Assembly: GCF_001719615.1 (NCBI RefSeq)
Contig: NZ_MDVX01000002.1
Span: 186,001-250,000 of the forward strand
Source of the DNA: Neptunicoccus sediminis
Lineage (GTDB): Bacteria > Pseudomonadota > Alphaproteobacteria > Rhodobacterales > Rhodobacteraceae
DNA length: 64,000 nt
Direction of reading: 5' to 3'
This document shows positions 1-64,000 of this stretch, one piece after another. How positions within the stretch are numbered: position 1 is the first letter of the stretch; the number at the start of each line of letters is the position of its first letter. The notes below the pieces were generated by a model. It did not search any database and was not told the origin of the DNA. It worked only from the letters and a program-made list of their open reading frames with translations. The translations under genes and the position numbers were made by a program.

Positions 1-2
1 CC

Positions 3-1187
3 TCTGCCCCGAGACGGCATAAACTGCCGAAAATCTCGATCCTTCTCCCGCTGTTGCGGGAAGAAGATATCGTTGACCGGCTGATAGAACGCATGTCGGC
101 ACTCGTTTATCCCAAGCAATTGCTGGAAATCTGTCTGGTCTATGAGGAAAATGACAGCGCCACGAAAAACCATCTCGCCGCGCGGCGCTTGCCCTACTGG
201 ATGCGCAAGGTAGAGGTACCTGACGACACGTTGCAAACCAAACCAAGGGCGATGAACTATGCGCTCGACTTTTGCAGTGGCGATGTGATCGGCATTTACG
301 ATGCCGAAGACGCGCCGGAGCCGGACCAACTGCACAAAGTGGTCCGCATCTTTGATCAAGCCGACGAAAACGTCGCTTGCGTTCAGTGTCAGCTGGATTT
401 TTACAACACCGCGACCAACTGGATTTCCAAGTGTTTTACCATCGAATACGCCATCCTGTTTCGGGTTATGCTGCCCGGTTTGCAGCGCTGGAACCTGCCC
501 GTCCCCCTTGGCGGAACTTCGGTGTTTTTCAGGCGGGATATTCTTGAAAAACTCGGGCGTTGGGATGCCCATAATGTGACCGAGGATGCGGATCTGGGCA
601 TCAGGCTCTACCGCGCGGGGTTCCGCTGTCTGTGGTCCGATGCCACCACATATGAAGAGGCGAATTTTCGCGTGCTGCCCTGGGTGCGGCAGCGGTCACG
701 CTGGCTAAAGGGGTTCCTGCAAACCTGGATCACCCATATGCGCCAGCCACGTGTGTTGTTGCGCCAGACCGGACCAGTGGGGTTTCTGGTCTTTCAAATC
801 CAAATGATCGGCACGTTCACCTCTTTTGTTGCCGTACCATTGGTCCTGCCCATGTGGCTTTATACGTTCGGCGTCCCGTTGCCGGTTTACGATGCGGTTC
901 CGGCGACCCTTTTCACGTTGCTGGTGATCGCTTTCATCGCAACAGAGTTCCTACTGCTGTTCCTTGGCGCGCTGGCAGTCAGGCGCAGGCAAACGCCAAA
1001 TCTATACATCCGCTTGCCAAGTATGCTGCTCTACTGGCCTCTGGGCGCTTTTGCCGCCTACAAAGCCCTGTGGGAGCTGTTCGTCCGTCCGAACTATTGG
1101 GACAAGACCAGTCACGGCATCAATGATGTGGAATATCAGGAGGAAATTAACAGGTTAACGGCCAATGCGAACGAGACGCTACACTAG
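3..1187 (+). CDS. Family 2 glycosyltransferase, membrane-bound (5' end outside window)
   Basis: The reading frame is open from base 3 and the upstream codons already read as the first strand of a GT2 fold (PKISILLPLLRE), so the gene starts before the window. A TTG at 54 is not the true start. Visible motifs are an Asp-rich DAED donor-site segment, TEDADLG, and QRSRWLKG, the QxxRW motif of processive beta-glycosyltransferases of the cellulose/chitin synthase type. Several hydrophobic segments occupy the C-terminal third, so the protein is an inner-membrane enzyme, probably making or exporting an exopolysaccharide from a nucleotide sugar. The product is unknown. It is convergent with the GntR gene, 5 bases away. 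Confidence 0.85.
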   Translation, partial: SAPRRHKLPKISILLPLLREEDIVDRLIERMSALVYPKQLLEICLVYEENDSATKNHLAARRLPYWMRKVEVPDDTLQTKPRAMNYALDFCSGDVIGIYDAEDAPEPDQLHKVVRIFDQADENVACVQCQLDFYNTATNWISKCFTIEYAILFRVMLPGLQRWNLPVPLGGTSVFFRRDILEKLGRWDAHNVTEDADLGIRLYRAGFRCLWSDATTYEEANFRVLPWVRQRSRWLKGFLQTWITHMRQPRVLLRQTGPVGFLVFQIQMIGTFTSFVAVPLVLPMWLYTFGVPLPVYDAVPATLFTLLVIAFIATEFLLLFLGALAVRRRQTPNLYIRLPSMLLYWPLGAFAAYKALWELFVRPNYWDKTSHGINDVEYQEEINRLTANANETLH

Positions 1188-1192
1188 CCATT

Positions 1193-1849
1193 TCACACAG
1201 ACTCGCCGGCTTTGACCTCACCCGCATCCGCCTTGAGCCGCGTTTCAAAAGCAAAGGACAAATGGTCCTTTAGCCGCTTCTCAGCCGAGGCCGCATCGCC
1301 TTTTTCAATCGCCTGAACGATTGCAAGATGCTCGGCCAGTGCCATCTCTCCGCGCCCGTCCGCTGCCAGCGATGTCTCTGCCAGCAAGGCCATAGATCTG
1401 TGAACCATTTCAAGCTGTTGCACCAGATACCTGTTGCGGCTGGCCAGATGGATCTGCCGATGGAACCTGCGGTTCGCGATGGACAGTTCGCGGGGCTGGT
1501 TCAAGTATTTCCGGTCCTCTTCGATCATCGCGTGCAGCACTTTTATCTCTTCCACAGAAGCATGTTTCGCCGCCAAACGCGCCGCCAGACCTTCCAGCTC
1601 GGCCCGCACCTCGTACAGTTCGGCCATCTGGTTGTGATCCAGCGAAGACACAATCAACGACCGCCCGTCCCGCGTCAGCATGGTTTGGGTTTCCAGCCGC
1701 TGCAAGGCTTCGCGCACGGGGGTGCGTGACACGCCAAAACGCTCTGCAAGTTCGCTTTCCACCAGACGGTCGCCGGGACGATAGATGCCGATGTCGATCG
1801 CGTTCAGGATCAGTTCATAGGCGTCTTTTGGTTCATTCGGGCGTGTCAT
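1193..1849 (-). CDS. GntR family transcriptional regulator, FCD domain
   Basis: A 218-aa regulator with an N-terminal winged helix (about residues 8-70, including RFGVSRTPVREALQRLE) and a C-terminal all-helical FCD ligand-binding domain, as in FadR-type repressors. Full family length. It is the second gene of a two-gene unit: its ATG overlaps the TGA of the FkbM methyltransferase gene by 4 bases (ATGA), so translation is probably coupled. FCD regulators normally sense a carboxylic or sugar acid and sit near their targets. Here the only partner is a methyltransferase, so the ligand and target are unknown. Confidence 0.88.
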   Translation of the reverse strand: MTRPNEPKDAYELILNAIDIGIYRPGDRLVESELAERFGVSRTPVREALQRLETQTMLTRDGRSLIVSSLDHNQMAELYEVRAELEGLAARLAAKHASVEEIKVLHAMIEEDRKYLNQPRELSIANRRFHRQIHLASRNRYLVQQLEMVHRSMALLAETSLAADGRGEMALAEHLAIVQAIEKGDAASAEKRLKDHLSFAFETRLKADAGEVKAGESV

Positions 1850-2631
1850 TCTACGGGTCCTGCCGCTGGTTTTCTTTTGCGAAACAGATCATCTACCCCG
1901 GCAAATTCAATTAAATCATAGCCGTGATCCCGCATCAGTTCAGGGATCAGGGAGTCCTGCGTATTATTTTCGATCGTCCAGAGGTCCACGTCGAACCCTT
2001 CAAAGTCAAAATTGCGTAGGATGTCCAACTCTCCGCCTTCCACATCAAGTGAAAGGAAATCAATCTTTTGCAAATCCTGTTCGCGCAGGATGTCGTTCAA
2101 GGGTTTCGTGTCCAGCCGGTGCACGACCTCGGCATGGCGTGCATCGCTGCGCACCCGCGCAAGAAGGTCGGGGTCGTAACTGTCGAGAAACCCGCTCATC
2201 TGGGTGTAGCCGCGGGTCACTTCCATAAAGTCGAGCGTTCCGGTCTCCCCCGCTACGGCATAGCCGAGACAGGGACAGCGCCGCACGGTCTGGGCCTTGC
2301 GCAACTGGGTCGGAGCGGGTTCCACCAGAATACCCGTCCAATTGCGAAATATTTCAAAAAACAAAGAATTAGAGCCGGTCACACCGTCATAGCCGCCCAC
2401 ATCCACGAAAACTCCGCCGGTTTTCTGGCCGAGAATATTGTCAACGATCCGGTCTTGCCCCGCCTGCGAAAAATAGTGGTCGCTCTCGCCGGTCATCCGC
2501 CCCAGAGTGTGCAGCTCGCGCAGCATCGCGCCGCGCGCACGGCTGCGGTTTTTCTGCAAAAGTTCGGTCAGTTCCTGTCCGGCTTCGTGCAGCAGCTTAC
2601 GCGCCTGAACAATTTTTTCGCTCGGTGTCAT
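1846..2631 (-). CDS. FkbM family SAM-dependent methyltransferase
   Basis: The 261-aa product begins at MTPSEKIV. The frame is open further upstream, but that part is low-quality sequence lying opposite the HAD gene. The SAM-binding region is FVDVGGYDG around residue 80, and LSLDVEGGE is the characteristic later motif of FkbM methyltransferases. The N-terminal 50 residues are helical and charged. FkbM enzymes O-methylate sugars, polyketides or lipids; the substrate cannot be told here. The nearby glycosyltransferase makes a glycan substrate possible but not shown. The gene overlaps the following GntR gene by 4 bases and is divergent from the HAD hydrolase. Confidence 0.82.
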   Translation of the reverse strand: MTPSEKIVQARKLLHEAGQELTELLQKNRSRARGAMLRELHTLGRMTGESDHYFSQAGQDRIVDNILGQKTGGVFVDVGGYDGVTGSNSLFFEIFRNWTGILVEPAPTQLRKAQTVRRCPCLGYAVAGETGTLDFMEVTRGYTQMSGFLDSYDPDLLARVRSDARHAEVVHRLDTKPLNDILREQDLQKIDFLSLDVEGGELDILRNFDFEGFDVDLWTIENNTQDSLIPELMRDHGYDLIEFAGVDDLFRKRKPAAGPVE

Positions 2632-2781
2632 GATCCCGCACCCCTTCTCAGGCCCCGTCAGCGGGGCGTGTGGGCAAGTGATAACCCCTTTGACCGCCAA
2701 GGGAAAGTTTTTCGCAATCCCTTCGACAATTTGCCGCCTTGCAGCTTTCCTTACCCGTTCATCCGGCCTAATCATGGCGCC

Positions 2782-3423
2782 ATGAAACAGCATTTTTCCC
2801 ATGTGAACTGTTGGGTCTTTGATCTCGACAATACGCTCTACCCGCCCGAATGCCGCTTGTTCGACCAGATTGAGGTGCGCATGACCAGCTATGTCATGGA
2901 TGCGCTCGGGGTGGATCAGGTGAAGGCGGATTATCTGCGCAACCACTACTGGCAGACCTATGGCACCACGCTGGCCGGACTGATGCAGGAGCATGATCTC
3001 GACCCGCTGCCCTATTTGGATGCAGTGCACGAAATCTCGCTCGATCATGTGCCGCAGGATGCTGCCCTCTGCGCCCATATCTCGGACCTGCCCGGACGCA
3101 AGATCGTTTATACCAACGGCTCGGAAAACCACGCCATTCGCGTGCTGGCCGCCCGCGGGTTAACCGGCGTTTTTGATGCGATTTACGGGATTGAGCATTC
3201 GGACTTCCTGCCCAAACCGGGGGCCGAAGCCTATGCCGCGATCCAGCAACGGGACGGGTTTGATCCAACGAAGGCCACGATGTTTGAGGACGATCCGCGC
3301 AATCTGGAAATTCCCCACAGCCTTGGCATGCGCACAGTTCTGGTTGGCCCCAAGGTAGAGCGCCCCTACATCCACCACCAGACCGAGGATCTGACGGGTT
3401 TTCTGTCGCAGATCGTCGCCTGA
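2782..3423 (+). CDS. HAD superfamily pyrimidine 5'-nucleotidase-like hydrolase
   Basis: 213 aa starting at MKQHFSHV. Motif I is FDLDNTLYPP (Asp14 nucleophile, Asp16, Thr18), motif II is YTNGS, the motif III lysine lies near KPGAEAY, and motif IV is FEDDPRNL. This set matches the SDT1/PhoN-like HAD subfamily IA nucleotidases (PYR_5-nucleotidase), predicted to dephosphorylate nucleoside monophosphates in the cytoplasm. The frame extends far upstream without a stop, but only the part from 2782 carries the family fold. The Shine-Dalgarno signal is weak. The next gene starts 38 bases downstream on the same strand. Confidence 0.85.
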   Translation: MKQHFSHVNCWVFDLDNTLYPPECRLFDQIEVRMTSYVMDALGVDQVKADYLRNHYWQTYGTTLAGLMQEHDLDPLPYLDAVHEISLDHVPQDAALCAHISDLPGRKIVYTNGSENHAIRVLAARGLTGVFDAIYGIEHSDFLPKPGAEAYAAIQQRDGFDPTKATMFEDDPRNLEIPHSLGMRTVLVGPKVERPYIHHQTEDLTGFLSQIVA

Positions 3424-3461
3424 CGCTTTCCTTTGCGGTGCGGCCGCTCTAAATCATTGTC

Positions 3462-4655
3462 ATGGAACGGGAAAACTTTGAAATTTTCATAAGCGGTGGC
3501 GGTCTTGCGGGACTGGTTGCTGCCTGTGCCTTCGGGCGTTTGGGGCTGTCTGTCCTTTGCGTGGACCCGCAGCCTGCTGCTACGACGCAAAGCGATCCCA
3601 AGGCAGACCGGCGCAGCACGGCGTTTTTGCAGCCTGCCAAGGCCACGCTGGAACAGGCCGGGTTATGGCAGCGGTTCGCCCCTTATGCCGCACCGCTTCA
3701 GATCATGCGGCTTGCAGATGCTGGCGGGGAAGCGGGTGAAATCCGCTATCTGGCGGATTTTGACGCGGGAGAGCTGTCCGACCAGCCCTTTGGCTGGAAC
3801 CTGCCCAACTGGTTGTTGCGACGCGAACTGCTGGCGCAGATTGAACAGACCGACAATGTCACCCTGCGCATGGGGGTGAAAACCGACCGGATCACCGCCC
3901 GCGCCGCCCATGCGCTGGTGTCCTTGTCTGACGGCACACAGTTTATTACACCGCTTGTAATCGCAGCAGACGGGCGCAACTCTGCGATCCGCGAGACGCT
4001 GGATATTGGCGTTAAAACATGGCGTTACGGGCAGAAGGCAATCGTCTTTACGGTTTCCCATCCGCGCCCGCATAACAATATTTCAACGGAAATTCACCGC
4101 AGCGGCGGTCCCTTTACACTGGTGCCGCTGCCCGATCTGGACGGTGTGCCACAGTCGGCCGTTGTCTGGATGGAAACCGGCCCGAAGGCTGCGGCACTCA
4201 TGGAGTTGGACGAAGTCGCGTTTACCGCCAAAGCCAACCTGCGGTCCTGTGATATTCTCGGCCCCCTTACCGTGAACAGCCCGCGCAACATCTGGCCGAT
4301 TATCTCGCAAAAAGCCGAGCGTCTGACCGGACCCCGTACAGCATTGATTGCAGAGGCGGCCCATGTGGTGCCGCCAATCGGGGCGCAGGGCCTGAATATG
4401 AGCCTTGGGGATGTGCAGGCGCTGGTGGACCTGCTGGAAAGCGGCCACAGCGCTGGCAGTCATGATATGTTGACCGCTTATGAGCGGAAGCGCATGGCTG
4501 GCATCACCGCCCGTGTGTCCGGTGTGGATATGCTGAACCGTGCTGCACTGGCGCAAAGCCCTGACTTGCGGGCCCTGCGCCTGAAGGGATTGCAACTGTT
4601 GAACGAAACCACCCCGCTGCGCCGCGCGGCAATGCGCGCGGGGCTTGGGGCGTAA
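3462..4655 (+). CDS. UbiH/UbiF/VisC-type FAD-dependent hydroxylase
   Basis: 397 aa. The N-terminal FAD-binding Rossmann motif is SGGGLAGLVAA, and the second FAD motif LIAEAAHVVPPIGAQGLN is the alphaproteobacterial variant of GDAAH..P..GQG. This places it among the aromatic-ring monooxygenases that hydroxylate ubiquinone precursors. In alphaproteobacteria these enzymes (UbiH, UbiL, UbiM) differ in which ring position they hydroxylate, and I cannot assign the position. It is convergent with the indolepyruvate oxidoreductase, 9 bases away. Full length for the family. Confidence 0.85.
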   Translation: MERENFEIFISGGGLAGLVAACAFGRLGLSVLCVDPQPAATTQSDPKADRRSTAFLQPAKATLEQAGLWQRFAPYAAPLQIMRLADAGGEAGEIRYLADFDAGELSDQPFGWNLPNWLLRRELLAQIEQTDNVTLRMGVKTDRITARAAHALVSLSDGTQFITPLVIAADGRNSAIRETLDIGVKTWRYGQKAIVFTVSHPRPHNNISTEIHRSGGPFTLVPLPDLDGVPQSAVVWMETGPKAAALMELDEVAFTAKANLRSCDILGPLTVNSPRNIWPIISQKAERLTGPRTALIAEAAHVVPPIGAQGLNMSLGDVQALVDLLESGHSAGSHDMLTAYERKRMAGITARVSGVDMLNRAALAQSPDLRALRLKGLQLLNETTPLRRAAMRAGLGA

Positions 4656-4664
4656 GGTTTCGGC

Positions 4665-7600
4665 CTATTCCGCTGCGGCAGAGTGGCTGGTGCCGCCCGC
4701 GCGGATCATCGCAAGCAACTCCTCGCGCCGCTTGCCAACAGTCGTCACATTCTGCTGCTTCACCGGACCAAAGCCCCGGATCTGCATCGGCAGTTCCGCA
4801 AGCGCCTTGATCAGATCATGGGTGGAAGGCCCGTCCAGCGGCAACACTTCTTCCATGTCCCGCTCATACTCGGCAATCAGCGCCCGTTCCATCTTGCGTT
4901 CGGCAGAGTATCCGAAGGGATCAAACGGTGTCCCGCGCAGAACCTTGCCTTTTTTCAACAGGTTAAAGGCGGGCAGTATCCACGCCCCGAACTTGCGCTT
5001 CTTCGGGCGCCCGTCCGCAGTCCTGCCTGGCAGGATTGGCGGCGCAAGGTGAAATTCGAGGAATTTGACGTTGTCAAAACTCTCGGCAACCATGGACTCC
5101 ACATGGTCCGCATGCAGCCGCGCCACTTCGTATTCATCCTTATACGCCAACAGCTTGTAGTAGGATTTGGCCACAACTTCCCGCAGGTCGGCATTGTCTA
5201 CCTTAGCGACAAAATCGCGGTATTTCTGCGCCAGCGCCGCGTTCTGATAGGCTTTCAACAGATCGGCGCGATAGTTGATCCGCTCATCGAGTGATTTTGG
5301 CAGTTCAACGACCGTGCTGACCAGCGACTTTGCCGCTTCTGCCGGATGGCTGACCGCCCAGCGACCCACAGCAAAGGCCCGTTTATTGCCTTCAACGCCC
5401 GCTCCGTTCAATTCAATCGCTTTCATGATGGAGTCTTCGGACAGCGGAATCAGACCGTTTTGCCACGCAGCACCCACCATCAGCATATTGGCATAGATGC
5501 TGTCGCCTAGATGCACGCGCGCCAGTTCGGTGGCATCAAAGAAGCTGACCGCCTCTTCCCCCAGACGCCCTGTCAGGGACAGTTGCAGACGATCGCTCGG
5601 CAAGGAGAATTCCGCATTGCGGGTGAAATCCCCGGTGACGATTTCATGACTGTTGCAAACGACCTTGGTGCGGCCGCGCCCCATCAGACCCAGCGTTTTT
5701 GCACCAGCCGTAACCACCAGATCACCGCCAATCACCCCGTCCGCTTCGCCAATCGCGACCCGTACCGCGCTAATATCAGAGGGTTTTTCGGCCAGACGAC
5801 AGTGGATATGCACTGCACCGCCTTTTTGCGCCAGTCCGGCCATTTCCATCATACCAGCACCCTTGCCTTCCACATGGGCGGCCATTGCCAGAACAGCGCC
5901 AACTGTCACAACGCCAGTCCCGCCAACACCTGTAATCACAAGGTTATGGGTGCCGTCGATGGTGGGCAGCACCGGATCGGCCAGCGCAGGCAGTTCCATA
6001 CCGCTGGCCGCCTGTTTCTTCGGCGTGCCCCCTTTGACAGTCACAAAGCTGGGGCAAAAGCCGTTGACGCAGGAAAAGTCCTTGTTGCAGCTTGACTGGT
6101 CAATTGCGCGTTTCCGGCCCAGTTCGGTTTCCAGCGGCACCACCGAAACACAGTTGGATTGCACACCGCAATCGCCGCAGCCTTCACAGACCGCAGGGTT
6201 GATGAACACCCGCTGGTCCGGATCAGGAAACAATCCGCGCTTGCGGCGGCGGCGTTTTTCGGCGGCACAGGTTTGCACATAAACAATGGCCGACACACCC
6301 TTGATCTTGGTGCATTTTTCCTGAACCAATGGCAGGTCCGCCCGTTCAAATTTTTCTATACCGGAGGGGAATTCGGAAAAGTCGATTTCTTCCTTTTCAT
6401 CGTAGACAAGGAAGATGTTTTTCAGCCCCATCGACTGGATTTCCGCGCAGATACGCGCCGCCGACAGGTCGCCTTCGTTATGCTGGCCACCCGTCATGGC
6501 AACCGCATCGTTGAACAAGATTTTATAGGTGATGTTGGTATTGGCCGCCAAAGCAGCACGGATCGCCTGCACACCGGAGTGGTTATAGGTGCCATCGCCA
6601 AGGTTCTGGAACACATGATCCCGCGTGGAAAACAGCGACTCGCCAATCCAGTTCGCCCCTTCCGCCCCCATATGGGTGAACCCCATAGTATCGCGGTCCA
6701 TCCATTTGGCCATATAGTGACAGCCGATCCCCGCATAGGCGCGTGATCCGTCCGGCACTTTGGTAGAAGAGTTATGCGGACAGCCTGAACAGAACCACGG
6801 CGTACGGGCCGCGATTTCTTCTGCATTGTCCCCTGCTGTGGCTTCGTCCAGACGCATCAGCGCCTGTTTGATCCCGTCGGTGGACCGCCCTTCTTCGCCC
6901 AGCAGCATTCCGATCTTGCGGGCGACTGTAATAGGTTCCAGCGCGCCTTTCACGGTGAAGATCACTTCATCCTTGCGAATGTCGTGCTTCCAGCCGATCA
7001 CACGGCGGGCGTTGCGATCGTCAAAAATGGCTTCCTTGATCTGCACTTCGATCAGCTTGCGCTTTTCCTCGACCACGATAATCATGTCGAGCCCTTCGGC
7101 CCATTCATGAAAGCTGGTCATATCCAGCGGCCAGACCATCGCAACCTTGTAGGTGGTGATGCCCAAACGCTCCAGCTCCGCATCGTCCAGCCCCAGCAGG
7201 TCCAGCGCGTGTTGGGTATCCAGCCAGTTCTTGCCGCTTGAAACGATCCCGATCTTCGCGCCCGGCTTACCCGCCATACGCTTGTCAAGATTATTGGCAC
7301 GGGCAAACGCCTCTGCTGCGAAACGTTTGTAATCGTGCAGACGGGCTTCCTGTGCGACAGGGCTATCGTCGGCGCGGATGTTGATACCGTCTGCGGGCAT
7401 GGCGAAATCGGTCGGAATATTGATTGAAACGCGGGACGGGTCGCCGTCCACTACAGCGGTTGCCTCAATCGTGTCCTTGACGCATTTCAACCCGACCCAG
7501 CAACCGGAATAGCGGCTGAGCGCATAACCATAAGCGCCGTAATCCAGCACCTCCTGCACCCCTGCCGGAGACAGGATCGGCATCATCGCATCCACCAGCG

Positions 7601-8084
7601 CAAATTCGGATTGATGCAAAACGGTAGAGCTTTCGCCCGTGTGGTCATCGCCCATACAGACCAGTACACCGCCATTTTCAGAGGTTCCGGCCATGTTTGC
7701 GTGGCGGAACACATCGCCCGAACGGTCCACGCCCGGCCCCTTGCCGTACCACAGTCCGTAAACCCCGTCGAATTTCCCTTCACCGAACATCTCTGCCTGC
7801 TGCGCGCCCCAAAGTGCCGTCGCAGCGAGGTCTTCGTTCAACCCTGCCTGAAACACCACATCGCTGGCGGCGAGGTGTTTTGAGGCCCGCTCCATCTGCA
7901 AGTCAACCGCGCCAAGCGGCGATCCGCGATAGCCCGTGACATATCCTGCTGTATTCAGACCTGCCGCGCGATCCCGTTCCTTTTGGGCCAGAACCAGACG
8001 CACCAGCGCCTGCGTTCCGTTCAACAGAACAGTATCTTTCGTCAGGTCAAAACGGTCGGTGAGTGAAATTTCCTGTTTGGTCAT
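4665..8084 (-). CDS. Indolepyruvate ferredoxin oxidoreductase, fused alpha-beta (IorAB type)
   Basis: The 1139-aa product starts at MTKQEISL, chosen because GGAGG lies 7 bases upstream. Fourteen extra upstream codons are also open. It is a single-chain 2-oxoacid:acceptor oxidoreductase. An N-terminal TPP-enzyme pyrimidine domain is followed by a TPP-binding domain with CSGCPHNSS and CHYMAKW, then a ferredoxin-like cluster region (CEGCGDCGVQSNC). After that comes the gamma domain (GVGGTGVVTVG near residue 725) and a long C-terminal extension typical of the alpha/betaproteobacterial fused form. It oxidatively decarboxylates aryl pyruvates to aryl-acetyl-CoA. It is divergent from a LysR gene that probably controls it. 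Confidence 0.9.
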   Translation of the reverse strand: MTKQEISLTDRFDLTKDTVLLNGTQALVRLVLAQKERDRAAGLNTAGYVTGYRGSPLGAVDLQMERASKHLAASDVVFQAGLNEDLAATALWGAQQAEMFGEGKFDGVYGLWYGKGPGVDRSGDVFRHANMAGTSENGGVLVCMGDDHTGESSTVLHQSEFALVDAMMPILSPAGVQEVLDYGAYGYALSRYSGCWVGLKCVKDTIEATAVVDGDPSRVSINIPTDFAMPADGINIRADDSPVAQEARLHDYKRFAAEAFARANNLDKRMAGKPGAKIGIVSSGKNWLDTQHALDLLGLDDAELERLGITTYKVAMVWPLDMTSFHEWAEGLDMIIVVEEKRKLIEVQIKEAIFDDRNARRVIGWKHDIRKDEVIFTVKGALEPITVARKIGMLLGEEGRSTDGIKQALMRLDEATAGDNAEEIAARTPWFCSGCPHNSSTKVPDGSRAYAGIGCHYMAKWMDRDTMGFTHMGAEGANWIGESLFSTRDHVFQNLGDGTYNHSGVQAIRAALAANTNITYKILFNDAVAMTGGQHNEGDLSAARICAEIQSMGLKNIFLVYDEKEEIDFSEFPSGIEKFERADLPLVQEKCTKIKGVSAIVYVQTCAAEKRRRRKRGLFPDPDQRVFINPAVCEGCGDCGVQSNCVSVVPLETELGRKRAIDQSSCNKDFSCVNGFCPSFVTVKGGTPKKQAASGMELPALADPVLPTIDGTHNLVITGVGGTGVVTVGAVLAMAAHVEGKGAGMMEMAGLAQKGGAVHIHCRLAEKPSDISAVRVAIGEADGVIGGDLVVTAGAKTLGLMGRGRTKVVCNSHEIVTGDFTRNAEFSLPSDRLQLSLTGRLGEEAVSFFDATELARVHLGDSIYANMLMVGAAWQNGLIPLSEDSIMKAIELNGAGVEGNKRAFAVGRWAVSHPAEAAKSLVSTVVELPKSLDERINYRADLLKAYQNAALAQKYRDFVAKVDNADLREVVAKSYYKLLAYKDEYEVARLHADHVESMVAESFDNVKFLEFHLAPPILPGRTADGRPKKRKFGAWILPAFNLLKKGKVLRGTPFDPFGYSAERKMERALIAEYERDMEEVLPLDGPSTHDLIKALAELPMQIRGFGPVKQQNVTTVGKRREELLAMIRAGGTSHSAAAE

Positions 8085-8114
8085 CGGGCATCCTCCACAG
8101 TGCTTGCCGCGATA

Positions 8115-8137
8115 ATAGGTCATAAAATCTGACCTAT
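8115..8137. promoter_or_regulatory. Inverted repeat, probable LysR operator
   Basis: Perfect 8-bp arms ATAGGTCA and TGACCTAT are separated by 7 bases. The site contains T-N11-A spacings typical of LysR-type regulators. It lies in the 145-bp divergent region, 31 bases upstream of the indolepyruvate oxidoreductase start and 93 bases upstream of the lysR start, which is the usual place for an autoregulated LysR site. Assignment to this LysR protein is inferred from position. Confidence 0.55.
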
Positions 8138-8229
8138 CAAGTCAAATTACATCTGGCCGTGGTCATTGCTTTTGAACCCGTGGACGCCTATTTAATTTGC
8201 AACGATAAAAAACACGGGAGGAACAGGCG

Positions 8230-9123
8230 ATGGATTGGGATAAACTGCGTATTTTTCATGCTGTAGCAGACGCGGGAAGCCTCACCCACGCGGGGGATGC
8301 CCTGCACCTGTCCCAATCAGCAGTCAGCCGCCAGATCCGCGGGCTGGAAGAAATGCTTGGCGTCACCCTGTTCCACCGCCACGCCCGCGGCCTGATCCTG
8401 ACAGAGCAAGGCGAACTGATGTTCGATGCGACATCCGCCATGAGCAAAAAGCTTGAATCCACCGAGGCCCGTCTGCGGGATTCCGAAGATGAGGTGTTTG
8501 GAGAGTTGAAGGTCACGACCTCTGTCGGTTTTGGCTCTTTGTGGCTGTCACCGCGTATGGGCCGGCTTTACGATGCCTACCCCGATCTGAAAATTGACCT
8601 TATGCTGGAGGAACGTGTTCTAGACCTGCCCATGCGAGAGGCCGATGTAGCGATCCGTATGAAGGAACCCAGTCAGGCCGATCTGGTGCGCCGCCGTCTG
8701 ATGGACGTAAACATGCGGTTCTACGCAACCGCACCCTACCTTGAGAAATTCGGCAGCCCCGAAACCTTTGAAGAACTGCGCAACCACCGGATCGTCAGCC
8801 AGAACCTGACCTCCCAGCAGGTAACGGCCAGTCTGAACTGGATTCGCCCGATTCTTGCGGGGGATCATCTGTCCCATCTGACGGTGAACAATTACTTTGG
8901 CGTCCTGCAAGCGGTGCTCTACGGTGTGGGGATCGGATTGCTGCCAAGCTATGTCACCGTGGACTTCCCCCAGCTGATCCGCATCCTGCCCGATGACCAA
9001 AGTCATCAAGTTCCGGTCTATCTGGCCTACCCCGAAGAGCTGAGACATTCCAAAAAAGTGGCAATCTTCAGAGATTTCGTTCTGGAAGAGATCAAGGCCG
9101 ACAAGAAATTGTCACAAATTTAA
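8230..9123 (+). CDS. LysR family transcriptional regulator
   Basis: 297 aa with an N-terminal winged HTH (residues 1-60, including HLSQSAVSRQIRGLE) and a C-terminal periplasmic-binding-protein-like effector domain starting near residue 90. It has a strong GGAGGAA ribosome site. Similar LysR proteins of the GcvA/DsdC-like branch sit divergently from their targets. Here the divergent neighbour is the indolepyruvate oxidoreductase, with a perfect inverted repeat between them, so a role as regulator of aromatic amino acid or aryl pyruvate breakdown is inferred. The effector is unknown. Confidence 0.9.
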   Translation: MDWDKLRIFHAVADAGSLTHAGDALHLSQSAVSRQIRGLEEMLGVTLFHRHARGLILTEQGELMFDATSAMSKKLESTEARLRDSEDEVFGELKVTTSVGFGSLWLSPRMGRLYDAYPDLKIDLMLEERVLDLPMREADVAIRMKEPSQADLVRRRLMDVNMRFYATAPYLEKFGSPETFEELRNHRIVSQNLTSQQVTASLNWIRPILAGDHLSHLTVNNYFGVLQAVLYGVGIGLLPSYVTVDFPQLIRILPDDQSHQVPVYLAYPEELRHSKKVAIFRDFVLEEIKADKKLSQI

Positions 9124-9221
9124 GGTTGTCTATCAAGGAGCTACGCTATAAACGCCCTGTTTTGGGAACAGCTATGCGTAAAACGCATGACGGATATGCA
9201 ACGTCTGTGGCCTTTTTACAC

Positions 9222-9250
9222 TTGTCGCTAACACCTTCGGTTTATATCTT
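9222..9250 (+). promoter_or_regulatory. Predicted sigma-70 promoter for the small RNA
   Basis: TTGTCG at 9222-9227 and TATCTT at 9245-9250, spaced 17 bp, the housekeeping alphaproteobacterial layout. Initiation is expected near 9257. It is the best-spaced pair in front of the hairpins at 9271-9342. Confidence 0.4.
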
Positions 9251-9256
9251 ACTCAT

Positions 9257-9342
9257 GAAGGCGGACGGTTGAGCAACTGCTCTCGTTCTTCTTCACCTCC
9301 CTGTTGGACTAAAGGCCGAGCATCTGCTCGGCCTCTTTTTTT
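9257..9342 (+). ncRNA. Candidate small regulatory RNA with CCTCCC loop
   Basis: This is an intergenic transcript of about 86 nt predicted between lysR and purL. It contains a small hairpin (GAGC 9271-9274, GCTC 9279-9282) and then an unpaired pyrimidine-rich stretch with CCTCCC at 9296-9301. It ends in a strong intrinsic terminator. No reading frame fits it. A single-stranded CCTCC(C) able to pair with Shine-Dalgarno sequences is a known feature of alphaproteobacterial trans-acting sRNAs. The start is inferred from the promoter, and the exact family could not be assigned. The upstream part of this 349-bp gap (9124-9221) holds only two short inverted repeats, CTGTT/AACAG (9157-9171) and ATGCGT/ACGCAT (9174-9188). 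Confidence 0.55.
9314..9342 (+). terminator. Intrinsic terminator of the candidate sRNA
   Basis: The 8-bp GC-rich stem GGCCGAGC (9314-9321) and GCTCGGCC (9326-9333) with a 4-base loop is followed by TC and seven T. It is a textbook Rho-independent terminator lying 130 bases upstream of purL, so it ends a transcript that does not include purL. Confidence 0.85.
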
Positions 9343-9472
9343 GTCCGTCAGGTTTTTCCGCTTTTAGGGTAAAATCGTCGCAATATCCCCTGCGCAACAG
9401 TTTCGGGCCTTCCCCAATGGGGCGGCTTCCAGTAATACACCCGCAAATCCACGCGCATTGGGACAGCACATC

Positions 9473-11632
9473 ATGACCGATCCGGCAATCACCGAAAAAC
9501 TCATCAAAGATCACGGGCTCAATGCGGAAGAATACCAGCGTATTCTCGACCTGATCGGGCGTGAACCGACTTTTACCGAACTCGGCATCTTTTCGGCCAT
9601 GTGGAACGAGCATTGTTCCTACAAGTCGTCAAAAAAATGGCTGCGCACCCTGCCAACCGAAGGCCCGCAGGTAATCTGCGGTCCGGGTGAAAACGCCGGT
9701 ATCGTCGATATTGGCGACGGGCAATGTGTGGTGTTCAAAATGGAAAGCCACAACCACCCTTCCTACATCGAACCCTATCAGGGCGCGGCCACAGGCGTAG
9801 GCGGCATTCTGCGCGATGTGTTCACCATGGGCGCCCGCCCGATTGCGGCAATGAACTCCCTGTCCTTCGGAGAGATCACCCACCCGAAAACCAGATCGCT
9901 GGTGTCCGGCGTGGTTGAAGGTGTCGGCGGCTATGGCAACTGTTTCGGCGTGCCGACTGTGGGCGGCGAGTTGCGCTTTCACAAAGCCTATAACGGCAAC
10001 TGTCTGGTCAACGCTTTTGCCGCAGGTCTGGCCGATACGGATGCGATTTTCTACTCTGCCGCGTCAGGTGTAGGGATGCCTGTTGTCTATCTGGGCGCAA
10101 AAACCGGCCGTGACGGTGTGGGCGGCGCAACAATGGCCAGTGCGGAATTTGACGACACCATCGACGAAAAACGCCCCACGGTTCAGGTTGGCGACCCGTT
10201 CACCGAAAAGCGCCTGATGGAAGCAACGCTGGAGCTGATGCAGACCGGCGCCGTGATCTCCATTCAGGATATGGGCGCTGCGGGGCTGACCTGTTCGGCG
10301 GTTGAAATGGGCGACAAGGGCAATCTGGGTGTGCGTCTGAACCTTGAAGACGTGCCGATCCGCGAAGACAATATGACCGCCTATGAAATGATGCTGTCGG
10401 AATCTCAGGAACGCATGCTGATGGTTCTGAAACCCGAACTGGAAGCCGAGGCCAAGGCCGTATTCGACAAATGGGATCTGGATTTTGCCATTGTGGGCGA
10501 AACCATCGCAGAAGACCGCTTCCTGATCATGCACAACGGCGAGATCAAAGCCGACCTGCCGCTGAAGGCCCTGTCCGGCACAGCGCCGGAATATGACCGC
10601 CCTTGGGTGGAAACTCCGGCGGCGGCGGCAGTGGAAGAGATTCCCGCAGTCAATCCGATCGAAGCGCTGATGACGCTGGTATCCTCGCCCAACTACGCCT
10701 CCCGTGCGTGGGTGTATGAACAATACGACACGATGGTAATGGCCGACACGGTAAAACGCCCCGGATCGGATGCGGGTGTTGTGCGGGTTCACGGCACAGC
10801 AAAGGCGCTGGCCTTCACGTCTGATGTGACACCGCGCTATTGCAAGGCCAACCCCCATGAGGGCGGTAAACAGGCCGTGGCCGAAGCCTATCGCAACCTC
10901 TGTGCGACAGGGGCCAAGCCATTGGCCACAACCGATAACATGAACTTCGGCAACCCTGAAAAACCAGAGATCATGGGCCAGTTTGTCGGCTGTATCCACG
11001 GAATTGGCGAGGCCTGTAGCGCCCTTGATATGCCCATCGTTTCGGGCAACGTCAGCCTGTATAACGAGACCGATGGCGTTGGCATCCTGCCGACACCGAC
11101 CATTGGCGCTGTGGGTCTGCTGTCCTCTCTGGATGAACTGATCGGCACGCAGGCAGAGGACGGCGATGCGCTGGTCCTGATCGGTGATACCGAAGGCCAT
11201 CTGGGACAATCCGCACTGTTGAAAGAGGTGTTTGACCGTGAAGACGGCGATGCGCCCCATGTGGATCTGGACAAGGAACGGGCCGCTGGTGAATTTATCC
11301 GTGCCCTGCAATCCAAGGGTCTGATCACAGCGGCACACGACCTGTCTGATGGCGGTCTGGCGCTGGCCGTGGCGGATATGGCCTTTGCCTCTGATTGTGG
11401 CGTAACGGTAAGAGACGGCGACACCGGCTGGTTCTTTGGCGAAGATCAGGCCCGCTATCTGGTTGCAACAGGCAACGCAGATGCGGTGCTTGAGGCAGCC
11501 CGCGACGCCGGCGTGCCCGCCGAAACCATCGGCAGCTTCGGGGGCAATGACATAACTCTCGGGGACGGGTCCCTGCCCCTTTCCACCGCACGGGCCGCAT
11601 TTGCCGAGTGCTTGCCAAAGGTGTTCAGCTGA
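9473..11632 (+). CDS. purL: Phosphoribosylformylglycinamidine synthase subunit PurL
   Basis: 719 aa starting at [12 protein letters not shown] 15 bases upstream is also open but less likely. This is the small-type PurL, which makes formylglycinamidine ribonucleotide from FGAR and ATP with ammonia delivered by PurQ and PurS. Early motifs such as [11 protein letters not shown] and MESHNHPS are typical, and two AIRS-like repeats follow: an N-terminal half to about residue 360, and a second half beginning near the [15 protein letters not shown] segment. Length and motifs match alphaproteobacterial PurL. purQ and purS are not in the window. bolA and grxD follow on the same strand. Confidence 0.97.
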
Positions 11633-11687
11633 TCCACAAAGACGCCAAACCCTGTTAAACGGTAGAACGACACAAGAGGAACACGCC

Positions 11688-11924
11688 ATGCCCATGTCCG
11701 CCCCAGAAATCGAAAGCCTGCTGCGCGAAGCCTTTCCAACCGCCGACATCACTGTTCAGGGTGATGACGGTGTGCATATGGCTGCCAGTATTGTGGCCGA
11801 GGAATTCGCCGGTAAAAACCGTGTAGCACAGCAGCGCATGGTCTATGCCGCGCTGAAGGGCAAGATGGACGGCCCTTCCGGTGAATTGCACGCGCTGGCG
11901 TTGACCACCAAAGCCAAAGAATAA
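11688..11924 (+). CDS. BolA family protein
   Basis: 78 aa starting at MPMSAPEI behind an AAGAGGA ribosome site. The upstream frame is open but unsupported. The class II KH-like BolA fold is recognisable from DGVHMAASIVAEEF and the conserved RVAQQRMVYAAL helix. BolA proteins of this short (BolA2/IbaG-like) type bind a [2Fe-2S] cluster together with a CGFS monothiol glutaredoxin, and that partner is encoded 113 bases downstream. A role in iron-sulfur trafficking or iron sensing is therefore likely. Confidence 0.9.
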   Translation: MPMSAPEIESLLREAFPTADITVQGDDGVHMAASIVAEEFAGKNRVAQQRMVYAALKGKMDGPSGELHALALTTKAKE

Positions 11925-12037
11925 GCGCGCCTGCGCCCTTATGTGGCACAGTTGTGAACCGCCCGTGCCATTGTAATTCGCCAATCCACTGATATATGGT
12001 CTGGCAAACGCGGCACTCCGCAGCAAGGATACTTAGA

Positions 12038-12400
12038 ATGACCGACACCAACGCACAAATTCAGGAAACCGTGGACAACAACGACGTGGTTCTGTTCATG
12101 AAGGGCACGGCCTCTATGCCACAATGCGGGTTTTCCTCGCGCGTGGCTGGCGTGCTGAACTACATGGGCGTCAAATTTGCCGATGTGAACGTATTGGCTG
12201 ACGATGCAATCCGTCAGGGCATCAAGGATTTCTCCGACTGGCCAACGATCCCCCAACTTTACGTCAAGGGAGAGTTCGTGGGCGGCTGTGACATCATCAC
12301 TGAAATGACCCTTTCCGGAGAGCTGGACACGTTGTTCGATGAAAACGGCGTGGCCTATGACAAAGACGCAGCCGCCAAGATCCGCGAAGCCAACGGCTGA
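12038..12400 (+). CDS. grxD: Monothiol glutaredoxin, CGFS type
   Basis: 120 aa starting at MTDTNAQI. The CGFS active site is at residues 30-33 (MPQCGFSSR), with the downstream glutathione-binding [19 protein letters not shown] segment of Grx4/GrxD proteins. These carry a glutathione-ligated [2Fe-2S] cluster and form heterodimers with BolA. The adjacent bolA gene supports this. A strong terminator follows 40 bases after the stop. Confidence 0.95.
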
Positions 12401-12440
12401 TCCGGCTGGCGCTGCGCACGGCCACCAGATACAAAAAAAA

Positions 12441-12472
12441 CGCCGGAAGAGTTTTCTTCCGGCGTTTTTTTT
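12441..12472. terminator. Bidirectional intrinsic terminator
   Basis: Perfect 10-bp stem CGCCGGAAGA (12441-12450) and TCTTCCGGCG (12455-12464) with a GTTT loop. It is preceded by eight A and followed by eight T, so it can end both the plus-strand purL-bolA-grxD transcript and the minus-strand coiled-coil genes. Confidence 0.92.
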
Positions 12473-12504
12473 ATTTTTGTAATAGTGCGTAATGAGTCTG
12501 CGGA

Positions 12505-13149
12505 TCAGTCCTGCTTTTGCAGACGTTCCGCCGCTTCTTCCATGCGTTTCACCATCGCCTGCATTACAGACACGGCAGAGTCTTTGGCGGCGCGGGCCTC
12601 TTCTACTTTGGCTTCGGCGTCATCGGCACGTTTGCCAGCGTCATCCGCCTTGGACTGAAGCTCCTCCAGTTTCGCTTCGGCCTCTTTCGCGCGTTCCTCT
12701 GCGGCATCCCGCGCGGCTTTCAGTTCCACAAGCACAGCTTCGGCCGCTTCCCGTTCCGCCTTGGCGTTCTCGGCTTCGGACCCCGCAGAATGGGTCTTGG
12801 ACTGTAGCTCTGCCACGGCTGCGCGCATTTCCGCCAGTTCGGCCTGCGCCGCACTCAGCTGTGCTTCGGTTTTGCGGGCCCGCTTCAGAACCGCTTCGTC
12901 CTCGGCAGAAAGCTGCACTTGCGCGGCGGGTGCCTGTTTAAGCTGGTCCTCAAGGCTGGCGGTCTTATCCGCGAGCATCAGCCCCGACATCAGCAGCATC
13001 CGTGTTTCGGGCATCCGGCCAAGCGCTTCATTCAAGGCGCTGGCTTCATTGTCCAGCAGCAGAGCGGCGGATTGCAGGAAATGCTCCTCTCCGTCGCGAC
13101 AGGCAACTTCAAATTCCCGTCCGCCGATGGATATTCTTACTTCAGCCAT
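12505..13149 (-). CDS. ZapA-like cell division protein with long coiled-coil extension
   Basis: 214 aa. The first about 65 residues (MAEVRISIGGREFEV, then SAALLLDNEASALNEA) match ZapA, the FtsZ-bundling factor. The remaining about 145 residues are a charged Ala/Glu/Lys-rich coiled coil, so the protein is about twice the usual ZapA length. It probably promotes Z-ring cohesion at midcell. It lies 1 base downstream of another coiled-coil gene in the same direction. The extension is the unusual part. Confidence 0.75.
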   Translation of the reverse strand: MAEVRISIGGREFEVACRDGEEHFLQSAALLLDNEASALNEALGRMPETRMLLMSGLMLADKTASLEDQLKQAPAAQVQLSAEDEAVLKRARKTEAQLSAAQAELAEMRAAVAELQSKTHSAGSEAENAKAEREAAEAVLVELKAARDAAEERAKEAEAKLEELQSKADDAGKRADDAEAKVEEARAAKDSAVSVMQAMVKRMEEAAERLQKQD

Positions 13150-13150
13150 A

Positions 13151-13648
13151 TTAATTGCCCTCCACGAGAGGCGTCATACGGGCAAGGATCCCGTTTACTT
13201 CTTCAAGGTCCACGTCGCGCTGTTCCTTGATCTGGTTGATCTCTGCCTCAAGCGAGGCATTGATCAGATCCACATCGCCAACATGCGCTTCGTTCTGTTT
13301 GCGCAAGCCGCTGTTCAGCTTTTTGAGGTGTTTGTTATACTGGCGCGCCTTGGTGAGATTGTTCTCATTTGTGGCCCGCGCCTTGTCGAGCGTGTCGATC
13401 TGTTTGACCAGCGCGACACGCTGGTTCTCGGCCTTTTCAAGTGCGGCTTTGCGTTCCGCTTCGACCTCGTCGATCCGCGCCTTGGCCTCATCAAGCGCAT
13501 CCTGCGCGGTGGTAAGTTCTTCTTTCAGACGTTCGATCGTGGCAGCCTGTTCTTCAAGCTTTCCCGCATCTGCGCTGTTATCGGCGGCATCCTCGAAAAC
13601 CGCCAGCGCCGCATCAAAACGCGCCTGAATCTTAGGAAATTGTGTCAT
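13151..13648 (-). CDS. Coiled-coil protein upstream of zapA-like gene
   Basis: 165 aa, starting at MTQFPKIQ (a second ATG one codon earlier is equally possible) with AGGTGA just upstream. After about 45 residues it is a near-continuous predicted coiled coil (KLEEQAATIERLKEEL onward). It has no signal peptide or membrane segment. I do not recognise a named family. It is separated from the ZapA-like gene by a single base, which implies co-translation and a shared role, possibly in division or cell shape. Divergent from tkt. Confidence 0.7.
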   Translation of the reverse strand: MTQFPKIQARFDAALAVFEDAADNSADAGKLEEQAATIERLKEELTTAQDALDEAKARIDEVEAERKAALEKAENQRVALVKQIDTLDKARATNENNLTKARQYNKHLKKLNSGLRKQNEAHVGDVDLINASLEAEINQIKEQRDVDLEEVNGILARMTPLVEGN

Positions 13649-13782
13649 CATTTCACCTACTGCTCGTGTCTGACAGCCTATCAACTGCTCGCGAATCATT
13701 TTTATGGGGCCATTATGACCATTTTCCTAGTGGAAAAACAATTCGCTGCGCAAGAAAGCTGATGTAAACACCTTTCAATCGC

Positions 13783-13810
13783 TTGACCAACCATACGGAG
13801 TTGCTATCAC
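13783..13810 (+). promoter_or_regulatory. Predicted promoter of tkt
   Basis: TTGACC (13783-13788) and TATCAC (13805-13810) with a 16-bp spacer, 47 bases upstream of the tkt start codon. It resembles the Rhodobacterales housekeeping consensus. Confidence 0.35.
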
Positions 13811-13856
13811 AGGGCAACAATTCCCCAAGCGCATCCCCCCGAAGAAAGGGCCTTTC

Positions 13857-15875
13857 GTGGACATTTCAGAGCTTAAAACCAACCATCCTGACCATTGGAA
13901 AAAAGCCGCAGCCTTGCGCATTCTGGCCGCCGACGCTGTGCATGCCGCCGCCTCGGGGCATCAGGGCATGCCAATCGGTATGGCCGATGTGGCCACTGTG
14001 CTTTTTGAGAAACACCTGAAGTTTGATGCCGCCAATCCTGACTGGCCGGATCGGGACCGTTTCATCCTTTCTGCCGGTCACGGTTCCATGCTGCTGTACG
14101 GTCTGCTGCATCTGACAGGTTATGAAGACATGACGATGGACCAGATCCGCAACTTCCGCCAATGGGGTGCGAAAACGGCGGGGCATCCGGAATACGGCCA
14201 CGCCAAAGGGATCGAAACCACCACAGGGCCGCTGGGTCAGGGTATTGCCACGGCTGTTGGTATGGCCATGGCCGAACAATCCATGGTGGCGCGGTTCAAC
14301 AAATCCGTTGTGGACCATTACACCTATGTCATCGCAGGCGACGGCTGCCTGATGGAAGGCGTCAGCCACGAAGCTATCGGCCTTGCGGGGAAACAGAAGC
14401 TCGGCAAGCTGATTGTGCTGTGGGATGACAACAATATCTCTATCGACGGCAAGATCGAACTTTCCGACCTGACCGACCAGAAGAAGCGGTTCAAGGCTGC
14501 GGGTTGGTCGGTCTATGAATGTGACGGCCACAATCCCGATGAAATCGATGCGGCCCTGACTGCGGCGAAGAAATCCAACACGCCGTCCATGATCGCCTGC
14601 AAAACCACCATCGCTGTTGGCGTTGAGGGCGTTCAGGACACGAACAAGGGCCACGGCTATGCCATCAAGGACGCGCAACTGGAACAGATGCGTGAATTCT
14701 ATGACTGGCCCTACCCTGCCTTTGAAATCCCCGCCGACATCAAATCTGCATGGGAAGCCATCGGTTCGCGCGGCAGCGAAGAATTTAGCGCCTGGAACGA
14801 ACGTCTGACAGAAATGTCCGACAACCGTCAGGCCGAATTCAACCGCGTGATCAGCGGCACACCGCACAAGCGTCTGTCTGCCGTCATCAAACAGCTGAAA
14901 CGTCAGGTGTCCGAAGAGCAGCCGAAAAAGGCGACACGGGCCTCCAGCCAGATGGCTCTGGAAGTGATCAACCCGATCATGAAAGAAACCATTGGTGGCT
15001 CTGCCGATCTGACCGGATCGAACAACACCCTGACCGACGGGCTTGGCTGGTTTGAGCCGGGCAACCGCAAGGGCCGCCACGTGGCCTATGGTATCCGCGA
15101 ACACGGAATGGCGGCTGCGATGAACGGCATGGCGCTGCACGGTGGTGTACGCCCCTACGGTGGTACATTCATGTGCTTTACCGACTATGCCCGCCCTGCC
15201 ATGCGCCTTGCCGCACTGATGGGTGTGCCCACGGTCTTTGTGATGACCCATGACAGTATCGGTCTGGGCGAAGATGGCCCGACCCACCAGCCGATCGAGC
15301 ATCTGGCGATTTCTCGTGCGACCCCGAACACATGGGTGTTCCGCCCTGCGGATACGGTGGAAACGGCCGAAGCTTGGGAACTGGCGATGTCCTCCCAGTC
15401 CACCCCGTCCGTTCTGTCGCTGACCCGTCAGGGCGTGCGCACGGTGCGCACCAAACACACCAACAAGAACATGACCGCCCAAGGCGCCTATGTTCTGGCC
15501 GAAGCCAAGGGCAAGCGTCAGGCAATCCTGCTCGCCACAGGTTCAGAGGTAGAGATCGCACTGGACGCCCGCGACAAACTTCAGGCCGTTGGGATTGGCA
15601 CACGGGTTGTGTCCATGCCTTGCTGGGAACTGTTTGAGGCACAGGATGAATCCTACCGCCGCAAGGTTCTGCCAGCCGGTCCTGTACGTGTCGGGATCGA
15701 GGCCGCCGCCCGCTTTGGCTGGGACAAATGGCTGACCGGCGAACGGGGTAAGGCGAATAAGGCGGATTTTGTCGGGATGGAGGGCTTTGGTGCCTCTGCC
15801 CCCGCAGAAGAGCTTTACGCCAACTTCGGCATCACCGCCGATGCGTTGGCCGAGAAGGTCAAGAACCTGCTTTAA
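13857..15875 (+). CDS. tkt: Transketolase
   Basis: 672 aa from a GTG start with GAAAGGG six bases upstream. It transfers two-carbon ketol units between sugar phosphates in the pentose phosphate and Calvin cycles, using thiamine diphosphate. Visible motifs are ASGHQGMP (early substrate loop), [10 protein letters not shown], the ThDP signature [13 protein letters not shown]...NN, GIREHGM with the catalytic Glu, and [16 protein letters not shown]. Full length. It lies upstream of gap-pgk-fda, but a stem-loop and tandem palindromes separate it from gap, so it probably forms its own unit. Confidence 0.97.
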
Positions 15876-15903
15876 CGTTAACATCGGACTTTAACGTTAA
15901 CAT
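15870..15903. promoter_or_regulatory. Tandem palindromic operators upstream of gap
   Basis: Two identical 15-bp copies of CTTTAACGTTAACAT start at 15870 and 15889, a 19-bp period. Each contains the perfect 10-bp palindrome TTAACGTTAA with the central CG typical of LacI-family operators. The first copy overlaps the tkt stop codon. Both are 116-150 bases upstream of gap. In Rhodobacter the LacI-type regulator CceR controls central carbon genes, so a CceR-like protein is a candidate. That link is inference. Confidence 0.6.
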
Positions 15904-15915
15904 AGCTCCTAACTG

Positions 15916-15945
15916 TGACGCCCGAAGGTTCCCTTTCGGGCGTCA
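15916..15945 (+). terminator. Stem-loop after tkt
   Basis: Perfect 11-bp stem TGACGCCCGAA (15916-15926) and TTCGGGCGTCA (15935-15945) with an 8-base loop. No T-run follows, so it may be a weak terminator or a processing/stability element rather than a strong intrinsic terminator. Confidence 0.5.
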
Positions 15946-16019
15946 AGCGTTTACGCGGTTCGTAATGAGTGGTGGGCCATTCCGCACACCGCATCTTTTT
16001 CGCACTTTAGGAGAATACC

Positions 16020-17021
16020 ATGGCTGTCAAAGTTGCCATCAACGGATTTGGCCGTATCGGTCGTTGCACATTGGCCCATATCATTGAAAGCGGACGGGAC
16101 GACATCGAGGTTGTTGCCATCAACGCAACCGGACCTCTGGAAACCACGGCGCATCTTTTGAAATATGACAGCATCCACGGCCGTTTCCCCGGTGACATCA
16201 CATTGGGCGAAGGCACGATGAACGTGGGCCGCGGCGACATGCGGATGTTCTCGACCTATGACCCTGAAGAGCTGGACTGGTCCGGTGTTGATGTTGTTCT
16301 GGAATGCACCGGCAAATTCAACAACAAAGGTGCCTCCGAAGTGCATCTGAAACAGGGTGCGAAACGGGTTCTGAACTCTGCCCCTGCGAAAATGGCCGAC
16401 AAGACCATCGTTTACGGTGTGAACCATAACGAACTGACATCACAGGATCTGATCGTGTCTAATGCGTCCTGTACCACCAACTGTCTGGCCCCGATTGCCA
16501 AAGTCCTGAATGATGCGATTGGTATCGACAAAGGCTTTATGACCACAATCCACAGCTACACCGGCGACCAGCCGACACTGGACCGCCGCCACAAGGATCT
16601 CTACCGCGCCCGTGCTGCGGCCATGTCCCTGATCCCAACCACCACAGGTGCTGCCAAAGCGGTGGGTCTGGTGCTGCCGGAACTGGAAGGAAAACTGGAC
16701 GGTTCCGCGATCCGCGTGCCGACTCCGAATGTCTCTGCTGTGGATTTGAAATTCATCCCCGTCCGCGACACCTCGGTAGAAGAAGTTAACGCCGCGATGA
16801 AGGCCGCTGCCGAAGGTCCGATGAAGGGCATTTTGGAGTATGGCGACGAACCGACTGTTTCCATTGACTATAACCACAACACCCATTCCTCTAACTTTGC
16901 GTCGCTGCAAACCACTGTGATGGGCGGAAATCTTGTGCGCGTGCTGTCCTGGTACGATAACGAGTGGGGTTTCTCTTGCCGTATGGCCGACACGGCTGTA
17001 GCAATGGGCAAACTTATTTGA
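16020..17021 (+). CDS. gap: Type I glyceraldehyde-3-phosphate dehydrogenase
   Basis: 333 aa with an AGGAG ribosome site. It interconverts glyceraldehyde 3-phosphate and 1,3-bisphosphoglycerate. The Rossmann motif is NGFGRIGR, the catalytic Cys151 lies in SNASCTTNCLAP, and the C-terminal end SWYDNEWG is typical. After beta-strand 2 it reads INATGP where NAD-specific enzymes have IND. Loss of that Asp is known in NADP-using GapB-type enzymes, so dual or NADP use is inferred. It probably forms an operon with the 47-aa gene, pgk and fda. Confidence 0.97.
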   Translation: MAVKVAINGFGRIGRCTLAHIIESGRDDIEVVAINATGPLETTAHLLKYDSIHGRFPGDITLGEGTMNVGRGDMRMFSTYDPEELDWSGVDVVLECTGKFNNKGASEVHLKQGAKRVLNSAPAKMADKTIVYGVNHNELTSQDLIVSNASCTTNCLAPIAKVLNDAIGIDKGFMTTIHSYTGDQPTLDRRHKDLYRARAAAMSLIPTTTGAAKAVGLVLPELEGKLDGSAIRVPTPNVSAVDLKFIPVRDTSVEEVNAAMKAAAEGPMKGILEYGDEPTVSIDYNHNTHSSNFASLQTTVMGGNLVRVLSWYDNEWGFSCRMADTAVAMGKLI

Positions 17022-17061
17022 CGGGCCGCGCTGCCCGTTTTCCCAACGGGCGGCCGCAACC

Positions 17062-17205
17062 ATGAATAACACTGTAGCGATGACTTTGGGCCTGTGCCTC
17101 GTGGCACTGGTGGTGATAGATATCCAGTTCAACGATGCCGAGTATCTCATCCTTTGGGGGCGGGAATTGCTGCGGCTCATCGACTGGATAGCTTTTTGGC
17201 GATAG
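17062..17205 (+). CDS. Small membrane protein between gap and pgk
   Basis: 47 aa starting at MNNTVAMT and ending AFWR. Residues about 4-20 are a hydrophobic segment ([16 protein letters not shown]). The rest is an amphipathic helix with [14 protein letters not shown], so it is probably a single-pass inner-membrane protein. It lies 40 bases after gap and 8 bases before pgk on the same strand, with codon use like its neighbours. I have the impression that related short proteins occur in this slot in other Rhodobacterales, but could not check. Function unknown. Confidence 0.65.
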
Positions 17206-17213
17206 GAAACCGT

Positions 17214-18413
17214 ATGACCTGGAAAACGCTCGACGCATTTGATCTTACCGGAAAGCGGGTGCTGACCCGTGTGGACATCAACGTCCCTATGGCAGACGGC
17301 AAAGTCACTGATGCCACCCGGATCGAACGTATCGTCCCGACGGTCAAGGAAATCAGCGAAAAAGGCGGGCGTGTGGTGCTGCTGGCCCATTTCGGTCGTC
17401 CCAAGGGCCAGACTGTGCCGGAAATGTCGCTGGTGCATCTGATCCCTGCCCTGTCAGAGCATTTCGGCCAGACCGTGCAGTTCACCCATGACGACACCTA
17501 TGAGAGCGTTGTGGCCCAGACCAAGACCCTGAACAACGGCGATATTCTTCTGGTGGAAAACACCCGTTTCTATCCCGGTGAAACCGCCAATGATCCCGAA
17601 TTTGCCGCGAAAATGGCGGCGTTCGGGGATATTTACTGTAATGACGCGTTTTCAGCGGCCCACCGTGCCCATGCTTCAACCGCAGGGGTTGTGGCCCATC
17701 TGCCTGCCTGTGCGGGCCGTTTGATGCAGGCCGAACTGGAAGCGCTGGAAAAAGCACTTTCCACCCCGACCCATCCGGTTGTGGCGGTCGTCGGCGGCGC
17801 GAAGGTTTCCACTAAACTGGACCTTTTGGGCAATCTCATCCCGAAAGTGGACCAGATCATTATCGGCGGCGGCATGGCGAATACGTTTCTGGCAGCCCAA
17901 GGCGTGAACGTGGGTAAATCCCTGTGCGAGCATGATCTGCTGGACACGGCGCGCAAGATCATGACCAAAGCCAAAGACGGCAACTGCGAGCTGGTTCTGC
18001 CCGTGGACGCTGTTACCGCATCAGAGTTCAAAGCCGGTGCTGATGCCCATACCTGCGATGCGGATGCCTGTCCTGCGGACCAGATGATCCTTGACGCCGG
18101 ACCGAAATCCATTGCGCGGATCAAATCCGTGCTGGACGCTGCCAAAACGCTGGTCTGGAACGGACCGCTTGGCGCGTTTGAAATCCCGCCATTCAACACC
18201 GGAACCGATGCCGCTGCGCTGCATGCCGCAAGCCTGTCCAAAGCCGGACGGCTTGTTTCGGTTGCAGGGGGCGGTGACACGGTGGCCGCGCTGAACACCA
18301 GTGGTGCTGCGGATGATTTCAGCTATATTTCCACCGCCGGTGGCGCCTTCCTTGAATGGCTCGAAGGCAAAACCCTGCCCGGCGTAGCGGCACTTGAATC
18401 CGCGAACGATTGA
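17214..18413 (+). CDS. pgk: Phosphoglycerate kinase
   Basis: 399 aa starting at MTWKTLDA behind an AGGAAA site. The upstream frame overlaps the 47-aa gene and is not used. It transfers phosphate between 1,3-bisphosphoglycerate and ADP. Typical segments are [27 protein letters not shown] and the nucleotide-binding GGGDTVAAL. An insertion with Cys-Asp residues ([11 protein letters not shown]) is usual for alphaproteobacterial Pgk. fda follows after 38 bases with no terminator. Confidence 0.97.
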
Positions 18414-18451
18414 TACAAAACAACAAAACGACCAACAGAACGGACCCAGAC

Positions 18452-19345
18452 ATGCCAAACTCTGCAATGACCGAAAAAATGCAATCCGGCGCAGGCTTTA
18501 TCGCGGCCCTTGACCAAAGCGGCGGCTCCACCCCCAAAGCGCTGGGGCTTTATGGTGTGAAGGAAGACGCCTATTCCAACGACGACGAAATGTTCGACCT
18601 GATCCACGGCATGCGCGCCCGTATTGCACAAGCCCCTGCCTTTACAGGCGACAAGGTGATCGGTGCGATCCTGTTTGAAATGACGATGGACCGTGAAATC
18701 GCGGGCAAACCCACCGCGACCTATCTGTGGGAAGAGCGGGGCGTTGTGCCGTTTCTAAAGATTGATAAAGGTCTTGAAGACGAAGCGGACGGCGTGAAGC
18801 TAATGAAGCCGATTGGCGGTCTGGACGCCACCTTGTCCCGCGCGGTGGATGCAGGGATTTTCGGCACGAAAATGCGCTCTGTCATTGATGCGGCCTCTGA
18901 AAGCGGCGTTGAAGCAGTGGTTGCGCAACAGTTTGAGGTTGCAGCGCAGGTTTACGGCCACGGGTTGATGCCGATCATTGAACCGGAAGTCACTATTTCC
19001 ATCAGCGACAAGGCGCAAGCCGAAGACCTGCTGCTGGCTTCTATCATCCGTCATCTGGAAAACCTGCCGGAAGGCCAGCAGGTCATGTTGAAACTGACTC
19101 TGCCGGAAACAGCGAACCACTATCAACCGCTGGTGGACCACCCTGCGGTGATGCGCGTCGTGGCCCTGTCCGGCGGGTATTCGCGGGACGAGGCAAACGC
19201 CCGTCTGTCCAAGAACAACGGCATGATCGCCAGCTTTTCGCGCGCATTGACCGAAGGCTTGTCCGCCGACCAGTCCGACGAAGACTTCAACAAAACCATC
19301 GCAGCGACGATCGACAGCATCTGCGAAGCCTCTAACGCCTGTTGA
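18452..19345 (+). CDS. fda: Fructose-bisphosphate aldolase, class I
   Basis: 297 aa starting at MPNSAMTE. It is a class I (Schiff base, metal-independent) aldolase of the bacterial short type, recognised by AALDQSGGSTPKAL, GIFGTKMRSVI and MLKLTLPE. It cleaves or forms fructose 1,6-bisphosphate, completing the tkt-gap-pgk-fda glycolysis/gluconeogenesis block. The ribosome site is weak, consistent with coupling to pgk. Confidence 0.95.
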   Translation: MPNSAMTEKMQSGAGFIAALDQSGGSTPKALGLYGVKEDAYSNDDEMFDLIHGMRARIAQAPAFTGDKVIGAILFEMTMDREIAGKPTATYLWEERGVVPFLKIDKGLEDEADGVKLMKPIGGLDATLSRAVDAGIFGTKMRSVIDAASESGVEAVVAQQFEVAAQVYGHGLMPIIEPEVTISISDKAQAEDLLLASIIRHLENLPEGQQVMLKLTLPETANHYQPLVDHPAVMRVVALSGGYSRDEANARLSKNNGMIASFSRALTEGLSADQSDEDFNKTIAATIDSICEASNAC

Positions 19346-19352
19346 TCCGCTG

Positions 19353-19387
19353 AACAGGGCGGCGGCGCCACAACCGCCTGCCCTGTT
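19353..19387 (+). terminator. Stem-loop after fda
   Basis: Outer arms AACAGGGC and GCCCTGTT with inner GGCGG/CCGCC form a long GC-rich hairpin that starts 7 bases after the fda stop. Only three T follow, so termination strength is moderate. Confidence 0.55.
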
Positions 19388-19506
19388 TACCCCTGCTCTG
19401 CGAAAAAAAGCCCCCTGTGATTCCTTTTGGGATTCACATCTTGATTCTCTTGACCTATAGTTGTGGAATAATCCGTCATAAGAACGGGTCACGAGGTGGT
19501 TCAGTT

Positions 19507-19812
19507 TTGATACAGCAAGGTAAAACAGGGGCGGCGATTGGCACGGTGATGCTTTTCATCACGGCATTCCTTTTGTCTGCTTATTTCGTCTTTGCTGCTG
19601 TGCAAGGTGACTATGGCCACTTCCGCCGGGTGCAGATCGAAGCGGATGAGGCCGCTTTGAAACAGCAACTGGCACAACTCCATGCAGAACGCGAGATCCT
19701 ACAAAACAAGACCCGTCGTCTTTCAGACAGTTACCTCGATTTGGATCTGTTGGACGAACGGGCCCGCAAGGTGCTCGGCATGGCAAGAGGGGATGAAATT
19801 ATCATCCAATAA
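19507..19812 (+). CDS. ftsB: FtsB/DivIC-type septum formation initiator
   Basis: 101 aa from a TTG start preceded by GAGGTGG. One membrane helix (about residues 9-28) is followed by a coiled coil (LKQQLAQLHAEREIL) and a C-terminal segment ending with DERARKVLGMARGDEIII, the usual DivIC/FtsB pattern. It bridges FtsL and FtsQ in the divisome. An ftsB gene just ahead of pdhA is a common alphaproteobacterial arrangement. A terminator follows it. Confidence 0.88.
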   Translation: MIQQGKTGAAIGTVMLFITAFLLSAYFVFAAVQGDYGHFRRVQIEADEAALKQQLAQLHAEREILQNKTRRLSDSYLDLDLLDERARKVLGMARGDEIIIQ

Positions 19813-19845
19813 CACCCGACATTTCCCCAAGGTGCAAAACGAATT

Positions 19846-19877
19846 GACCGCTGTTCCCAAGACAGCGGTCTTTTTTT
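19846..19877 (+). terminator. Intrinsic terminator after ftsB
   Basis: Perfect 9-bp stem GACCGCTGT (19846-19854) and ACAGCGGTC (19862-19870), 7-base loop, then seven T. It separates ftsB from the pdh operon. Confidence 0.92.
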
Positions 19878-19961
19878 GTGCAGGCTTGGGGAAGGCTGGC
19901 ACGATCCTGCGCCTTCTTTTTGGGGGCGAAAATAACGCGTGTAATTCCAGCGGACTTCGAT

Positions 19962-19984
19962 TATAATATAGTTTAATATTAAAC
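19962..19984 (+). promoter_or_regulatory. pdh promoter -10 box with overlapping palindrome
   Basis: TATAAT at 19962-19967 is a consensus -10 box with no good -35. The 14-bp perfect palindrome GTTTAATATTAAAC (19971-19984) covers the expected start site, 18 bases before pdhA. This suggests repression or activation at the start site by an unknown factor. Confidence 0.45.
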
Positions 19985-20001
19985 CATTTCGGAGACTCCT
20001 C

Positions 20002-20991
20002 ATGGCCGCAGCCAAGAAATCATCCAAATCCAATGTTTCGGCAGAAGAGCTTATGAGCCACTACCGCGAAATGTTGATGATACGAAGGTTTGAGGAAAAG
20101 GCGGGACAGCTTTACGGTATGGGGCTGATCGGCGGGTTCTGTCACCTTTACATCGGACAGGAAGCGGTTGTCGTCGGTTTGGAATATGCTGCCAAGGAAG
20201 GCGACCAGCGGGTGACGTCCTATCGGGATCACGGTCATATGCTGGCCTGTGGCATGGACCCCAAAGGGGTGATGGCCGAACTAACGGGGCGTGAGGGCGG
20301 ATACTCCAAGGGTAAAGGCGGCTCCATGCACATGTTCTCGGCCGAGAAACGGTTTTACGGCGGACATGGTATCGTCGGTGCGCAGGTGCCAATTGGAGCA
20401 GGGCTTGCTTTTGCCAATAAATACAGGGGCACGGATGATGTGTCCTTTGCCTATTTCGGGGATGGTGCGGCGAACCAGGGGCAGGTTTACGAAACCTTCA
20501 ACATGGCAAGCCTTTGGAAACTGCCCTGTATCTTTGTGATTGAGAACAACCAGTACGCGATGGGGACATCCTTGCAACGGGGTTCCTCTACGCCCGAACT
20601 ATACACCCGCGGCGAGGCTTTCGGCATTCCGGGCGAAGCGGTTGACGGAATGGATGTGCTGGCGGTGAAAGAGGCTGGCGAACGCGCACTGGCCCATTGC
20701 CGCGCCGGTGAAGGCCCATACATCCTTGAAATGAAAACCTATCGGTATCGCGGGCATTCCATGTCCGATCCGGCGAAATACCGCACCCGCGAAGAAGTGC
20801 AGAAGATCAAATCGGAAAAAGACCCGATTGATCACGTGCGCGACCTTCTGGTGACCGGCAAGCACGCCACCGAGGACGAGCTCAAGGCGATTGACAAAGA
20901 GGTCAAAAAGATCGTGTCCGAAGCCGCCGATTTCGCCACCGAGAGCCCTGAACCCGCGCTCGACGAACTTTATACAGACATCTACGCTTAA
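20002..20991 (+). CDS. pdhA: Pyruvate dehydrogenase E1 component subunit alpha
   Basis: 329 aa with a GGAG site. First subunit of the heterotetrameric E1 that decarboxylates pyruvate on thiamine diphosphate. The ThDP motif is [12 protein letters not shown]...NN, and the phosphorylation-loop-like region [15 protein letters not shown] is conserved. The E1-alpha/E1-beta form, rather than AceE, is standard in alphaproteobacteria. It is followed by pdhB after 11 bases. Confidence 0.97.
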
Positions 20992-21002
20992 GGAATCCAA
21001 TC

Positions 21003-22415
21003 ATGGCAACCAAAATACTTATGCCCGCCCTTTCGCCAACGATGGAAGAAGGTACTCTGGCCAAATGGATGGTTAAGGAAGGCGACACAGTCGCATCCGG
21101 TGACATCATGGCGGAAATCGAAACCGACAAGGCCACGATGGAATTTGAAGCTGTGGACGAAGGGGTGATCGGCAAGATCCTCATCGAAGAAGGCACCGAA
21201 GGCGTCAAAGTGAACACCCCGATTGCGGTTCTTTTGGAAGAAGGTGAAGACGCCTCCGCCGCAGAGGATGCGGCCAGCAGCGCACAAGACGACCGCGCAG
21301 ACGAAGACAGCGGTGACAGCGAAGCCGACAGCAGCGACGGGGATGACAGCGCAGAGGTCAGCACCAAACCCGCAGCACAGGCCGCCGGCGACATGCCCGA
21401 AATTCCGATGGAAAACATTCCCGAAGGCACAAAATTTAAGAAACAGACCGTGCGCGAAGCCATCCGCGATGCGATGGCCGAAGAAATGCGCCGCACGGAG
21501 GAAGTTTTCCTGATGGGCGAGGAAGTGGGCGAATATCAAGGCGCCTACAAGATCAGTCAGGGCTTGCTTGAAGAATTCGGCGCACGCCGGGTCATCGACA
21601 CGCCCATCACCGAACACGGCTTTACCGGCATCGCAGTTGGCGCCGCCTTCGCCGGTCTGCGCCCTATCGTGGAGTTCATGACCTTCAACTTTGCCATGCA
21701 GGCGATTGACCAGATCATCAACTCTGCGGCCAAGACGCTGTATATGTCCGGCGGGCAGATGGGCGCACCGATGGTGTTTCGCGGTCCAAACGGCGCTGCG
21801 GCCCGTGTGGGGGCGCAGCACAGTCAGGATTACGCCGCATGGTATGCGCAAATTCCCGGTCTGAAGGTTGTGATGCCCTATACCGCTGCGGATTATAAGG
21901 GCCTGATGAAATCCGCCATCCGCGACCCCAATCCGGTGATCTTCCTTGAGAATGAAATCCTCTACGGGCAGTCTTTTGATGTGCCGGAGATGGATGATTT
22001 CACTGTTCCCATCGGCAAGGCAAAAATCGCCCGCGAAGGGGATGACGTGACCATCGTGTCCTTTGGCATCGGCATGAAATACGCACTTGAAGCAGCCGAC
22101 GCGCTGGCCGAGGAAGGCATCAACGCCGAGGTGTTGGACCTGCGGTCCCTGCGGCCAATGGATACCGATGCGATCATCAAATCGGTAAAGAAAACCAACC
22201 GTTGCGTTACCGTAGAGGAAGGCTTCCCGGTTGCCTCTATCGGTAACTATATCAGCTCGGTTCTGATGCAGCAGGCGTTTGATTACCTCGATGCGCCTGT
22301 CATCAACTGCACCGGCAAGGATGTCCCCATGCCCTATGCCGCCAATCTGGAAAAACTCGCCCTGATCACCACACCCGAGGTGATCGAGGCCGTTAAATCC
22401 GTAACCTACCGCTAA
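21003..22415 (+). CDS. pdhB: Pyruvate dehydrogenase E1 component subunit beta with N-terminal lipoyl domain
   Basis: 470 aa. Residues 1-80 are a complete lipoyl domain (lipoylated Lys43 in ETDKATME). An acidic Ala/Asp/Ser linker (about 85-130) follows, then the E1-beta transketolase-like domain from about residue 145 ([32 protein letters not shown]). The lipoyl domain is very close to that of the next gene, pdhC. The lipoylated E1-beta is known from several alphaproteobacteria. AAGGAA ribosome site. Confidence 0.97.
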
Positions 22416-22427
22416 GGAGACAGACAC

Positions 22428-23738
22428 ATGGCTATAGAAATTCTCATGCCCGCTTTGTCCCCCACGATGGAGGAAGGCACGCTGGCCAAATGGCTGGTCA
22501 AGGAAGGCGACACGGTTGAAAGCGGTGATCTTCTGGCGGAAATTGAAACCGACAAGGCTACGATGGAATTTGAAGCGGTGGACGACGGTGTCATCGGCAA
22601 AATTCTGATCGAGGAAGGCACCGAGGGCGTCAAAGTGAACACGCCGATTGCCACCCTGCTGGAAGACGGCGAAGACGCGGATGCGGCCCCTGCCCCCAAA
22701 GCAGATGCGAAACCACAGGAAGCGGAAAAAACCGAAAAGGCGGAAACTGCAAAGCCAAAGGATGCACCGGCGGCAAAAACGCCAAGCGGCTCGGCCCCTG
22801 CTGCCCCGAAAAAGGACGGCGAACGGATCTTTGCCTCCCCTCTGGCGCGGCGGATTGCGGCGGATAAAGGGTTGGACCTGACGACGCTCAAAGGCTCCGG
22901 CCCGCGGGGGCGTATCGTCAAAGCCGATGTGGAGGCCGCCAGGAAAACGGACGCTCCGTCCAAGGCGGAGGCGGCTGGCACACCGGCTGCGGCGACACTT
23001 GCCAGCTCTGCGGACAGTGAAACCGTCAAGAAGATGTATGCCGAGCGGGAGTATGAGGAAATCACCCTCAACGGTATGCGCAAAACGATTGCGGCCCGTC
23101 TGACCGAGGCGAAGCAGACGATCCCCCATTTCTACCTGCGTCGCTCCATCAATCTGGACGCGCTGCTGAAAACCCGCAGCGAGATTAACGCAGGGCTGGC
23201 AGACAGCGGTGTGAAACTGTCGGTTAATGACTTCATCATCAAGGCCGGCGCCAAGGCGTTGCAGGATGTGCCGGATTGTAACGCAGTTTGGGCCGGTGAT
23301 CGCATCCTCAAGATGAAGGCAAGCGATGTGGCGGTGGCCGTGGCGATTGAAGGCGGGTTGTTCACCCCTGTGATTCAGGATGCAGAGGCCAAGACGCTTG
23401 GCGTGATTTCCGAGCAGATGAAAGACCTTGCGACCCGTGCCAAGGAACGCAAACTTGCGCCCCACGAATATCAGGGCGGCAGCTTTGCCATTTCCAATCT
23501 GGGGATGTTCGGGATTGAGAATTTCGACGCGGTGATCAATCCGCCCCATGGTTCTATCCTTGCAGTCGGGGCGGGGCAAAAGATGCCCATCGTCGGCGCG
23601 GATGGCGAACTGACAGTGGCAACGATGATGTCTGTGACCCTGTCGGTGGACCACCGTGTGATTGACGGGGCCCTTGGCGCGCAATTCCTAGCAGCCTTTG
23701 CAGGCTATATCGAAAAGCCGATGTCGATGCTGGTCTGA
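22428..23738 (+). CDS. pdhC: Dihydrolipoamide acetyltransferase, pyruvate dehydrogenase E2
   Basis: 436 aa. Lipoyl domain at 1-80 (Lys43), an Ala/Lys/Glu/Pro-rich linker, a peripheral subunit-binding domain near 140-175 ([12 protein letters not shown]) and the catalytic acyltransferase core with SVDHRVIDG near the C-terminus. It moves the acetyl group to CoA and forms the complex core. An AAGGAG site lies 12 bases after pdhB. The E3 gene is not in the window. Confidence 0.97.
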
Positions 23739-23770
23739 CGACCTACGTAAATATTATAAAACTTAAAGAA

Positions 23771-23802
23771 AAAGGGCGCTGGAAAAATCCGGCGCCCTTT
23801 TT
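23771..23802 (+). terminator. Intrinsic terminator of the pdh operon
   Basis: Stem AAAGGGCGC (23771-23779) with GCGCCCTTT (23792-23800) extended by three more pairs, a 6-base A/T loop and five T in total at the end. It is shared by the convergent degP gene. Confidence 0.85.
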
Positions 23803-23831
23803 GCTGTTAGGGATAGTTTAACGGGTTGGCC

Positions 23832-25310
23832 CTAATCTGTCAGCGAGAGAGCCACAAAACGGGGTTCGCCGTCGCGGTGGACCAGCAGCAGGATGGACTT
23901 TCGCCCCGCATCATTAGCCGCTTTCAGCGCATCTGTCACATCCTTGGGGGTGTTCACCGGCTTCTGCCCCACTTCGGAGATCAGATCACCGGCCCGCAGA
24001 CCCTTGGTAAACGCATCGGAGGATTCATCTACAGACAGAACTGCAACGCCTTTGGCGGAATCATCCAGACCCAACTGGCTGCGCAATTCTCCGGTCAGGG
24101 CGGTAAAGCGCATGCCCATAGCTTCTTTCTCGCCGTCTGCTTCGCCTTTTTCTACAACCGGAACGGTGGGATCGCGCTCTGCGTCTTCACGACGGCCCAG
24201 TGTCACCTTTAACGTCATGGTCTTGCCATCGCGGAACACCACAACGCGCACGGCTTTGCCGACCTCCGCATTGCCGACCGCACGGACCAGACTGCGGGTG
24301 TCCGCAACCTCTGTGCCGTCGAAATTCAGCAGCACATCACCCGGTTGCAGGCCGGCTTCTTCTGCCGGACCGTCAGGTACAACATTGCTGATCAAGGCCC
24401 CCTTCACGGAGTCCAGACCGACCGCGCTTGCAATGTCTTCGTCCATGTCCTGCAGCAGAACGCCAAGCCAGCCGCGGCGGGTTTCGCCGTATTCTTTCAA
24501 TTGCTCGACAACTTTGGTCACAACATTAGAAGACATGGCAAAGCCAAGGCCAATGGACCCGCCAGTCGGAGAGATAATCGCAGTGTTCACGCCGATGACA
24601 TTGCCGTCCATATCGAACAACGGACCACCGGAGTTGCCTTTGTTGATCGCCGCATCGGTCTGGATGTAATCGTCATACGTGCCGCGCAACGAACGATTGC
24701 GGGCGGAAATAATCCCGGCCGACACAGAGAACCCCTGCCCCAGTGGATTGCCGATGGCCAGCACCCAGTCGCCCACCCGTGACACGTTGCTGTCCCCGAA
24801 GGCCACAAAAGGCAGCGGGGCGTCGGCTTCGACTTTCAGCAGTGCGATGTCGGTTTTTGCATCGGTGCCGATAAGTTTCGCGTCGAGCAAAGGACCACCG
24901 TCGAACAGTTCGATCTGGATCTCATCCGCCCCGTCAATAACGTGATTGTTGGTGACGATAAACCCGTCAGCAGAGATGATAAAGCCGGAGCCAAGCGCCG
25001 AAGCGCGGCGCTGGCGTTCATTGCCGTCCCCTTGCGGGCCGAAAAGATCCGGAAACAATTCTTCCAGCGGCGAGCCACGGGGCGCACGGGGCATGGCGGG
25101 CAGATTGCGACCCGCGACCATTGTGCTGGTGGTGATATTGACCACCGCCGGGCTCAGTCGTTCGGCCAGTTCTGCAAAGCTGTCCGGCGCACCACGCGCG
25201 GCGGCGCCAAGCGTCTGCACGATCAGAAAGGCCAGCGTCACCAAGGCTCCGGCGGCATAGGCCAGCATGGAGTTTCGGGTGCGCGCAGGCTGTGCTGCAA
25301 TTGCTTTCAT
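23832..25310 (-). CDS. DegP/DegQ (HtrA) family periplasmic serine protease
   Basis: 492 aa. An N-terminal membrane/signal segment (residues about 14-38) precedes a trypsin-like domain with the full catalytic triad His123 (TNNHVI), Asp154 (TDIALL) and Ser227 (GNSGGP). Two PDZ domains follow (about 270-360 and 395-490). It degrades or refolds misfolded periplasmic proteins. It lies on the same strand downstream of hflK-hflC-DUF2065, with 256 bases between, in which I saw no gene or clear terminator. Confidence 0.95.
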   Translation of the reverse strand: MKAIAAQPARTRNSMLAYAAGALVTLAFLIVQTLGAAARGAPDSFAELAERLSPAVVNITTSTMVAGRNLPAMPRAPRGSPLEELFPDLFGPQGDGNERQRRASALGSGFIISADGFIVTNNHVIDGADEIQIELFDGGPLLDAKLIGTDAKTDIALLKVEADAPLPFVAFGDSNVSRVGDWVLAIGNPLGQGFSVSAGIISARNRSLRGTYDDYIQTDAAINKGNSGGPLFDMDGNVIGVNTAIISPTGGSIGLGFAMSSNVVTKVVEQLKEYGETRRGWLGVLLQDMDEDIASAVGLDSVKGALISNVVPDGPAEEAGLQPGDVLLNFDGTEVADTRSLVRAVGNAEVGKAVRVVVFRDGKTMTLKVTLGRREDAERDPTVPVVEKGEADGEKEAMGMRFTALTGELRSQLGLDDSAKGVAVLSVDESSDAFTKGLRAGDLISEVGQKPVNTPKDVTDALKAANDAGRKSILLLVHRDGEPRFVALSLTD

Positions 25311-25566
25311 TGTGTTCTCCTCAATTCACTATGCGCTCGGAACGACTGCTCGATGCCGGCGTTTTCCTGTTTCAGTGTTCCCAGCTTCGCCCAACAATGC
25401 AACGGCAGGGACTGCAACAAAAGGTGAAACTTCCGTGAGCCGTTTGTGCTCCACTTAATGCCGATCACGGGGATTTCACCCTTTTTGCGCGGGATACATC
25501 TAAAATTTTATGAAACAGCCGCCCGAGCGGGCCGTCAGGCAGGATGCGTCAGGGGCGTGCCAATGT

Positions 25567-25755
25567 TTAAAAGCCGCGGGCGAGCCAGACTAGCGCAACA
25601 CCGAAAGCCAGCATGGACAGGCCGATGGCCCGCTTCTGGTTGCGGCTAAGACTTGCGAGGAGCTTTACCAGTTCCTCCAAACGTAAAGGGGCCAGTGCAA
25701 GCACCAGCCCCTCTATTGCGGCCATCAGGCCGAGTGCCATAAGCAGGTCGCGCAT
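25567..25755 (-). CDS. DUF2065 family small membrane protein
   Basis: 62 aa with two hydrophobic helices (residues about 3-24 and 43-60) separated by a basic loop (SRNQKR). This is the DUF2065 pattern. Such genes commonly follow hflC, and here the start codon overlaps the hflC stop by one base, so it is probably co-translated and may act with the HflKC membrane complex. Function unknown. Confidence 0.82.
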   Translation of the reverse strand: MRDLLMALGLMAAIEGLVLALAPLRLEELVKLLASLSRNQKRAIGLSMLAFGVALVWLARGF

Positions 25756-26771
25756 TACTGCCCGACTGCCGGTGTTTCTTCTGCCACAGCCGGCTCTGCG
25801 GATGTCTGATCCGCAGGGGCTTCCACCGCAGGCGCATCCTCTTCAGAGGTCGGCTCTGTGGATGCCTGATCCCCAGTAGCTGGCGCCGCAGGGTTTTGTG
25901 CTGCTGTGCCCGCATCGCTTTTCAGATAGTTGAAAAACTCGCTGTTCGGAGACATCACCATAGAGGTTGTATTGCCCCCAAGGGATTTCTCATAAGCGGT
26001 CAGAGAGCGGTAGAAAGCAAAAAACTCCTGATCGCGCCCGAAAGCTTCGGCAAAGATCGCGTTACGCGCGGCGTCCGCTTCACCACGGATGATGTCAGAG
26101 TTCTTCTGGGCTTCAGAGACGGTTTCAACAACGGTCCGGTCTGCCTGTGCGCGAACCCGCTGTGCGGCTTCGTTACCACGGGCGATTTCATCGGCTGCTT
26201 CCCGTTCCCGTTCTGCGCGCATCCGCTCGAATGTGGCTTCAAGGTTTTGCGTTGGCAGGTCGGCCCGTTTGATCCGAACGTCAACAATCTGTACCCCAAG
26301 GGAGGCCGCTTCGCTGCGGGACTGGTCGCGGATCCGGTTCATCAGGGAAACGCGGTCGGCTGAGAGCACTGCACCGGAGGTTACACTCCCGAGCACTTCG
26401 CGCAGCTCTGCATTCAAAATACGCTCCAGTCGCGGACGCGCACTTTCAACGCCACCAACGCCCACCGCACGACGGAAGGTTTTGGCATCGCTGATCCGCC
26501 AGCGGGCGAAAGCATCAACCACCAGACGACGGTCATCCAGAGGGGTTACCTCAAGAGGCTGCGTGTCCATTGCAAGAATACGGTCATCGTATTTGATGAT
26601 CTCGTGGAACAGCGGGATCTTGAAATAGAGACCGGGATCGGTGATTTCGGCTGTGACCTCACCGAACCACAGGCGCAGCGCCTTTTCCCGTTCGTCCACG
26701 ATGTAAACCGCGCTCGACAGGATGATCAGGATAACCGCAAGGACCGGCACAAGAAATTGCAAACGTTTCAT
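25755..26771 (-). CDS. hflC: Protease modulator HflC
   Basis: 338 aa. An N-terminal membrane anchor (residues about 6-25) precedes a SPFH/prohibitin domain, including FRRAVGVGG, EVLGSVTSG and a long coiled helix rich in Arg/Glu. HflC pairs with HflK in a periplasmic cage around the FtsH protease. An acidic Ala/Glu/Pro/Thr tail of about 50 residues follows the usual end; its DNA contains a 60-base-period imperfect repeat (25791-25832 and 25851-25892). The ATG overlaps the hflK stop by 4 bases. Confidence 0.94.
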   Translation of the reverse strand: MKRLQFLVPVLAVILIILSSAVYIVDEREKALRLWFGEVTAEITDPGLYFKIPLFHEIIKYDDRILAMDTQPLEVTPLDDRRLVVDAFARWRISDAKTFRRAVGVGGVESARPRLERILNAELREVLGSVTSGAVLSADRVSLMNRIRDQSRSEAASLGVQIVDVRIKRADLPTQNLEATFERMRAEREREAADEIARGNEAAQRVRAQADRTVVETVSEAQKNSDIIRGEADAARNAIFAEAFGRDQEFFAFYRSLTAYEKSLGGNTTSMVMSPNSEFFNYLKSDAGTAAQNPAAPATGDQASTEPTSEEDAPAVEAPADQTSAEPAVAEETPAVGQ

Positions 26772-27937
26772 TGATTTGCTCCCCCACGTGTTTTGTTAAG
26801 TTCATTGAGCGGCAGGTAAGGCACAACGCCCTGACCACCGGCGGCATTATCATCAAGGATGACTTTGTCCACATCGCCCAGAACCCGTTCCATCGTCTCA
26901 AGATAAAGACGCTTGCGGGTCACTTCAGGGGCTTTGGCGTATTCGTCGTATACAGCGACAAAGCGTGCCGCCTCACCTTCAGCCTGATTGACCTGCTGCG
27001 CGCGGTAGCCTTCGGCTTGTTCCAGCAGCTGAGCTGCTTTACCCCGGGCTTCCGCCACAACGCGGTTTGCGTATGCGTCTGCCTGTTTTTCCAGCGTGTC
27101 GCGGGTCTGTTCGGCGGCTTGCACTTCGCGGAAAGCGTCGATCACTTCTTGTGGCGGGTCGGCCTTGTCAAAGTTGATCCGCACGATGTTCATACCACTT
27201 TCATAGCTGTCGAGCGTTGCCTGAATCAGTTCCTGCAATTCCTGCGCAATCGCACCACGGTCCCGGTTCAGGATCGGCGCAAGGTTCGAACGGGCGATAA
27301 TCTCGCGCATGGCGGATTCAGATACCGCGCGAATGGTGTTTTCCGGATCGCCGAGGTTGAACAGGTATTTGCGCAGATCGTTGATGTTCCAGACCACCTG
27401 AAAATCAATATCCACGATGTTTTCGTCACCTGTCAGCATCAAGCCACTATCGGCACGATTGCCACGCCCGACACCGATGTCTTCGGTGTTTTCGCGGGTC
27501 ACGGCGCGAATTTCCTTGGTTACGAAAGGCCAGGGCGCAAAGTTCAGACCCTCTTCGCCGGTTTCGACATATTTGCCGAACAGAAGTTCTACGGATTGTT
27601 CGGATGTGTCCACACGGTAGAAACTGGCAAACGTCCAAAGCGCCAGCGCCACCAGCAGGACAATCCCGATGGTGCCACGACCGATGCCTCCACCGGGCAT
27701 TCCACCACCGCTGTTGCGGCCGGAACCGCCACCGCTGCCGGATTTGCCCCCCATCAGTACGCGAAGCTGTTCCTGCCCCTTACGCACAATTTCATCAATT
27801 TCGGGCATTTGCGGCTGGTTGCCACCGGTGGGCCTACGGCCCTTGTCTCCGCCGCGATCCGGCCCCTTGTTGTCGTCTCCGCCGCCGCGACTTCCGCCGC
27901 CGCCGCCCCAGGGACCCCCTGAATTGTTTCCTGCCAT
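26768..27937 (-). CDS. hflK: FtsH protease activity modulator HflK
   Basis: 389 aa. A glycine-rich N-terminal cytoplasmic stretch (about residues 1-85, many GG and RGG) is followed by one membrane helix (IGIVLLVALALWTFASF) and an SPFH domain with the typical TGDENIVDIDFQVVW. It partners HflC, with overlapping translation (ATGA). First gene of the hflK-hflC-DUF2065 unit. It lies 88 bases downstream of gor on the same strand. Confidence 0.95.
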   Translation of the reverse strand: MAGNNSGGPWGGGGGSRGGGDDNKGPDRGGDKGRRPTGGNQPQMPEIDEIVRKGQEQLRVLMGGKSGSGGGSGRNSGGGMPGGGIGRGTIGIVLLVALALWTFASFYRVDTSEQSVELLFGKYVETGEEGLNFAPWPFVTKEIRAVTRENTEDIGVGRGNRADSGLMLTGDENIVDIDFQVVWNINDLRKYLFNLGDPENTIRAVSESAMREIIARSNLAPILNRDRGAIAQELQELIQATLDSYESGMNIVRINFDKADPPQEVIDAFREVQAAEQTRDTLEKQADAYANRVVAEARGKAAQLLEQAEGYRAQQVNQAEGEAARFVAVYDEYAKAPEVTRKRLYLETMERVLGDVDKVILDDNAAGGQGVVPYLPLNELNKTRGGANQ

Positions 27938-28025
27938 GTTACCTAGCGTCCTTTCGTCAGGTGTTCAGCTACCAGCCCTCTAAGTGGCTATTAATTCCGA
28001 AATATCAACCATGTCCGCCCCCCGC

Positions 28026-29375
28026 TTAGCGCGTTGGCGTGGACATGGTGACAAGCTCCTCCGCAGCCGTGGGATGAACCGCAACCGTCCGGTCGAAATC
28101 TTCCTTGGTTGCGCCCATTTTCACGGCGATTCCTGCCAATTGTATCATCTCGCCCGCCCCATGGCCCACAATATGGCACCCGAGCACCTTGCGGGAGGCT
28201 TTGGAGACGATGAGTTTCATCAGCATCCGCTCCGAGCGGTCCGCGAGAACGTGCATCATCGGACGGAACGCGGCGCTGTAGATGTCCACCTCGCCCTCTT
28301 CGCGGGCCTCTTCTTCGGTTTGGCCCACAGTGCCGATTTCCGGCTGTGTAAACACGGCTGTAGGGATCAACCCGTGATCGGGGCTTGTGGGGTTGTTCTT
28401 GAATACGGTTTCCACAAAGGCCATGCCTTCGCGGATCGCAACCGGCGTCAGCGCCACGCGGTCCGTCACATCGCCCACCGCATAGATCGACGGCACGGAG
28501 GTGCAGGAATAGGCGTCTACGATGATTTCGCCCTTGTCACCAAGCTTTACGCCGGCATCTTCCAGTCCCATATTGGCAGAATGCGGGTTGCGTCCGGTGG
28601 CATAAAGCACCTGATCCACCGTGTAGGTCTGACCGTTATCCGCGGTAACAAGAATGCCGTCGCCGGTTTTTTCCATTTTGGAAACATCCGCCTCCACAAC
28701 CACATTCACGCCCTTGTTGCGCATTTCATCCGCAACGAAATTCTGAACCTCATTGTCAAAGCCGCGCAGGATTTGTTCGCCGCGATAAAGCAACGTCACT
28801 TCGCTGCCCATTCCGTTCAGGATGCAGGCAAATTCACAGGCGATATAGCCGCCGCCTACCACGACAACGCGCTTGGGCTGTTCTTTCAGCTCGAATATCT
28901 CGTTCGAGGTGATGGCAAGGTCTTTGCCTTCCACATCCGGCACAAATGGCGTGCCGCCTGTTGCGACAAGAATGGTCTTTGCGGTGATCACTTCGTCACT
29001 GGCTAAAGTTACCTCATGGGGGCCGGTCACAATCGCGCGGCTGTCATAAAGGTTCACACCGGCGGCTTGCAGGTTTTTGCTGTAAATGCCTTCAAGCCGG
29101 TCGATTTCCTTATCCTTGGCCGCAATGAAGGTGCCCCAGTCAAAAGAAGTCTCCCCCACGGTCCAGCCAAACCCTTTGGCATCTTCAAACGCTTCGGAAA
29201 ACTGCGAGGCATAGACCATCAGTTTCTTGGGCACACAGCCGCGGATCACACACGTGCCGCCATAGCGGTATTCTTCGGCCAGTCCGACAGAAGCGCCGGT
29301 TTGTGCCGCAACCCGTGCCGCGCGCACGCCACCCGAACCGCCGCCAATGACGAACAGGTCATAATCAAAAGACAT
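28026..29375 (-). CDS. gor: Glutathione-disulfide reductase
   Basis: 449 aa. An N-terminal FAD motif (VIGGGSGGVRAAR) precedes the redox disulfide in GTCVIRGCVPKK, an NADPH-binding GGGYIACEFA region and a C-terminal dimer interface ending with HPTAAEEL. It keeps glutathione reduced using NADPH. The CVIRGC active site is the usual alphaproteobacterial/plant-type variant. Trypanothione or mercuric reductase are less likely. It is 10 bases downstream of rpiA. Confidence 0.94.
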   Translation of the reverse strand: MSFDYDLFVIGGGSGGVRAARVAAQTGASVGLAEEYRYGGTCVIRGCVPKKLMVYASQFSEAFEDAKGFGWTVGETSFDWGTFIAAKDKEIDRLEGIYSKNLQAAGVNLYDSRAIVTGPHEVTLASDEVITAKTILVATGGTPFVPDVEGKDLAITSNEIFELKEQPKRVVVVGGGYIACEFACILNGMGSEVTLLYRGEQILRGFDNEVQNFVADEMRNKGVNVVVEADVSKMEKTGDGILVTADNGQTYTVDQVLYATGRNPHSANMGLEDAGVKLGDKGEIIVDAYSCTSVPSIYAVGDVTDRVALTPVAIREGMAFVETVFKNNPTSPDHGLIPTAVFTQPEIGTVGQTEEEAREEGEVDIYSAAFRPMMHVLADRSERMLMKLIVSKASRKVLGCHIVGHGAGEMIQLAGIAVKMGATKEDFDRTVAVHPTAAEELVTMSTPTR

Positions 29376-29385
29376 AGTAGCTTCC

Positions 29386-30174
29386 TTAATCTTCGATGTC
29401 AGCGAACAGGTTCTCGTTCAGGAGAATATCAATCTGCTCTTTCTCGACAGTTCCGTTGTTAATATCACGGACTTCGACACGACCATCCCCGTGGCCGATC
29501 ACTATGGCGTCAGCGATATCAAGGAACAGACCGTTTTCTACCACACCGGGCACCTGATTGAGGATCAGGGACAATTCCCGTGCGTTTTCAATCCGCTTGA
29601 GGTGAAGGTCCAGAATGTAATGGCCTTCATCGGTCAGCATGGGTGCATCGTTTTGCAAACGCAAGGACACAGCGCTGCCAAGCACATTCACATTGGACAG
29701 ACATTCCTCGATCAGTTCCTTTGTGGTTTGCCAGCCGAACTTCACCACTTCCACAGGCAGCGGGAAGGCCCCCAATGTCTCAACAGATTTGCTGGCATCC
29801 GAGATCACAACCATCTGGTCGCTGGCGGTTGCAACGATTTTCTCTTGCAACAATGCCCCGCCGCCGCCTTTGATCAGGTTCAGGTCCGGATCAAATTCAT
29901 CCGCGCCGTCAATGGTAAGGTCCAGCCATTTCACCTCATCCAGCGTGAAAACGTCGATCCCCACATCCCGCGCCAATTGGGCGGTGCGGTTGGATGTGGG
30001 CACGGCCTTGATCTTTAGCCCTTCATCCCGCACCAGTTCGCCCAGCATCTTGACCATCCATGCCGCGGTGGAGCCTGTCCCCAGCCCGACGCGCATACCG
30101 TCATCCACGTAATCCACCGCACGTTTGGCAGCTACGAATTTCGCTTTGTCGATGGGAGAGAACTCACTGCTCAT
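29386..30174 (-). CDS. rpiA: Ribose-5-phosphate isomerase A
   Basis: 262 aa, starting at MSSEFSPI because AAAGGG lies suitably upstream. Ten more codons are open upstream. It interconverts ribose 5-phosphate and ribulose 5-phosphate. Typical segments are VGLGTGSTAAWMV, TIDGADEFDP and KGGGGALLQEKI. It forms a unit with gor, linking the pentose phosphate pathway to NADPH-dependent glutathione reduction. Confidence 0.96.
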   Translation of the reverse strand: MSSEFSPIDKAKFVAAKRAVDYVDDGMRVGLGTGSTAAWMVKMLGELVRDEGLKIKAVPTSNRTAQLARDVGIDVFTLDEVKWLDLTIDGADEFDPDLNLIKGGGGALLQEKIVATASDQMVVISDASKSVETLGAFPLPVEVVKFGWQTTKELIEECLSNVNVLGSAVSLRLQNDAPMLTDEGHYILDLHLKRIENARELSLILNQVPGVVENGLFLDIADAIVIGHGDGRVEVRDINNGTVEKEQIDILLNENLFADIED

Positions 30175-30378
30175 GACAGGCCCTTTGGTTGTTGTGTCTG
30201 GCAATTGTATAGGTCTTTATGGCGTCTGCTGCGAGGGTGAATTAGCCGCACTCCACAGTTTTTCCCGCCGTTATTCCGATCCCGCGGCCATTTGTGGGGT
30301 CAGAATGTCGGATATGGTGCAGCAACGGGACGGGCGGTGCGCGAAAGAAGACGAAACACTCAATAGAGCGGGGCTAAA

Positions 30379-31758
30379 ATGTTTCTGAGCATCTTCGAAA
30401 TTTTCAAGGTCGGCGTCGGGCCGTCGTCTTCCCATACGATGGGGCCGATGACGGCTGCGGGACTGTTTCTCGCTAGGCTCAAATCCGAAGGTATCACGGC
30501 AGCAGGACTTGGCGCGTCGTTGCACGGCTCTCTGGCCTTCACCGGAAAAGGCCACCGCAGCGATCAGGCGATTATTCTGGGGCTCGACGGGTTCACGCCG
30601 GATGACTTTGATCCCGATGCGGCGAAAATGGCCCAAGAACGCATTGCGCTTCACAAGACGGTCAAACCGCAAGGCCATCCCGAATACACATTCGCTCCAG
30701 AACAAGACCTTGTTTTTGATTATGAAACCGTCCTGACAGGCCATGCCAACGGGATGAAATTCTGGGCCAAGGACGAACATGGCGCAATTCTGGTAGAGCA
30801 GATTTATTACTCTATCGGCGGTGGATTTGTCGCCTCGGCTGAGGAAATGGAACAGGTAGAGGCCGAACTCGGCGCTGTGCCCCAAGAGGTGCCCTACCCG
30901 TTCCGCAACGCCGATCACATGCTGGCGCTGGCCAAGGAAAGCGGTAAATCTGTGGCCCAGATGAAATGGGAGAACGAACTGATCCGGTCCGGTCCGGAAA
31001 ACCTGCACGAACGGGTGATGCGCATCTGGGAGGTGATGGAACGCTGTATCGACAAGGGGCTGGAAACCGGGGGCATCCTGCCCGGCGGGTTGAACGTAAA
31101 GCGCCGCGCTATGGGGATTCACAGCCAGTTGCAGGCCGAACAGGGCAAGAACCTGACCCCGCCCCATGTGATCAACGACTGGATCGCAGCCTATGCGATG
31201 GCGGTCAACGAAGAGAACGCCGCCGGTGGTCAGGTGGTGACAGCCCCCACCAACGGCGCAGCCGGCGTGGTGCCTGCCACCATCCGCTACTATCTGGATC
31301 ACGTGCCAACCGCCAAGCGCGAGGACGTTGTGGATTTCCTGCTGACCGCGGCGGCCATTGGCGGGATCATCAAGAACAACGCCTCTATTTCCGGCGCCGA
31401 AGTGGGCTGTCAGGGCGAGGTCGGATCCGCCTCTGCTATGGCAGCAGCGGGGCTTTGCGCCGTTCTGGGCGGCACACCCTTACAGGTTGAAAACGCAGCA
31501 GAAATCGCGCTGGAACATCATCTCGGGATGACCTGTGATCCGATCAAAGGGCTGGTGCAGGCCCCCTGTATCGAGCGTAACGGTCTGGGCGCGATCAAGG
31601 CTGTCAGCGCCGCCTCCCTGTCCTTGCGCGGCGACGGGCTGCATCTGGTGTCACTGGATGCCTGCGTGGAAACAATGCGCCAGACCGGACAGGATATGTC
31701 GGATAAATATAAGGAAACATCCCTTGGCGGATTGGCGGTAAATCTGCCGGCCTGTTAA
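30379..31758 (+). CDS. L-serine ammonia-lyase (serine dehydratase), single chain
   Basis: 459 aa. It deaminates L-serine to pyruvate using a [4Fe-4S] cluster. The N-terminal beta domain carries KVGVGPSSSHTMGP. The alpha domain has NGAAGVVPA, GCQGEVGSASAMAAAGLCA and TCDPIKGLVQAPCIERN, which contribute the cluster cysteines. Full length for the fused SdaA type. It is divergent from rpiA and convergent with the thiamine pyrophosphokinase gene 10 bases away. Confidence 0.95.
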   Translation: MFLSIFEIFKVGVGPSSSHTMGPMTAAGLFLARLKSEGITAAGLGASLHGSLAFTGKGHRSDQAIILGLDGFTPDDFDPDAAKMAQERIALHKTVKPQGHPEYTFAPEQDLVFDYETVLTGHANGMKFWAKDEHGAILVEQIYYSIGGGFVASAEEMEQVEAELGAVPQEVPYPFRNADHMLALAKESGKSVAQMKWENELIRSGPENLHERVMRIWEVMERCIDKGLETGGILPGGLNVKRRAMGIHSQLQAEQGKNLTPPHVINDWIAAYAMAVNEENAAGGQVVTAPTNGAAGVVPATIRYYLDHVPTAKREDVVDFLLTAAAIGGIIKNNASISGAEVGCQGEVGSASAMAAAGLCAVLGGTPLQVENAAEIALEHHLGMTCDPIKGLVQAPCIERNGLGAIKAVSAASLSLRGDGLHLVSLDACVETMRQTGQDMSDKYKETSLGGLAVNLPAC

Positions 31759-31768
31759 GGCAAAAACC

Positions 31769-32455
31769 CTAAACCTGCGGCTGTAAGGCCGTGACCACCG
31801 CGCCAAGAAACCGGCGCGGTAGCATCACCAGAAGATGGCCGCCGGTGGTCTCAAGCCGCATCTCGCCGCCCGTCGCGGCGTTGGAGCTACCGATCCGGCC
31901 ATCGGGCTGGAAATCCAGCCCTTCCACCGGCCAGCGCAGCCCTTCGCTGCGGGCCGTCGCGCCGGTCCAAGGGTGCAGCGACACACGGGTGCCCGCAGGT
32001 AAATTCACAGTAAAAACAGGGGGCGCACGGAAGACCACATCCTGCGCCCCAACCAGAACCACAGACCGCTGCGGGTGTTTGCACAGCCCGTTCAAAGCGG
32101 CAAGCTGGTGGTCCAGACGCTTGCCCAGAAATCCCACGCCAATGACCAAAGAGGCCCGAACCACCGACAGGCATTTTTCAAAATCGGTGGTATTTTGATC
32201 CGCCACCTCCATCACCGGAACACCGGCCAGAGGCGCGTCGGTTCCAGACAGCAAATCTTGCGACAGACTGTCCATGTCACCGATAATCCCGGCTGGCCTG
32301 ATACCCCATGTCGCAGCATGGTTTGCACCACCATCCGCGCAGACAAGAACTGGTGCAAAATCAAGGGATTCTCTGAGATCCGATTCTCTTGCCGATCCGC
32401 CACCAAGCAGGGTGACAGAAGGAGATGTGTGAACAATGCGGCTTAAGTCTTCCAA
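31769..32455 (-). CDS. Thiamine diphosphokinase
   Basis: 228 aa. N-terminal catalytic domain with CADGGANHA, GDMDS and NTTDFEKC, the substrate and Mg-ATP motifs of TPK/ThiN, and a C-terminal beta-sandwich thiamine-binding domain. It makes thiamine diphosphate from thiamine and ATP, the cofactor of transketolase, pyruvate dehydrogenase and indolepyruvate oxidoreductase encoded in this window. Confidence 0.9.
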   Translation of the reverse strand: MEDLSRIVHTSPSVTLLGGGSARESDLRESLDFAPVLVCADGGANHAATWGIRPAGIIGDMDSLSQDLLSGTDAPLAGVPVMEVADQNTTDFEKCLSVVRASLVIGVGFLGKRLDHQLAALNGLCKHPQRSVVLVGAQDVVFRAPPVFTVNLPAGTRVSLHPWTGATARSEGLRWPVEGLDFQPDGRIGSSNAATGGEMRLETTGGHLLVMLPRRFLGAVVTALQPQV

Positions 32456-32593
32456 ATTGGTTCCTAATCGGGTTCAATCCGGTAAGTAACCCGGCGATTC
32501 ACGAAGCTTTTAGACTTTTTTCCTAGGGTGAGCCATCGCAAGGTAGTAAATTAACCATAGTATCAGAGTAGTAACGAGTAGTAGGGTTTTATC

Positions 32594-34285
32594 ATGGAAT
32601 CGCATCCGAAAATAATGACGGTGTCCTACGGCACTTTCTCCTGTACGCTGGAGGGGTTCGACGATCCCTTCACAACAATGCAACTGGTTGCTGAGTATTT
32701 TCGCAAGCTGGCCCAGAAGGACCGCTATTTCGGTGGCGAACCGCTCAAGCCGGATCACGATGCGCTGCACCAGATCGCAAAAGACGCGAACCCCTATAAG
32801 GTTGATGCAGAGGTGACGGACACTGGCATCACACTGCGCAAGGCAGATGTGCTTGACAGTGACGAAGCCGCACGCCCCGTCCCCCAAGACGCTACCCCCA
32901 AACAGGCAGAGCCGAACCCCGCACCGTTCCAGACCGATCCGGCGGTTGAAACGCCCGCGACCGACCCTGCCGATCCGACACCCTTGTTTGCCTCGACCCG
33001 CTCGATCTCTGCCAAACGTCAGGAACAGGCGGCCAAAGCCCCGGCGAAACCGGCAACACGGACCAAAGAGGACTCTCCCTTTGTAGAAGCGGCTGTATTC
33101 TCGTCCCGTCGCGGTGTTCTGGCGCCAGCGAAATCCGAACCCGCCCTGCCCGCATCGGCCCTGCTGGATGCAGAGGATGAGGGCGAGGAAGAACCATTCG
33201 CATTTGACGATACCGAACTGAACACTTTCGACGACGAAGCCAAAGACAACGCATCCGAACAGGATGACGACGGGCAGGACCAGCTTGCTGCGGAATTGCA
33301 GGCGCTGGCCGAAGAAGAGGCGCTGGCTGCGGAAGAAGAGGCCGAAGCCGCCCGCCTGCGCGAGGACTCAGAGGCTGCTGCCCAAGCTGTAACCAGCATT
33401 CTGGCCGTTGAAAACGCCGATGAAATCGCCCGCGATGCCATTAAACGGGAAGAAGCTGCGCTGGAGCGTCTGTTAGAGACAACAAACTCCAAGCTGGAAA
33501 CACCGGCCCATTCGCGCAAATCCAACGCGTTGAAACGCTTGAAAGCCGCTGTTGCTGCCACCGAAGCAGAGCGCCGCCTGCGCACGTCTCCGGCACAAAC
33601 ACGCACCGAACGGCCCACGGTTCAGGATTTGAAGGTGGACCCCGGCGAATTTAAGAACCGGATCAGCAAGGCGCAAAAGGATCACGACGACGCTGTCCAA
33701 CTGACCCGTCCGGTTGCCAAATCCGGCACACCCCGCGCCCGCAACCCAATCGCGACGCTTATTCTCGGCAAAGACCAGCGTGTCGCGTCAGACGAAGCTG
33801 CGGAGGCAGCCGATCGCGTAAAAAAGCCGGCGGCTGATGGCCAAAGCCAGGCCGCTGAGTTTATAACCCGCGCAGCCCGCTCTGACACTTGGGCCGAACC
33901 GAAAGCGGACTTGAAGCCCGAGCTGAAAATCGTCCGTCCAAGCATAGCAGACGAACCGGAGGCCGAAAGTGCTGCGCCTGACGCGCCCCGCAGTGAAGAC
34001 GGGTTTGAAGAGTTTGCCCGTAAGATCGGCGCCAATACCCTGCACGAACTTCTCGAAGCCTCTGCTGCCTATCTCAGCATCGTGGAGAACGAGCCGCGTT
34101 TCAGTCAGGAACGCATTATCGAAACCATCGGCGGCTATATGGAAGAGAATAACATCTCCGAGGATGCCGCCAGCCGGTCCCTGAACCGTCTGATGCGCGA
34201 TGGTCGTATCCTGCGCGTCAAACAGGACAGCTACACCATCTCCAAATCCGCCCGCCACGGGTTCAAGGATCGAATGGCCGGTTAA
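32594..34285 (+). CDS. Large acidic protein of unknown function
   Basis: 563 aa, not recognised as a named family. Residues 1-80 look like a folded domain (MTVSYGTFSCTLEGFD, then QLVAEYFRKLAQKDRYFGG). A long low-complexity region rich in Ala, Glu, Asp and Pro follows, with a probable coiled coil around 225-330. The last about 90 residues (ANTLHELLEASAAYL, RIIETIGGYMEE) again look folded and helical. It has no signal peptide or membrane segment. The layout suggests an adaptor or chromosome/cell-pole protein, but that is a guess. A strong hairpin follows. A CtrA-like half site TTAACCAT lies upstream. Confidence 0.75.
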   Translation: MESHPKIMTVSYGTFSCTLEGFDDPFTTMQLVAEYFRKLAQKDRYFGGEPLKPDHDALHQIAKDANPYKVDAEVTDTGITLRKADVLDSDEAARPVPQDATPKQAEPNPAPFQTDPAVETPATDPADPTPLFASTRSISAKRQEQAAKAPAKPATRTKEDSPFVEAAVFSSRRGVLAPAKSEPALPASALLDAEDEGEEEPFAFDDTELNTFDDEAKDNASEQDDDGQDQLAAELQALAEEEALAAEEEAEAARLREDSEAAAQAVTSILAVENADEIARDAIKREEAALERLLETTNSKLETPAHSRKSNALKRLKAAVAATEAERRLRTSPAQTRTERPTVQDLKVDPGEFKNRISKAQKDHDDAVQLTRPVAKSGTPRARNPIATLILGKDQRVASDEAAEAADRVKKPAADGQSQAAEFITRAARSDTWAEPKADLKPELKIVRPSIADEPEAESAAPDAPRSEDGFEEFARKIGANTLHELLEASAAYLSIVENEPRFSQERIIETIGGYMEENNISEDAASRSLNRLMRDGRILRVKQDSYTISKSARHGFKDRMAG

Positions 34286-34304
34286 GCACGACCACCCGAA
34301 TACC

Positions 34305-34342
34305 CTCACAAGGCCGCCAGTTTCCGCTGGCGGCCTTGTGAG
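34305..34342 (+). terminator. 16-bp perfect hairpin after the large acidic gene
   Basis: Arms CTCACAAGGCCGCCAG (34305-34320) and CTGGCGGCCTTGTGAG (34327-34342) with loop TTTCCG. TCTTTG follows, a weak T tail. It separates the gene from the GMC oxidoreductase. Confidence 0.7.
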
Positions 34343-34384
34343 TCTTTGTGTTGAAGTTACACCCAACACAGCGGGAGGCGTGGC

Positions 34385-36013
34385 ATGGACAGTTTTGATT
34401 ACATTATCGTCGGCGCCGGTTCTGCCGGCTGTGTTCTGGCGAATAAACTGGGGGCCGATCCTGCCAAATCCATTCTGGTGCTAGAGGCAGGCCCGGCGGA
34501 TCGCGATCTGATGATCCACATTCCCGCCGGTGTTTACCGCACATGGCGCGACCCCAAGATCAACTGGAACTATGTGGCAGAAGCCGACTCAGGCGTAGAC
34601 AATCGCGGCATCGACTGTCCGCGTGGCCGTGTTGTCGGCGGGTCTTCATCAATCAATTCAATGGTTTATATGCGAGGTCATCCGCGCGACTATGACCAAT
34701 GGGCGACAGAACACGGGCTGTCGAATTGGTCCTACGCCCATTGCCTGCCCTATTTCAAGGCAGGCGAGGCTTCGGATCGGGGTGCGGATACCTGGCGCGG
34801 CGGATCAGGGCCTTTGGGCGTGAGCCAAGGCAGTTATGACAACCCGCTGTATGATGCGTTTCTGGACGCGGGGGAGCAAGCCGGACAGGGGCGCTCGGAC
34901 GATTTGAACGGATTTAACCCTGAAGGGGTGGCGCGGTTTGACGCGACACGCAAAAACGGGCGGCGCTGCTCTGCGGCGGTGGCCTATTTGCGCCCTGCGC
35001 TGGCACGGGGGAATGTGTCGCTGATCACCCGCGCACAGGTGGCAGGGATCGTGTTCGACGGATTGCGGGCAAAGGGCGTAACCTATTGGCACAAAGGTAT
35101 AAAACACACGGTTGAAGCTGGCGAGGTGATCCTTTCAGGTGGTGCGATAAACTCTCCCCAACTGCTGATGCTGGCGGGGATCGGACCCGCTGATGATCTT
35201 GCCCGACTGGGTATCAAATGCCGCGTGGATTTGCCCGGCGTGGGGCAGAACCTGATGGATCACCCTACGATTATCCTGCAATTCGAGAGCCTGAAACGCT
35301 ATCCGATCCACCGCATCAACCATCCGTTGCGCAAAGGTCTGGCCGGTGCGTGGTGGGTGTTCACCCGCAAAGGCGCAGCCGCAAGCAATATCTGGGAGGC
35401 CGGAGGGCTGATCCGCTCGAACGCAAAAGCGGCCTACCCTAATCTGCAATATCATTTCGGCCCGATGGGGTTTACCTATCAGGGCAGCGAGATTTCGGTC
35501 ACGCAGGCGTTTTCCTTCCATGTTGATCTACTGCGCCCCCGATCCCGTGGTGCGGTCACTCTGGCGAGCGCTAATCCGCTGGACAAGCCGTTGATCAAGT
35601 TCAATTATTTTGGACGACAGGCGGATTTGTACGAATTGTCAGAGGGCGTTGGCATGGTGCGTGATCTCGTTTCGCAAAAGGCGTTTGACGGGTTGGCGGG
35701 GGCCGAGCTTTTGAGCAGCGGCGCCGCGCAAACCTCTGATGAGATCGCAAATTGGGTGCGTCAGAACAGCGAGACGGATTTCCACCCCTGCGGCACCTGC
35801 AAGATGGGCACTGATCCGGATGCCGTGACCGACGACGAAGGCCGCGTTCACGGGGTTGAGGGGCTGCGGGTGGTCGATGCCTCCTTGATGCCGATGATCC
35901 CGAGCGGAAATCTCAACGCGCCGACCCAGATGATCGCCAGCCGCATCGCGGACCGGATCACCGGAACGCCCGCGCTTGCGCCGGTTCACGCCCGTTTTGC
36001 GTTTCAAACCTGA
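34385..36013 (+). CDS. GMC family FAD oxidoreductase (choline/alcohol dehydrogenase-like)
   Basis: 542 aa with a GGGAGG site. The N-terminal FAD motif is VGAGSAGCVLANKL. GMC signature regions GGSSSINSMVYMRG and SGGAINSPQLLMLAGIGP are present, as is the C-terminal catalytic region with FHPCGTCKMG and SGNLNAPTQMIA. The family oxidises primary alcohols; close relatives are choline dehydrogenase and AlkJ-type alcohol dehydrogenases. No betaine genes are adjacent, so a general alcohol substrate is equally possible. It is convergent with prfB. Confidence 0.88.
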   Translation: MDSFDYIIVGAGSAGCVLANKLGADPAKSILVLEAGPADRDLMIHIPAGVYRTWRDPKINWNYVAEADSGVDNRGIDCPRGRVVGGSSSINSMVYMRGHPRDYDQWATEHGLSNWSYAHCLPYFKAGEASDRGADTWRGGSGPLGVSQGSYDNPLYDAFLDAGEQAGQGRSDDLNGFNPEGVARFDATRKNGRRCSAAVAYLRPALARGNVSLITRAQVAGIVFDGLRAKGVTYWHKGIKHTVEAGEVILSGGAINSPQLLMLAGIGPADDLARLGIKCRVDLPGVGQNLMDHPTIILQFESLKRYPIHRINHPLRKGLAGAWWVFTRKGAAASNIWEAGGLIRSNAKAAYPNLQYHFGPMGFTYQGSEISVTQAFSFHVDLLRPRSRGAVTLASANPLDKPLIKFNYFGRQADLYELSEGVGMVRDLVSQKAFDGLAGAELLSSGAAQTSDEIANWVRQNSETDFHPCGTCKMGTDPDAVTDDEGRVHGVEGLRVVDASLMPMIPSGNLNAPTQMIASRIADRITGTPALAPVHARFAFQT

Positions 36014-36026
36014 CGTATCAGGGGTA

Positions 36027-37154
36027 TCAGCCGTCGTTTTGGGCATCCGCGCGGGACATGCCCGCCACATCCTGCGCCAGAACCGCCTCCATAAACGGGG
36101 TCAGGTCCCCGTCGAGAACACCCTTGGTGTCGGAGGTCTCATAATTTGTGCGCAGATCTTTAACCATCTGATAAGGTTGCAGAACATAAGAGCGGATTTG
36201 GTTGCCCCACCCTGCATCGCCCTTGTTTTCATGGGCTTCGTTGATGCTGGCCGAACGGCGGTCCAGTTCCATCTGGTAAAGACGCGATTTCAGCGCCTTC
36301 ATGGCAATGTCGCGGTTCTGGTGCTGGGATTTCTCGGAGCTTGTCACAACGATGCCGGTCGGGTGGTGGGTGATCCGGACGGCCGAATCCGTGGTGTTCA
36401 CGTGCTGACCACCCGCACCGGAGGAGCGATAGGTATCAATGCGGATGTCCGCCGGATTCACCTCGATTTCAATATTGTCGTCCACCACAGGATAGACCCA
36501 GACCGACGTAAACGACGTGTGCCGTTTCGCAGCGGAATCAAACGGAGAAATCCGCACCAGACGGTGCACACCGCTTTCGGATTTCAGCCAGCCATAGGCA
36601 TTGTGACCGGAGATTTTATAGGAAACCGATTTGATCCCTGCCTCATCCCCTGCCTGTTCGGACTGCACTTCGACCTTATAGCCCTGTTTTTCCGCCCAAC
36701 GCACGTACATCCGCGCCAGCATAGAGGCCCAGTCACAGCTTTCCGTGCCCCCTGCCCCTGCGTTAATTTCAAGGAAGGTGTCATTGGCATCCGCCTCGCC
36801 GTCCAGCAGCGCTTCGAGTTCCTTTTGCGCCGCAACCTTGGCCAGCTTGCGAATGGCGTCTTCGGCTTCGGCCACCACATCGGCGTCGTCTTCCATCTCG
36901 CCCAGTTCGATCAGGTCGAGATTATCCGCAAGCTCTTGTTTCAACGAGGTATACGTCCCCATCGCATCCACCAGCGCCTGACGTTCGCGCATCAGTTTTT
37001 GTGCCTTGTCCGGATCGTTCCAAAGGTCGGGGTCTTCGGACATGGCGTTAAATTCTTCCAGCCGGTGTTCGGCCGTGTCCCAATCCATGCGTTGCTTCAG
37101 CAATTCCAGCGAATTACCGATATTGGCCGCGATGTTCTCAATTTCTGCACGCAT
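36027..37154 (-). CDS. prfB: Peptide chain release factor 2
   Basis: 375 aa in one uninterrupted frame. The stop-codon recognition motif SPF (VRISPFDSAAKRHTSF) and the catalytic GGQ (SGAGGQHVNT) identify RF2, which releases peptides at UGA and UAA. Many prfB genes need a programmed +1 frameshift at an internal UGA near codon 26. Here no such stop exists, so that autoregulation is absent. Confidence 0.96.
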   Translation of the reverse strand: MRAEIENIAANIGNSLELLKQRMDWDTAEHRLEEFNAMSEDPDLWNDPDKAQKLMRERQALVDAMGTYTSLKQELADNLDLIELGEMEDDADVVAEAEDAIRKLAKVAAQKELEALLDGEADANDTFLEINAGAGGTESCDWASMLARMYVRWAEKQGYKVEVQSEQAGDEAGIKSVSYKISGHNAYGWLKSESGVHRLVRISPFDSAAKRHTSFTSVWVYPVVDDNIEIEVNPADIRIDTYRSSGAGGQHVNTTDSAVRITHHPTGIVVTSSEKSQHQNRDIAMKALKSRLYQMELDRRSASINEAHENKGDAGWGNQIRSYVLQPYQMVKDLRTNYETSDTKGVLDGDLTPFMEAVLAQDVAGMSRADAQNDG

Positions 37155-37218
37155 AGCTTGGATGTCCTTGATCTGTCAGGCCGCTAGATACATCTGCACA
37201 GGCCATTGGTAAAGTCTG

Positions 37219-38370
37219 CTATTCGCCCCGTTTCGCCATAAACGCAGCAAGCCGGTCCAGACCTTCGCGAATATCGGCGGCAGAGCGGGCGTAGGAAAAC
37301 CGGATCGTCTGGTGGCCGCGTTTGGGGTCAAAATCCAGCCCCGGCGTAACGGACACGCCGGCATCCCGCAGGATTTCGGCGCAAAACGCGGCGCTGTCAT
37401 CGCTCCAGCGGGTAATATCGGCATAAACATAGAACGCCCCGTCCGGTGGTGCGATCCGGTCGAACCCCATCTTGGGCAGTTCCTCCAGCATCAAACGGCG
37501 GTTTTCGGCGTAAACGGCAAAGTTCTCGGTCAGTTCGGCTTCTGCGTCCATCGCCCCGAGCGCGGCAATCTGGGCGGCATGGGGGGCGCAGATGAACATA
37601 TTCTGCGCCAAACGTTCTACCGCACGCACATGGGTTTCCGGCACCACCATCCAGCCGATCCGCCATCCTGTCATGGAGAAATATTTCGAGAAAGAGTTGA
37701 TCACGAACACATCGTCGCTGATTTCCAGCGCGGAAACGGCACGGCCTTCATACTGGATACCGTGGTAAATCTCGTCGGAGATAAAGGCGATATTCTGCGC
37801 GGCGCAGTGGTCCATCAGCTCTTTCAATGCGGGTTTGTCTAGCATGGTGCCCGACGGATTGGCCGGACTCGCCACCAGCAAGCCTGCAAGATCAGACTCG
37901 GCTTTGATGTCCTCAAGGCTCGGCTGATAGCGGTTTTCTGCTTGGGTCTGGATGCCCACAGGCTCCAGCGAAAGAGCTTTGAGAATGTTGCGATAGCTCG
38001 GGTAGCCGGGTTCCCCTATGGCCACACGTTCGTTCGCATCAAACAAGGTGGTAAAGGCCAGCGTGAAGGCAGCGGACGATCCGGCGGTGACGATAATACG
38101 GTCCGGCGACAGGGTCACACCGTACCAGTCCTTATAAAGCCGTGCGATACGGGCGCGCAGATCCGGACGCCCCAATGCCACAGTATAGCCCATAGGATCT
38201 TTGGCCATTTCCGCGCTTAGCAGATCCAGCGCGGTTTGCGGTGCGGCGGTTCCGGGTTGGCCTACTTCCATATGGATAATAGAGCGTCCCTTTGATTCTT
38301 CTTTGTGGGCGGCGTCCATCACGTCCATCACAATAAAGGGATCAACTGCACCTCTGCTTGAAATCCGCAT
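37219..38370 (-). CDS. PLP-dependent aminotransferase, class I/II
   Basis: 383 aa, fold type I. The PLP lysine is Lys229 in SFSKYFSMTGWRIGW. Asn171 (SPANPSG), Asp199 and Tyr202 (SDEIYHG) and Arg237 complete the cofactor pocket. It resembles the aspartate/aromatic aminotransferase subgroup often annotated as an alanine, valine or aromatic transaminase, so the substrate is not certain. It lies 64 bases upstream of prfB in the same direction but is probably unrelated in function. Confidence 0.88.
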   Translation of the reverse strand: MRISSRGAVDPFIVMDVMDAAHKEESKGRSIIHMEVGQPGTAAPQTALDLLSAEMAKDPMGYTVALGRPDLRARIARLYKDWYGVTLSPDRIIVTAGSSAAFTLAFTTLFDANERVAIGEPGYPSYRNILKALSLEPVGIQTQAENRYQPSLEDIKAESDLAGLLVASPANPSGTMLDKPALKELMDHCAAQNIAFISDEIYHGIQYEGRAVSALEISDDVFVINSFSKYFSMTGWRIGWMVVPETHVRAVERLAQNMFICAPHAAQIAALGAMDAEAELTENFAVYAENRRLMLEELPKMGFDRIAPPDGAFYVYADITRWSDDSAAFCAEILRDAGVSVTPGLDFDPKRGHQTIRFSYARSAADIREGLDRLAAFMAKRGE

Positions 38371-38536
38371 CCTGTCGCTCCTACACTGCGTCTTGTTGAG
38401 CGCAGGTTGTTTCAGGCGGCGGGTGTGCCGTCAATAGGGCCAAGAGCAGCGAGTGTCCCCTTCCGGCTTTCGCCGCGCGCTGTGTGGAATCGAACTTTCA
38501 CCAGCCCCTGATTTGTGGCAAACGGGCGTCAACATA

Positions 38537-38576
38537 TCGGGGCGGCGCGCAGAAAATGCGCGTCAACCCGCCCCGA
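38537..38576 (+). promoter_or_regulatory. Strong GC-rich hairpin in the leader of the DsbA-like gene
   Basis: Outer arms TCGGGGCGG (38537-38545) and CCGCCCCGA (38568-38576) flank an inner stem CGCGCA/TGCGCG with loop GAAAA. Only TCAAC bulges on the 3' side. It has no T-run. It lies about 36 bases before the chosen start codon, so it would be in the 5' untranslated region of the DsbA-like gene, or mark the end of an upstream transcript. Confidence 0.5.
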
Positions 38577-38612
38577 ATGAATGAAAACGGACTAGGAATG
38601 ATCGGACTTTCC

Positions 38613-39353
38613 ATGAAATCTTTGAAAATCGCCGCGCTGATCAGCGCCCTTGCGGTTCCCGCTGTGGCCAGTGATCTGGACAACCTGACGTCCGCTGAAC
38701 GGGCCAGCTTTGGTGAAGAGGTCCGCGCCTATCTTCTGGACAATCCCGAAGTGCTGCTGGAAGCGATGCAAGTGCTGCGGGACCGCGAGCAACAAGCCGA
38801 ATCACATGCAGATGCGCAAATGCTGTCGCAGAATGCGGATGAGATTTTCAATGACGGCATTTCCTATGTGGGCGGCAACCCCGACGGCGACATCACCATT
38901 GTAGAATTCCTCGACTATCGCTGCGGTTACTGCCGCAAGGCCCATGCGGATATGGCGAAACTGCTGGAAAAAGACGGCAATATTCGCTGGGTCGTCAAGG
39001 AATTTCCGATCCTCGGGGATGACAGCGACGCCTCTTCGCGCATGGCCATCGCCACATTGCGTCACTACGGCAATGACGCCTACCTGAAGCTTCATGACAT
39101 CCTGATGACCTTTCAGGGGCCGGTGAATGCGCAGACCATGCCCACCCTCGCAGAGCAGGCAGGCATCGACTACGAACCGCTGGTCGAGATCATGGAAAGC
39201 CCCGAAGTATCAGAGCATATTGCACGGGTTCGCGCGCTTGGATCAAAGCTGCAAGTCACCGGCACGCCGTCTTTTGTGATTGAAGATACGATCCTGCGCG
39301 GGTATCTGCCCCTTCGGGATATGCAAACCATCGTCGCAGAGGTGCGCGGCTAA
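38613..39353 (+). CDS. DsbA family periplasmic thiol-disulfide oxidoreductase
   Basis: 246 aa from MKSLKIAA. An ATG five codons earlier (38598) is also possible. A signal peptide (residues 1-20, cleaved after AVAS) precedes a helical dimerisation-like stretch (25-85) and a thioredoxin fold with Cys104-Gly-Tyr-Cys107 and a cis-Pro loop (VTGTPSFVI). This layout is that of the Com1/ScsC-like DsbA group, disulfide oxidases or isomerases of the periplasm. It precedes accB by 118 bases. Confidence 0.88.
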
Positions 39354-39471
39354 ACCCCGCCCCGCTGCTTCAAACCCGACCACACTCTGTGCTTTTAACG
39401 CACAGAGAAACCCCCTATATAGACGGATACGTCTGCAACGAGACAGACGCCCACAGGTTAAGGACCCCTTG

Positions 39472-39990
39472 ATGTCAAAAAAACACCAGGACGCCGACGT
39501 CGCCTTTATCGAAGCGCTTTCAGATCTTGTCAGTGCCAAAGACCTTGCTGAAATTCAGGTCAAACGGGACTATGACGACAATTCGAGCCTGAACGTGCGC
39601 GTGACACGCTACGCGGCCACAACAACAGTTTCAGCCCCGCAACAGGCTTATTCGGCTCCGGCGGCACCTGCTGCTCCGGCTGCACCGGCAGCGGCACCGG
39701 CGGCACCGACGGCTGCTCCGGCCGCAGCGGTAGAATCCAACGATCCCGCCGAAGATCCCGGTGCAGTGTCTTCCCCGATGGTCGGGACGATCTACCTGCA
39801 ACCCGAACCGGGTGCCCAGCCGTTTGTTTCAGTCGGCACACAGGTCAGCGAAGGCCAGACCCTGATGATCGTGGAAGCCATGAAAACCATGAACCAGATC
39901 CCGGCGCCACGCTCCGGCACGGTCAAACGGATCCTCGTAGAAGATGGCAGCGCTGTCGAATTCGGCTCGCCGCTCGTCATTCTCGAATAA
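39472..39990 (+). CDS. accB: Biotin carboxyl carrier protein of acetyl-CoA carboxylase
   Basis: 172 aa starting at MSKKHQDA. N-terminal AccB domain (1-50), an Ala/Pro linker at about 60-87, and the biotinyl domain with Lys138 in EAMKTMNQ. It carries carboxybiotin between biotin carboxylase and carboxyltransferase in fatty acid synthesis. The upstream open frame belongs to the spacer after the DsbA-like gene. accC follows after 16 bases. Confidence 0.97.
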
Positions 39991-40006
39991 TCAAAGGTCG
40001 TCGCTT

Positions 40007-41356
40007 ATGTTCTCTAAAGTCCTCATCGCCAACCGGGGTGAAATCGCGCTGCGCGTTATTCGCGCCTGTCAAGAACTTGGTATCCAGACGGTTGCCGTGC
40101 ATTCCACAGCCGATAGCGATGCCATGCACGTGCGCATGGCAGACGAGAGCATCTGCATCGGCCCGCCCTCCGGTGCGCTCTCTTATCTGAACATTCCTGC
40201 GATCATTTCCGCCTGTGAAATTACCGGCGCAGAGGCCGTCCATCCGGGCTATGGTTTCCTGTCGGAAAACGCCCAGTTTGTTCAGGTTCTGGAAGATCAC
40301 GACATCAAGTTCATCGGACCGACTGCTGAACACATCCGGATCATGGGCGACAAGATCACCGCCAAGGAGACCATGCGCAAGCTTGGTGTGCCCTGTGTAC
40401 CGGGTTCCGAAGGCGGCGTTGATACTTTGGAAGAGGCTTTCAAAGTGTCCGACGACATGGGCTTTCCGGTTATCGTCAAAGCCACTGCCGGTGGTGGCGG
40501 GCGCGGTATGAAGCTTGCCAAGACGCGGGACGAGCTGGAAAATGCGTTTCTCAGCGCCCGTGCCGAGGCAAAAGCCGTCTTTGGCAACGATGAAGTCTAC
40601 ATCGAGAAATACCTTACCCTGCCCCGCCACATCGAGGTTCAGGTGTTTGGCGATGGCAAGGGCCGTGCGGTCCATCTGGGGGAACGGGACTGTTCCTTGC
40701 AGCGCCGTCACCAAAAGGTTTTCGAAGAAGGCCCCGGACCCTGCATTTCCCATGAAATGCGCGACCGTATCGGCAAAACATGCGCCGATGCGGCGGCCAG
40801 TATCAACTATGCCGGTGCCGGCACGGTTGAGTTCCTTTATGAAAACGACGAGTTCTATTTCATCGAAATGAACACCCGTTTGCAGGTGGAACACCCTGTC
40901 ACCGAAGCGATTTTCGGTGTGGATCTGGTAAAGCAGCAAATCCGCGTTGCCGCTGGCGAGGAAATGACTTTCGTTCAGGACGAGCTGAGCATTAAGGGCC
41001 ACGCCATCGAGGTGCGGATCAACGCCGAGAAACTGCCCAATTTCAGCCCCTGCCCCGGAACGATCACCCATTTCCATGCACCGGGCGGTCTGGGGGTGCG
41101 GATGGATAGCGCGCTTTATGCCGGCTATAAAATCCCGCCCTATTACGACAGTCTGATTGCCAAGCTGATCGTCACCGGCACCACCCGGGAAGCCACGCTG
41201 GCACGGTTGCACCGCGCTTTGGGTGAGCTGATCATCGACGGTGTGGATACCACCGTTCCGCTGTTCCACGAGTTGTTGCAGGAACCGGACATCCAAGCCG
41301 GCGACTATGACATTCACTGGTTGGAAAAATGGCTGGAAAAAAAGAACTTCGCCTGA
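40007..41356 (+). CDS. accC: Biotin carboxylase subunit of acetyl-CoA carboxylase
   Basis: 449 aa starting at MFSKVLIANRGEIA. ATP-grasp enzyme: the glycine-rich ATP loop is GGGGRGMKLA and the metal/biotin region is FIEMNTRLQVEHPVTE. It carboxylates the biotin on AccB using bicarbonate and ATP. Full family length. Followed by aat after 4 bases. Confidence 0.98.
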   Translation: MFSKVLIANRGEIALRVIRACQELGIQTVAVHSTADSDAMHVRMADESICIGPPSGALSYLNIPAIISACEITGAEAVHPGYGFLSENAQFVQVLEDHDIKFIGPTAEHIRIMGDKITAKETMRKLGVPCVPGSEGGVDTLEEAFKVSDDMGFPVIVKATAGGGGRGMKLAKTRDELENAFLSARAEAKAVFGNDEVYIEKYLTLPRHIEVQVFGDGKGRAVHLGERDCSLQRRHQKVFEEGPGPCISHEMRDRIGKTCADAAASINYAGAGTVEFLYENDEFYFIEMNTRLQVEHPVTEAIFGVDLVKQQIRVAAGEEMTFVQDELSIKGHAIEVRINAEKLPNFSPCPGTITHFHAPGGLGVRMDSALYAGYKIPPYYDSLIAKLIVTGTTREATLARLHRALGELIIDGVDTTVPLFHELLQEPDIQAGDYDIHWLEKWLEKKNFA

Positions 41357-41360
41357 TCCC

Positions 41361-41990
41361 GTGTCAGACGTAACACCAGAGCTGCTGGTGCGGGCCTATG
41401 CCAGCGGGGTTTTCCCGATGGCAGACACCGCCGCCAGCACCGAGATTTACTGGGTAGACCCGACCGATCGGGGCGTTGTGCCTCTGGACGGGTTCCACAT
41501 CTCGCGCTCTCTGGCCAAAGCGATCCGCAGGGAAGATTATTCCGTGCGGATCAACAGCGACTTTGCCCTGACGCTGCAACTCTGTGCCGACCGGCCCGAG
41601 ACATGGATCAACGGCGAAATCTTCCAACTTTACTGTACGTTGCACGACTTGGGACTGGCCCATTCGCTCGAAATCTGGCGGGACGATCAGATGATCGGCG
41701 GCGTTTACGGGGTCACGCTGGGCGGCGCGTTTTTCGGGGAAAGCATGTTCTCCAAGGCCACCAACGGATCGAAAATCGCGCTGGCCTATCTGGTGCACCG
41801 TCTGCGTGCTGGCGGGTTCAGCCTGTTTGACACCCAGTTCATCACCAGCCATCTGCAAAGCCTCGGGGCGGTAGAAATTCCGCGGGCGACCTATCATCTA
41901 CAGTTGGGTAAAGCTTTGGAGATACGGGCAGAATTCGGCGCGGCGGCCACGCCCGACGCCACGCAGTTGCTGGCGGATCTGAAACCTTAG
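41361..41990 (+). CDS. aat: Leucyl/phenylalanyl-tRNA-protein transferase
   Basis: 209 aa from a GTG 4 bases after the accC stop. The frame is open further back inside accC. It adds Leu or Phe to proteins with N-terminal Arg or Lys, marking them for ClpAP degradation (N-end rule). Typical segments are YASGVFPMAD, YWVDPTDRGVVPLD, GGVYGVTLGGAFFGESMFS and DTQFITSHLQSLGAVEI. It is probably translated by coupling to accC. It is convergent with the DUF2155 gene. Confidence 0.95.
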   Translation: MSDVTPELLVRAYASGVFPMADTAASTEIYWVDPTDRGVVPLDGFHISRSLAKAIRREDYSVRINSDFALTLQLCADRPETWINGEIFQLYCTLHDLGLAHSLEIWRDDQMIGGVYGVTLGGAFFGESMFSKATNGSKIALAYLVHRLRAGGFSLFDTQFITSHLQSLGAVEIPRATYHLQLGKALEIRAEFGAAATPDATQLLADLKP

Positions 41991-42009
41991 GCTTCTGATC
42001 AAAGCGGGA

Positions 42010-42402
42010 TTAATCGCTACCCTGCTCTGCCGCGTCTGCCAGTTTGCACCGCACAACCCATACGTCATAACGGGGATGTTCCAGCGCGGAGAGTGCCGGA
42101 CTGGAGGCGATCATCCATCCCTCAAACGCGGGGCGGTTTTCCCGTACATCGCGGATCACCAGATAGGCAAAAGCATCTGCGGAAATATTCCCCGCCGGAT
42201 ACCGGCAATCCTGCACAGACACCATCAGACGTTCGTAAACGGTGGTGTCCCCCACGGGCAAATCAATGTCTTCGACCTCGCCGGTGATGGTATCAAGGGC
42301 GCGCAATTGCACAATGTCACCGTGCTTGGTCTTGACCGAGCTTTGACCCAAGGCCACAACCGGCACCATCACAGCAGCACATAAGAGCGACAGCAGCTTC
42401 AT
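42010..42402 (-). CDS. DUF2155 family exported protein
   Basis: 130 aa. A signal peptide (1-19, ending ALGQ) precedes a DUF2155 domain with LDTITGEVEDIDLPVG, QDCRYPAGN and EGWMIASSPALSALEHPRYDVWV. The family is alphaproteobacterial, with no known activity. Its start overlaps the mlaD-like gene stop by 4 bases (ATGA), so it is probably co-translated and acts at the envelope. Confidence 0.88.
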   Translation of the reverse strand: MKLLSLLCAAVMVPVVALGQSSVKTKHGDIVQLRALDTITGEVEDIDLPVGDTTVYERLMVSVQDCRYPAGNISADAFAYLVIRDVRENRPAFEGWMIASSPALSALEHPRYDVWVVRCKLADAAEQGSD

Positions 42403-42845
42403 TCAGAAGAGCCGCTCACAAACTTCAGCAGCAGCGAGATCAGGCTGACCGCGCCCTGTGTGTCCAGCAGCTCTCCGCCGTCTTCGAGATTGAACTCCGA
42501 ACCGCCGGGGACGATTTCAACATAGTTTCCACCGAGCAAACCCTCAGAGGCAATCACCACCGAGGAATCATCGGGCAGCACAATATCCTTGCCCACTGCC
42601 AGCGCCGTTTCCGCACGGAAGGTCTGCGGGTTCAGGTCCAGCCCTGTGACAGTGCCGATTTTCACGCCCGCCAACCGCACATCGGTGCCAAGGGAAATCC
42701 CCTCAACCGAACGGAAAGAGGCGTTCACCGTGTAGCTGTCGCCGGTGCCCGACACGCCAACCGCATTGGCGGCGTAATACAAAAATCCGGTTGCCGCGAT
42801 CAGAACGACGGCGCCGATTGCTGTTTCTGCTGCACTGTTTGCCAT
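42399..42845 (-). CDS. mlaD: MlaD family lipid-transport protein
   Basis: 148 aa. One N-terminal membrane helix (residues about 6-26) and an MCE/MlaD domain (SVEGISLGTDVRLAGVKIGTV, SEGLLGGNYVEIVPG). MlaD forms a hexameric ring in the periplasm that carries phospholipids between membranes for the MlaFE ABC transporter. The other mla genes are not in the window. It lies between the NDUFA12-like and DUF2155 genes. Confidence 0.88.
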   Translation of the reverse strand: MANSAAETAIGAVVLIAATGFLYYAANAVGVSGTGDSYTVNASFRSVEGISLGTDVRLAGVKIGTVTGLDLNPQTFRAETALAVGKDIVLPDDSSVVIASEGLLGGNYVEIVPGGSEFNLEDGGELLDTQGAVSLISLLLKFVSGSSE

Positions 42846-42903
42846 TATGACCCCCTATCCCAGCGGATGCTGACTGTAAAAACCTGTGATAAACCGCGCG
42901 GGC

Positions 42904-43278
42904 TTATTCAGGTTGCCATGCCTCGTAATCCGCGCGGTGGGGCGGTGTCGGAGAGCGCAGGCTGCCACTTGGGACATAGGCCAATGGCGTGCCGGTCAAG
43001 TTCTCCAGATGCTCTTTTTCCCATTTTTTGCGGGGCAGAGGGGCTTCGGTCGGAGGCGTTTGATAGGTCTGGTGCAGCCAGCCGTGCCATTCGGGGGAAA
43101 TGCGGCTGGCCTCGGCCTCGCCGTTGTAAATCACCCAGCGTCGTGACCCGTCCTTGTTCTCGTAGAACTGGTTGCCTTCATCGTCTGCGCCGACTTTGAC
43201 ACCATTGCGCCACGTCCAGAACTGTGTGTTCAGGGTCTGGCCGTTCCACCATGTAAACAATCGCAGGATAGACTTCAT
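42904..43278 (-). CDS. NDUFA12-like complex I accessory subunit
   Basis: 124 aa from the ATG at 43278 (a GTG codon lies just before). It matches the 17.2-kDa supernumerary subunit of NADH:ubiquinone oxidoreductase: [41 protein letters not shown] and a proline-rich C-terminal half. Such subunits lie outside the nuo operon in alphaproteobacteria. It is on the peripheral arm side of complex I. Confidence 0.92.
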
Positions 43279-43282
43279 CACG

Positions 43283-43441
43283 TTACTCTTTTGCTGCTAC
43301 CGGATCAGGCGGGACCGTCAGCCCTGCCTTTGCCAGCCATTCATCTGCCGGATCGTCATGTGTTGCCTGCCCTGTCAGCTTCTGGTCGGGTGGCAGCTTA
43401 CACTTGTCTAGCTGGGCCTTATATGGCCTATTCCGCGCCAC
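43283..43441 (-). CDS. Possible small protein upstream of the NDUFA12-like gene
   Basis: A 52-codon frame from GTG ends with TAA only 4 bases before the NDUFA12-like ATG. The predicted protein is basic at the N-terminus ([13 protein letters not shown]) and ends with [20 protein letters not shown], which has normal amino acid composition. The spacing is operon-like, but there is no ATG and no good ribosome site. The family is not recognised. It could equally be the remains of a longer gene or chance. Confidence 0.3.
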
Positions 43442-43485
43442 GCGTCCAGTCTTGGAGGTGTGTTTTCAGTCGCAAAGGGAAGGCT

Positions 43486-44142
43486 ATGGCGCTTCTTGCA
43501 ATCTTTCGCCGTGTGCTGGCGGTTCTTCTGTCGATTTACCTGCTGACAGTGGTTTTTGTGACAGGCTTTGCGACGCTGCAACCCCTGTGGGAACCCGCGA
43601 TGCCAGAGGCGGATATGATCGTGGTTTTGGGGGGTGGCATGTCAGCGGAGGGGCGATTGCACCGCTCGACCACGGTGCGGGTGGATCGGGGGGTGGCGCT
43701 TTATCAGGCAGGGGCAGCGCCGCAAATCCTGTTTACAGGCGGCGCATTGGTTGCAGGGGCACCGGCAGCAGGCCGTCAGATGGCGCAGCGGGCAAGGGAG
43801 CAGGGCGTGCCGCAAGCCGCCATCCTGACGGAAACCCGATCCCATTCCACCCTGCAAAACGCCCTGTTCAGCCGCGCAGACTGGCAGGCGGCTGCGCATA
43901 TCATTCTTGTAACAGAAGGGTTTCACCTGCCCCGAAGTTGGGCCAGTTTCAAAGCTTTCGGCGCAAAACAGATAACGCTGGTCCACGCCCGCAGGTTCAG
44001 AGGCGACAGTGTGATTGGCGGCGTCAAAATGGTGCTGCGGGAATCACTGGCTTACTGGTTCAACGGGGCGCGGTATCTGATATGGCAGGCGGCGGGACTG
44101 TCCGGTCTGGCACGTGCGGACCGCGATGCCCTGCTCTATTAG
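43486..44142 (+). CDS. YdcF family (DUF218) membrane-associated protein
   Basis: 218 aa, starting at MALLAIFR with AGGGAAGG just upstream. An N-terminal membrane helix (about 8-30) precedes the DUF218 domain (VVLGGGMSAEGRLH, ILFTGG, TETRSHSTLQNA, VTEGFHLPRS). YdcF/SanA/ElyC proteins are envelope-associated; some bind S-adenosylmethionine or act in peptidoglycan precursor metabolism, but the activity here is unknown. It is convergent with the ABC exporter. Confidence 0.85.
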   Translation: MALLAIFRRVLAVLLSIYLLTVVFVTGFATLQPLWEPAMPEADMIVVLGGGMSAEGRLHRSTTVRVDRGVALYQAGAAPQILFTGGALVAGAPAAGRQMAQRAREQGVPQAAILTETRSHSTLQNALFSRADWQAAAHIILVTEGFHLPRSWASFKAFGAKQITLVHARRFRGDSVIGGVKMVLRESLAYWFNGARYLIWQAAGLSGLARADRDALLY

Positions 44143-44151
44143 CCCCCGCGC

Positions 44152-45969
44152 CTACCCCGCTTTCTCGCTGATCACATCATCCAGTCCGGAGGTGAACTGC
44201 AAACGCGCAAGCCGTGCATAAAGCCCGCCTTCCGCCACCAGCGCGTCGTGGGTGCCCTGAGCTACCACTTTCCCGCCATCAAGCACGATAATCCGGTCCG
44301 CCCGTTTCACCGTGGCCAGACGATGGGCCACGATCAGCGTTGTGCGATCCGCCGCCAGACGGTCTACCGCCTGTTGCACGGCCTGTTCGCTCTCGGCGTC
44401 GAGCGCAGAGGTCGCCTCGTCCAGCAGCAGCACAGGCGCGTCCCGCAGGATGGCGCGGGCAATTGCAATCCGCTGTTTTTGCCCGCCCGACAACATGACG
44501 CCCCGCTCTCCGACGAAACTGTCATAGCCTTCGGGCAAAGCGGTCAGGAACCCGTCCGCTGCGGCGGCTTTGGCGGCGGCAATCACTTCGGCATCGCTTG
44601 CATCGGGGCGGCCGAAACGGATGTTCTCCATTGCAGAGGTGGCAAAGATCACCGGATCCTGTGGCACATAGGCCAGATGATGGCGGAACCCATCCCGGCG
44701 CAGGCTGGCAATATCCATCCCGTCAAGGGTTATGCGCCCCTGATCGGGATCAAAGAAGCGCAGTAACAATTGGAAAACAGTCGATTTTCCGGCACCCGAA
44801 GGACCGACCAGAGCCACAGTTTCCCCCGCCTTCACATCCAGAGAGAACCCTTCTAGCGCGGGCGCTTTGGGGCGGGCGGGATAGCGGAACGTGACGTTTT
44901 CAAATGCGACCGAACCCGTGATTGCGGCAGGCATTTGCGCCGCATCCGCACGATCCTGAACCGGATCTTCGGCCTGAAGCAATTCCACCAATCGCTCGGT
45001 CGCGCCGGCAGCCCGTTGCAACTCGCTCCAGATTTCGGACAGGGCCGCAACGGATCCTGCCACAAGCACCGCATAGATCACGAATTGCACCAGTGCGCCG
45101 GTGCTCATCAAATCGGCCCGCACATCCCGCGCACCCATCCACAGCACGCCCACGATGCCTGTAAAGATCAGGAAAATCACGATTACCGTTGTCAGCGCGC
45201 GGGCACCGATGCGTTGGCGGGCGGCGTCGAAGGCTTCTTCGGTCAGCGTGTCAAACCGCGCACGGCTGCGCCTTTCATGGGTAAACGCCTGCACTGTCGT
45301 TGCAGCCAGCAGGGTCTCGGAGGCATTGCCGGAGCTTTCCGCGATCTTGTTCTGGTTTTCACGGCTCAACCGGCGCACCCGCCGCCCCAGCACCAGAATC
45401 GGCACCAGCACAAAGGGCACCAGCAACAGAACCGCCCCTGTCAACTTGGCAGAGGTAAACATCATCAGGATCAGACCGCCAAAGAAAATCAGCACGTTGC
45501 GCAGGGCAACGGAAACGGAAGACCCGATAACCGATTGAATAAGCGTGGTATCGGTGGTGATCCGGCTCAGCACTTCGCCCGTCATGACTTTATCAAAGAA
45601 AGCGGGGCTCATCCCGATCATTTTGGTGTAAACGGCCTTGCGAATATCCGCGATGACGCGTTCGCCCAACCGCGTAACGAAGTAATAGCGAAACCCCGTT
45701 CCCACCGCCAGCAAGCCGGCAATCGCAATCGCTGCGCCAAAATACTGGTCCATCAACTGGGTAGACCCCGTGGAAAAACCGTCCACCACACGGCGCACAG
45801 CCAGAGGCAGCAACAACGACAGCGCGGCAGTAACAGCCAGCGACACCCCTGCAAGCGCAATCATCAGGCGATAAGGCTTCAGGAAAGGTGCAAGCCCGCG
45901 CAAAGGTCCGACAGTTTTGGATTTCTCACGGGATTGCGGGTCGGCTGACATGCTCTTATCTTGGGCCAT
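44152..45969 (-). CDS. ABC transporter, fused permease and ATPase (MsbA-like)
   Basis: 605 aa; the start could also be the Met six codons later. Six membrane helices occupy residues about 35-325 (ABC exporter type I fold), then an ATPase domain with Walker A GPSGAGKST, signature LSGGQKQRIAIARA and Walker B LLLDEATSALDAES. It is a half-transporter that works as a dimer to export lipids, peptides or drugs; the substrate is unknown. It lies next to tRNA-Gly. Confidence 0.9.
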   Translation of the reverse strand: MAQDKSMSADPQSREKSKTVGPLRGLAPFLKPYRLMIALAGVSLAVTAALSLLLPLAVRRVVDGFSTGSTQLMDQYFGAAIAIAGLLAVGTGFRYYFVTRLGERVIADIRKAVYTKMIGMSPAFFDKVMTGEVLSRITTDTTLIQSVIGSSVSVALRNVLIFFGGLILMMFTSAKLTGAVLLLVPFVLVPILVLGRRVRRLSRENQNKIAESSGNASETLLAATTVQAFTHERRSRARFDTLTEEAFDAARQRIGARALTTVIVIFLIFTGIVGVLWMGARDVRADLMSTGALVQFVIYAVLVAGSVAALSEIWSELQRAAGATERLVELLQAEDPVQDRADAAQMPAAITGSVAFENVTFRYPARPKAPALEGFSLDVKAGETVALVGPSGAGKSTVFQLLLRFFDPDQGRITLDGMDIASLRRDGFRHHLAYVPQDPVIFATSAMENIRFGRPDASDAEVIAAAKAAAADGFLTALPEGYDSFVGERGVMLSGGQKQRIAIARAILRDAPVLLLDEATSALDAESEQAVQQAVDRLAADRTTLIVAHRLATVKRADRIIVLDGGKVVAQGTHDALVAEGGLYARLARLQFTSGLDDVISEKAG

Positions 45970-46022
45970 GCTTACTCCGGCGGTCCGCAGTTCGCCACCT
46001 TAACAGTGTATTAGGGTGGATT

Positions 46023-46096
46023 TGGAGCGGGTAGCGGGAATCGAACCCGCACCTTAAGCTTGGAAGGCTCTTATGATACCATTTCACCATACCCGC
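46023..46096 (-). tRNA. tRNA-Gly (anticodon TCC), CCA encoded
   Basis: 74 bases on the minus strand. Acceptor arms GCGGGTA/TACCCGC, the T-arm GCGGG-TTCGATT-CCCGC and the anticodon loop CTTCCAA with TCC at 46062-46064 can all be read. The discriminator T and a genomic CCA (46023-46025) follow. It reads GGA/GGG codons. Confidence 0.96.
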
Positions 46097-46177
46097 GCCG
46101 AGTTTCAGGTACTATTTCAAAGCCTGCGGATGGTCAAGAAACAGTTTTCACAAAGTTTCTTCCGGTTTAAAAAAATG

Positions 46178-46211
46178 AAAGGCTGCACCCACGCCAATAG
46201 ATGCAGCCTTT
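46178..46211. terminator. Terminator of the Gfo/Idh/MocA operon
   Basis: Perfect 10-bp stem AAAGGCTGCA (46178-46187) and TGCAGCCTTT (46202-46211). Read on the minus strand it is followed by CATTTTTTT, a good T-run, so it ends the minus-strand sugar operon 47 bases after its last stop. Confidence 0.8.
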
Positions 46212-46257
46212 ACAATATATACTGAAAATTTCTTCAAAAATTGCGGTGAAAACGGCG

Positions 46258-47394
46258 TTACGGCAGGTCCACCCATGCGGCATTTCGCCCAGAGGACCGC
46301 ACGCAGGCGTCAATAAATTCAACGCCTTTCAATCCGTCCTGCACGGTGGGAAAAACCACGTCCTGCGGGATTGGCTGGTCATTCCGACGGGCGAGTATCG
46401 CTTCGGCTGCTTCGGTATAGATGGCGGCGAATCCTTCGAGATAGCCTTCGGGATGACCCGGCGGAATGCGCGAAACTCGGTTCGCGGCAGCACCGGACCC
46501 GGCCCCGCCCCGCGTGATCAGGCGCTTTGGCTCTCCAAAGGGTGTGAACCACAGATAGTTCGGGTCTTCCTGCGCAAATTCCAGCCCGCCCTTGGTGCCG
46601 TAAACCCGCAACCTCAGCGCGTTTTCATTGCCCGGTGAGACTTGCGAACTCCACAACATGCCCCGCGCCCCGCCTTTCCAGCGCAACAGAACATGGGCGT
46701 TGTCATCCACCCGCCGCCCCGCAACAAAGCTCTGCATGTCCGCGGAAAGGGATTCCAGCTCCAGCCCCGTCACAAAACAGGCGAGGTTATAGGCATGGAC
46801 GCCAATATCCCCGATAGACCCGCCTGCCCCGCTGCGGTCCGGATCGGTGCGCCAGTCGGCCTGTTTGTTGTGCACCTCCTCGGTCATCCAGTCCTGCGGA
46901 TATTCCACCTGCACCACGCGGATTTCGCCCAATTCGCCAGAAGCAATCATTTCGTGCGCCTGCCTTACCATTGGAAAACCGGTGTAATTATGGGTCAGCA
47001 CAAACAGCGCGTCAGATGCTTCGGCCGCTTTAACCAATTTGCGCGCATCAGGCAGAGTAGAGGTCAGCGGCTTGTCGCAGATCACGTGGATGCCCCGTTT
47101 CAGAAACTCCCGCGCGGCAGCGTAATGGACGTGGTTTGGCGTCACGATCGACACTGCTTCGATCCCGTTCTTCAGCCGTGCCTCGCGGATTGCCATCTGC
47201 TTGAAGTCATCGTAGGTGCGATCCGGCGCAAGGCCAAGGGCCGCACCGCTCGCCCTTGCCTTTTCAGGGGTAGAGGACAGCGCCCCTGCCACCAGTTCAA
47301 ACCTGTCGTCAATCCGCGCGGCAATGCGGTGGACCCCGCCAATAAAAGCGTCATTGCCACCGCCGACCATGCCCAATCTGATCCGTTCCGCCAT
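46258..47394 (-). CDS. Gfo/Idh/MocA family oxidoreductase
   Basis: 378 aa. N-terminal NAD(P) Rossmann domain (GMVGGGNDAFIGG; CDKPLTSTLPDARKLV with the EKP-equivalent Lys of the family) and a C-terminal alpha/beta domain with GSIGDIGVHAYNLA, where the conserved Asp and His of the active site sit. These enzymes oxidise hydroxyl groups of sugars, inositols or sugar acids. Last gene of a three-gene unit: its ATG overlaps the upstream isomerase stop by one base (TGATG). The substrate is unknown. Confidence 0.9.
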   Translation of the reverse strand: MAERIRLGMVGGGNDAFIGGVHRIAARIDDRFELVAGALSSTPEKARASGAALGLAPDRTYDDFKQMAIREARLKNGIEAVSIVTPNHVHYAAAREFLKRGIHVICDKPLTSTLPDARKLVKAAEASDALFVLTHNYTGFPMVRQAHEMIASGELGEIRVVQVEYPQDWMTEEVHNKQADWRTDPDRSGAGGSIGDIGVHAYNLACFVTGLELESLSADMQSFVAGRRVDDNAHVLLRWKGGARGMLWSSQVSPGNENALRLRVYGTKGGLEFAQEDPNYLWFTPFGEPKRLITRGGAGSGAAANRVSRIPPGHPEGYLEGFAAIYTEAAEAILARRNDQPIPQDVVFPTVQDGLKGVEFIDACVRSSGRNAAWVDLP

Positions 47395-48449
47395 CAGCCT
47401 ATCCCCAACATCTTGCGGTTTGCGGCCTCATCCGCGCCCCCGTCTGCGAAATCGTCAAAGGCTTTTTCCGTCACACGAATGATATGATCCTTCACGAATT
47501 GCGCCCCTTCCCGTGCCCCGTCTTCGGGATGCTTCAGACAGCATTCCCATTCCACAACGGCCCAACCGTCAAAGTCATTCGCCGCCATTTTGGAAAAGAT
47601 CGCTGCAAAATCCACCTGCCCATCCCCGAGCGAACGGAACCGCCCCGCGCGATTGACCCAAGGTTGATAGCCCGAATAAACGCCTTGCCGCCCCGTTGAA
47701 TTAAACTCTGCGTCCTTGACGTGAAACATCTTGATCCGGTCTTTGTAAATGTCGATGTTGTCAATGTAATCAAGGCATTGCAGCGCGTAATGGGACGGAT
47801 CATACAGCATGTTGCAGCGGGGATGATTGTCTACCCGCTCCAGAAACATTTCAAACGTGACACCATCGTGCAGGTCTTCGCCGGGATGGATTTCATAGCA
47901 AATATCAACACCGTTTTCATCAGCGTGATCCAGAATCGGACGCCAGCGGGCGGCCAGTTCGTCAAAGGCGGTTTCAATCAGCCCTTCGGGTCGTTGTGGC
48001 CAAGGGTAGACATAGGGCCAAGCCAAAGCGCCCGAAAAGGTCGCATGGGCCGTGATCCCCATATGACGAGAGGCAGAAATCGCCTTTTTCACCTGATCCA
48101 CCGCCCAAGCCTGCCGCGCCTTGGGATCACCGTGCACGGAAGGATCGGCAAAGCCGTCAAAGGCAGTGTCATAGGCTGGATGCACCGCCACCAATTGACC
48201 CTGCAGATGCGTCGAAAGCTCTGTTACCTCCACCCCGTTTTCCTGTGCCTTTCCCTTGAAGGTATCGCAGTAATCTTTTGATGTTGCAGCTTTTTCAAGA
48301 TCAATCAGACGGGCATCCCAACTGGGCACCTGCACCCCTTTATAGCCGCAATCTGCGGCCCATTTGGTGATCGAATCCCAAGAATTGAACGGGGCTTCGT
48401 CACCCGCGAACTGTGCCAGAAACAGGCCCGGCCCTTTGATGGTCTTCAT
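47394..48449 (-). CDS. Sugar phosphate isomerase/epimerase family protein
   Basis: 351 aa with a strong GGGAGGAA site. AP-endonuclease-2-like TIM barrel with the usual metal ligands in CYEIHPGEDLH, LYDPSHYAL, MFHVKDAEF and VVEWECC. It is longer than simple epimerases (about 280 aa) and belongs to a type usually found next to Gfo/Idh/MocA dehydrogenases, as here. It probably isomerises or epimerises the oxidised sugar. It lies 35 bases downstream of the ketose-3-epimerase-like gene. Confidence 0.88.
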   Translation of the reverse strand: MKTIKGPGLFLAQFAGDEAPFNSWDSITKWAADCGYKGVQVPSWDARLIDLEKAATSKDYCDTFKGKAQENGVEVTELSTHLQGQLVAVHPAYDTAFDGFADPSVHGDPKARQAWAVDQVKKAISASRHMGITAHATFSGALAWPYVYPWPQRPEGLIETAFDELAARWRPILDHADENGVDICYEIHPGEDLHDGVTFEMFLERVDNHPRCNMLYDPSHYALQCLDYIDNIDIYKDRIKMFHVKDAEFNSTGRQGVYSGYQPWVNRAGRFRSLGDGQVDFAAIFSKMAANDFDGWAVVEWECCLKHPEDGAREGAQFVKDHIIRVTEKAFDDFADGGADEAANRKMLGIG

Positions 48450-48484
48450 GATGTTTCCTCCCTCATTCCTATCATTTGGTAATT

Positions 48485-49351
48485 TTACAGCACCGTCAGG
48501 CCCGCCTTATCCATACAGGCGCGAATATGGGCATACCCCTCGCGGTAGACCTGTTCGGGGCTGTCGGCAAAATCGCGCCAGACCTTCGTGGCGGCGGCAA
48601 GGTCGGGCAGCCCGCGCCCGAAGGCCTCTATCGTCAGCCAATCGTCATATCCGCTCCGGGCAATTGCCGCGAAAGTCTCGGCCCACGAAATATTTCCCCG
48701 CCCCGGCACGCCACGGTCATTCTCGGAGATGTGGATATGGCTGATCATATCGGAGTTGCGGATCAGCGCCCCGACCGGATCGGTTTCCTCTATATTGGCG
48801 TGGAACGTGTCGTACATGGCGGTGATATTGGGATGGTCGAGCGCTCGCAGATGATCGCAAAGCGCATCCATTGTGTTGAACAGATAGCATTCAAAACGGT
48901 TCAGCGCTTCCAGCCCGACCACAATCCCATGACCTGCCGCCAAATCCCCGATCTGCAACTGGGTATCGCGGAAATAGTCGAGCTCGGCCCCTGTCGGCCC
49001 CGCGCCGCTAAACAGGCCCAGCGTGGAGTGAAGCGGCCCGCTGATCTGATCCGCCCCCAGCGCGGCGGTGCATTCCAGCGCCCAGTCCATATAGTCCACG
49101 CCAGCCTTGCGCGTGGTGGCCTGCGGTGAAATCAGGTTCACCGAAGGATCCCCCATCGCCGTGACCGCCGTGCGCTCTAACCCGATCCGGTCAAGCATGA
49201 CAGCGATTTGCCGGTACTCCTCGGGCGTGCCTTCGAAAACGGGGATCTCCACCCCGTCAAATCCGGTGTCGCGGAGGGCCGTTAACAGGGATTCGTGCTG
49301 TGGCGTGATGCGGGTGGTCCATAGAAACATGCACATTCCGATTTTCATCAT
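48485..49351 (-). CDS. D-tagatose/D-psicose 3-epimerase-like protein
   Basis: 288 aa; the first or second Met can be the start. The metal and catalytic residues Glu148, Asp181, His184, His207, Arg213 and Glu242 have exactly the spacing of Pseudomonas D-tagatose 3-epimerase (Glu152 to Glu246), in LEALNRFECYLFNT, YDTFHANIEE and HISENDRG. It is therefore predicted to epimerise a ketose or keto-sugar acid at C3 with Mn or Co. First gene of the minus-strand unit; an operator-like TGGTCATACCA lies 70 bases upstream. Confidence 0.88.
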   Translation of the reverse strand: MMKIGMCMFLWTTRITPQHESLLTALRDTGFDGVEIPVFEGTPEEYRQIAVMLDRIGLERTAVTAMGDPSVNLISPQATTRKAGVDYMDWALECTAALGADQISGPLHSTLGLFSGAGPTGAELDYFRDTQLQIGDLAAGHGIVVGLEALNRFECYLFNTMDALCDHLRALDHPNITAMYDTFHANIEETDPVGALIRNSDMISHIHISENDRGVPGRGNISWAETFAAIARSGYDDWLTIEAFGRGLPDLAAATKVWRDFADSPEQVYREGYAHIRACMDKAGLTVL

Positions 49352-49420
49352 TATTCCCTTGGCATCGCCTCTGTTGCAGCTTCACAAGCCTGATCCTTGG
49401 ACCCGGATGCGCCTTATAAC

Positions 49421-49431
49421 TGGTCATACCA
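49421..49431. promoter_or_regulatory. GntR/FCD-type operator, copy 1
   Basis: TGGTCATACCA, a perfect 4-bp-arm palindrome with a 3-bp centre of the FadR-family operator form, 70 bases upstream of the minus-strand epimerase start. The same form recurs at 49588 and 59373. Confidence 0.6.
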
Positions 49432-49587
49432 AAATTGGCGAGCAGGTCAAAGCGAATTTATCAACAAACCAGACACCGCAGCCGCTCTACTCATAACAAT
49501 ATAAGCCATTATATCGCCTTGAGCGCAGAGAATGCGCGAATAAAGCCGAAAACCAGCCCTTGACCGTTTGGAAAATTCAATGCTATC

Positions 49588-49598
49588 TGGTCTAACCA
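49588..49598. promoter_or_regulatory. GntR/FCD-type operator, copy 2
   Basis: TGGTCTAACCA, same form as copies 1 and 3, 80 bases upstream of the plus-strand epimerase start. The regulator gene itself is the third gene of that operon, so this site would give autoregulation. Confidence 0.6.
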
Positions 49599-49677
49599 AT
49601 TTACACACTTCCCGACCGAAACACGATGACACGGCGGGACAATACGGGTGTGAAACAGACCTTCTGGGAGGACAGGA

Positions 49678-50565
49678 ATGCATCTTTCGACACACAACTG
49701 GATGCGGGCGGAACCGCTGGAAACGACGGTACGCCGGATCAAGCAATATGGTTATGAAAGCATCGAGATTTCGGGCGAGCCGGATCAATACGATACCAAG
49801 GAAACCCGCGCGCTGCTGAAAGATACCGGCATGCGGTGCTGGGGTGCTGTGACCCTGACACTGGGCGATCGCAACCTTGCAGCAAAGGATCAGGGCCAGC
49901 GGGAGCGCACGGTCGATTACGTCAAAAACGTGCTCACTATGGTGTCAGAGCTGGAGGGCGAGATTATCTTACTAGTGCCCGCAACCGTGGGTAAGGTTGT
50001 CCCCGACGGCACACCGGAAGAGGAATGGAAATGGGTGGTCGATGCCACACGGGAATGTTTCCATCACGCAAAGAAAGTCGGCGTCAAAATCGCCGTGGAA
50101 CCGCTGAACCGCTTTGAAACCTATCTGTTCAACCGCTGCGCACAGGCGCTGGCGCTGGCGGATGCGGTCAGTCCGGAGTGTGGCGTGTGCCTTGATGCGT
50201 TTCACCTCAATATTGAAGAAGACGATATATATGACGCGATCCGTCTTGCCGGTGATCGTCTGTTCGACTTCCACGTGGCCGACAACAACCGTTTTGCCGC
50301 TGGTCTCGGCCATCTGGACTGGCCCAAAATCGTCGGCACCCTAAAGGAAATCGGCTATGACGGTGCACTGACCAATGAGTTTGTCGCGCCGGTCGATCGC
50401 ACTCCGGCTGCGCCCTACCCCGATATGGTCGAGAAAAATCCGGTGGATATTTCCCCCGAGCAATTGAAGTTCATTGAGGATCACGGTTCTTCCCTGTTGT
50501 CCGAGGATTTCTACGCCCGGCAGATGGAAATCACTGCGGAAACACTGTTGCCGCTGATGAAGTAA
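49678..50565 (+). CDS. Sugar phosphate isomerase/epimerase family protein (ketose 3-epimerase-like)
   Basis: 295 aa behind GGGAGG. TIM barrel with Glu141 (AVEPLNRFETYLFN), Asp173 and His176 (LDAFHLNIEE), His199 and Arg205 (FHVADNNR) and Glu234 (TNEF). The pattern is close to that of D-tagatose 3-epimerases, although the C-terminal loop (DISPEQLKFIE) differs. It is the second such protein in the cluster, divergent from the first. First gene of a unit continuing with the enolase-superfamily gene. Confidence 0.87.
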   Translation: MHLSTHNWMRAEPLETTVRRIKQYGYESIEISGEPDQYDTKETRALLKDTGMRCWGAVTLTLGDRNLAAKDQGQRERTVDYVKNVLTMVSELEGEIILLVPATVGKVVPDGTPEEEWKWVVDATRECFHHAKKVGVKIAVEPLNRFETYLFNRCAQALALADAVSPECGVCLDAFHLNIEEDDIYDAIRLAGDRLFDFHVADNNRFAAGLGHLDWPKIVGTLKEIGYDGALTNEFVAPVDRTPAAPYPDMVEKNPVDISPEQLKFIEDHGSSLLSEDFYARQMEITAETLLPLMK

Positions 50566-50639
50566 ACGGGGTCCGCCCTGTTCCTGTCCGGGCGCGTCAA
50601 CTCCCTGCGCGTCCGGCTCAAATAACCCGAGGATACATC

Positions 50640-51809
50640 ATGCGCATAAAGTCGGCTCAGGCCTGGTGGGTGCAGATTCCAATCGAAACCGAACAACAGC
50701 ATGTCAGCGATTTCGGTCGTCTGCGCACCTTTGATGCAGCGATCCTGCGGCTGGAAACCGACGACGGTCTTGTCGGATGGGGCGAAGGCAAGAATGCGGC
50801 GGGCAGTGCGGGCAATTACGGGACGCTGGTGCATCTGCTCAATCACGAATTCGGCCCCCGCATCATCGGCCGCGATCCGGCGGATGTTTCAATCGTCTGG
50901 GAGGATCTTTATAACGGCGTGCGGGCAGAGAAATCTGCATTGGCGGGCCATTCCATGCCCGATTTCGCGCGGCGCGGCATGTCCATCGCGGCAATCAGCG
51001 CCATCGACATTGCGCTTTGGGATATACTTGGGAAATCCGACAACAAACCTGTTTGGCAGCTTTTGGGCGGGCGCAAGGCGGACCGGATGCAGGCCTATGC
51101 TTCGGGGGGTTGGGCCGATAAGGACAATATTGGCGAACAATTACAATCCTATATCGACAAAGGCGGCTTCAGGGCTGTGAAGATGCGGGTCGGCGCGATG
51201 GACCCTTCCCCGCATGGCTCCGCAGAGCGGGTTCTCGCGGCACGCAAGGCGCTGGGGCCGGATGTGGAGATTATGGTTGACGCCCACGGCACCTTTACCG
51301 TCGCAGGTGCCAGACGCTTTGCCCATTTGTGCCGCGATGCGGATCTGGCGTGGTTTGAAGAACCTGTGAGCGGAGACGACAAACAGGGCATGGCCGAATT
51401 GCGGGCCAGCACCCATATCCCCATCGCGGCAGGAGAATCCGAGTCGACCCGCTTTGATTTCCGCGATCTCGCGACCCTGCGCTCGGTGGATATTTTCCAG
51501 CCCGATCCGGCCAATTGCGGCGGTATTTCCGAGGCCATGAAAATCGGCACATTGGCCAGCGCCTTTAACCTGCGACTGGCCCCCCATCTTTGGGCGGGTG
51601 CACCTTGTTTCTTTGCAGGGCTTCAGGTCTGCGCCGCCTCTCCTGCGGCATTTACCGTTGAATTCTCGCTCGGGGCTAATCCGATGATCCATGAATTATC
51701 CAACGCACCCGTCACTGTCAGCGATGGTATGATTGCATTTCCCGAAACTCCGGGTATAGGGTTAGATATGAACGAGGCCGCCGTCAGAGCCTACGCTATT
51801 CAGGGGTAA
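50640..51809 (+). CDS. Mandelate racemase/muconate lactonizing enzyme family protein
   Basis: 389 aa, enolase superfamily. Capping domain (1-125), then the barrel with Lys181-Met-Arg183, metal ligands Asp214 (VDAHG), Glu240 or Glu241 (FEEP) and Glu266 (AGES), and the Asp289/His316 dyad (QPDPANCGG, APHLW). This places it in the mandelate racemase subgroup, where most members dehydrate sugar acids to 2-keto-3-deoxy acids. Sugar-acid dehydratase is thus the best guess. The GntR gene starts 1 base after its stop. Confidence 0.88.
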   Translation: MRIKSAQAWWVQIPIETEQQHVSDFGRLRTFDAAILRLETDDGLVGWGEGKNAAGSAGNYGTLVHLLNHEFGPRIIGRDPADVSIVWEDLYNGVRAEKSALAGHSMPDFARRGMSIAAISAIDIALWDILGKSDNKPVWQLLGGRKADRMQAYASGGWADKDNIGEQLQSYIDKGGFRAVKMRVGAMDPSPHGSAERVLAARKALGPDVEIMVDAHGTFTVAGARRFAHLCRDADLAWFEEPVSGDDKQGMAELRASTHIPIAAGESESTRFDFRDLATLRSVDIFQPDPANCGGISEAMKIGTLASAFNLRLAPHLWAGAPCFFAGLQVCAASPAAFTVEFSLGANPMIHELSNAPVTVSDGMIAFPETPGIGLDMNEAAVRAYAIQG

Positions 51810-51810
51810 A

Positions 51811-52509
51811 ATGCAGGAAAATCAGTTCCTTCCCACATTGGCCAGCTATCTGTTGAAGGTGGCAAAATCCAACTCGGGCAAAGCGCCCTCAGAGCGGGAA
51901 CTGGCAGAACATTTTGAAGTCAGCCGCGGGCAAATCCGCGAGGCGCTGGCCATTCTCGAAGCGATGGAGCTGATCGAACGGCGTGCCAAATCGGGGATTT
52001 ACGTGCGGGAAAACCAGCACGGGATCGAGCAGATGGCCTTTTATGCCCGCGCCGGCATCCCGCTGGAGCCGCTACAGATTTACGAAGCGGTTGAAGTGCG
52101 TAAAATCCATGAAATTCAGGCAGCAGAGCTGGCGGCTGAACGGGCGACAGAGGAAAATTTTGAACGTCTGCGCGAGATACTGAAAGCCTCGGAACAACGG
52201 ATTGCTGACGGCGAAGGGCTTTTGGGGCTCGACCATGAATTCCACCTTGAAATCGTGCGGGCGACGCAAAACTCTATTTTTCACAACATCTGTTCTACCT
52301 TCTATGTCCTGAGCGAGAACCGCCTGCCGGTCTATTTTGAAAAGGAAGAGCGCAGCCGCAAATCCCATGCGGATCACATGCAAATCTTCGATGCGCTGGT
52401 CCACCGGGACGGGACATTGGCTAAGGCGCTGATGAATTCCCATCTGCGCAATGCCCGCAGCTACTGGACAGAGCTGCTGGAACCCGCCGGTGACACCACC
52501 CCCACCTAA
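51811..52509 (+). CDS. GntR family regulator, FCD domain, of the sugar cluster
   Basis: 232 aa. Winged helix at residues about 5-70 (SERELAEHFEVSRGQIREALAILE) and an FCD domain with the Asp/His metal-site pattern (LDHEFHLEIVRAT, HADHMQIFDAL). It lies inside the catabolic operon, directly after the enolase gene, and is followed by a dehydrogenase. It is the most likely binder of the three TGGTNNNACCA sites, acting as a repressor released by a pathway acid. Confidence 0.9.
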   Translation: MQENQFLPTLASYLLKVAKSNSGKAPSERELAEHFEVSRGQIREALAILEAMELIERRAKSGIYVRENQHGIEQMAFYARAGIPLEPLQIYEAVEVRKIHEIQAAELAAERATEENFERLREILKASEQRIADGEGLLGLDHEFHLEIVRATQNSIFHNICSTFYVLSENRLPVYFEKEERSRKSHADHMQIFDALVHRDGTLAKALMNSHLRNARSYWTELLEPAGDTTPT

Positions 52510-52522
52510 CCGGAGCCCTGTT

Positions 52523-53509
52523 ATGCCCGAGACCCCTGTGATTTTCTCAACCCACAGCCTGCACCCTGACGTGACCACCGATCTGGCCCGTCTTGGCACG
52601 TTGAAAACCGCCTCTGCCCCCACACCCGAGGCAATCCTTGCGGAAAGTGTCGGAGCGAATATCATCATCGTGCGCGCCCCGATCCCACCCGAGATTGTCA
52701 CGCGGGAACAAGGTCTTATGGCAACTGTACGTCACGGCGCAGGGTTGGATATGATTCCGATGGAGGCTTGCACCGAAGCCGGCGTCATGGTCACAAACGC
52801 GCCCGGTGCCAATGCGGTGACGGTAGCAGAGCACGCCATCTGGTCGGCCATGTCGCTGCTGCGCAAAAACCCGATGGTCACGCGGGACCTGCATGAAGGG
52901 GGCTGGGAACACGGCCGCCGCCACGCGGCTTTCGGGCAGGAAATTTCGGGTCGCACCCTTGGCATCCTCGGGTTTGGCAATATCGGCACGGCCCTGGCGG
53001 GCATGGCGCAAAACGGCTTTGGCATGTCGGTGATTTCCCACACGCGCAGCCCTGATAAACTGCCTGAAACTGTGGAGTCTGTGTCCCTGCCCGAGCTGTT
53101 GAAACGGGCTGATATTCTGGTGCTCAGCTGTCCGCTGACCGATGCTACCCGCGGCCTGATCGACAGGGCGGCGATCCAGTCCATGAAGTCGGGCGCAATC
53201 CTTGTGAATGTTGCGCGCGGCCCTGTGGTCGAAGAAGACGCCCTGATCGAAGCGCTGCAATCGGGGCATTTGGGCGGCGCGGCGATAGACGTTTTCGCCA
53301 AGCAACCCCTGCCCATCGACCACCCGTTGATGGCCCTTGGCAATGTGGTGCTGACGCCCCATATTGCAGGGCTTACGCAGGAAAGCATGCTGCGTCTGGG
53401 GCGCAAGGTGACGGAGATCACCGGACAGATTCTCGCAGGACACACGCCGGATAATCTGTGCAATCCGGAGGTTCTGCCAACCTATAAGGCGCGGTTTCCC
53501 GCGCTCTGA
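52523..53509 (+). CDS. D-2-hydroxyacid dehydrogenase family protein
   Basis: 328 aa from MPETPVIF with CGGAG upstream. NAD-binding GFGNIG at 150-155 (LGILGFGNIG), catalytic Arg232 (NVARGP) and His280 (LTPHIAG). The usual catalytic Glu of the EP motif is Gln261 (DVFAKQPLP), as in formate dehydrogenases and some other relatives. It probably interconverts a 2-keto acid and a hydroxy acid, or oxidises a sugar acid. End of the plus-strand unit. It is convergent with the ABC transporter genes. Confidence 0.88.
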   Translation: MPETPVIFSTHSLHPDVTTDLARLGTLKTASAPTPEAILAESVGANIIIVRAPIPPEIVTREQGLMATVRHGAGLDMIPMEACTEAGVMVTNAPGANAVTVAEHAIWSAMSLLRKNPMVTRDLHEGGWEHGRRHAAFGQEISGRTLGILGFGNIGTALAGMAQNGFGMSVISHTRSPDKLPETVESVSLPELLKRADILVLSCPLTDATRGLIDRAAIQSMKSGAILVNVARGPVVEEDALIEALQSGHLGGAAIDVFAKQPLPIDHPLMALGNVVLTPHIAGLTQESMLRLGRKVTEITGQILAGHTPDNLCNPEVLPTYKARFPAL

Positions 53510-53514
53510 GCGTG

Positions 53515-54582
53515 TCAGGCATAGGCCAGATTGCGTCCGCTTTTCTGGTCGAATAACAACACTTTATCCGCTTTCCAGCCAAAGCGGACCGCGTCATCCA
53601 GCGCCACTTTCATCTGTGCTGAGACGGTCGCATGCAGGCGGTTCTGCCCCACGTCGATTGTCAGAATTTTGATAACGCCGTGATCTTCCACGTCAAACAC
53701 TCGCCCCTGCACCGGAGCGCCGCTTTCGAGCACAAGATCTTCGGGCCGCACTCCGAATTTCAGGGGCTGGTCGATGGCCCCGCCACTGGCGGTCACAGGC
53801 AGGCTGAATCCGTCGCTGATACGGGCCTGTCCGCCCTCTAGTGTGCCGTCCATGAGGTTCATCGGAGGTGTGCCCACAGCCCCCGCAACAAAGGTGTTGA
53901 GCGGATTGTCGTAGATGTCCGACGGCGTGCCCACCTGCACCAGCTTGCCTTTATTCAAAACACCGACTTTGTCGCCCATAGACATGGCCTCAATCTGGTC
54001 ATGGGTGACAAACACAAAGGTCGCGCCCAGTTCATTGTGCAGCTTCTTCAGCTCTACCCGCAACACGTCGCGCAGGTTGGCATCCAGCGCCGAGAGCGGC
54101 TCGTCCATCAGGAACACGCGGGGTTCGCGCACGATGGCCCGCCCGATCGAAACGCGCTGCATCTCGCCGCCCGACAGACGCTCTACCTTACGATCCAGCA
54201 GACGGGTGATTTGCAGGGTTTCCGCCGCTTTCTCTACCCGCTCTTTGATCTGCTCGGGCGTGAAGTTCTGGGTGCGGGATTTCAGTGGAAACTCCAGATT
54301 GCCCCGCACGGTCAGCCGCGGATAGAGCGAATATTGCTGCAACACCAGCGCTACATCCCGCTGCGCGGCATTCCAGTTGGTTGCATCCATACCGTCGATC
54401 AGAACCTTGCCGGACTCCGGTTCCTCCAGCCCTGCGATCACCCGCAGGGTCGTGGTTTTGCCCGCGCCCGTCTGGCCCAGAAGAACGAAAAATTCACCGT
54501 CCTTGATCTCCAGATCCAGATCGCGCAACGCGCGGTTCGGTCCGAAACTTTTGTTAATCCCCTGAAGCGTAATATCGGCCAT
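53515..54582 (-). CDS. Sugar ABC transporter ATP-binding protein (MalK/UgpC type), distal
   Basis: 355 aa. Walker A GQTGAGKTT, signature LSGGEMQRVSIG, Walker B VFLMDEPLSALDA and a C-terminal TOBE/regulatory domain (about 240-350). It energises the CUT1 importer encoded upstream. It is one of two different ATPases in the operon, suggesting an ATPase heterodimer. Its start overlaps the stop of the preceding ATPase gene by one base. Confidence 0.93.
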   Translation of the reverse strand: MADITLQGINKSFGPNRALRDLDLEIKDGEFFVLLGQTGAGKTTTLRVIAGLEEPESGKVLIDGMDATNWNAAQRDVALVLQQYSLYPRLTVRGNLEFPLKSRTQNFTPEQIKERVEKAAETLQITRLLDRKVERLSGGEMQRVSIGRAIVREPRVFLMDEPLSALDANLRDVLRVELKKLHNELGATFVFVTHDQIEAMSMGDKVGVLNKGKLVQVGTPSDIYDNPLNTFVAGAVGTPPMNLMDGTLEGGQARISDGFSLPVTASGGAIDQPLKFGVRPEDLVLESGAPVQGRVFDVEDHGVIKILTIDVGQNRLHATVSAQMKVALDDAVRFGWKADKVLLFDQKSGRNLAYA

Positions 54583-55682
54583 CAGTTCGCCCCTCTTAAA
54601 TTCAGCCCCGTCGCCCCGTCAAAGAAATGGGCCTGCGCCGGATCAATATTTACAAACACTTGCTGGCCTTCCCGCGCGACGTAGCCGCTCTCGGTGCGGG
54701 CCCGCAGCACGGTTTCCCCGATAAGGACATCCACAATGTCATGACTGCCAAGCGGTTCGATATTGCTGGTCTGCGCGGCCAAGTAGCCCTCTTTCGCCTC
54801 ATGGGAGAGGATCACCGCCTCAGGCCGCACGCCGAGCGATACCGGCTGGCCCGTGTTGCGCACATGGTTGATCATTTGCTCGGGGAAGTGAAAACCGGTT
54901 TCGGCCCCGCCGATCAGCACCGAAGACTGACCGTTCACCCCTGCAAATGACGCCGCATTAATGTTCATCACCGGACTGCCGACAAATTTGGCGACAAAGG
55001 CGTTGGTTGGGTGCAGGTAGACCTCCTCCGGTGCGCCGACCTGTTGCAGCACGCCGTCATGCAGGATCACGATGCGATCCGCCAGCGACATGGCTTCGAC
55101 CTGATCGTGAGTCACATAAACCGAGGTAGACCCCCGCGCGATATGCAGGCGTTTGATTTCCGCACGCATCTGTTCGCGCAATTTCGCATCAAGCACGCCA
55201 AGCGGTTCATCCATTAACAACGCCTTGGGACGACGCACCAGCGCACGGCCAATCGCAACCCGCTGCATATCCCCACCGGACAGCGCGGAAGGCTTGTTAT
55301 CCAGATGCTCGGTGATTTGCAGCACTTCGGCCACCTCGTTCACCGCCTTTTCCCTATCCGCAGCCCCCATACGAACGGCGCGCAGCGGAAAGGAGATATT
55401 CTCCCGCACAGTCATATGCGGGTAGAGCGAGAAAGACTGGAACACAAAGGCAATATCGCGGTCGGCGGCCTTTTTGCCCTGCATCTCCACCCCGTCGATC
55501 AGGATCTGGCCGGAGGTGACAGTCTCCAGCCCCGCAATCGCCCGCAGCGCCGTTGTCTTGCCGCCGCCGGATTGCCCCAGCATCACAACGAACTCTCCGT
55601 CTTCAATTGTCAGATCCAGATCTTTCAGCACCTGATTGGCGCCAAAAAATTTCTGCACGTTGCGCATGTCTATCTGTGCCAT
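54582..55682 (-). CDS. Sugar ABC transporter ATP-binding protein (MalK/UgpC type), proximal
   Basis: 366 aa. Walker A GQSGGGKTT, signature LSGGDMQRVAIG, Walker B ALLMDEPLGVLDA, followed by a TOBE domain. It is clearly diverged from the next ATPase, so they are not a recent duplication. It overlaps both neighbouring genes by one base, so translation is coupled along the operon. Confidence 0.93.
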   Translation of the reverse strand: MAQIDMRNVQKFFGANQVLKDLDLTIEDGEFVVMLGQSGGGKTTALRAIAGLETVTSGQILIDGVEMQGKKAADRDIAFVFQSFSLYPHMTVRENISFPLRAVRMGAADREKAVNEVAEVLQITEHLDNKPSALSGGDMQRVAIGRALVRRPKALLMDEPLGVLDAKLREQMRAEIKRLHIARGSTSVYVTHDQVEAMSLADRIVILHDGVLQQVGAPEEVYLHPTNAFVAKFVGSPVMNINAASFAGVNGQSSVLIGGAETGFHFPEQMINHVRNTGQPVSLGVRPEAVILSHEAKEGYLAAQTSNIEPLGSHDIVDVLIGETVLRARTESGYVAREGQQVFVNIDPAQAHFFDGATGLNLRGAN

Positions 55683-55969
55683 CAGACGATCCCCCCGTCC
55701 TTATAGGTGCCTTTTTCGCGTACATCGTCCGGTTCATCCCCATGCAGTTCCAGCACATCGGCGCTTTCCCCGACGAAATCATCCTGAATTGGGGCGTCAG
55801 GACTAATTTTCGATGTCACCAGAAAGGCGATCAGTCCGAACAGCGTCATGGTCAGCCCGTAGCGGTGGAAAAACTCGCTCCACGGCTGGCAAAGCGCGAT
55901 AATCCCGAGGATCATCAGCGTCTGCGCACCGGGGGCCAGAAAGCGGTAGTTCAATTCTCGAAAACTCAT
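55682..55969 (-). CDS. Small two-helix membrane protein of the ABC operon
   Basis: 95 aa with two hydrophobic helices (residues about 15-30 and 36-52) and an acidic C-terminal tail (FVGESADVLELHGDEPDDV). It overlaps the permease gene upstream by 4 bases and the ATPase gene downstream by one, so it is certainly a member of the operon. Short extra membrane proteins (for example DUF2160 in glycerol transporters) occur in some two-ATPase CUT1 systems. I cannot confirm that this is the same family. Function unknown. Confidence 0.8.
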   Translation of the reverse strand: MSFRELNYRFLAPGAQTLMILGIIALCQPWSEFFHRYGLTMTLFGLIAFLVTSKISPDAPIQDDFVGESADVLELHGDEPDDVREKGTYKDGGIV

Positions 55970-56928
55970 TTGCGGATTGCTCCAAAGGACATGCCGCGCA
56001 GCAGGTGATTGCGCAGAAGGAAGGTGAAAATTGCCACGGGGATCAGGAACAGGAAGGTGCCTGCCGCAATCACGGTCCAGTCCGGCAGGCCGGAACCAAC
56101 CTGTGACGGAATATAGGGCGGCGCGGTCTGCGCGTTGCGGTTGGTCATGATCAGCGCGAAGGCGTATTCATTCCAAGCGGTGATAAAACAGAACACCGCA
56201 GTTGCCGCCATGCCGGTCAGGGCTTCGGGCAGAACCACCTTAAAGAAAGCTTGTATGCGGGTGTAGCCATCCACAAGGGCGGCTTCTTCGTATTCGCGGG
56301 GGATCTCGTCGATAAACCCCTTCATAATCCAGACTGCAAAGGACAGGTTGAAGGCGGTATAAAGGATGATCAGCCCCATATGGGTGTCATTCAATCCGAC
56401 CACGCGGTACATCAGAAACATCGGGATTGCGACGACGACGGGCGGCAGCATCCGTGTCGAAAGGATGAAGAACAGCCAGTCATCCTCTCCGGCGACCTTG
56501 AAGCGGCTGAATCCGTAGGCGGTTAACGTCCCCATCCCCACCGCCAGAATGGTCGAGATGACCGAGACAATCAGCGAGTTTTTGAAGCGGTCGCCATAGC
56601 CGGAGGAGCGAACCTCGCCCGACTTGCGGTTGCGCACGACTTTCTCGCCGCCGTCGAACACCATCTGCTCCCACCACGGGGCGTTGTCGTATTCCTCTTG
56701 GGTGGGTTGTTCACGCAACTGGCTGCGTTTGGTGAACAATTTCACAAAGGGCGCAACGGTCGGCTCGTACACAACCGTCGGCGGAATGGTTGTGGCCAGA
56801 TTACGGGGTTTGAACGCTGTCGCCGCGATCCAATAGATCGGGGTCAGCATGATAATCAGGGCAACAAACACGGCGGCAATCGCGGTGCGGTTGGTCCATT
56901 TTTCTGCAGATGTCTGAACGCCGGCCAT
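55966..56928 (-). CDS. Carbohydrate ABC transporter permease (MalG type)
   Basis: 320 aa, six membrane helices. The EAA loop EYEEAALVDGYTRIQAFFKVVLP, between residues about 205 and 240, contacts the ATPase. An unusually long periplasmic segment (about residues 37-110, including REQPTQEEYDNAPWWEQM) follows the first helix. It forms the channel with the MalF-type permease encoded 1 base upstream. Confidence 0.92.
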   Translation of the reverse strand: MAGVQTSAEKWTNRTAIAAVFVALIIMLTPIYWIAATAFKPRNLATTIPPTVVYEPTVAPFVKLFTKRSQLREQPTQEEYDNAPWWEQMVFDGGEKVVRNRKSGEVRSSGYGDRFKNSLIVSVISTILAVGMGTLTAYGFSRFKVAGEDDWLFFILSTRMLPPVVVAIPMFLMYRVVGLNDTHMGLIILYTAFNLSFAVWIMKGFIDEIPREYEEAALVDGYTRIQAFFKVVLPEALTGMAATAVFCFITAWNEYAFALIMTNRNAQTAPPYIPSQVGSGLPDWTVIAAGTFLFLIPVAIFTFLLRNHLLRGMSFGAIRK

Positions 56929-56929
56929 A

Positions 56930-57835
56930 TTAACGCGCCTTCACTTTATTGAGGTATTTCACATAGATATTGGTAATCGCCACCACCATGATCAGCACGA
57001 TATAGGCAAATGCCGAAGACATGCCGGTCTGCCATTCCTGAAACGCCATCTTGTACAGACGGATGGCAATCAGCTCGGTCGTGGGCTGGGAGGACAGCAC
57101 ATAAGCCAGATCAAAGGTCTTGAAGGCCTCCATCGTGCGGAAAATGATCGCAATCATCAGGATCGGTGCCACCAGCGGCAAGGTGATGCGGAAAAAAGTG
57201 TAGATATTGCCCGCACGGTCAATCTCGGCAGCTTCATACAGATGCTTTGGCACTGCAGACAGGCCCGCCAACGACAGCAGCATCACAAAGGGCGACCACA
57301 TCCAGATATCCACAATGGCAATTGCCCAAAGCGCCATATCCGGATCGGCAAGCCACTCGAATTTACCCAGTCCCAGAAAATAGTTGATGATCCCGAAGTT
57401 CGGATCATAAAGCAGCTTCCAGAACAGCCCCACAACGGCCATGGACAGCATCATCGGCAGCAACAAAAGTGTGGTAATTAGCCCCTTCGCCGGAATTGCG
57501 CGGTTCAGCAGCATGGCAAGGCCAAAGCCCACTACCACCTGCCCTGTAACGGAAATCAGCACATATTTCGCGGTGATCGAGAAGTTCTTCCAGATAAACG
57601 GATCATTCAGCAGGTCGCGGTAGTTTTGCAGACCGACAAATTTCGCAGGCGCGTTTGTCGAGGCGCGGAAATCCGTAAAGGAATAGCCAAGCGAATAGAG
57701 CAGCGGGAAGATATTGAATATAATCAGAAAAGCGATGGTCGGGATTATAAACAGGTTGCGGATCGACAGGTCGCTAAGCCCTCTGGAGGCCGCCTGAGAA
57801 TTCGGGTCAAGCCGGGTCATGTTATTCGTCGGCAC
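56930..57835 (-). CDS. Carbohydrate ABC transporter permease (MalF type)
   Basis: 301 aa, six membrane helices starting about residue 28. The EAA loop is HLYEAAEIDRAGNIYTFFRITLP. N-terminal residues are polar and cytoplasmic. It pairs with the MalG-type permease downstream. It is separated from the binding-protein gene by 97 bases that contain a stem-loop. Confidence 0.92.
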   Translation of the reverse strand: MPTNNMTRLDPNSQAASRGLSDLSIRNLFIIPTIAFLIIFNIFPLLYSLGYSFTDFRASTNAPAKFVGLQNYRDLLNDPFIWKNFSITAKYVLISVTGQVVVGFGLAMLLNRAIPAKGLITTLLLLPMMLSMAVVGLFWKLLYDPNFGIINYFLGLGKFEWLADPDMALWAIAIVDIWMWSPFVMLLSLAGLSAVPKHLYEAAEIDRAGNIYTFFRITLPLVAPILMIAIIFRTMEAFKTFDLAYVLSSQPTTELIAIRLYKMAFQEWQTGMSSAFAYIVLIMVVAITNIYVKYLNKVKAR

Positions 57836-57887
57836 GGGGCATTCCTTCTTGGCTCGTTCTGATCAAATGGACGGTGGTTCGGGAATA

Positions 57888-57907
57888 AGGGGCGCCGCAG
57901 CGCCCCT
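57888..57907 (-). terminator. Intercistronic stem-loop between binding protein and permease genes
   Basis: Arms AGGGGCGC (57888-57895) and GCGCCCCT (57900-57907) with a 4-base loop and no T-run. In ABC operons such hairpins after the binding-protein gene stabilise or attenuate the transcript, giving more binding protein than permease. That role is inferred from position. Confidence 0.55.
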
Positions 57908-57932
57908 GATGATCGTTCCACATCGCGCAGCG

Positions 57933-59243
57933 TTATTGACCGCGACCGTATTTCTTGAAGGTGGCTTCCCAGTCAGCGGCCAGCGCATCGAGCGTTTCCT
58001 TGGCCGTACCTTCGTCCCCGACAATGAACGGGTAAAGACGCTGGTTGGCAGAGGTCAGTAGTTCCGCAAATTCAGGAACAGCCCAGAAATCTTTGACCTT
58101 GAACATGGTCTGGTAAAACGCTTCATTATACGGGGTCGCCTGACGGAACTCGTCAGATTCCAGCACCGCAGCGCTGGCCGTATACCCACCGAGTTCAGCC
58201 CAGCGTTTCTGGGTCTCATCCTTGATAAACCACTCAAGGAAATCCATCGCCATGTCCTGATTTTCAGAGTATTTCACAACCGAAATCCCCTGACCGCCAA
58301 GCGCCGCAAACTGGTCGCCGTCCGGTCCGGCCGGATTGGCAAAAAAGCCGGTGTTGGCTGCATGGGGGTTGGTGGCCTCATTCAAAAGTGCGGGAAAAAA
58401 GGCGAAGTAATTCATCGACATGGCCACAAGACCCTCGGTGATTGCCTGATTGTTTTCCACAAAGAATGTCTTGGCCCAACCCGGCGGCGTATAGCTGTAC
58501 AACTTCTTGTAGTTCTCCAGCGCGGCAACCGCCTTGTCGCTGTTTACATAGCCGTCCACTTCATAGGTTTCAAAGTTGCCCAGATCCGCCCCGTAAGAGA
58601 AGATCGCGTTTTCGACCCCCATGACCATCGCGTCATAGCTGTTGTCGGTATAGATCGCGATGCCGTAGCGGTCTTCGTCGGGACGGTGGAAGAATTCGGC
58701 AATATCAGTCAGTTCAGCCCATGTTTTCGGGGGGGCAAGGTCATAGCCGTATTTGGCCTTGAACGCCTCCATTTCAGCCGGATCCTCGAACCAGTCCTTG
58801 CGGTAAGACCAGCCGACAGCATCACCTTCGGCAGGAATGGCCCAGTATTTGCCAGAGTTACCGGGGTATTCGGCATAATATTTGACCGTCGCCGGTGCCA
58901 TCACTTCACCAAGGTTGTTTTCCTTGAAAAACTCGGTGAGATCCACGTAATGACCGCCCTCGGACGCCGCGCCCAGCCACTGACTGTCCCCCACGATCAT
59001 GTCATAGGCACTGCCACGGGCGTTAAATTCTGTAAACGCTTTGGTTTGGAAATCCGCCCAAGGCGTCGTTTCCACCGTCACCGAAATGCCGGTTTCCTCT
59101 TCATATTCATTAACAAGCTCTTGCAGGAAGTTGGCAGGGTCCCATTCCGCCCAGAATATCACCAGATCTTCCGCGGTGGCAGATGTCGCCATCAAAGCCG
59201 AAAGCGCGGCCCCGGCAAGCAGGCCAGACATGTTACGTTTCAT
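57933..59243 (-). CDS. ABC transporter substrate-binding protein (sugar, CUT1 type)
   Basis: 436 aa starting at MKRNMSGL behind GGGAGGAAC. Much longer upstream frame is open but is leader sequence. Signal peptide residues 1-24 (cleaved near TATAED). Family 1 extracellular solute-binding protein with IFWAEWDPANFLQELVNEYEEETG at the first lobe and many surface Trp/Tyr residues suited to sugar binding. First gene of the importer operon. An operator-like TGGTAATACCA lies 130 bases upstream. The substrate is unknown. Confidence 0.93.
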   Translation of the reverse strand: MKRNMSGLLAGAALSALMATSATAEDLVIFWAEWDPANFLQELVNEYEEETGISVTVETTPWADFQTKAFTEFNARGSAYDMIVGDSQWLGAASEGGHYVDLTEFFKENNLGEVMAPATVKYYAEYPGNSGKYWAIPAEGDAVGWSYRKDWFEDPAEMEAFKAKYGYDLAPPKTWAELTDIAEFFHRPDEDRYGIAIYTDNSYDAMVMGVENAIFSYGADLGNFETYEVDGYVNSDKAVAALENYKKLYSYTPPGWAKTFFVENNQAITEGLVAMSMNYFAFFPALLNEATNPHAANTGFFANPAGPDGDQFAALGGQGISVVKYSENQDMAMDFLEWFIKDETQKRWAELGGYTASAAVLESDEFRQATPYNEAFYQTMFKVKDFWAVPEFAELLTSANQRLYPFIVGDEGTAKETLDALAADWEATFKKYGRGQ

Positions 59244-59647
59244 AAGTTGTTCCTCCCAAATGTGCAGTGATCGTCCGGCAGTTTCCCCTGCGGCTCCTAG
59301 TCTCCATTCGCCCTGCTCTGCGACCCTTGGTGAATTGCAGAATACAAGGGTTTTCGTCTCCCGTGTTACTTTTGGTAATACCAGATAAACCCCCAAGTCA
59401 AGGAATTGTTTTGAAGGCCGCCAATCGCAACTTCTGCAGTAAAAGCAGGCAAAATCCCTTAATTTTAGCTGAAAATCTCCGGACGACCCGTTTGCAAGCC
59501 TTCGGCATTCCAAAAAATAGGGCTTTACGACTCGCCGCAAATTTGCCCACTCTGGCCGGACCAGATAATAGCGAGAGCGGCGAGAACACGTGGGGCGGGC
59601 GTGGGATTTTCCGTGAACGCGCCATGGTTGAAACGGGAGGGTTTCAC
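59244..59647. other. Divergent region between importer and Tm-1-like operons
   Basis: 404 bases without a convincing gene. It holds one TGGTNNNACCA palindrome at 59373 and an inverted repeat ACCCTTG/CAAGGGT (59323-59329 and 59345-59351) between that site and the importer start. It also holds a ribosome site GGGAGGG ahead of the Tm-1-like GTG. In-frame extensions of both flanking genes cross it but look non-coding. Confidence 0.65.
59373..59383. promoter_or_regulatory. GntR/FCD-type operator, copy 3
   Basis: TGGTAATACCA, same form as the sites at 49421 and 49588, 130 bases upstream of the binding-protein gene and 265 bases upstream of the Tm-1-like gene. It links the importer, and perhaps the divergent operon, to the same regulator. 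Confidence 0.6.
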
Positions 59648-60862
59648 GTGTCCAAACTCTATCTTGTCGGCACATTCGACACAAAATCCAAAGAGCTCGG
59701 GTATCTGGCGACCCTGCTGCGGCGCGGTGTGTTGCCGGTCGTGACGGTTGATCTTTCCACCCAAAAACCGGCCGAGGCTGCGGATGTGGCGGATGTTTCG
59801 GCGCAGGCGGTAGCCGCCTGTCACCCTGAAGGTGCGGATCATGTGCTGGGCGGTTCTGATCGCGGCGCGGCTGTCAAAGCGATGGCAGAGGCTTTTGCCC
59901 GCTTTTGCATCAGCCGCCAGAATGACATAAGCGCGATGATCGGGATTGGCGGTGGCGGTGGCAGTGCGATGGTCAGCGAAGGGATGCGCGCCCTGCCCTA
60001 CGGCCTGCCCAAACTGCTGGTGACAACGCTCGCCTCTGGCGACATGGCGCCCTATATCGGCAGTTCCGATACCATCGTCATTCCTTCCGTAACCGATCTG
60101 GCCGGACTGAACCGCCTGAGCCGCAATATTCTTCACAACGCGGCGCAAGCGTTGATCGGGATGACGGCCAGTCCCTACCTGCGCCCGATTGTCGAAAAAG
60201 AGTCGCTCGGCCTGTCCATGTTCGGTGTCACCACCCCTTGCGTCACGCAAATCACCGCACAGATGAAGCCGGATTACGATTGCGTCGTGTTTCACGCCAC
60301 CGGCACCGGCGGGCGGACATTAGAAAGCTTGCTGGACAGCGGCTATCTGTGCGGGGTGATGGATATGACCCTGACGGAAATTGCCGACGAACTGGTGGGC
60401 GGTGTTTTGCCTTCCGGTCCGGCGCGGCTTGATGCTGTGTGCCGCGCCCGAAAGCCCTGGGTCGGTGCGCCCGGTGCGGTGGATATGGTGAACTTCTGGG
60501 CGCCGGATACCGTGCCGGAGAAATTCGCAGACAGGCTGTTTTACAACCACAACGCAAATGTCACCCTGATGCGCACCACGCCGGACGAAAACGCGCAAAT
60601 CGGCGCGTGGATCGCGGCCAAGCTCAACAAATGCCGCGGGCCGGTGACACTTCTGATCCCCGAAGGCGGGGTTTCCGCGCTCGACATCAAAGATGGACCG
60701 TTTCACCACCCCGAGGCCAGCGCCGCACTTTTTGACACTCTGGACGCGAGATTTAAGCAAACCGCACAGCGTAAACTCGTCCGCCTGCCCCACCACATCA
60801 ATGATCCCGCGTTTTCGGCTGCCGCCGTAGACGCCTTTCAATCCCTGCAACAGGACCCATAA
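59648..60862 (+). CDS. Tm-1-like ATP-binding domain protein (UPF0261)
   Basis: 404 aa from a GTG (MSKLYLVG) with GGGAGGG upstream. An ATG 24 bases earlier is also in frame. The UPF0261 domain shows GTFDTKSKELGYL, IGIGGGGGSAMV, TLASGDMAPYIGSSD and PSVTDLAGLNRLSRNIL. In plants the Tm-1 virus-resistance protein joins this domain to the one encoded by the next gene. The enzymatic role is unknown; an ATP-dependent or acyl-type reaction on a sugar-derived acid is a guess from context. Confidence 0.88.
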   Translation: MSKLYLVGTFDTKSKELGYLATLLRRGVLPVVTVDLSTQKPAEAADVADVSAQAVAACHPEGADHVLGGSDRGAAVKAMAEAFARFCISRQNDISAMIGIGGGGGSAMVSEGMRALPYGLPKLLVTTLASGDMAPYIGSSDTIVIPSVTDLAGLNRLSRNILHNAAQALIGMTASPYLRPIVEKESLGLSMFGVTTPCVTQITAQMKPDYDCVVFHATGTGGRTLESLLDSGYLCGVMDMTLTEIADELVGGVLPSGPARLDAVCRARKPWVGAPGAVDMVNFWAPDTVPEKFADRLFYNHNANVTLMRTTPDENAQIGAWIAAKLNKCRGPVTLLIPEGGVSALDIKDGPFHHPEASAALFDTLDARFKQTAQRKLVRLPHHINDPAFSAAAVDAFQSLQQDP

Positions 60863-60865
60863 TCC

Positions 60866-61708
60866 ATGCCCTATATTGATCGTGCCAGCATTCTGGAAAA
60901 ATTCGCCAACATGATCGCGGACAACCGACCCATTATCGGCGGTGGTGCCGGTACCGGTCTGTCAGCAAAATCTGAAGAAGCCGGCGGCATCGACCTGATT
61001 ATCATCTACAATTCAGGCCGTTACCGCATGGCAGGGCGCGGCTCGGCGGCGGGTCTGCTCGCCTATGGCAATGCCAACGAGATCGTTAAGGAAATGGCGG
61101 TCGAAGTCCTGCCCGTTGTCAAACACACGCCGGTTCTGGCGGGGGTGAACGCCACTGACCCTTTCATCCTGATGCCGCAGTTTCTGGCTGAACTGAAGGC
61201 GATGGGCTTTGCCGGCGTGCAAAACTTCCCCACGATCGGGCTGTTCGACGGTATGATGCGCCAGAGCTTTGAGGAAACCGGAATGGGCTACGGGCTGGAG
61301 GTGGACATGATCCAGCAGGCCCATGGCATCGACCTGCTGACCACCCCCTATGTATTCAACCCCGACGAGGCCATCGCCATGACCAAGGCTGGCGCTGATA
61401 TAATTGTGGCCCATATGGGGGTGACTACGGGGGGCGCAATCGGCGCAACTTCGGCCAAATCGCTGGATGACTGCGTGGCCGAAATTGACGTCATTGCCGC
61501 TGCTGCCCGTTCAGTGCGCGAGGATGTGATCATTCTGTGCCACGGCGGACCGATCAGCATGCCCGATGATGCCGCCCATGTGCTGAAACACTGCGACCGC
61601 TGCCACGGGTTCTACGGGGCCAGCAGTGCCGAACGCCTGCCAGCAGAAACCGCCATCCGCGACCAGATCAAAGATTTCAAAGCCATCGACACGACATCAA
61701 AAGGATAA
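60866..61708 (+). CDS. Phosphoenolpyruvate hydrolase family protein (TIM barrel)
   Basis: 280 aa. It matches the PEP_hydrolase domain that forms the C-terminal half of Tm-1 proteins: [50 protein letters not shown] and [14 protein letters not shown]. The fold is a barrel related to PEP mutase/isocitrate lyase-like enzymes that make or break C-C or C-P bonds next to a carboxylate. It follows the UPF0261 gene by 3 bases, so the two products very likely act together. Confidence 0.88.
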
Positions 61709-61713
61709 TTCAC

Positions 61714-61869
61714 ATGGGCGAGACCGATAAATATTTCACCTACCCCGATGACGTAGACAACTTCGGGTTTGACTGGGGGCGTCTGGCCCTGACTACCGGA
61801 CCGGAAAAGATGCTGCGCGAGGCACCGGATTTCCGCATCATCCCGAAAGAAGACCTAAAGGCAGACTGA
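61714..61869 (+). CDS. Small 51-aa protein in the Tm-1-like operon
   Basis: 51 aa from MGETDKYFTYPDD to DLKAD, with AAAGGA correctly placed. It sits 5 bases after the PEP-hydrolase-type gene and 1 base before the M24 gene, so it is a genuine operon member. It is soluble, acidic and aromatic-rich (NFGFDWGRLALTTGPEKML), with no membrane segment. The family is not recognised; it may be a small subunit of the neighbouring enzymes. Confidence 0.75.
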   Translation: MGETDKYFTYPDDVDNFGFDWGRLALTTGPEKMLREAPDFRIIPKEDLKAD

Positions 61870-61870
61870 C

Positions 61871-63040
61871 ATGACGAAACCCGATCTCGACTACAGTTTT
61901 TCACATCTCGACAGTCTGATGGATGATGCAGGTCTCGATGCGCTGTTCATCACGTCAAAACACAATGTACGCTACCTGCTCGGGGGCTATCAGTTCATCT
62001 TTTTCTCGGCCATGGATGCCATCGGCCACAGCCGCTATCTGCCTGTATTCGTCTACATAAAAGGCGCCGTCGACAAGACCGCCTATGTGGGCAACAGGAT
62101 GGAGGGCGGCGAGCATGAGAACCATCCTTTCTGGCCAGAGCATATTTATACAATGTCATGGACCAGCGTGGATTCCACACAACAGGCGCTGGAGCATCTG
62201 GCGCGGATGGGCGTTAATGCGGGGCGGATCGGGGTGGAACCCTCTTTTCTACCCATGAACGCCGCGGCGCAAATCGCGCAGGATATGCCGCAAGCCACCC
62301 TGCACGACGCAACGACGGTACTGGAAGAACTGCGTGCGGTGAAAACGGAACGGGAACTTAAACTGTTGCGGCAGGCGTCAGAGTCGATCACCGATGCGAT
62401 GCAAGCCACCATTCACGGCGCCAAAGCCGGCGACAGCAAGTTCGAGATCATAGAGCGTCTGCGTCAGGAAGAAACCCGGCGCGGGCTGATGTTCGAATAC
62501 TGCCTGCTGACCCTTGGCAGCAGCCACAATCGCGCGGCGTCGAACCAGACATGGGCCGAAGGAGAGGTGCTTTCGATTGATTCCGGTGGTAATCTGGACG
62601 GCTACATCGGAGACATCTGCCGCATGGGGGTGCTTGGCGAGCCGGACAGCGAACTTCAGGATCTTCTGGCCGAGGTGGAAGAAACCCAACAGGCCGCTTT
62701 CGCCCAAATCCGCGCTGGCGCAACAGGGGCAGAGGTAATCGCCGCCGGAGAAGCCTGCCGCAGCACCCAACCCAACGCGAGTCACACTGATTTCTTTGCC
62801 CACGGCATGGGGCTGATCAGCCACGAAGCCCCGTTCCTGATGACAAACCACCCTGTCGCCTACGAAAACCGCGACGCGGATAAACCCTTGCGCAGCAACA
62901 TGATCCTGTCGGTAGAGACCACCATGCTCCACCCCAAGCGCGGCTTCATCAAACTGGAAGACACGCTTTGCGTGAAAGACGACGGCTATGAACTGTTCGG
63001 CACCGAAGGGCGCGGCTGGACCATCGGGGGCAGCGCCTGA
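61871..63040 (+). CDS. M24 family metallopeptidase (Xaa-Pro peptidase-like)
   Basis: 389 aa. N-terminal creatinase-like domain (1-155) and a pita-bread domain with all five metal ligands: Asp237 (SIDSGG), Asp248 (GDICRMG), His311 (AHGMG), Glu349 (SVETT) and Glu363 (KLEDT). The family includes Xaa-Pro dipeptidases, creatinases and non-peptidase hydrolases. In a sugar operon it more likely cleaves an amide or an amino-acid conjugate than proline peptides, but this is inference. Last gene of the unit. Confidence 0.88.
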   Translation: MTKPDLDYSFSHLDSLMDDAGLDALFITSKHNVRYLLGGYQFIFFSAMDAIGHSRYLPVFVYIKGAVDKTAYVGNRMEGGEHENHPFWPEHIYTMSWTSVDSTQQALEHLARMGVNAGRIGVEPSFLPMNAAAQIAQDMPQATLHDATTVLEELRAVKTERELKLLRQASESITDAMQATIHGAKAGDSKFEIIERLRQEETRRGLMFEYCLLTLGSSHNRAASNQTWAEGEVLSIDSGGNLDGYIGDICRMGVLGEPDSELQDLLAEVEETQQAAFAQIRAGATGAEVIAAGEACRSTQPNASHTDFFAHGMGLISHEAPFLMTNHPVAYENRDADKPLRSNMILSVETTMLHPKRGFIKLEDTLCVKDDGYELFGTEGRGWTIGGSA

Positions 63041-63048
63041 AACGGCTC

Positions 63049-63096
63049 TTTTTGGGGCAAATATCCTCAGGGGGTGCGGGGGCAGAATGCCCCCGC
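63049..63096. repeat. Intergenic hairpin repeat of Rhodobacterales type, acting as terminator
   Basis: A T/G-rich lead (TTTTTGGGGCAAATATCCTC) precedes a perfect stem GCGGGGGCA (63076-63084) and TGCCCCCGC (63088-63096) with a 3-base loop. Similar lead-plus-hairpin elements are, from memory, scattered between genes in Roseobacter-group genomes. Here it lies between convergent genes and may end both transcripts. Only one copy was noticed in this window. Confidence 0.6.
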
Positions 63097-63104
63097 TTTA
63101 CCGG

Positions 63105-64000
63105 TCACAGTTCTGATTTGCGCTGTTTGATCATATTGCGTGCGATCACAAGCTGCTGGATCTGGGTCGTCCCCTCGTAGATCCTGAACAGTCGCACATC
63201 GCGGTAGAAGCGTTCGATTGCATATTCTGACATATAGCCTGCGCCACCGTGGATCTGAACGGCACGATCCGCCACCCGTCCGACCATTTCACTGGCATAC
63301 ATCTTGCAACAGGCCGCATCGGTGGTGACAACCTCGGCGCGGTCCTTGGCGCGGGCGGTTTCCAATACCATGCAACGGGCGGCAAAGGCTTCGGCGCGAC
63401 TGTCCGCCAGCATGGCCTGAACCAGCTGGAACTCGGCAATCGGCTGGCCGAACTGTTTGCGCTCCATCGCGTAATCCAGACTGTCCGCAATCAACCGCTC
63501 TGCCGCGCCGACGCAAACTGCCGAGATATGCAGCCGCCCGCGATCCAGAACCTTCATCGCGGTGCGGAACCCCTGCCCGGTTTTTTCGCCCAGCACCGCA
63601 GAAGCTGGCACGCGGCAGTTTTCAAAGATCACGTCACTGGTCAGCGAACCCTGTTGACCCATTTTTTTATCTACAGGCCCGATGCTCAGGCCCGGTGTGC
63701 CGGCCTCCACCAGAAAGGCAGTGATACTGCCTACAGGATTGTCGGGGTCTTCGGTGCGGGCAAACACAGTAAACAATCCGGCATGGGGCGCATTGGTGAT
63801 ATAGCGTTTGGTCCCATTCAGGATGAAATCATTCCCGTCGCGCCGTGCCGAGGTGCGCAGGGAGCGGGCATCCGAACCGGCCTCCGCTTCGGTCAGGGCG
63901 AAAGAGGCAATCATCTCGCCACTGGCTAGCTTGGGCAGGTAATTCTGCTTCTGGGCATCGGTCCCGTCCATGATCAGCCCCTGCGACCCGATACCGTTAT
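63105..64000 (-). CDS. Acyl-CoA dehydrogenase (N-terminal part outside window)
   Basis: The frame continues to the window end (NGIGSQGLIM precedes the first internal Met), so the gene is truncated at its 5' side. Visible are the middle beta domain (FALTEAEAGSDARS, FILNGTKRYITNA) and the C-terminal helical domain with the FAD/substrate region ending YEGTTQIQQLVIARNMIKQ. The Glu of YEGT is the usual catalytic base position of short/branched-chain enzymes. It oxidises acyl-CoA thioesters. The exact chain type is not determined. Confidence 0.93.
   Translation of the reverse strand, partial: NGIGSQGLIMDGTDAQKQNYLPKLASGEMIASFALTEAEAGSDARSLRTSARRDGNDFILNGTKRYITNAPHAGLFTVFARTEDPDNPVGSITAFLVEAGTPGLSIGPVDKKMGQQGSLTSDVIFENCRVPASAVLGEKTGQGFRTAMKVLDRGRLHISAVCVGAAERLIADSLDYAMERKQFGQPIAEFQLVQAMLADSRAEAFAARCMVLETARAKDRAEVVTTDAACCKMYASEMVGRVADRAVQIHGGAGYMSEYAIERFYRDVRLFRIYEGTTQIQQLVIARNMIKQRKSEL

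Follow-up and report, generated by a model that had tools for sequence, protein, structure and literature searches.

A predicted sugar-acid catabolism and transport cluster in the 64,000-base window (the whole stretch of DNA analysed here) very probably forms a local, autoregulated regulon, in which the GntR/FCD protein encoded at 51811–52509 would, to judge from the sequence, act as a candidate repressor on four operators. The first-pass annotation had proposed a local regulon of three sites; conservation, co-inheritance and profile searches support the regulon, and the site count rises to four with the addition of a site at 59553. What began as a hunch about three motifs can now be tested as a regulon of four operators, for which a regulator is named, a consensus derived and candidate promoters defined. 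Local regulation by an in-cluster GntR-type switch is of a well-supported and ordinary kind, and the example described here is new; we found no account of this locus in the open-licence literature, judged by titles and abstract openings and partly among the best-listed matches. The genes are as follows.

46258–47394, minus strand: Gfo/Idh/MocA oxidoreductase (domain search)
47394–48449, minus strand: xylose-isomerase-like TIM barrel (IolE-like, below cut-off)
48485–49351, minus strand: xylose-isomerase-like TIM barrel (ketose 3-epimerase-like, below cut-off), first gene behind operator 1
49678–50565, plus strand: xylose-isomerase-like TIM barrel (ketose 3-epimerase-like, below cut-off), first gene behind operator 2
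50640–51809, plus strand: mandelate racemase/enolase-type protein, probable sugar-acid dehydratase
51811–52509, plus strand: GntR/FCD regulator (Pfam; orthologues in 12 loci), predicted binder of the four sites
52451–53509, plus strand: D-2-hydroxyacid dehydrogenase (start codon uncertain; the ORF overlaps the end of the regulator gene)
53515–54582, minus strand: ABC transporter ATP-binding protein (UgpC/MalK-like, below cut-off)
54582–55682, minus strand: ABC transporter ATP-binding protein (UgpC/MalK-like, below cut-off)
55682–55969, minus strand: small ORF of the transporter operon, hydrophobic by eye
55966–56928, minus strand: ABC permease
56930–57835, minus strand: ABC permease
57933–59243, minus strand: solute-binding protein (SBP), first gene behind operator 3
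59624–60862, plus strand: UPF0261 (Tm-1 N-terminal-like) protein, first gene behind operator 4
60866–61708, plus strand: PEP_hydrolase-like protein
61871–63040, plus strand: M24/creatinase-type peptidase, possible distal regulon member

All the cluster enzymes score below the NCBIfam cut-offs, and the SBP has a mixture of sugar binders as its nearest solved relatives, so we claim no substrate.

Palindromes in the window and the genome

An exact-match scan of the full window for TGGTNNNACCA returned precisely the three places that the first-pass annotation had listed (49421, 49588 and 59373), and all three fall, as it had said, within the divergent promoter regions of the locus, a 326-base gap (49351/49678) and a 380-base gap (59243/59624). 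Its expectation of about one chance match per 64 kb also agreed with our estimates, which were a mean of 0.84 in 100 dinucleotide shuffles of the window and ~0.75 from the genome frequency of the bare 11-mer. The genome scan that it had recommended turned out differently: across the 3,862,086 bases TGGTNNNACCA was not enriched (45 places versus 61 for the reversed control pattern), nor was the palindrome with one mismatch (1272 versus 1716). Because 9 of the 100 shuffles also contained three or more matches, the bare palindrome is weak evidence and would not carry the claim alone. Sites equally frequent inside genes had been named as a ground for refutation, and elsewhere in the genome the bare 11-mer does lie mostly inside genes: a rough test put 30 of the other 42 exact sites in gene-like frames. 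As controls, this test called 133 of 140 known-gene positions gene-like, as well as 19 of 80 positions from the two spacers, and it miscalled the window site at 49421 as gene-like. A half site, TGGTAA, is present at 48477 as annotated, but we regard it as noise, because TGGTAA occurs 19 times on the window's two strands and no profile match is listed nearby.

For searches with more information than the bare palindrome, we used related loci. A weight matrix was trained on 28 sites from 10 loci, with the window and its two closest relatives (L016 and L017) withheld; the best score among the other 42 exact genome palindromes was 15.3 and the next 9.4. A profile (R1) built from 36 sites of the same 10 loci, with the same three withheld, listed exactly four places at E≤5 when run on the window's genome, where 150 of 722 first-look candidates were scored, and all four are in this locus: site 1 (0.15), site 3 (0.19), site 2 (0.25) and site 4 (1.5). 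These E-values are individually not small; their weight is that all four places lie here and no other was listed among the candidates scored.

Candidate operators and promoter geometry

The four candidate operators, with their weight-matrix scores, and the TTGAC motifs that may serve as their -35 elements are these.

49421–49431, minus strand: operator 1, TGGTCATACCA, exact palindrome, for the 49351→46258 operon; score 25.2
49446–49450, minus strand: TTGAC, -35 candidate, 19 nt before operator 1; weakly supported
49560–49564, plus strand: TTGAC, -35 candidate, 28 nt before operator 2
49588–49598, plus strand: operator 2, TGGTCTAACCA, for the 49678→53509 operon, which includes the regulator gene; score 23.6
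59373–59383, minus strand: operator 3, TGGTAATACCA, for the SBP/ABC transporter operon; score 25.2
59397–59401, minus strand: TTGAC, -35 candidate, 18 nt before operator 3
59553–59563, plus strand: operator 4, TGGCCGGACCA, one mismatch, upstream of the UPF0261/PEP_hydrolase genes, its centre 66 bases before the UPF0261 start; weak, score 13.5

In raw counts over loci of which several are close relatives, TTGAC stands 28 nt before site 2 in 10 of 12 (14 nt in L063, none in L062), 18 nt before site 3 in 10 of 11 (30 nt in L057) and 19 nt before site 1 in 4 of 12 (the window, L016, L017 and L067), being 7 nt away in L058 and absent from the other seven. A -10 element at normal spacing from the site 2 TTGAC overlaps the left arm of operator 2, and operator 3 occupies the spacer and -10 region downstream of its own TTGAC.

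Conservation across related loci

Besides the window, 12 orthologous loci of Rhodobacteraceae have the sites at equivalent places in their promoters, with the consensus AATCTGGT-N3-ACCAGATT. Counting the window, site 1 is exact in 13 of 13 loci, site 2 in 12 of 13 (one mismatch in L057) and site 3 in 12 of 12. Site 4 has a counterpart in 12 of 12, exact in two (L062 and L076) and with one mismatch in ten, and its score falls to 9.8 in L058. The contig of L063 lacks the second divergent region (divergon 2), and L076 is another contig of the same genome. Our scan of the genome collection added five relatives; L020 (Brevibacterium, 34% identity) was excluded, and L048, L068 and L069 were left out of the comparison.

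As a control on word choice, we counted all 311 gapped 4-N3-4 words of the window's first divergent region (divergon 1), with the window included and L061, a 4,304-base contig that is also outside all divergon 2 counts, excluded. TGGT-N3-ACCA alone was present in 12 of 12 loci, followed by its own shifts, a word overlapping site 1 (5/12) and the best non-overlapping words (4/12); in divergon 2 all 11 loci had it, and the best non-overlapping word reached 5 of 11. Between the paired operators, the sequence was barely alignable beyond shuffled sequence (mean z 0.85 for 28 pairs, with z>3 in one, and 1.6 for 21 pairs, with z>3 in two).

At 23 loci of distant SBP homologues we found no exact palindrome, and four of them had profile matches of 12.9–14.0, the strength of window site 4. 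Five extra palindromes in relatives scored below 8 with the weight matrix, were rejected and were kept out of the training sets; four are off promoter positions (L016 430, L018 13692, L019 402 and L067 17789) and one is close to the SBP start (L018 17340). A profile match outside the locus in one relative (G343 C11), ahead of a gene taken by eye for purL, was held to be chance. Further out-of-locus matches in relatives occur at G546 C10 and G057 C1:220313.

The regulator and its relatives

The first-pass annotation had placed a FadR/FCD-type GntR regulator at 51811, and Pfam finds both of its domains there, an N-terminal GntR winged helix (1.9e-11, 43.9 bits against a cut-off of 27) and a C-terminal FCD domain (2.6e-23, 83.2 bits against 24.3), the layout that defines the FadR (FCD) subfamily of the GntR family. 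Likewise in keeping with its proposal, the candidate operators have the form of the subfamily consensus, TKGT/ACMA with typically 3 nt between GT and AC in PMC4494728, being TKGT-N2/3-ACMA palindromes with A/T-rich flanks. The protein resembles subfamily members such as PdhR, LldR, GlcC, DgoR and ExuR in its FCD domain, in the A/T-flanked palindrome TGGT-N3-ACCA, in the placement of sites in divergent promoter regions and in that one regulated operon carries the regulator gene; it differs in lying below all NCBIfam cut-offs and in its targets, a predicted sugar-acid cluster. We rejected orthology to NanR (103.7 bits versus 260 needed), UxuR (83.7 versus 442), ExuR (74.2 versus 396), LldR (71.5 versus 311) and PdhR (62.9 versus 330), all far below the curated cut-off. 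E. coli NanR, the best of these matches, shares the recognition segment PSEREL...R...REAL, yet it binds direct repeats of TGGTATAW according to PMC4494728, whereas the repeats here are inverted.

All 13 orthologues have R29, R39, R43 and G62, as well as D141, H145, H189 and H211, without exception. From residue numbering and similar spacing, the three arginines probably correspond to the recognition arginines R35, R45 and R49 of FadR; D141 and the three histidines presumably correspond to the FCD metal ligands of CGL2915. The monomer model has a mean pLDDT of 73.1 (below 50 at residues 54–70), and its best Foldseek matches are GntR-family proteins. PmiR (7xp0/7xp1) and DhdR (9jpj, a DNA complex) are the closest solved sequences and among the best fold matches, but with only 20–26% identity. 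Taken by itself, the FCD domain superposes on DhdR 9vkn at 2.6 Å over 136 columns; full-length superpositions are poor (rmsd mostly >10 Å, TM ~0.5), so we do not trust the domain orientation in the model.

The regulator occurs at E≤1e-50 in 8 of 394 family genomes; seven of these eight also encode a close SBP (at least 80% identity), which the remaining 386 all lack. Regulator gene and sites stand together in 13 of 13 loci, rearranged ones included, the loci having been found via the regulator search. Since the genome has 14 FCD genes and the operator core is common to related regulators, we assign the operators to the 51811 protein by co-inheritance only.

Proposed repression and competing explanations

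We infer a mechanism in which the FCD/GntR protein, as a dimer or larger assembly, would bind the palindromes at the four operators in both divergent promoter regions. At operators 2 and 3 (operator 1 is a less clear case) it would cover the spacer or -10 of a TTGAC-type promoter and block RNA polymerase. Binding would silence the catabolic operons 46258–49351 and 49678–53509 (the latter holding the regulator's own gene), the ABC transporter operon 53515–59243 and the UPF0261/PEP_hydrolase operon 59624–61708, perhaps extending to 63040. The repressor would come off the DNA when a sugar acid, or the product of its dehydration, lodges in the FCD domain.

That three 11-mer palindromes fell in spacers by chance is compatible with the shuffles and with the flat genome-wide count, but it is contradicted by searches that recover the sites with this locus withheld and by conservation at matching positions in 12 further loci, which leave it a negligible probability. 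The sites could instead be real operators of another FCD regulator, perhaps PdhR-like, with the local gene in a different or additional role. The other FCD genes, one of them in the window at 1193–1849, make room for this, and E. coli PdhR recognises the same core (its box is AATTGGTnnnACCAATT in PMC7660256); we nevertheless consider it unlikely, as a global regulator should have sites elsewhere and R1 listed none among the candidates scored, and as regulator gene and sites travel together, albeit in loci found through the regulator. Activation by the FCD protein seems more improbable still. Some FadR-subfamily proteins do activate some targets, as FadR does at fabA and fabB, but operators 2 and 3 sit downstream of the -35 at near-constant distance, over the spacer or -10, which is a blocking position and the reason that we favour repression.

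A possible loop between operators 3 and 4

Sites 3 and 4 are 171–186 bp apart in 12 loci (SD 3.6) and sites 1 and 2 are 128–173 bp apart in 13 (SD 16), a difference in spread with a Levene p of 0.0009 when the lists are thinned to 9 and 10 entries; this p is optimistic because the loci are related. In 5 of 11 fully covered loci a TetR gene intervenes between site 4 and UPF0261, and site 4 and its spacing persist. By analogy, such spacing would permit looping by a tetramer: Atu1419, a VanR-type FCD repressor of Agrobacterium fabrum, is a tetramer reported in PMC7797058 to loop palindromes 190 bp apart, one on a -10 and one between -35 and -10, and to bind a degenerate partner palindrome elsewhere. 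Atu1419 is among the Foldseek matches of the 51811 regulator, and its paired palindromes resemble sites 3 and 4, which share one promoter region and keep their distance across loci, as sites 1 and 2 do not; it differs in its palindrome (ATGTATACAT in the same source) and in its 20–22% identity in the Foldseek alignments, and its tetramer and loop were demonstrated, whereas those of the 51811 protein would be hypothetical.

A tetrameric regulator might thus loop sites 3 and 4 and control the transporter promoter through both, with site 4 an auxiliary operator and not primarily that of UPF0261. We consider this possible but less likely than not, since the sites show weak helical phasing at 10.5 bp (the vector strength is 0.39 and, leaving out L016 and L017, 0.43; L060 at 171 bp and L076 at 186 bp are off phase), and the distance from site 3 to the SBP start is not significantly wider in spread than the 3–4 spacing (Levene p 0.15). 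Looping would refine, rather than oppose, the local repression that we favour. More speculatively, the repressor may be a FadR-type (TGGT-N3-ACCA) tetramer that loops the DNA at the transporter promoter, with a strong operator at one end of the loop and, ~178 bp upstream, a persistently weak one at the other; where no TetR gene adjoins, the weak operator may also put UPF0261/PEP_hydrolase under sugar-acid control. If so, the loop would stay fixed while genes gained or lost next to it changed the membership of the regulon. With its conserved paired spacing, the locus adds one more candidate to the FCD proteins that may repress by looping.

The UPF0261 and PEP_hydrolase genes

UPF0261 and PEP_hydrolase proteins are the bacterial halves of tomato Tm-1, fused in the plant protein, and both families are poorly understood; the UPF0261 protein here passes two NCBIfam cut-offs, both titled hypothetical protein. 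The two genes would share the control predicted for the sugar-acid catabolism and transport cluster, which narrows the search for their substrate. In one relative (G382), an operator-like site lies directly upstream of its copy of the M24/creatinase-type peptidase gene.

Position of the palindromes in the sugar locus

An exact scan of the window for TGGTNNNACCA returned three palindromes at the same places as the first-pass annotation, which put the chance expectation at about one match per 64 kb; the shuffled window gave a mean of 0.84. Three or more copies occurred in 9 of 100 shuffles, and we gave the bare pattern little weight because its genome-wide count showed no excess (45 versus 61 for the reversed control). 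The better clue is position, since all three sites do lie inside the two divergent intergenic regions, of 326 and 380 bases, as had been claimed. The features concerned are as follows.

49421: site 1, in divergon 1, before the minus operon (49351->46258)
49588: site 2, in divergon 1, before the operon 49678->53509
51811-52509: regulator gene, within the operon behind site 2
55682-55969 (-): small ORF, judged hydrophobic by eye, lying in the transporter operon between a permease gene and an ATPase gene
59373: site 3, in divergon 2, before the solute-binding protein (SBP) gene, first of the transporter genes
59553: site 4, in divergon 2, before the UPF0261 gene
59624-61708: adjoining UPF0261 and PEP_hydrolase genes
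61871-63040: M24 peptidase gene
1193-1849 (-): another FCD/GntR regulator gene of the window; its closest NCBIfam model is phnR_burk, with a score below cut-off

The product of 51811-52509 has the GntR and FCD domains expected of the FadR/FCD-type regulator proposed in the first-pass annotation; the genome holds 14 FCD genes. Near it are encoded three xylose-isomerase-like barrels, a Gfo/Idh oxidoreductase and a 2-hydroxyacid dehydrogenase, along with an enolase-superfamily protein that is closest to sugar-acid dehydratases. The cluster also encodes an ABC transporter, which has two UgpC/MalK-type ATPases, and after it come the UPF0261 and then the PEP_hydrolase gene. None of the cluster's enzymes reached an NCBIfam cut-off that would name a substrate. 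The 2-hydroxyacid dehydrogenase ORF runs over the end of the regulator gene (52451-52509) if ATG 52451 is its start; in several relatives the homology starts 20–31 codons after this ATG.

A conserved consensus of putative operators in orthologous loci

Relatives were drawn from a genome scan and two genome-collection searches with overlapping sets, in which the regulator was found in 8 of 394 genomes (family draw, E<=1e-50) and 6 of 390 (order draw). A close SBP (>=80% identity) was present in seven of the eight regulator-bearing family genomes and in 0 of the 386 others; in the eighth (G028) the contig stops inside the locus, and the other 93 genomes with an SBP match at E<=1e-100 had identities of <=49%. 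The resulting 12 orthologous loci (regulator identity 59–95%; Amylibacter cionae, Shimia abyssi and Tropicibacter among them) mostly retain the gene order. A single minus-operon gene was matched in L057, L060 and L067, and PEP_hydrolase was not found within the stretch of L060 examined.

With the window included, site 1 was exact in 13 of 13 loci and site 2 in 12 of 13 (L057 has one mismatch), and site 3 was exact in 12 of 12; in L061, L062 and L063 operator 1 persists though the adjoining gene differs. The consensus of 36 sites, both strands, was nnnAATCTGGTnnnACCAGATTnnn. Divergon 1 of the window contains 311 words with this gapped form, and TGGT-N3-ACCA alone occurred in all 12 loci compared, the window being one of them; its own shifted versions came next, then a word overlapping site 1 (5/12) and the best non-overlapping words (4/12). 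In divergon 2, TGGT-N3-ACCA occurred in 11 of 11 loci, as did one shifted version, the best non-overlapping word reaching 5 of 11. The stretches between paired operators gave alignments hardly above the shuffled level, with a mean z of 0.85 over 28 pairs (z>3 in one) and of 1.6 over 21 pairs (z>3 in two). In 23 loci around distant SBP homologues (46–49% identity, part of the lower-identity matches) there was no exact palindrome, and four had a profile match scoring 12.9–14.0.

A weight matrix trained on 28 sites from ten loci, with the window, L016 and L017 left out, scored sites 1, 2 and 3 at 25.2, 23.6 and 25.2; the other 42 exact palindromes in the genome reached at most 15.3, then 9.4. A profile of 36 sites from the same ten loci found four places in the genome at E<=5 (150 of 722 first-look candidates scored), all in the sugar locus and the fourth at 59553. 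Their E-values are modest (0.15, 0.19, 0.25 and 1.5), and the weight lies in four matches falling within one 10-kb locus with nothing else listed. Across ten genomes 43 places were listed, three clearly outside the locus (G546 C10, G057 C1:220313, G343 C11); eight of the ten had given training sites (G546 being L018 by coordinates), leaving only G000 and G472 out of sample. Because an operator-like site directly precedes the M24 peptidase gene in L107 (G382 C33:89200), the comparison suggests that 61871-63040 belongs to the regulon. The first-pass annotation was largely correct about the regulon but made too modest a case for it: the sequences point to one compact regulon with four predicted operators, rather than three, and a conserved consensus.

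A weak fourth site at near-constant spacing

Site 4, TGGCCGGACCA, is centered 66 bases upstream of the UPF0261 start and has a counterpart in each of the 12 loci: the match is perfect in L062 and L076 and has one mismatch in the other ten; it scored 13.5 in the window and lowest in L058 (9.8). Sites 3 and 4 are 171–186 bp apart (mean 178, SD 3.6, 12 loci), a narrower spread than the 128–173 bp of sites 1 and 2 (SD 16, 13 loci; Levene p 0.0009, thinned lists). In 5 of 11 complete loci a TetR gene reading towards the SBP gene lies between site 4 and UPF0261 (Pfam TetR_N in L019 and L058; by eye in L018, L059 and L067), and in six, including L076, it is absent; the TetR-bearing loci form no single clade in a six-protein tree (11 loci, root chosen at L062, one node support 0.53). 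Where the TetR gene intervenes, control of UPF0261 from site 4 is hard to envisage, so part of the role of site 4 is probably at the transporter promoter; the TetR-family protein may control UPF0261 in these loci.

UPF0261 and PEP_hydrolase are each related to one half of plant Tm-1, their nearest solved structures being tomato Tm-1 and 2p10, respectively. Predicted site 4 would tie this pair, whose UPF0261 domain has been termed uncharacterized (PMC5028733), to a sugar-acid cluster.

Predicted repression and related systems

In 10 of 12 loci TTGAC lies 28 nt ahead of operator 2, and in 10 of 11 it lies 18 nt ahead of operator 3; ahead of operator 1 it was seen 19 nt away in 4 of 12 loci and 7 nt away in one, all as counts without a chance baseline. 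Operators 2 and 3 would thus cover the spacer and -10, a blocking position from which we infer repression by occupancy; because the operon behind site 2 includes the regulator gene, the protein would also repress itself. All 13 orthologues keep its recognition-region arginines unchanged, together with an Asp/His set of the kind found at FCD metal sites; we take these to be equivalent to residues of FadR and CGL2915. The effector we infer to be a sugar acid, because a neighboring gene is dehydratase-like and FadR subfamily regulators bind carboxylic acids (PMC4494728).

The regulon is a further example of a well-known type of regulation: Suvorova et al. (2015) describe double-site divergons and, for DgoR, ExuR, FadR, GlcC, LldR and PdhR, TKGT/ACMA boxes in which 3 nt separate GT from AC (PMC4494728), and the PdhR box is given as AATTGGTnnnACCAATT (PMC7660256). 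What is unusual about it, we hypothesize, is a pair of sites at a nearly constant distance of 178 bp, one of which is persistently weak. Atu1419, a tetrameric FCD repressor, is reported to bring palindromes 190 bp apart together in a loop and also to bind one that is degenerate (PMC7797058); for looping at this locus, a hypothesis by analogy, it serves as a model, not proof. The top Foldseek ranks for the regulator model (middling, pLDDT 73.1) included PmiR, NanR, GntR of S. agalactiae, DhdR and Atu1419. Full-length superpositions were poor (TM about 0.5), and the modeled FCD domain taken alone fitted DhdR well.
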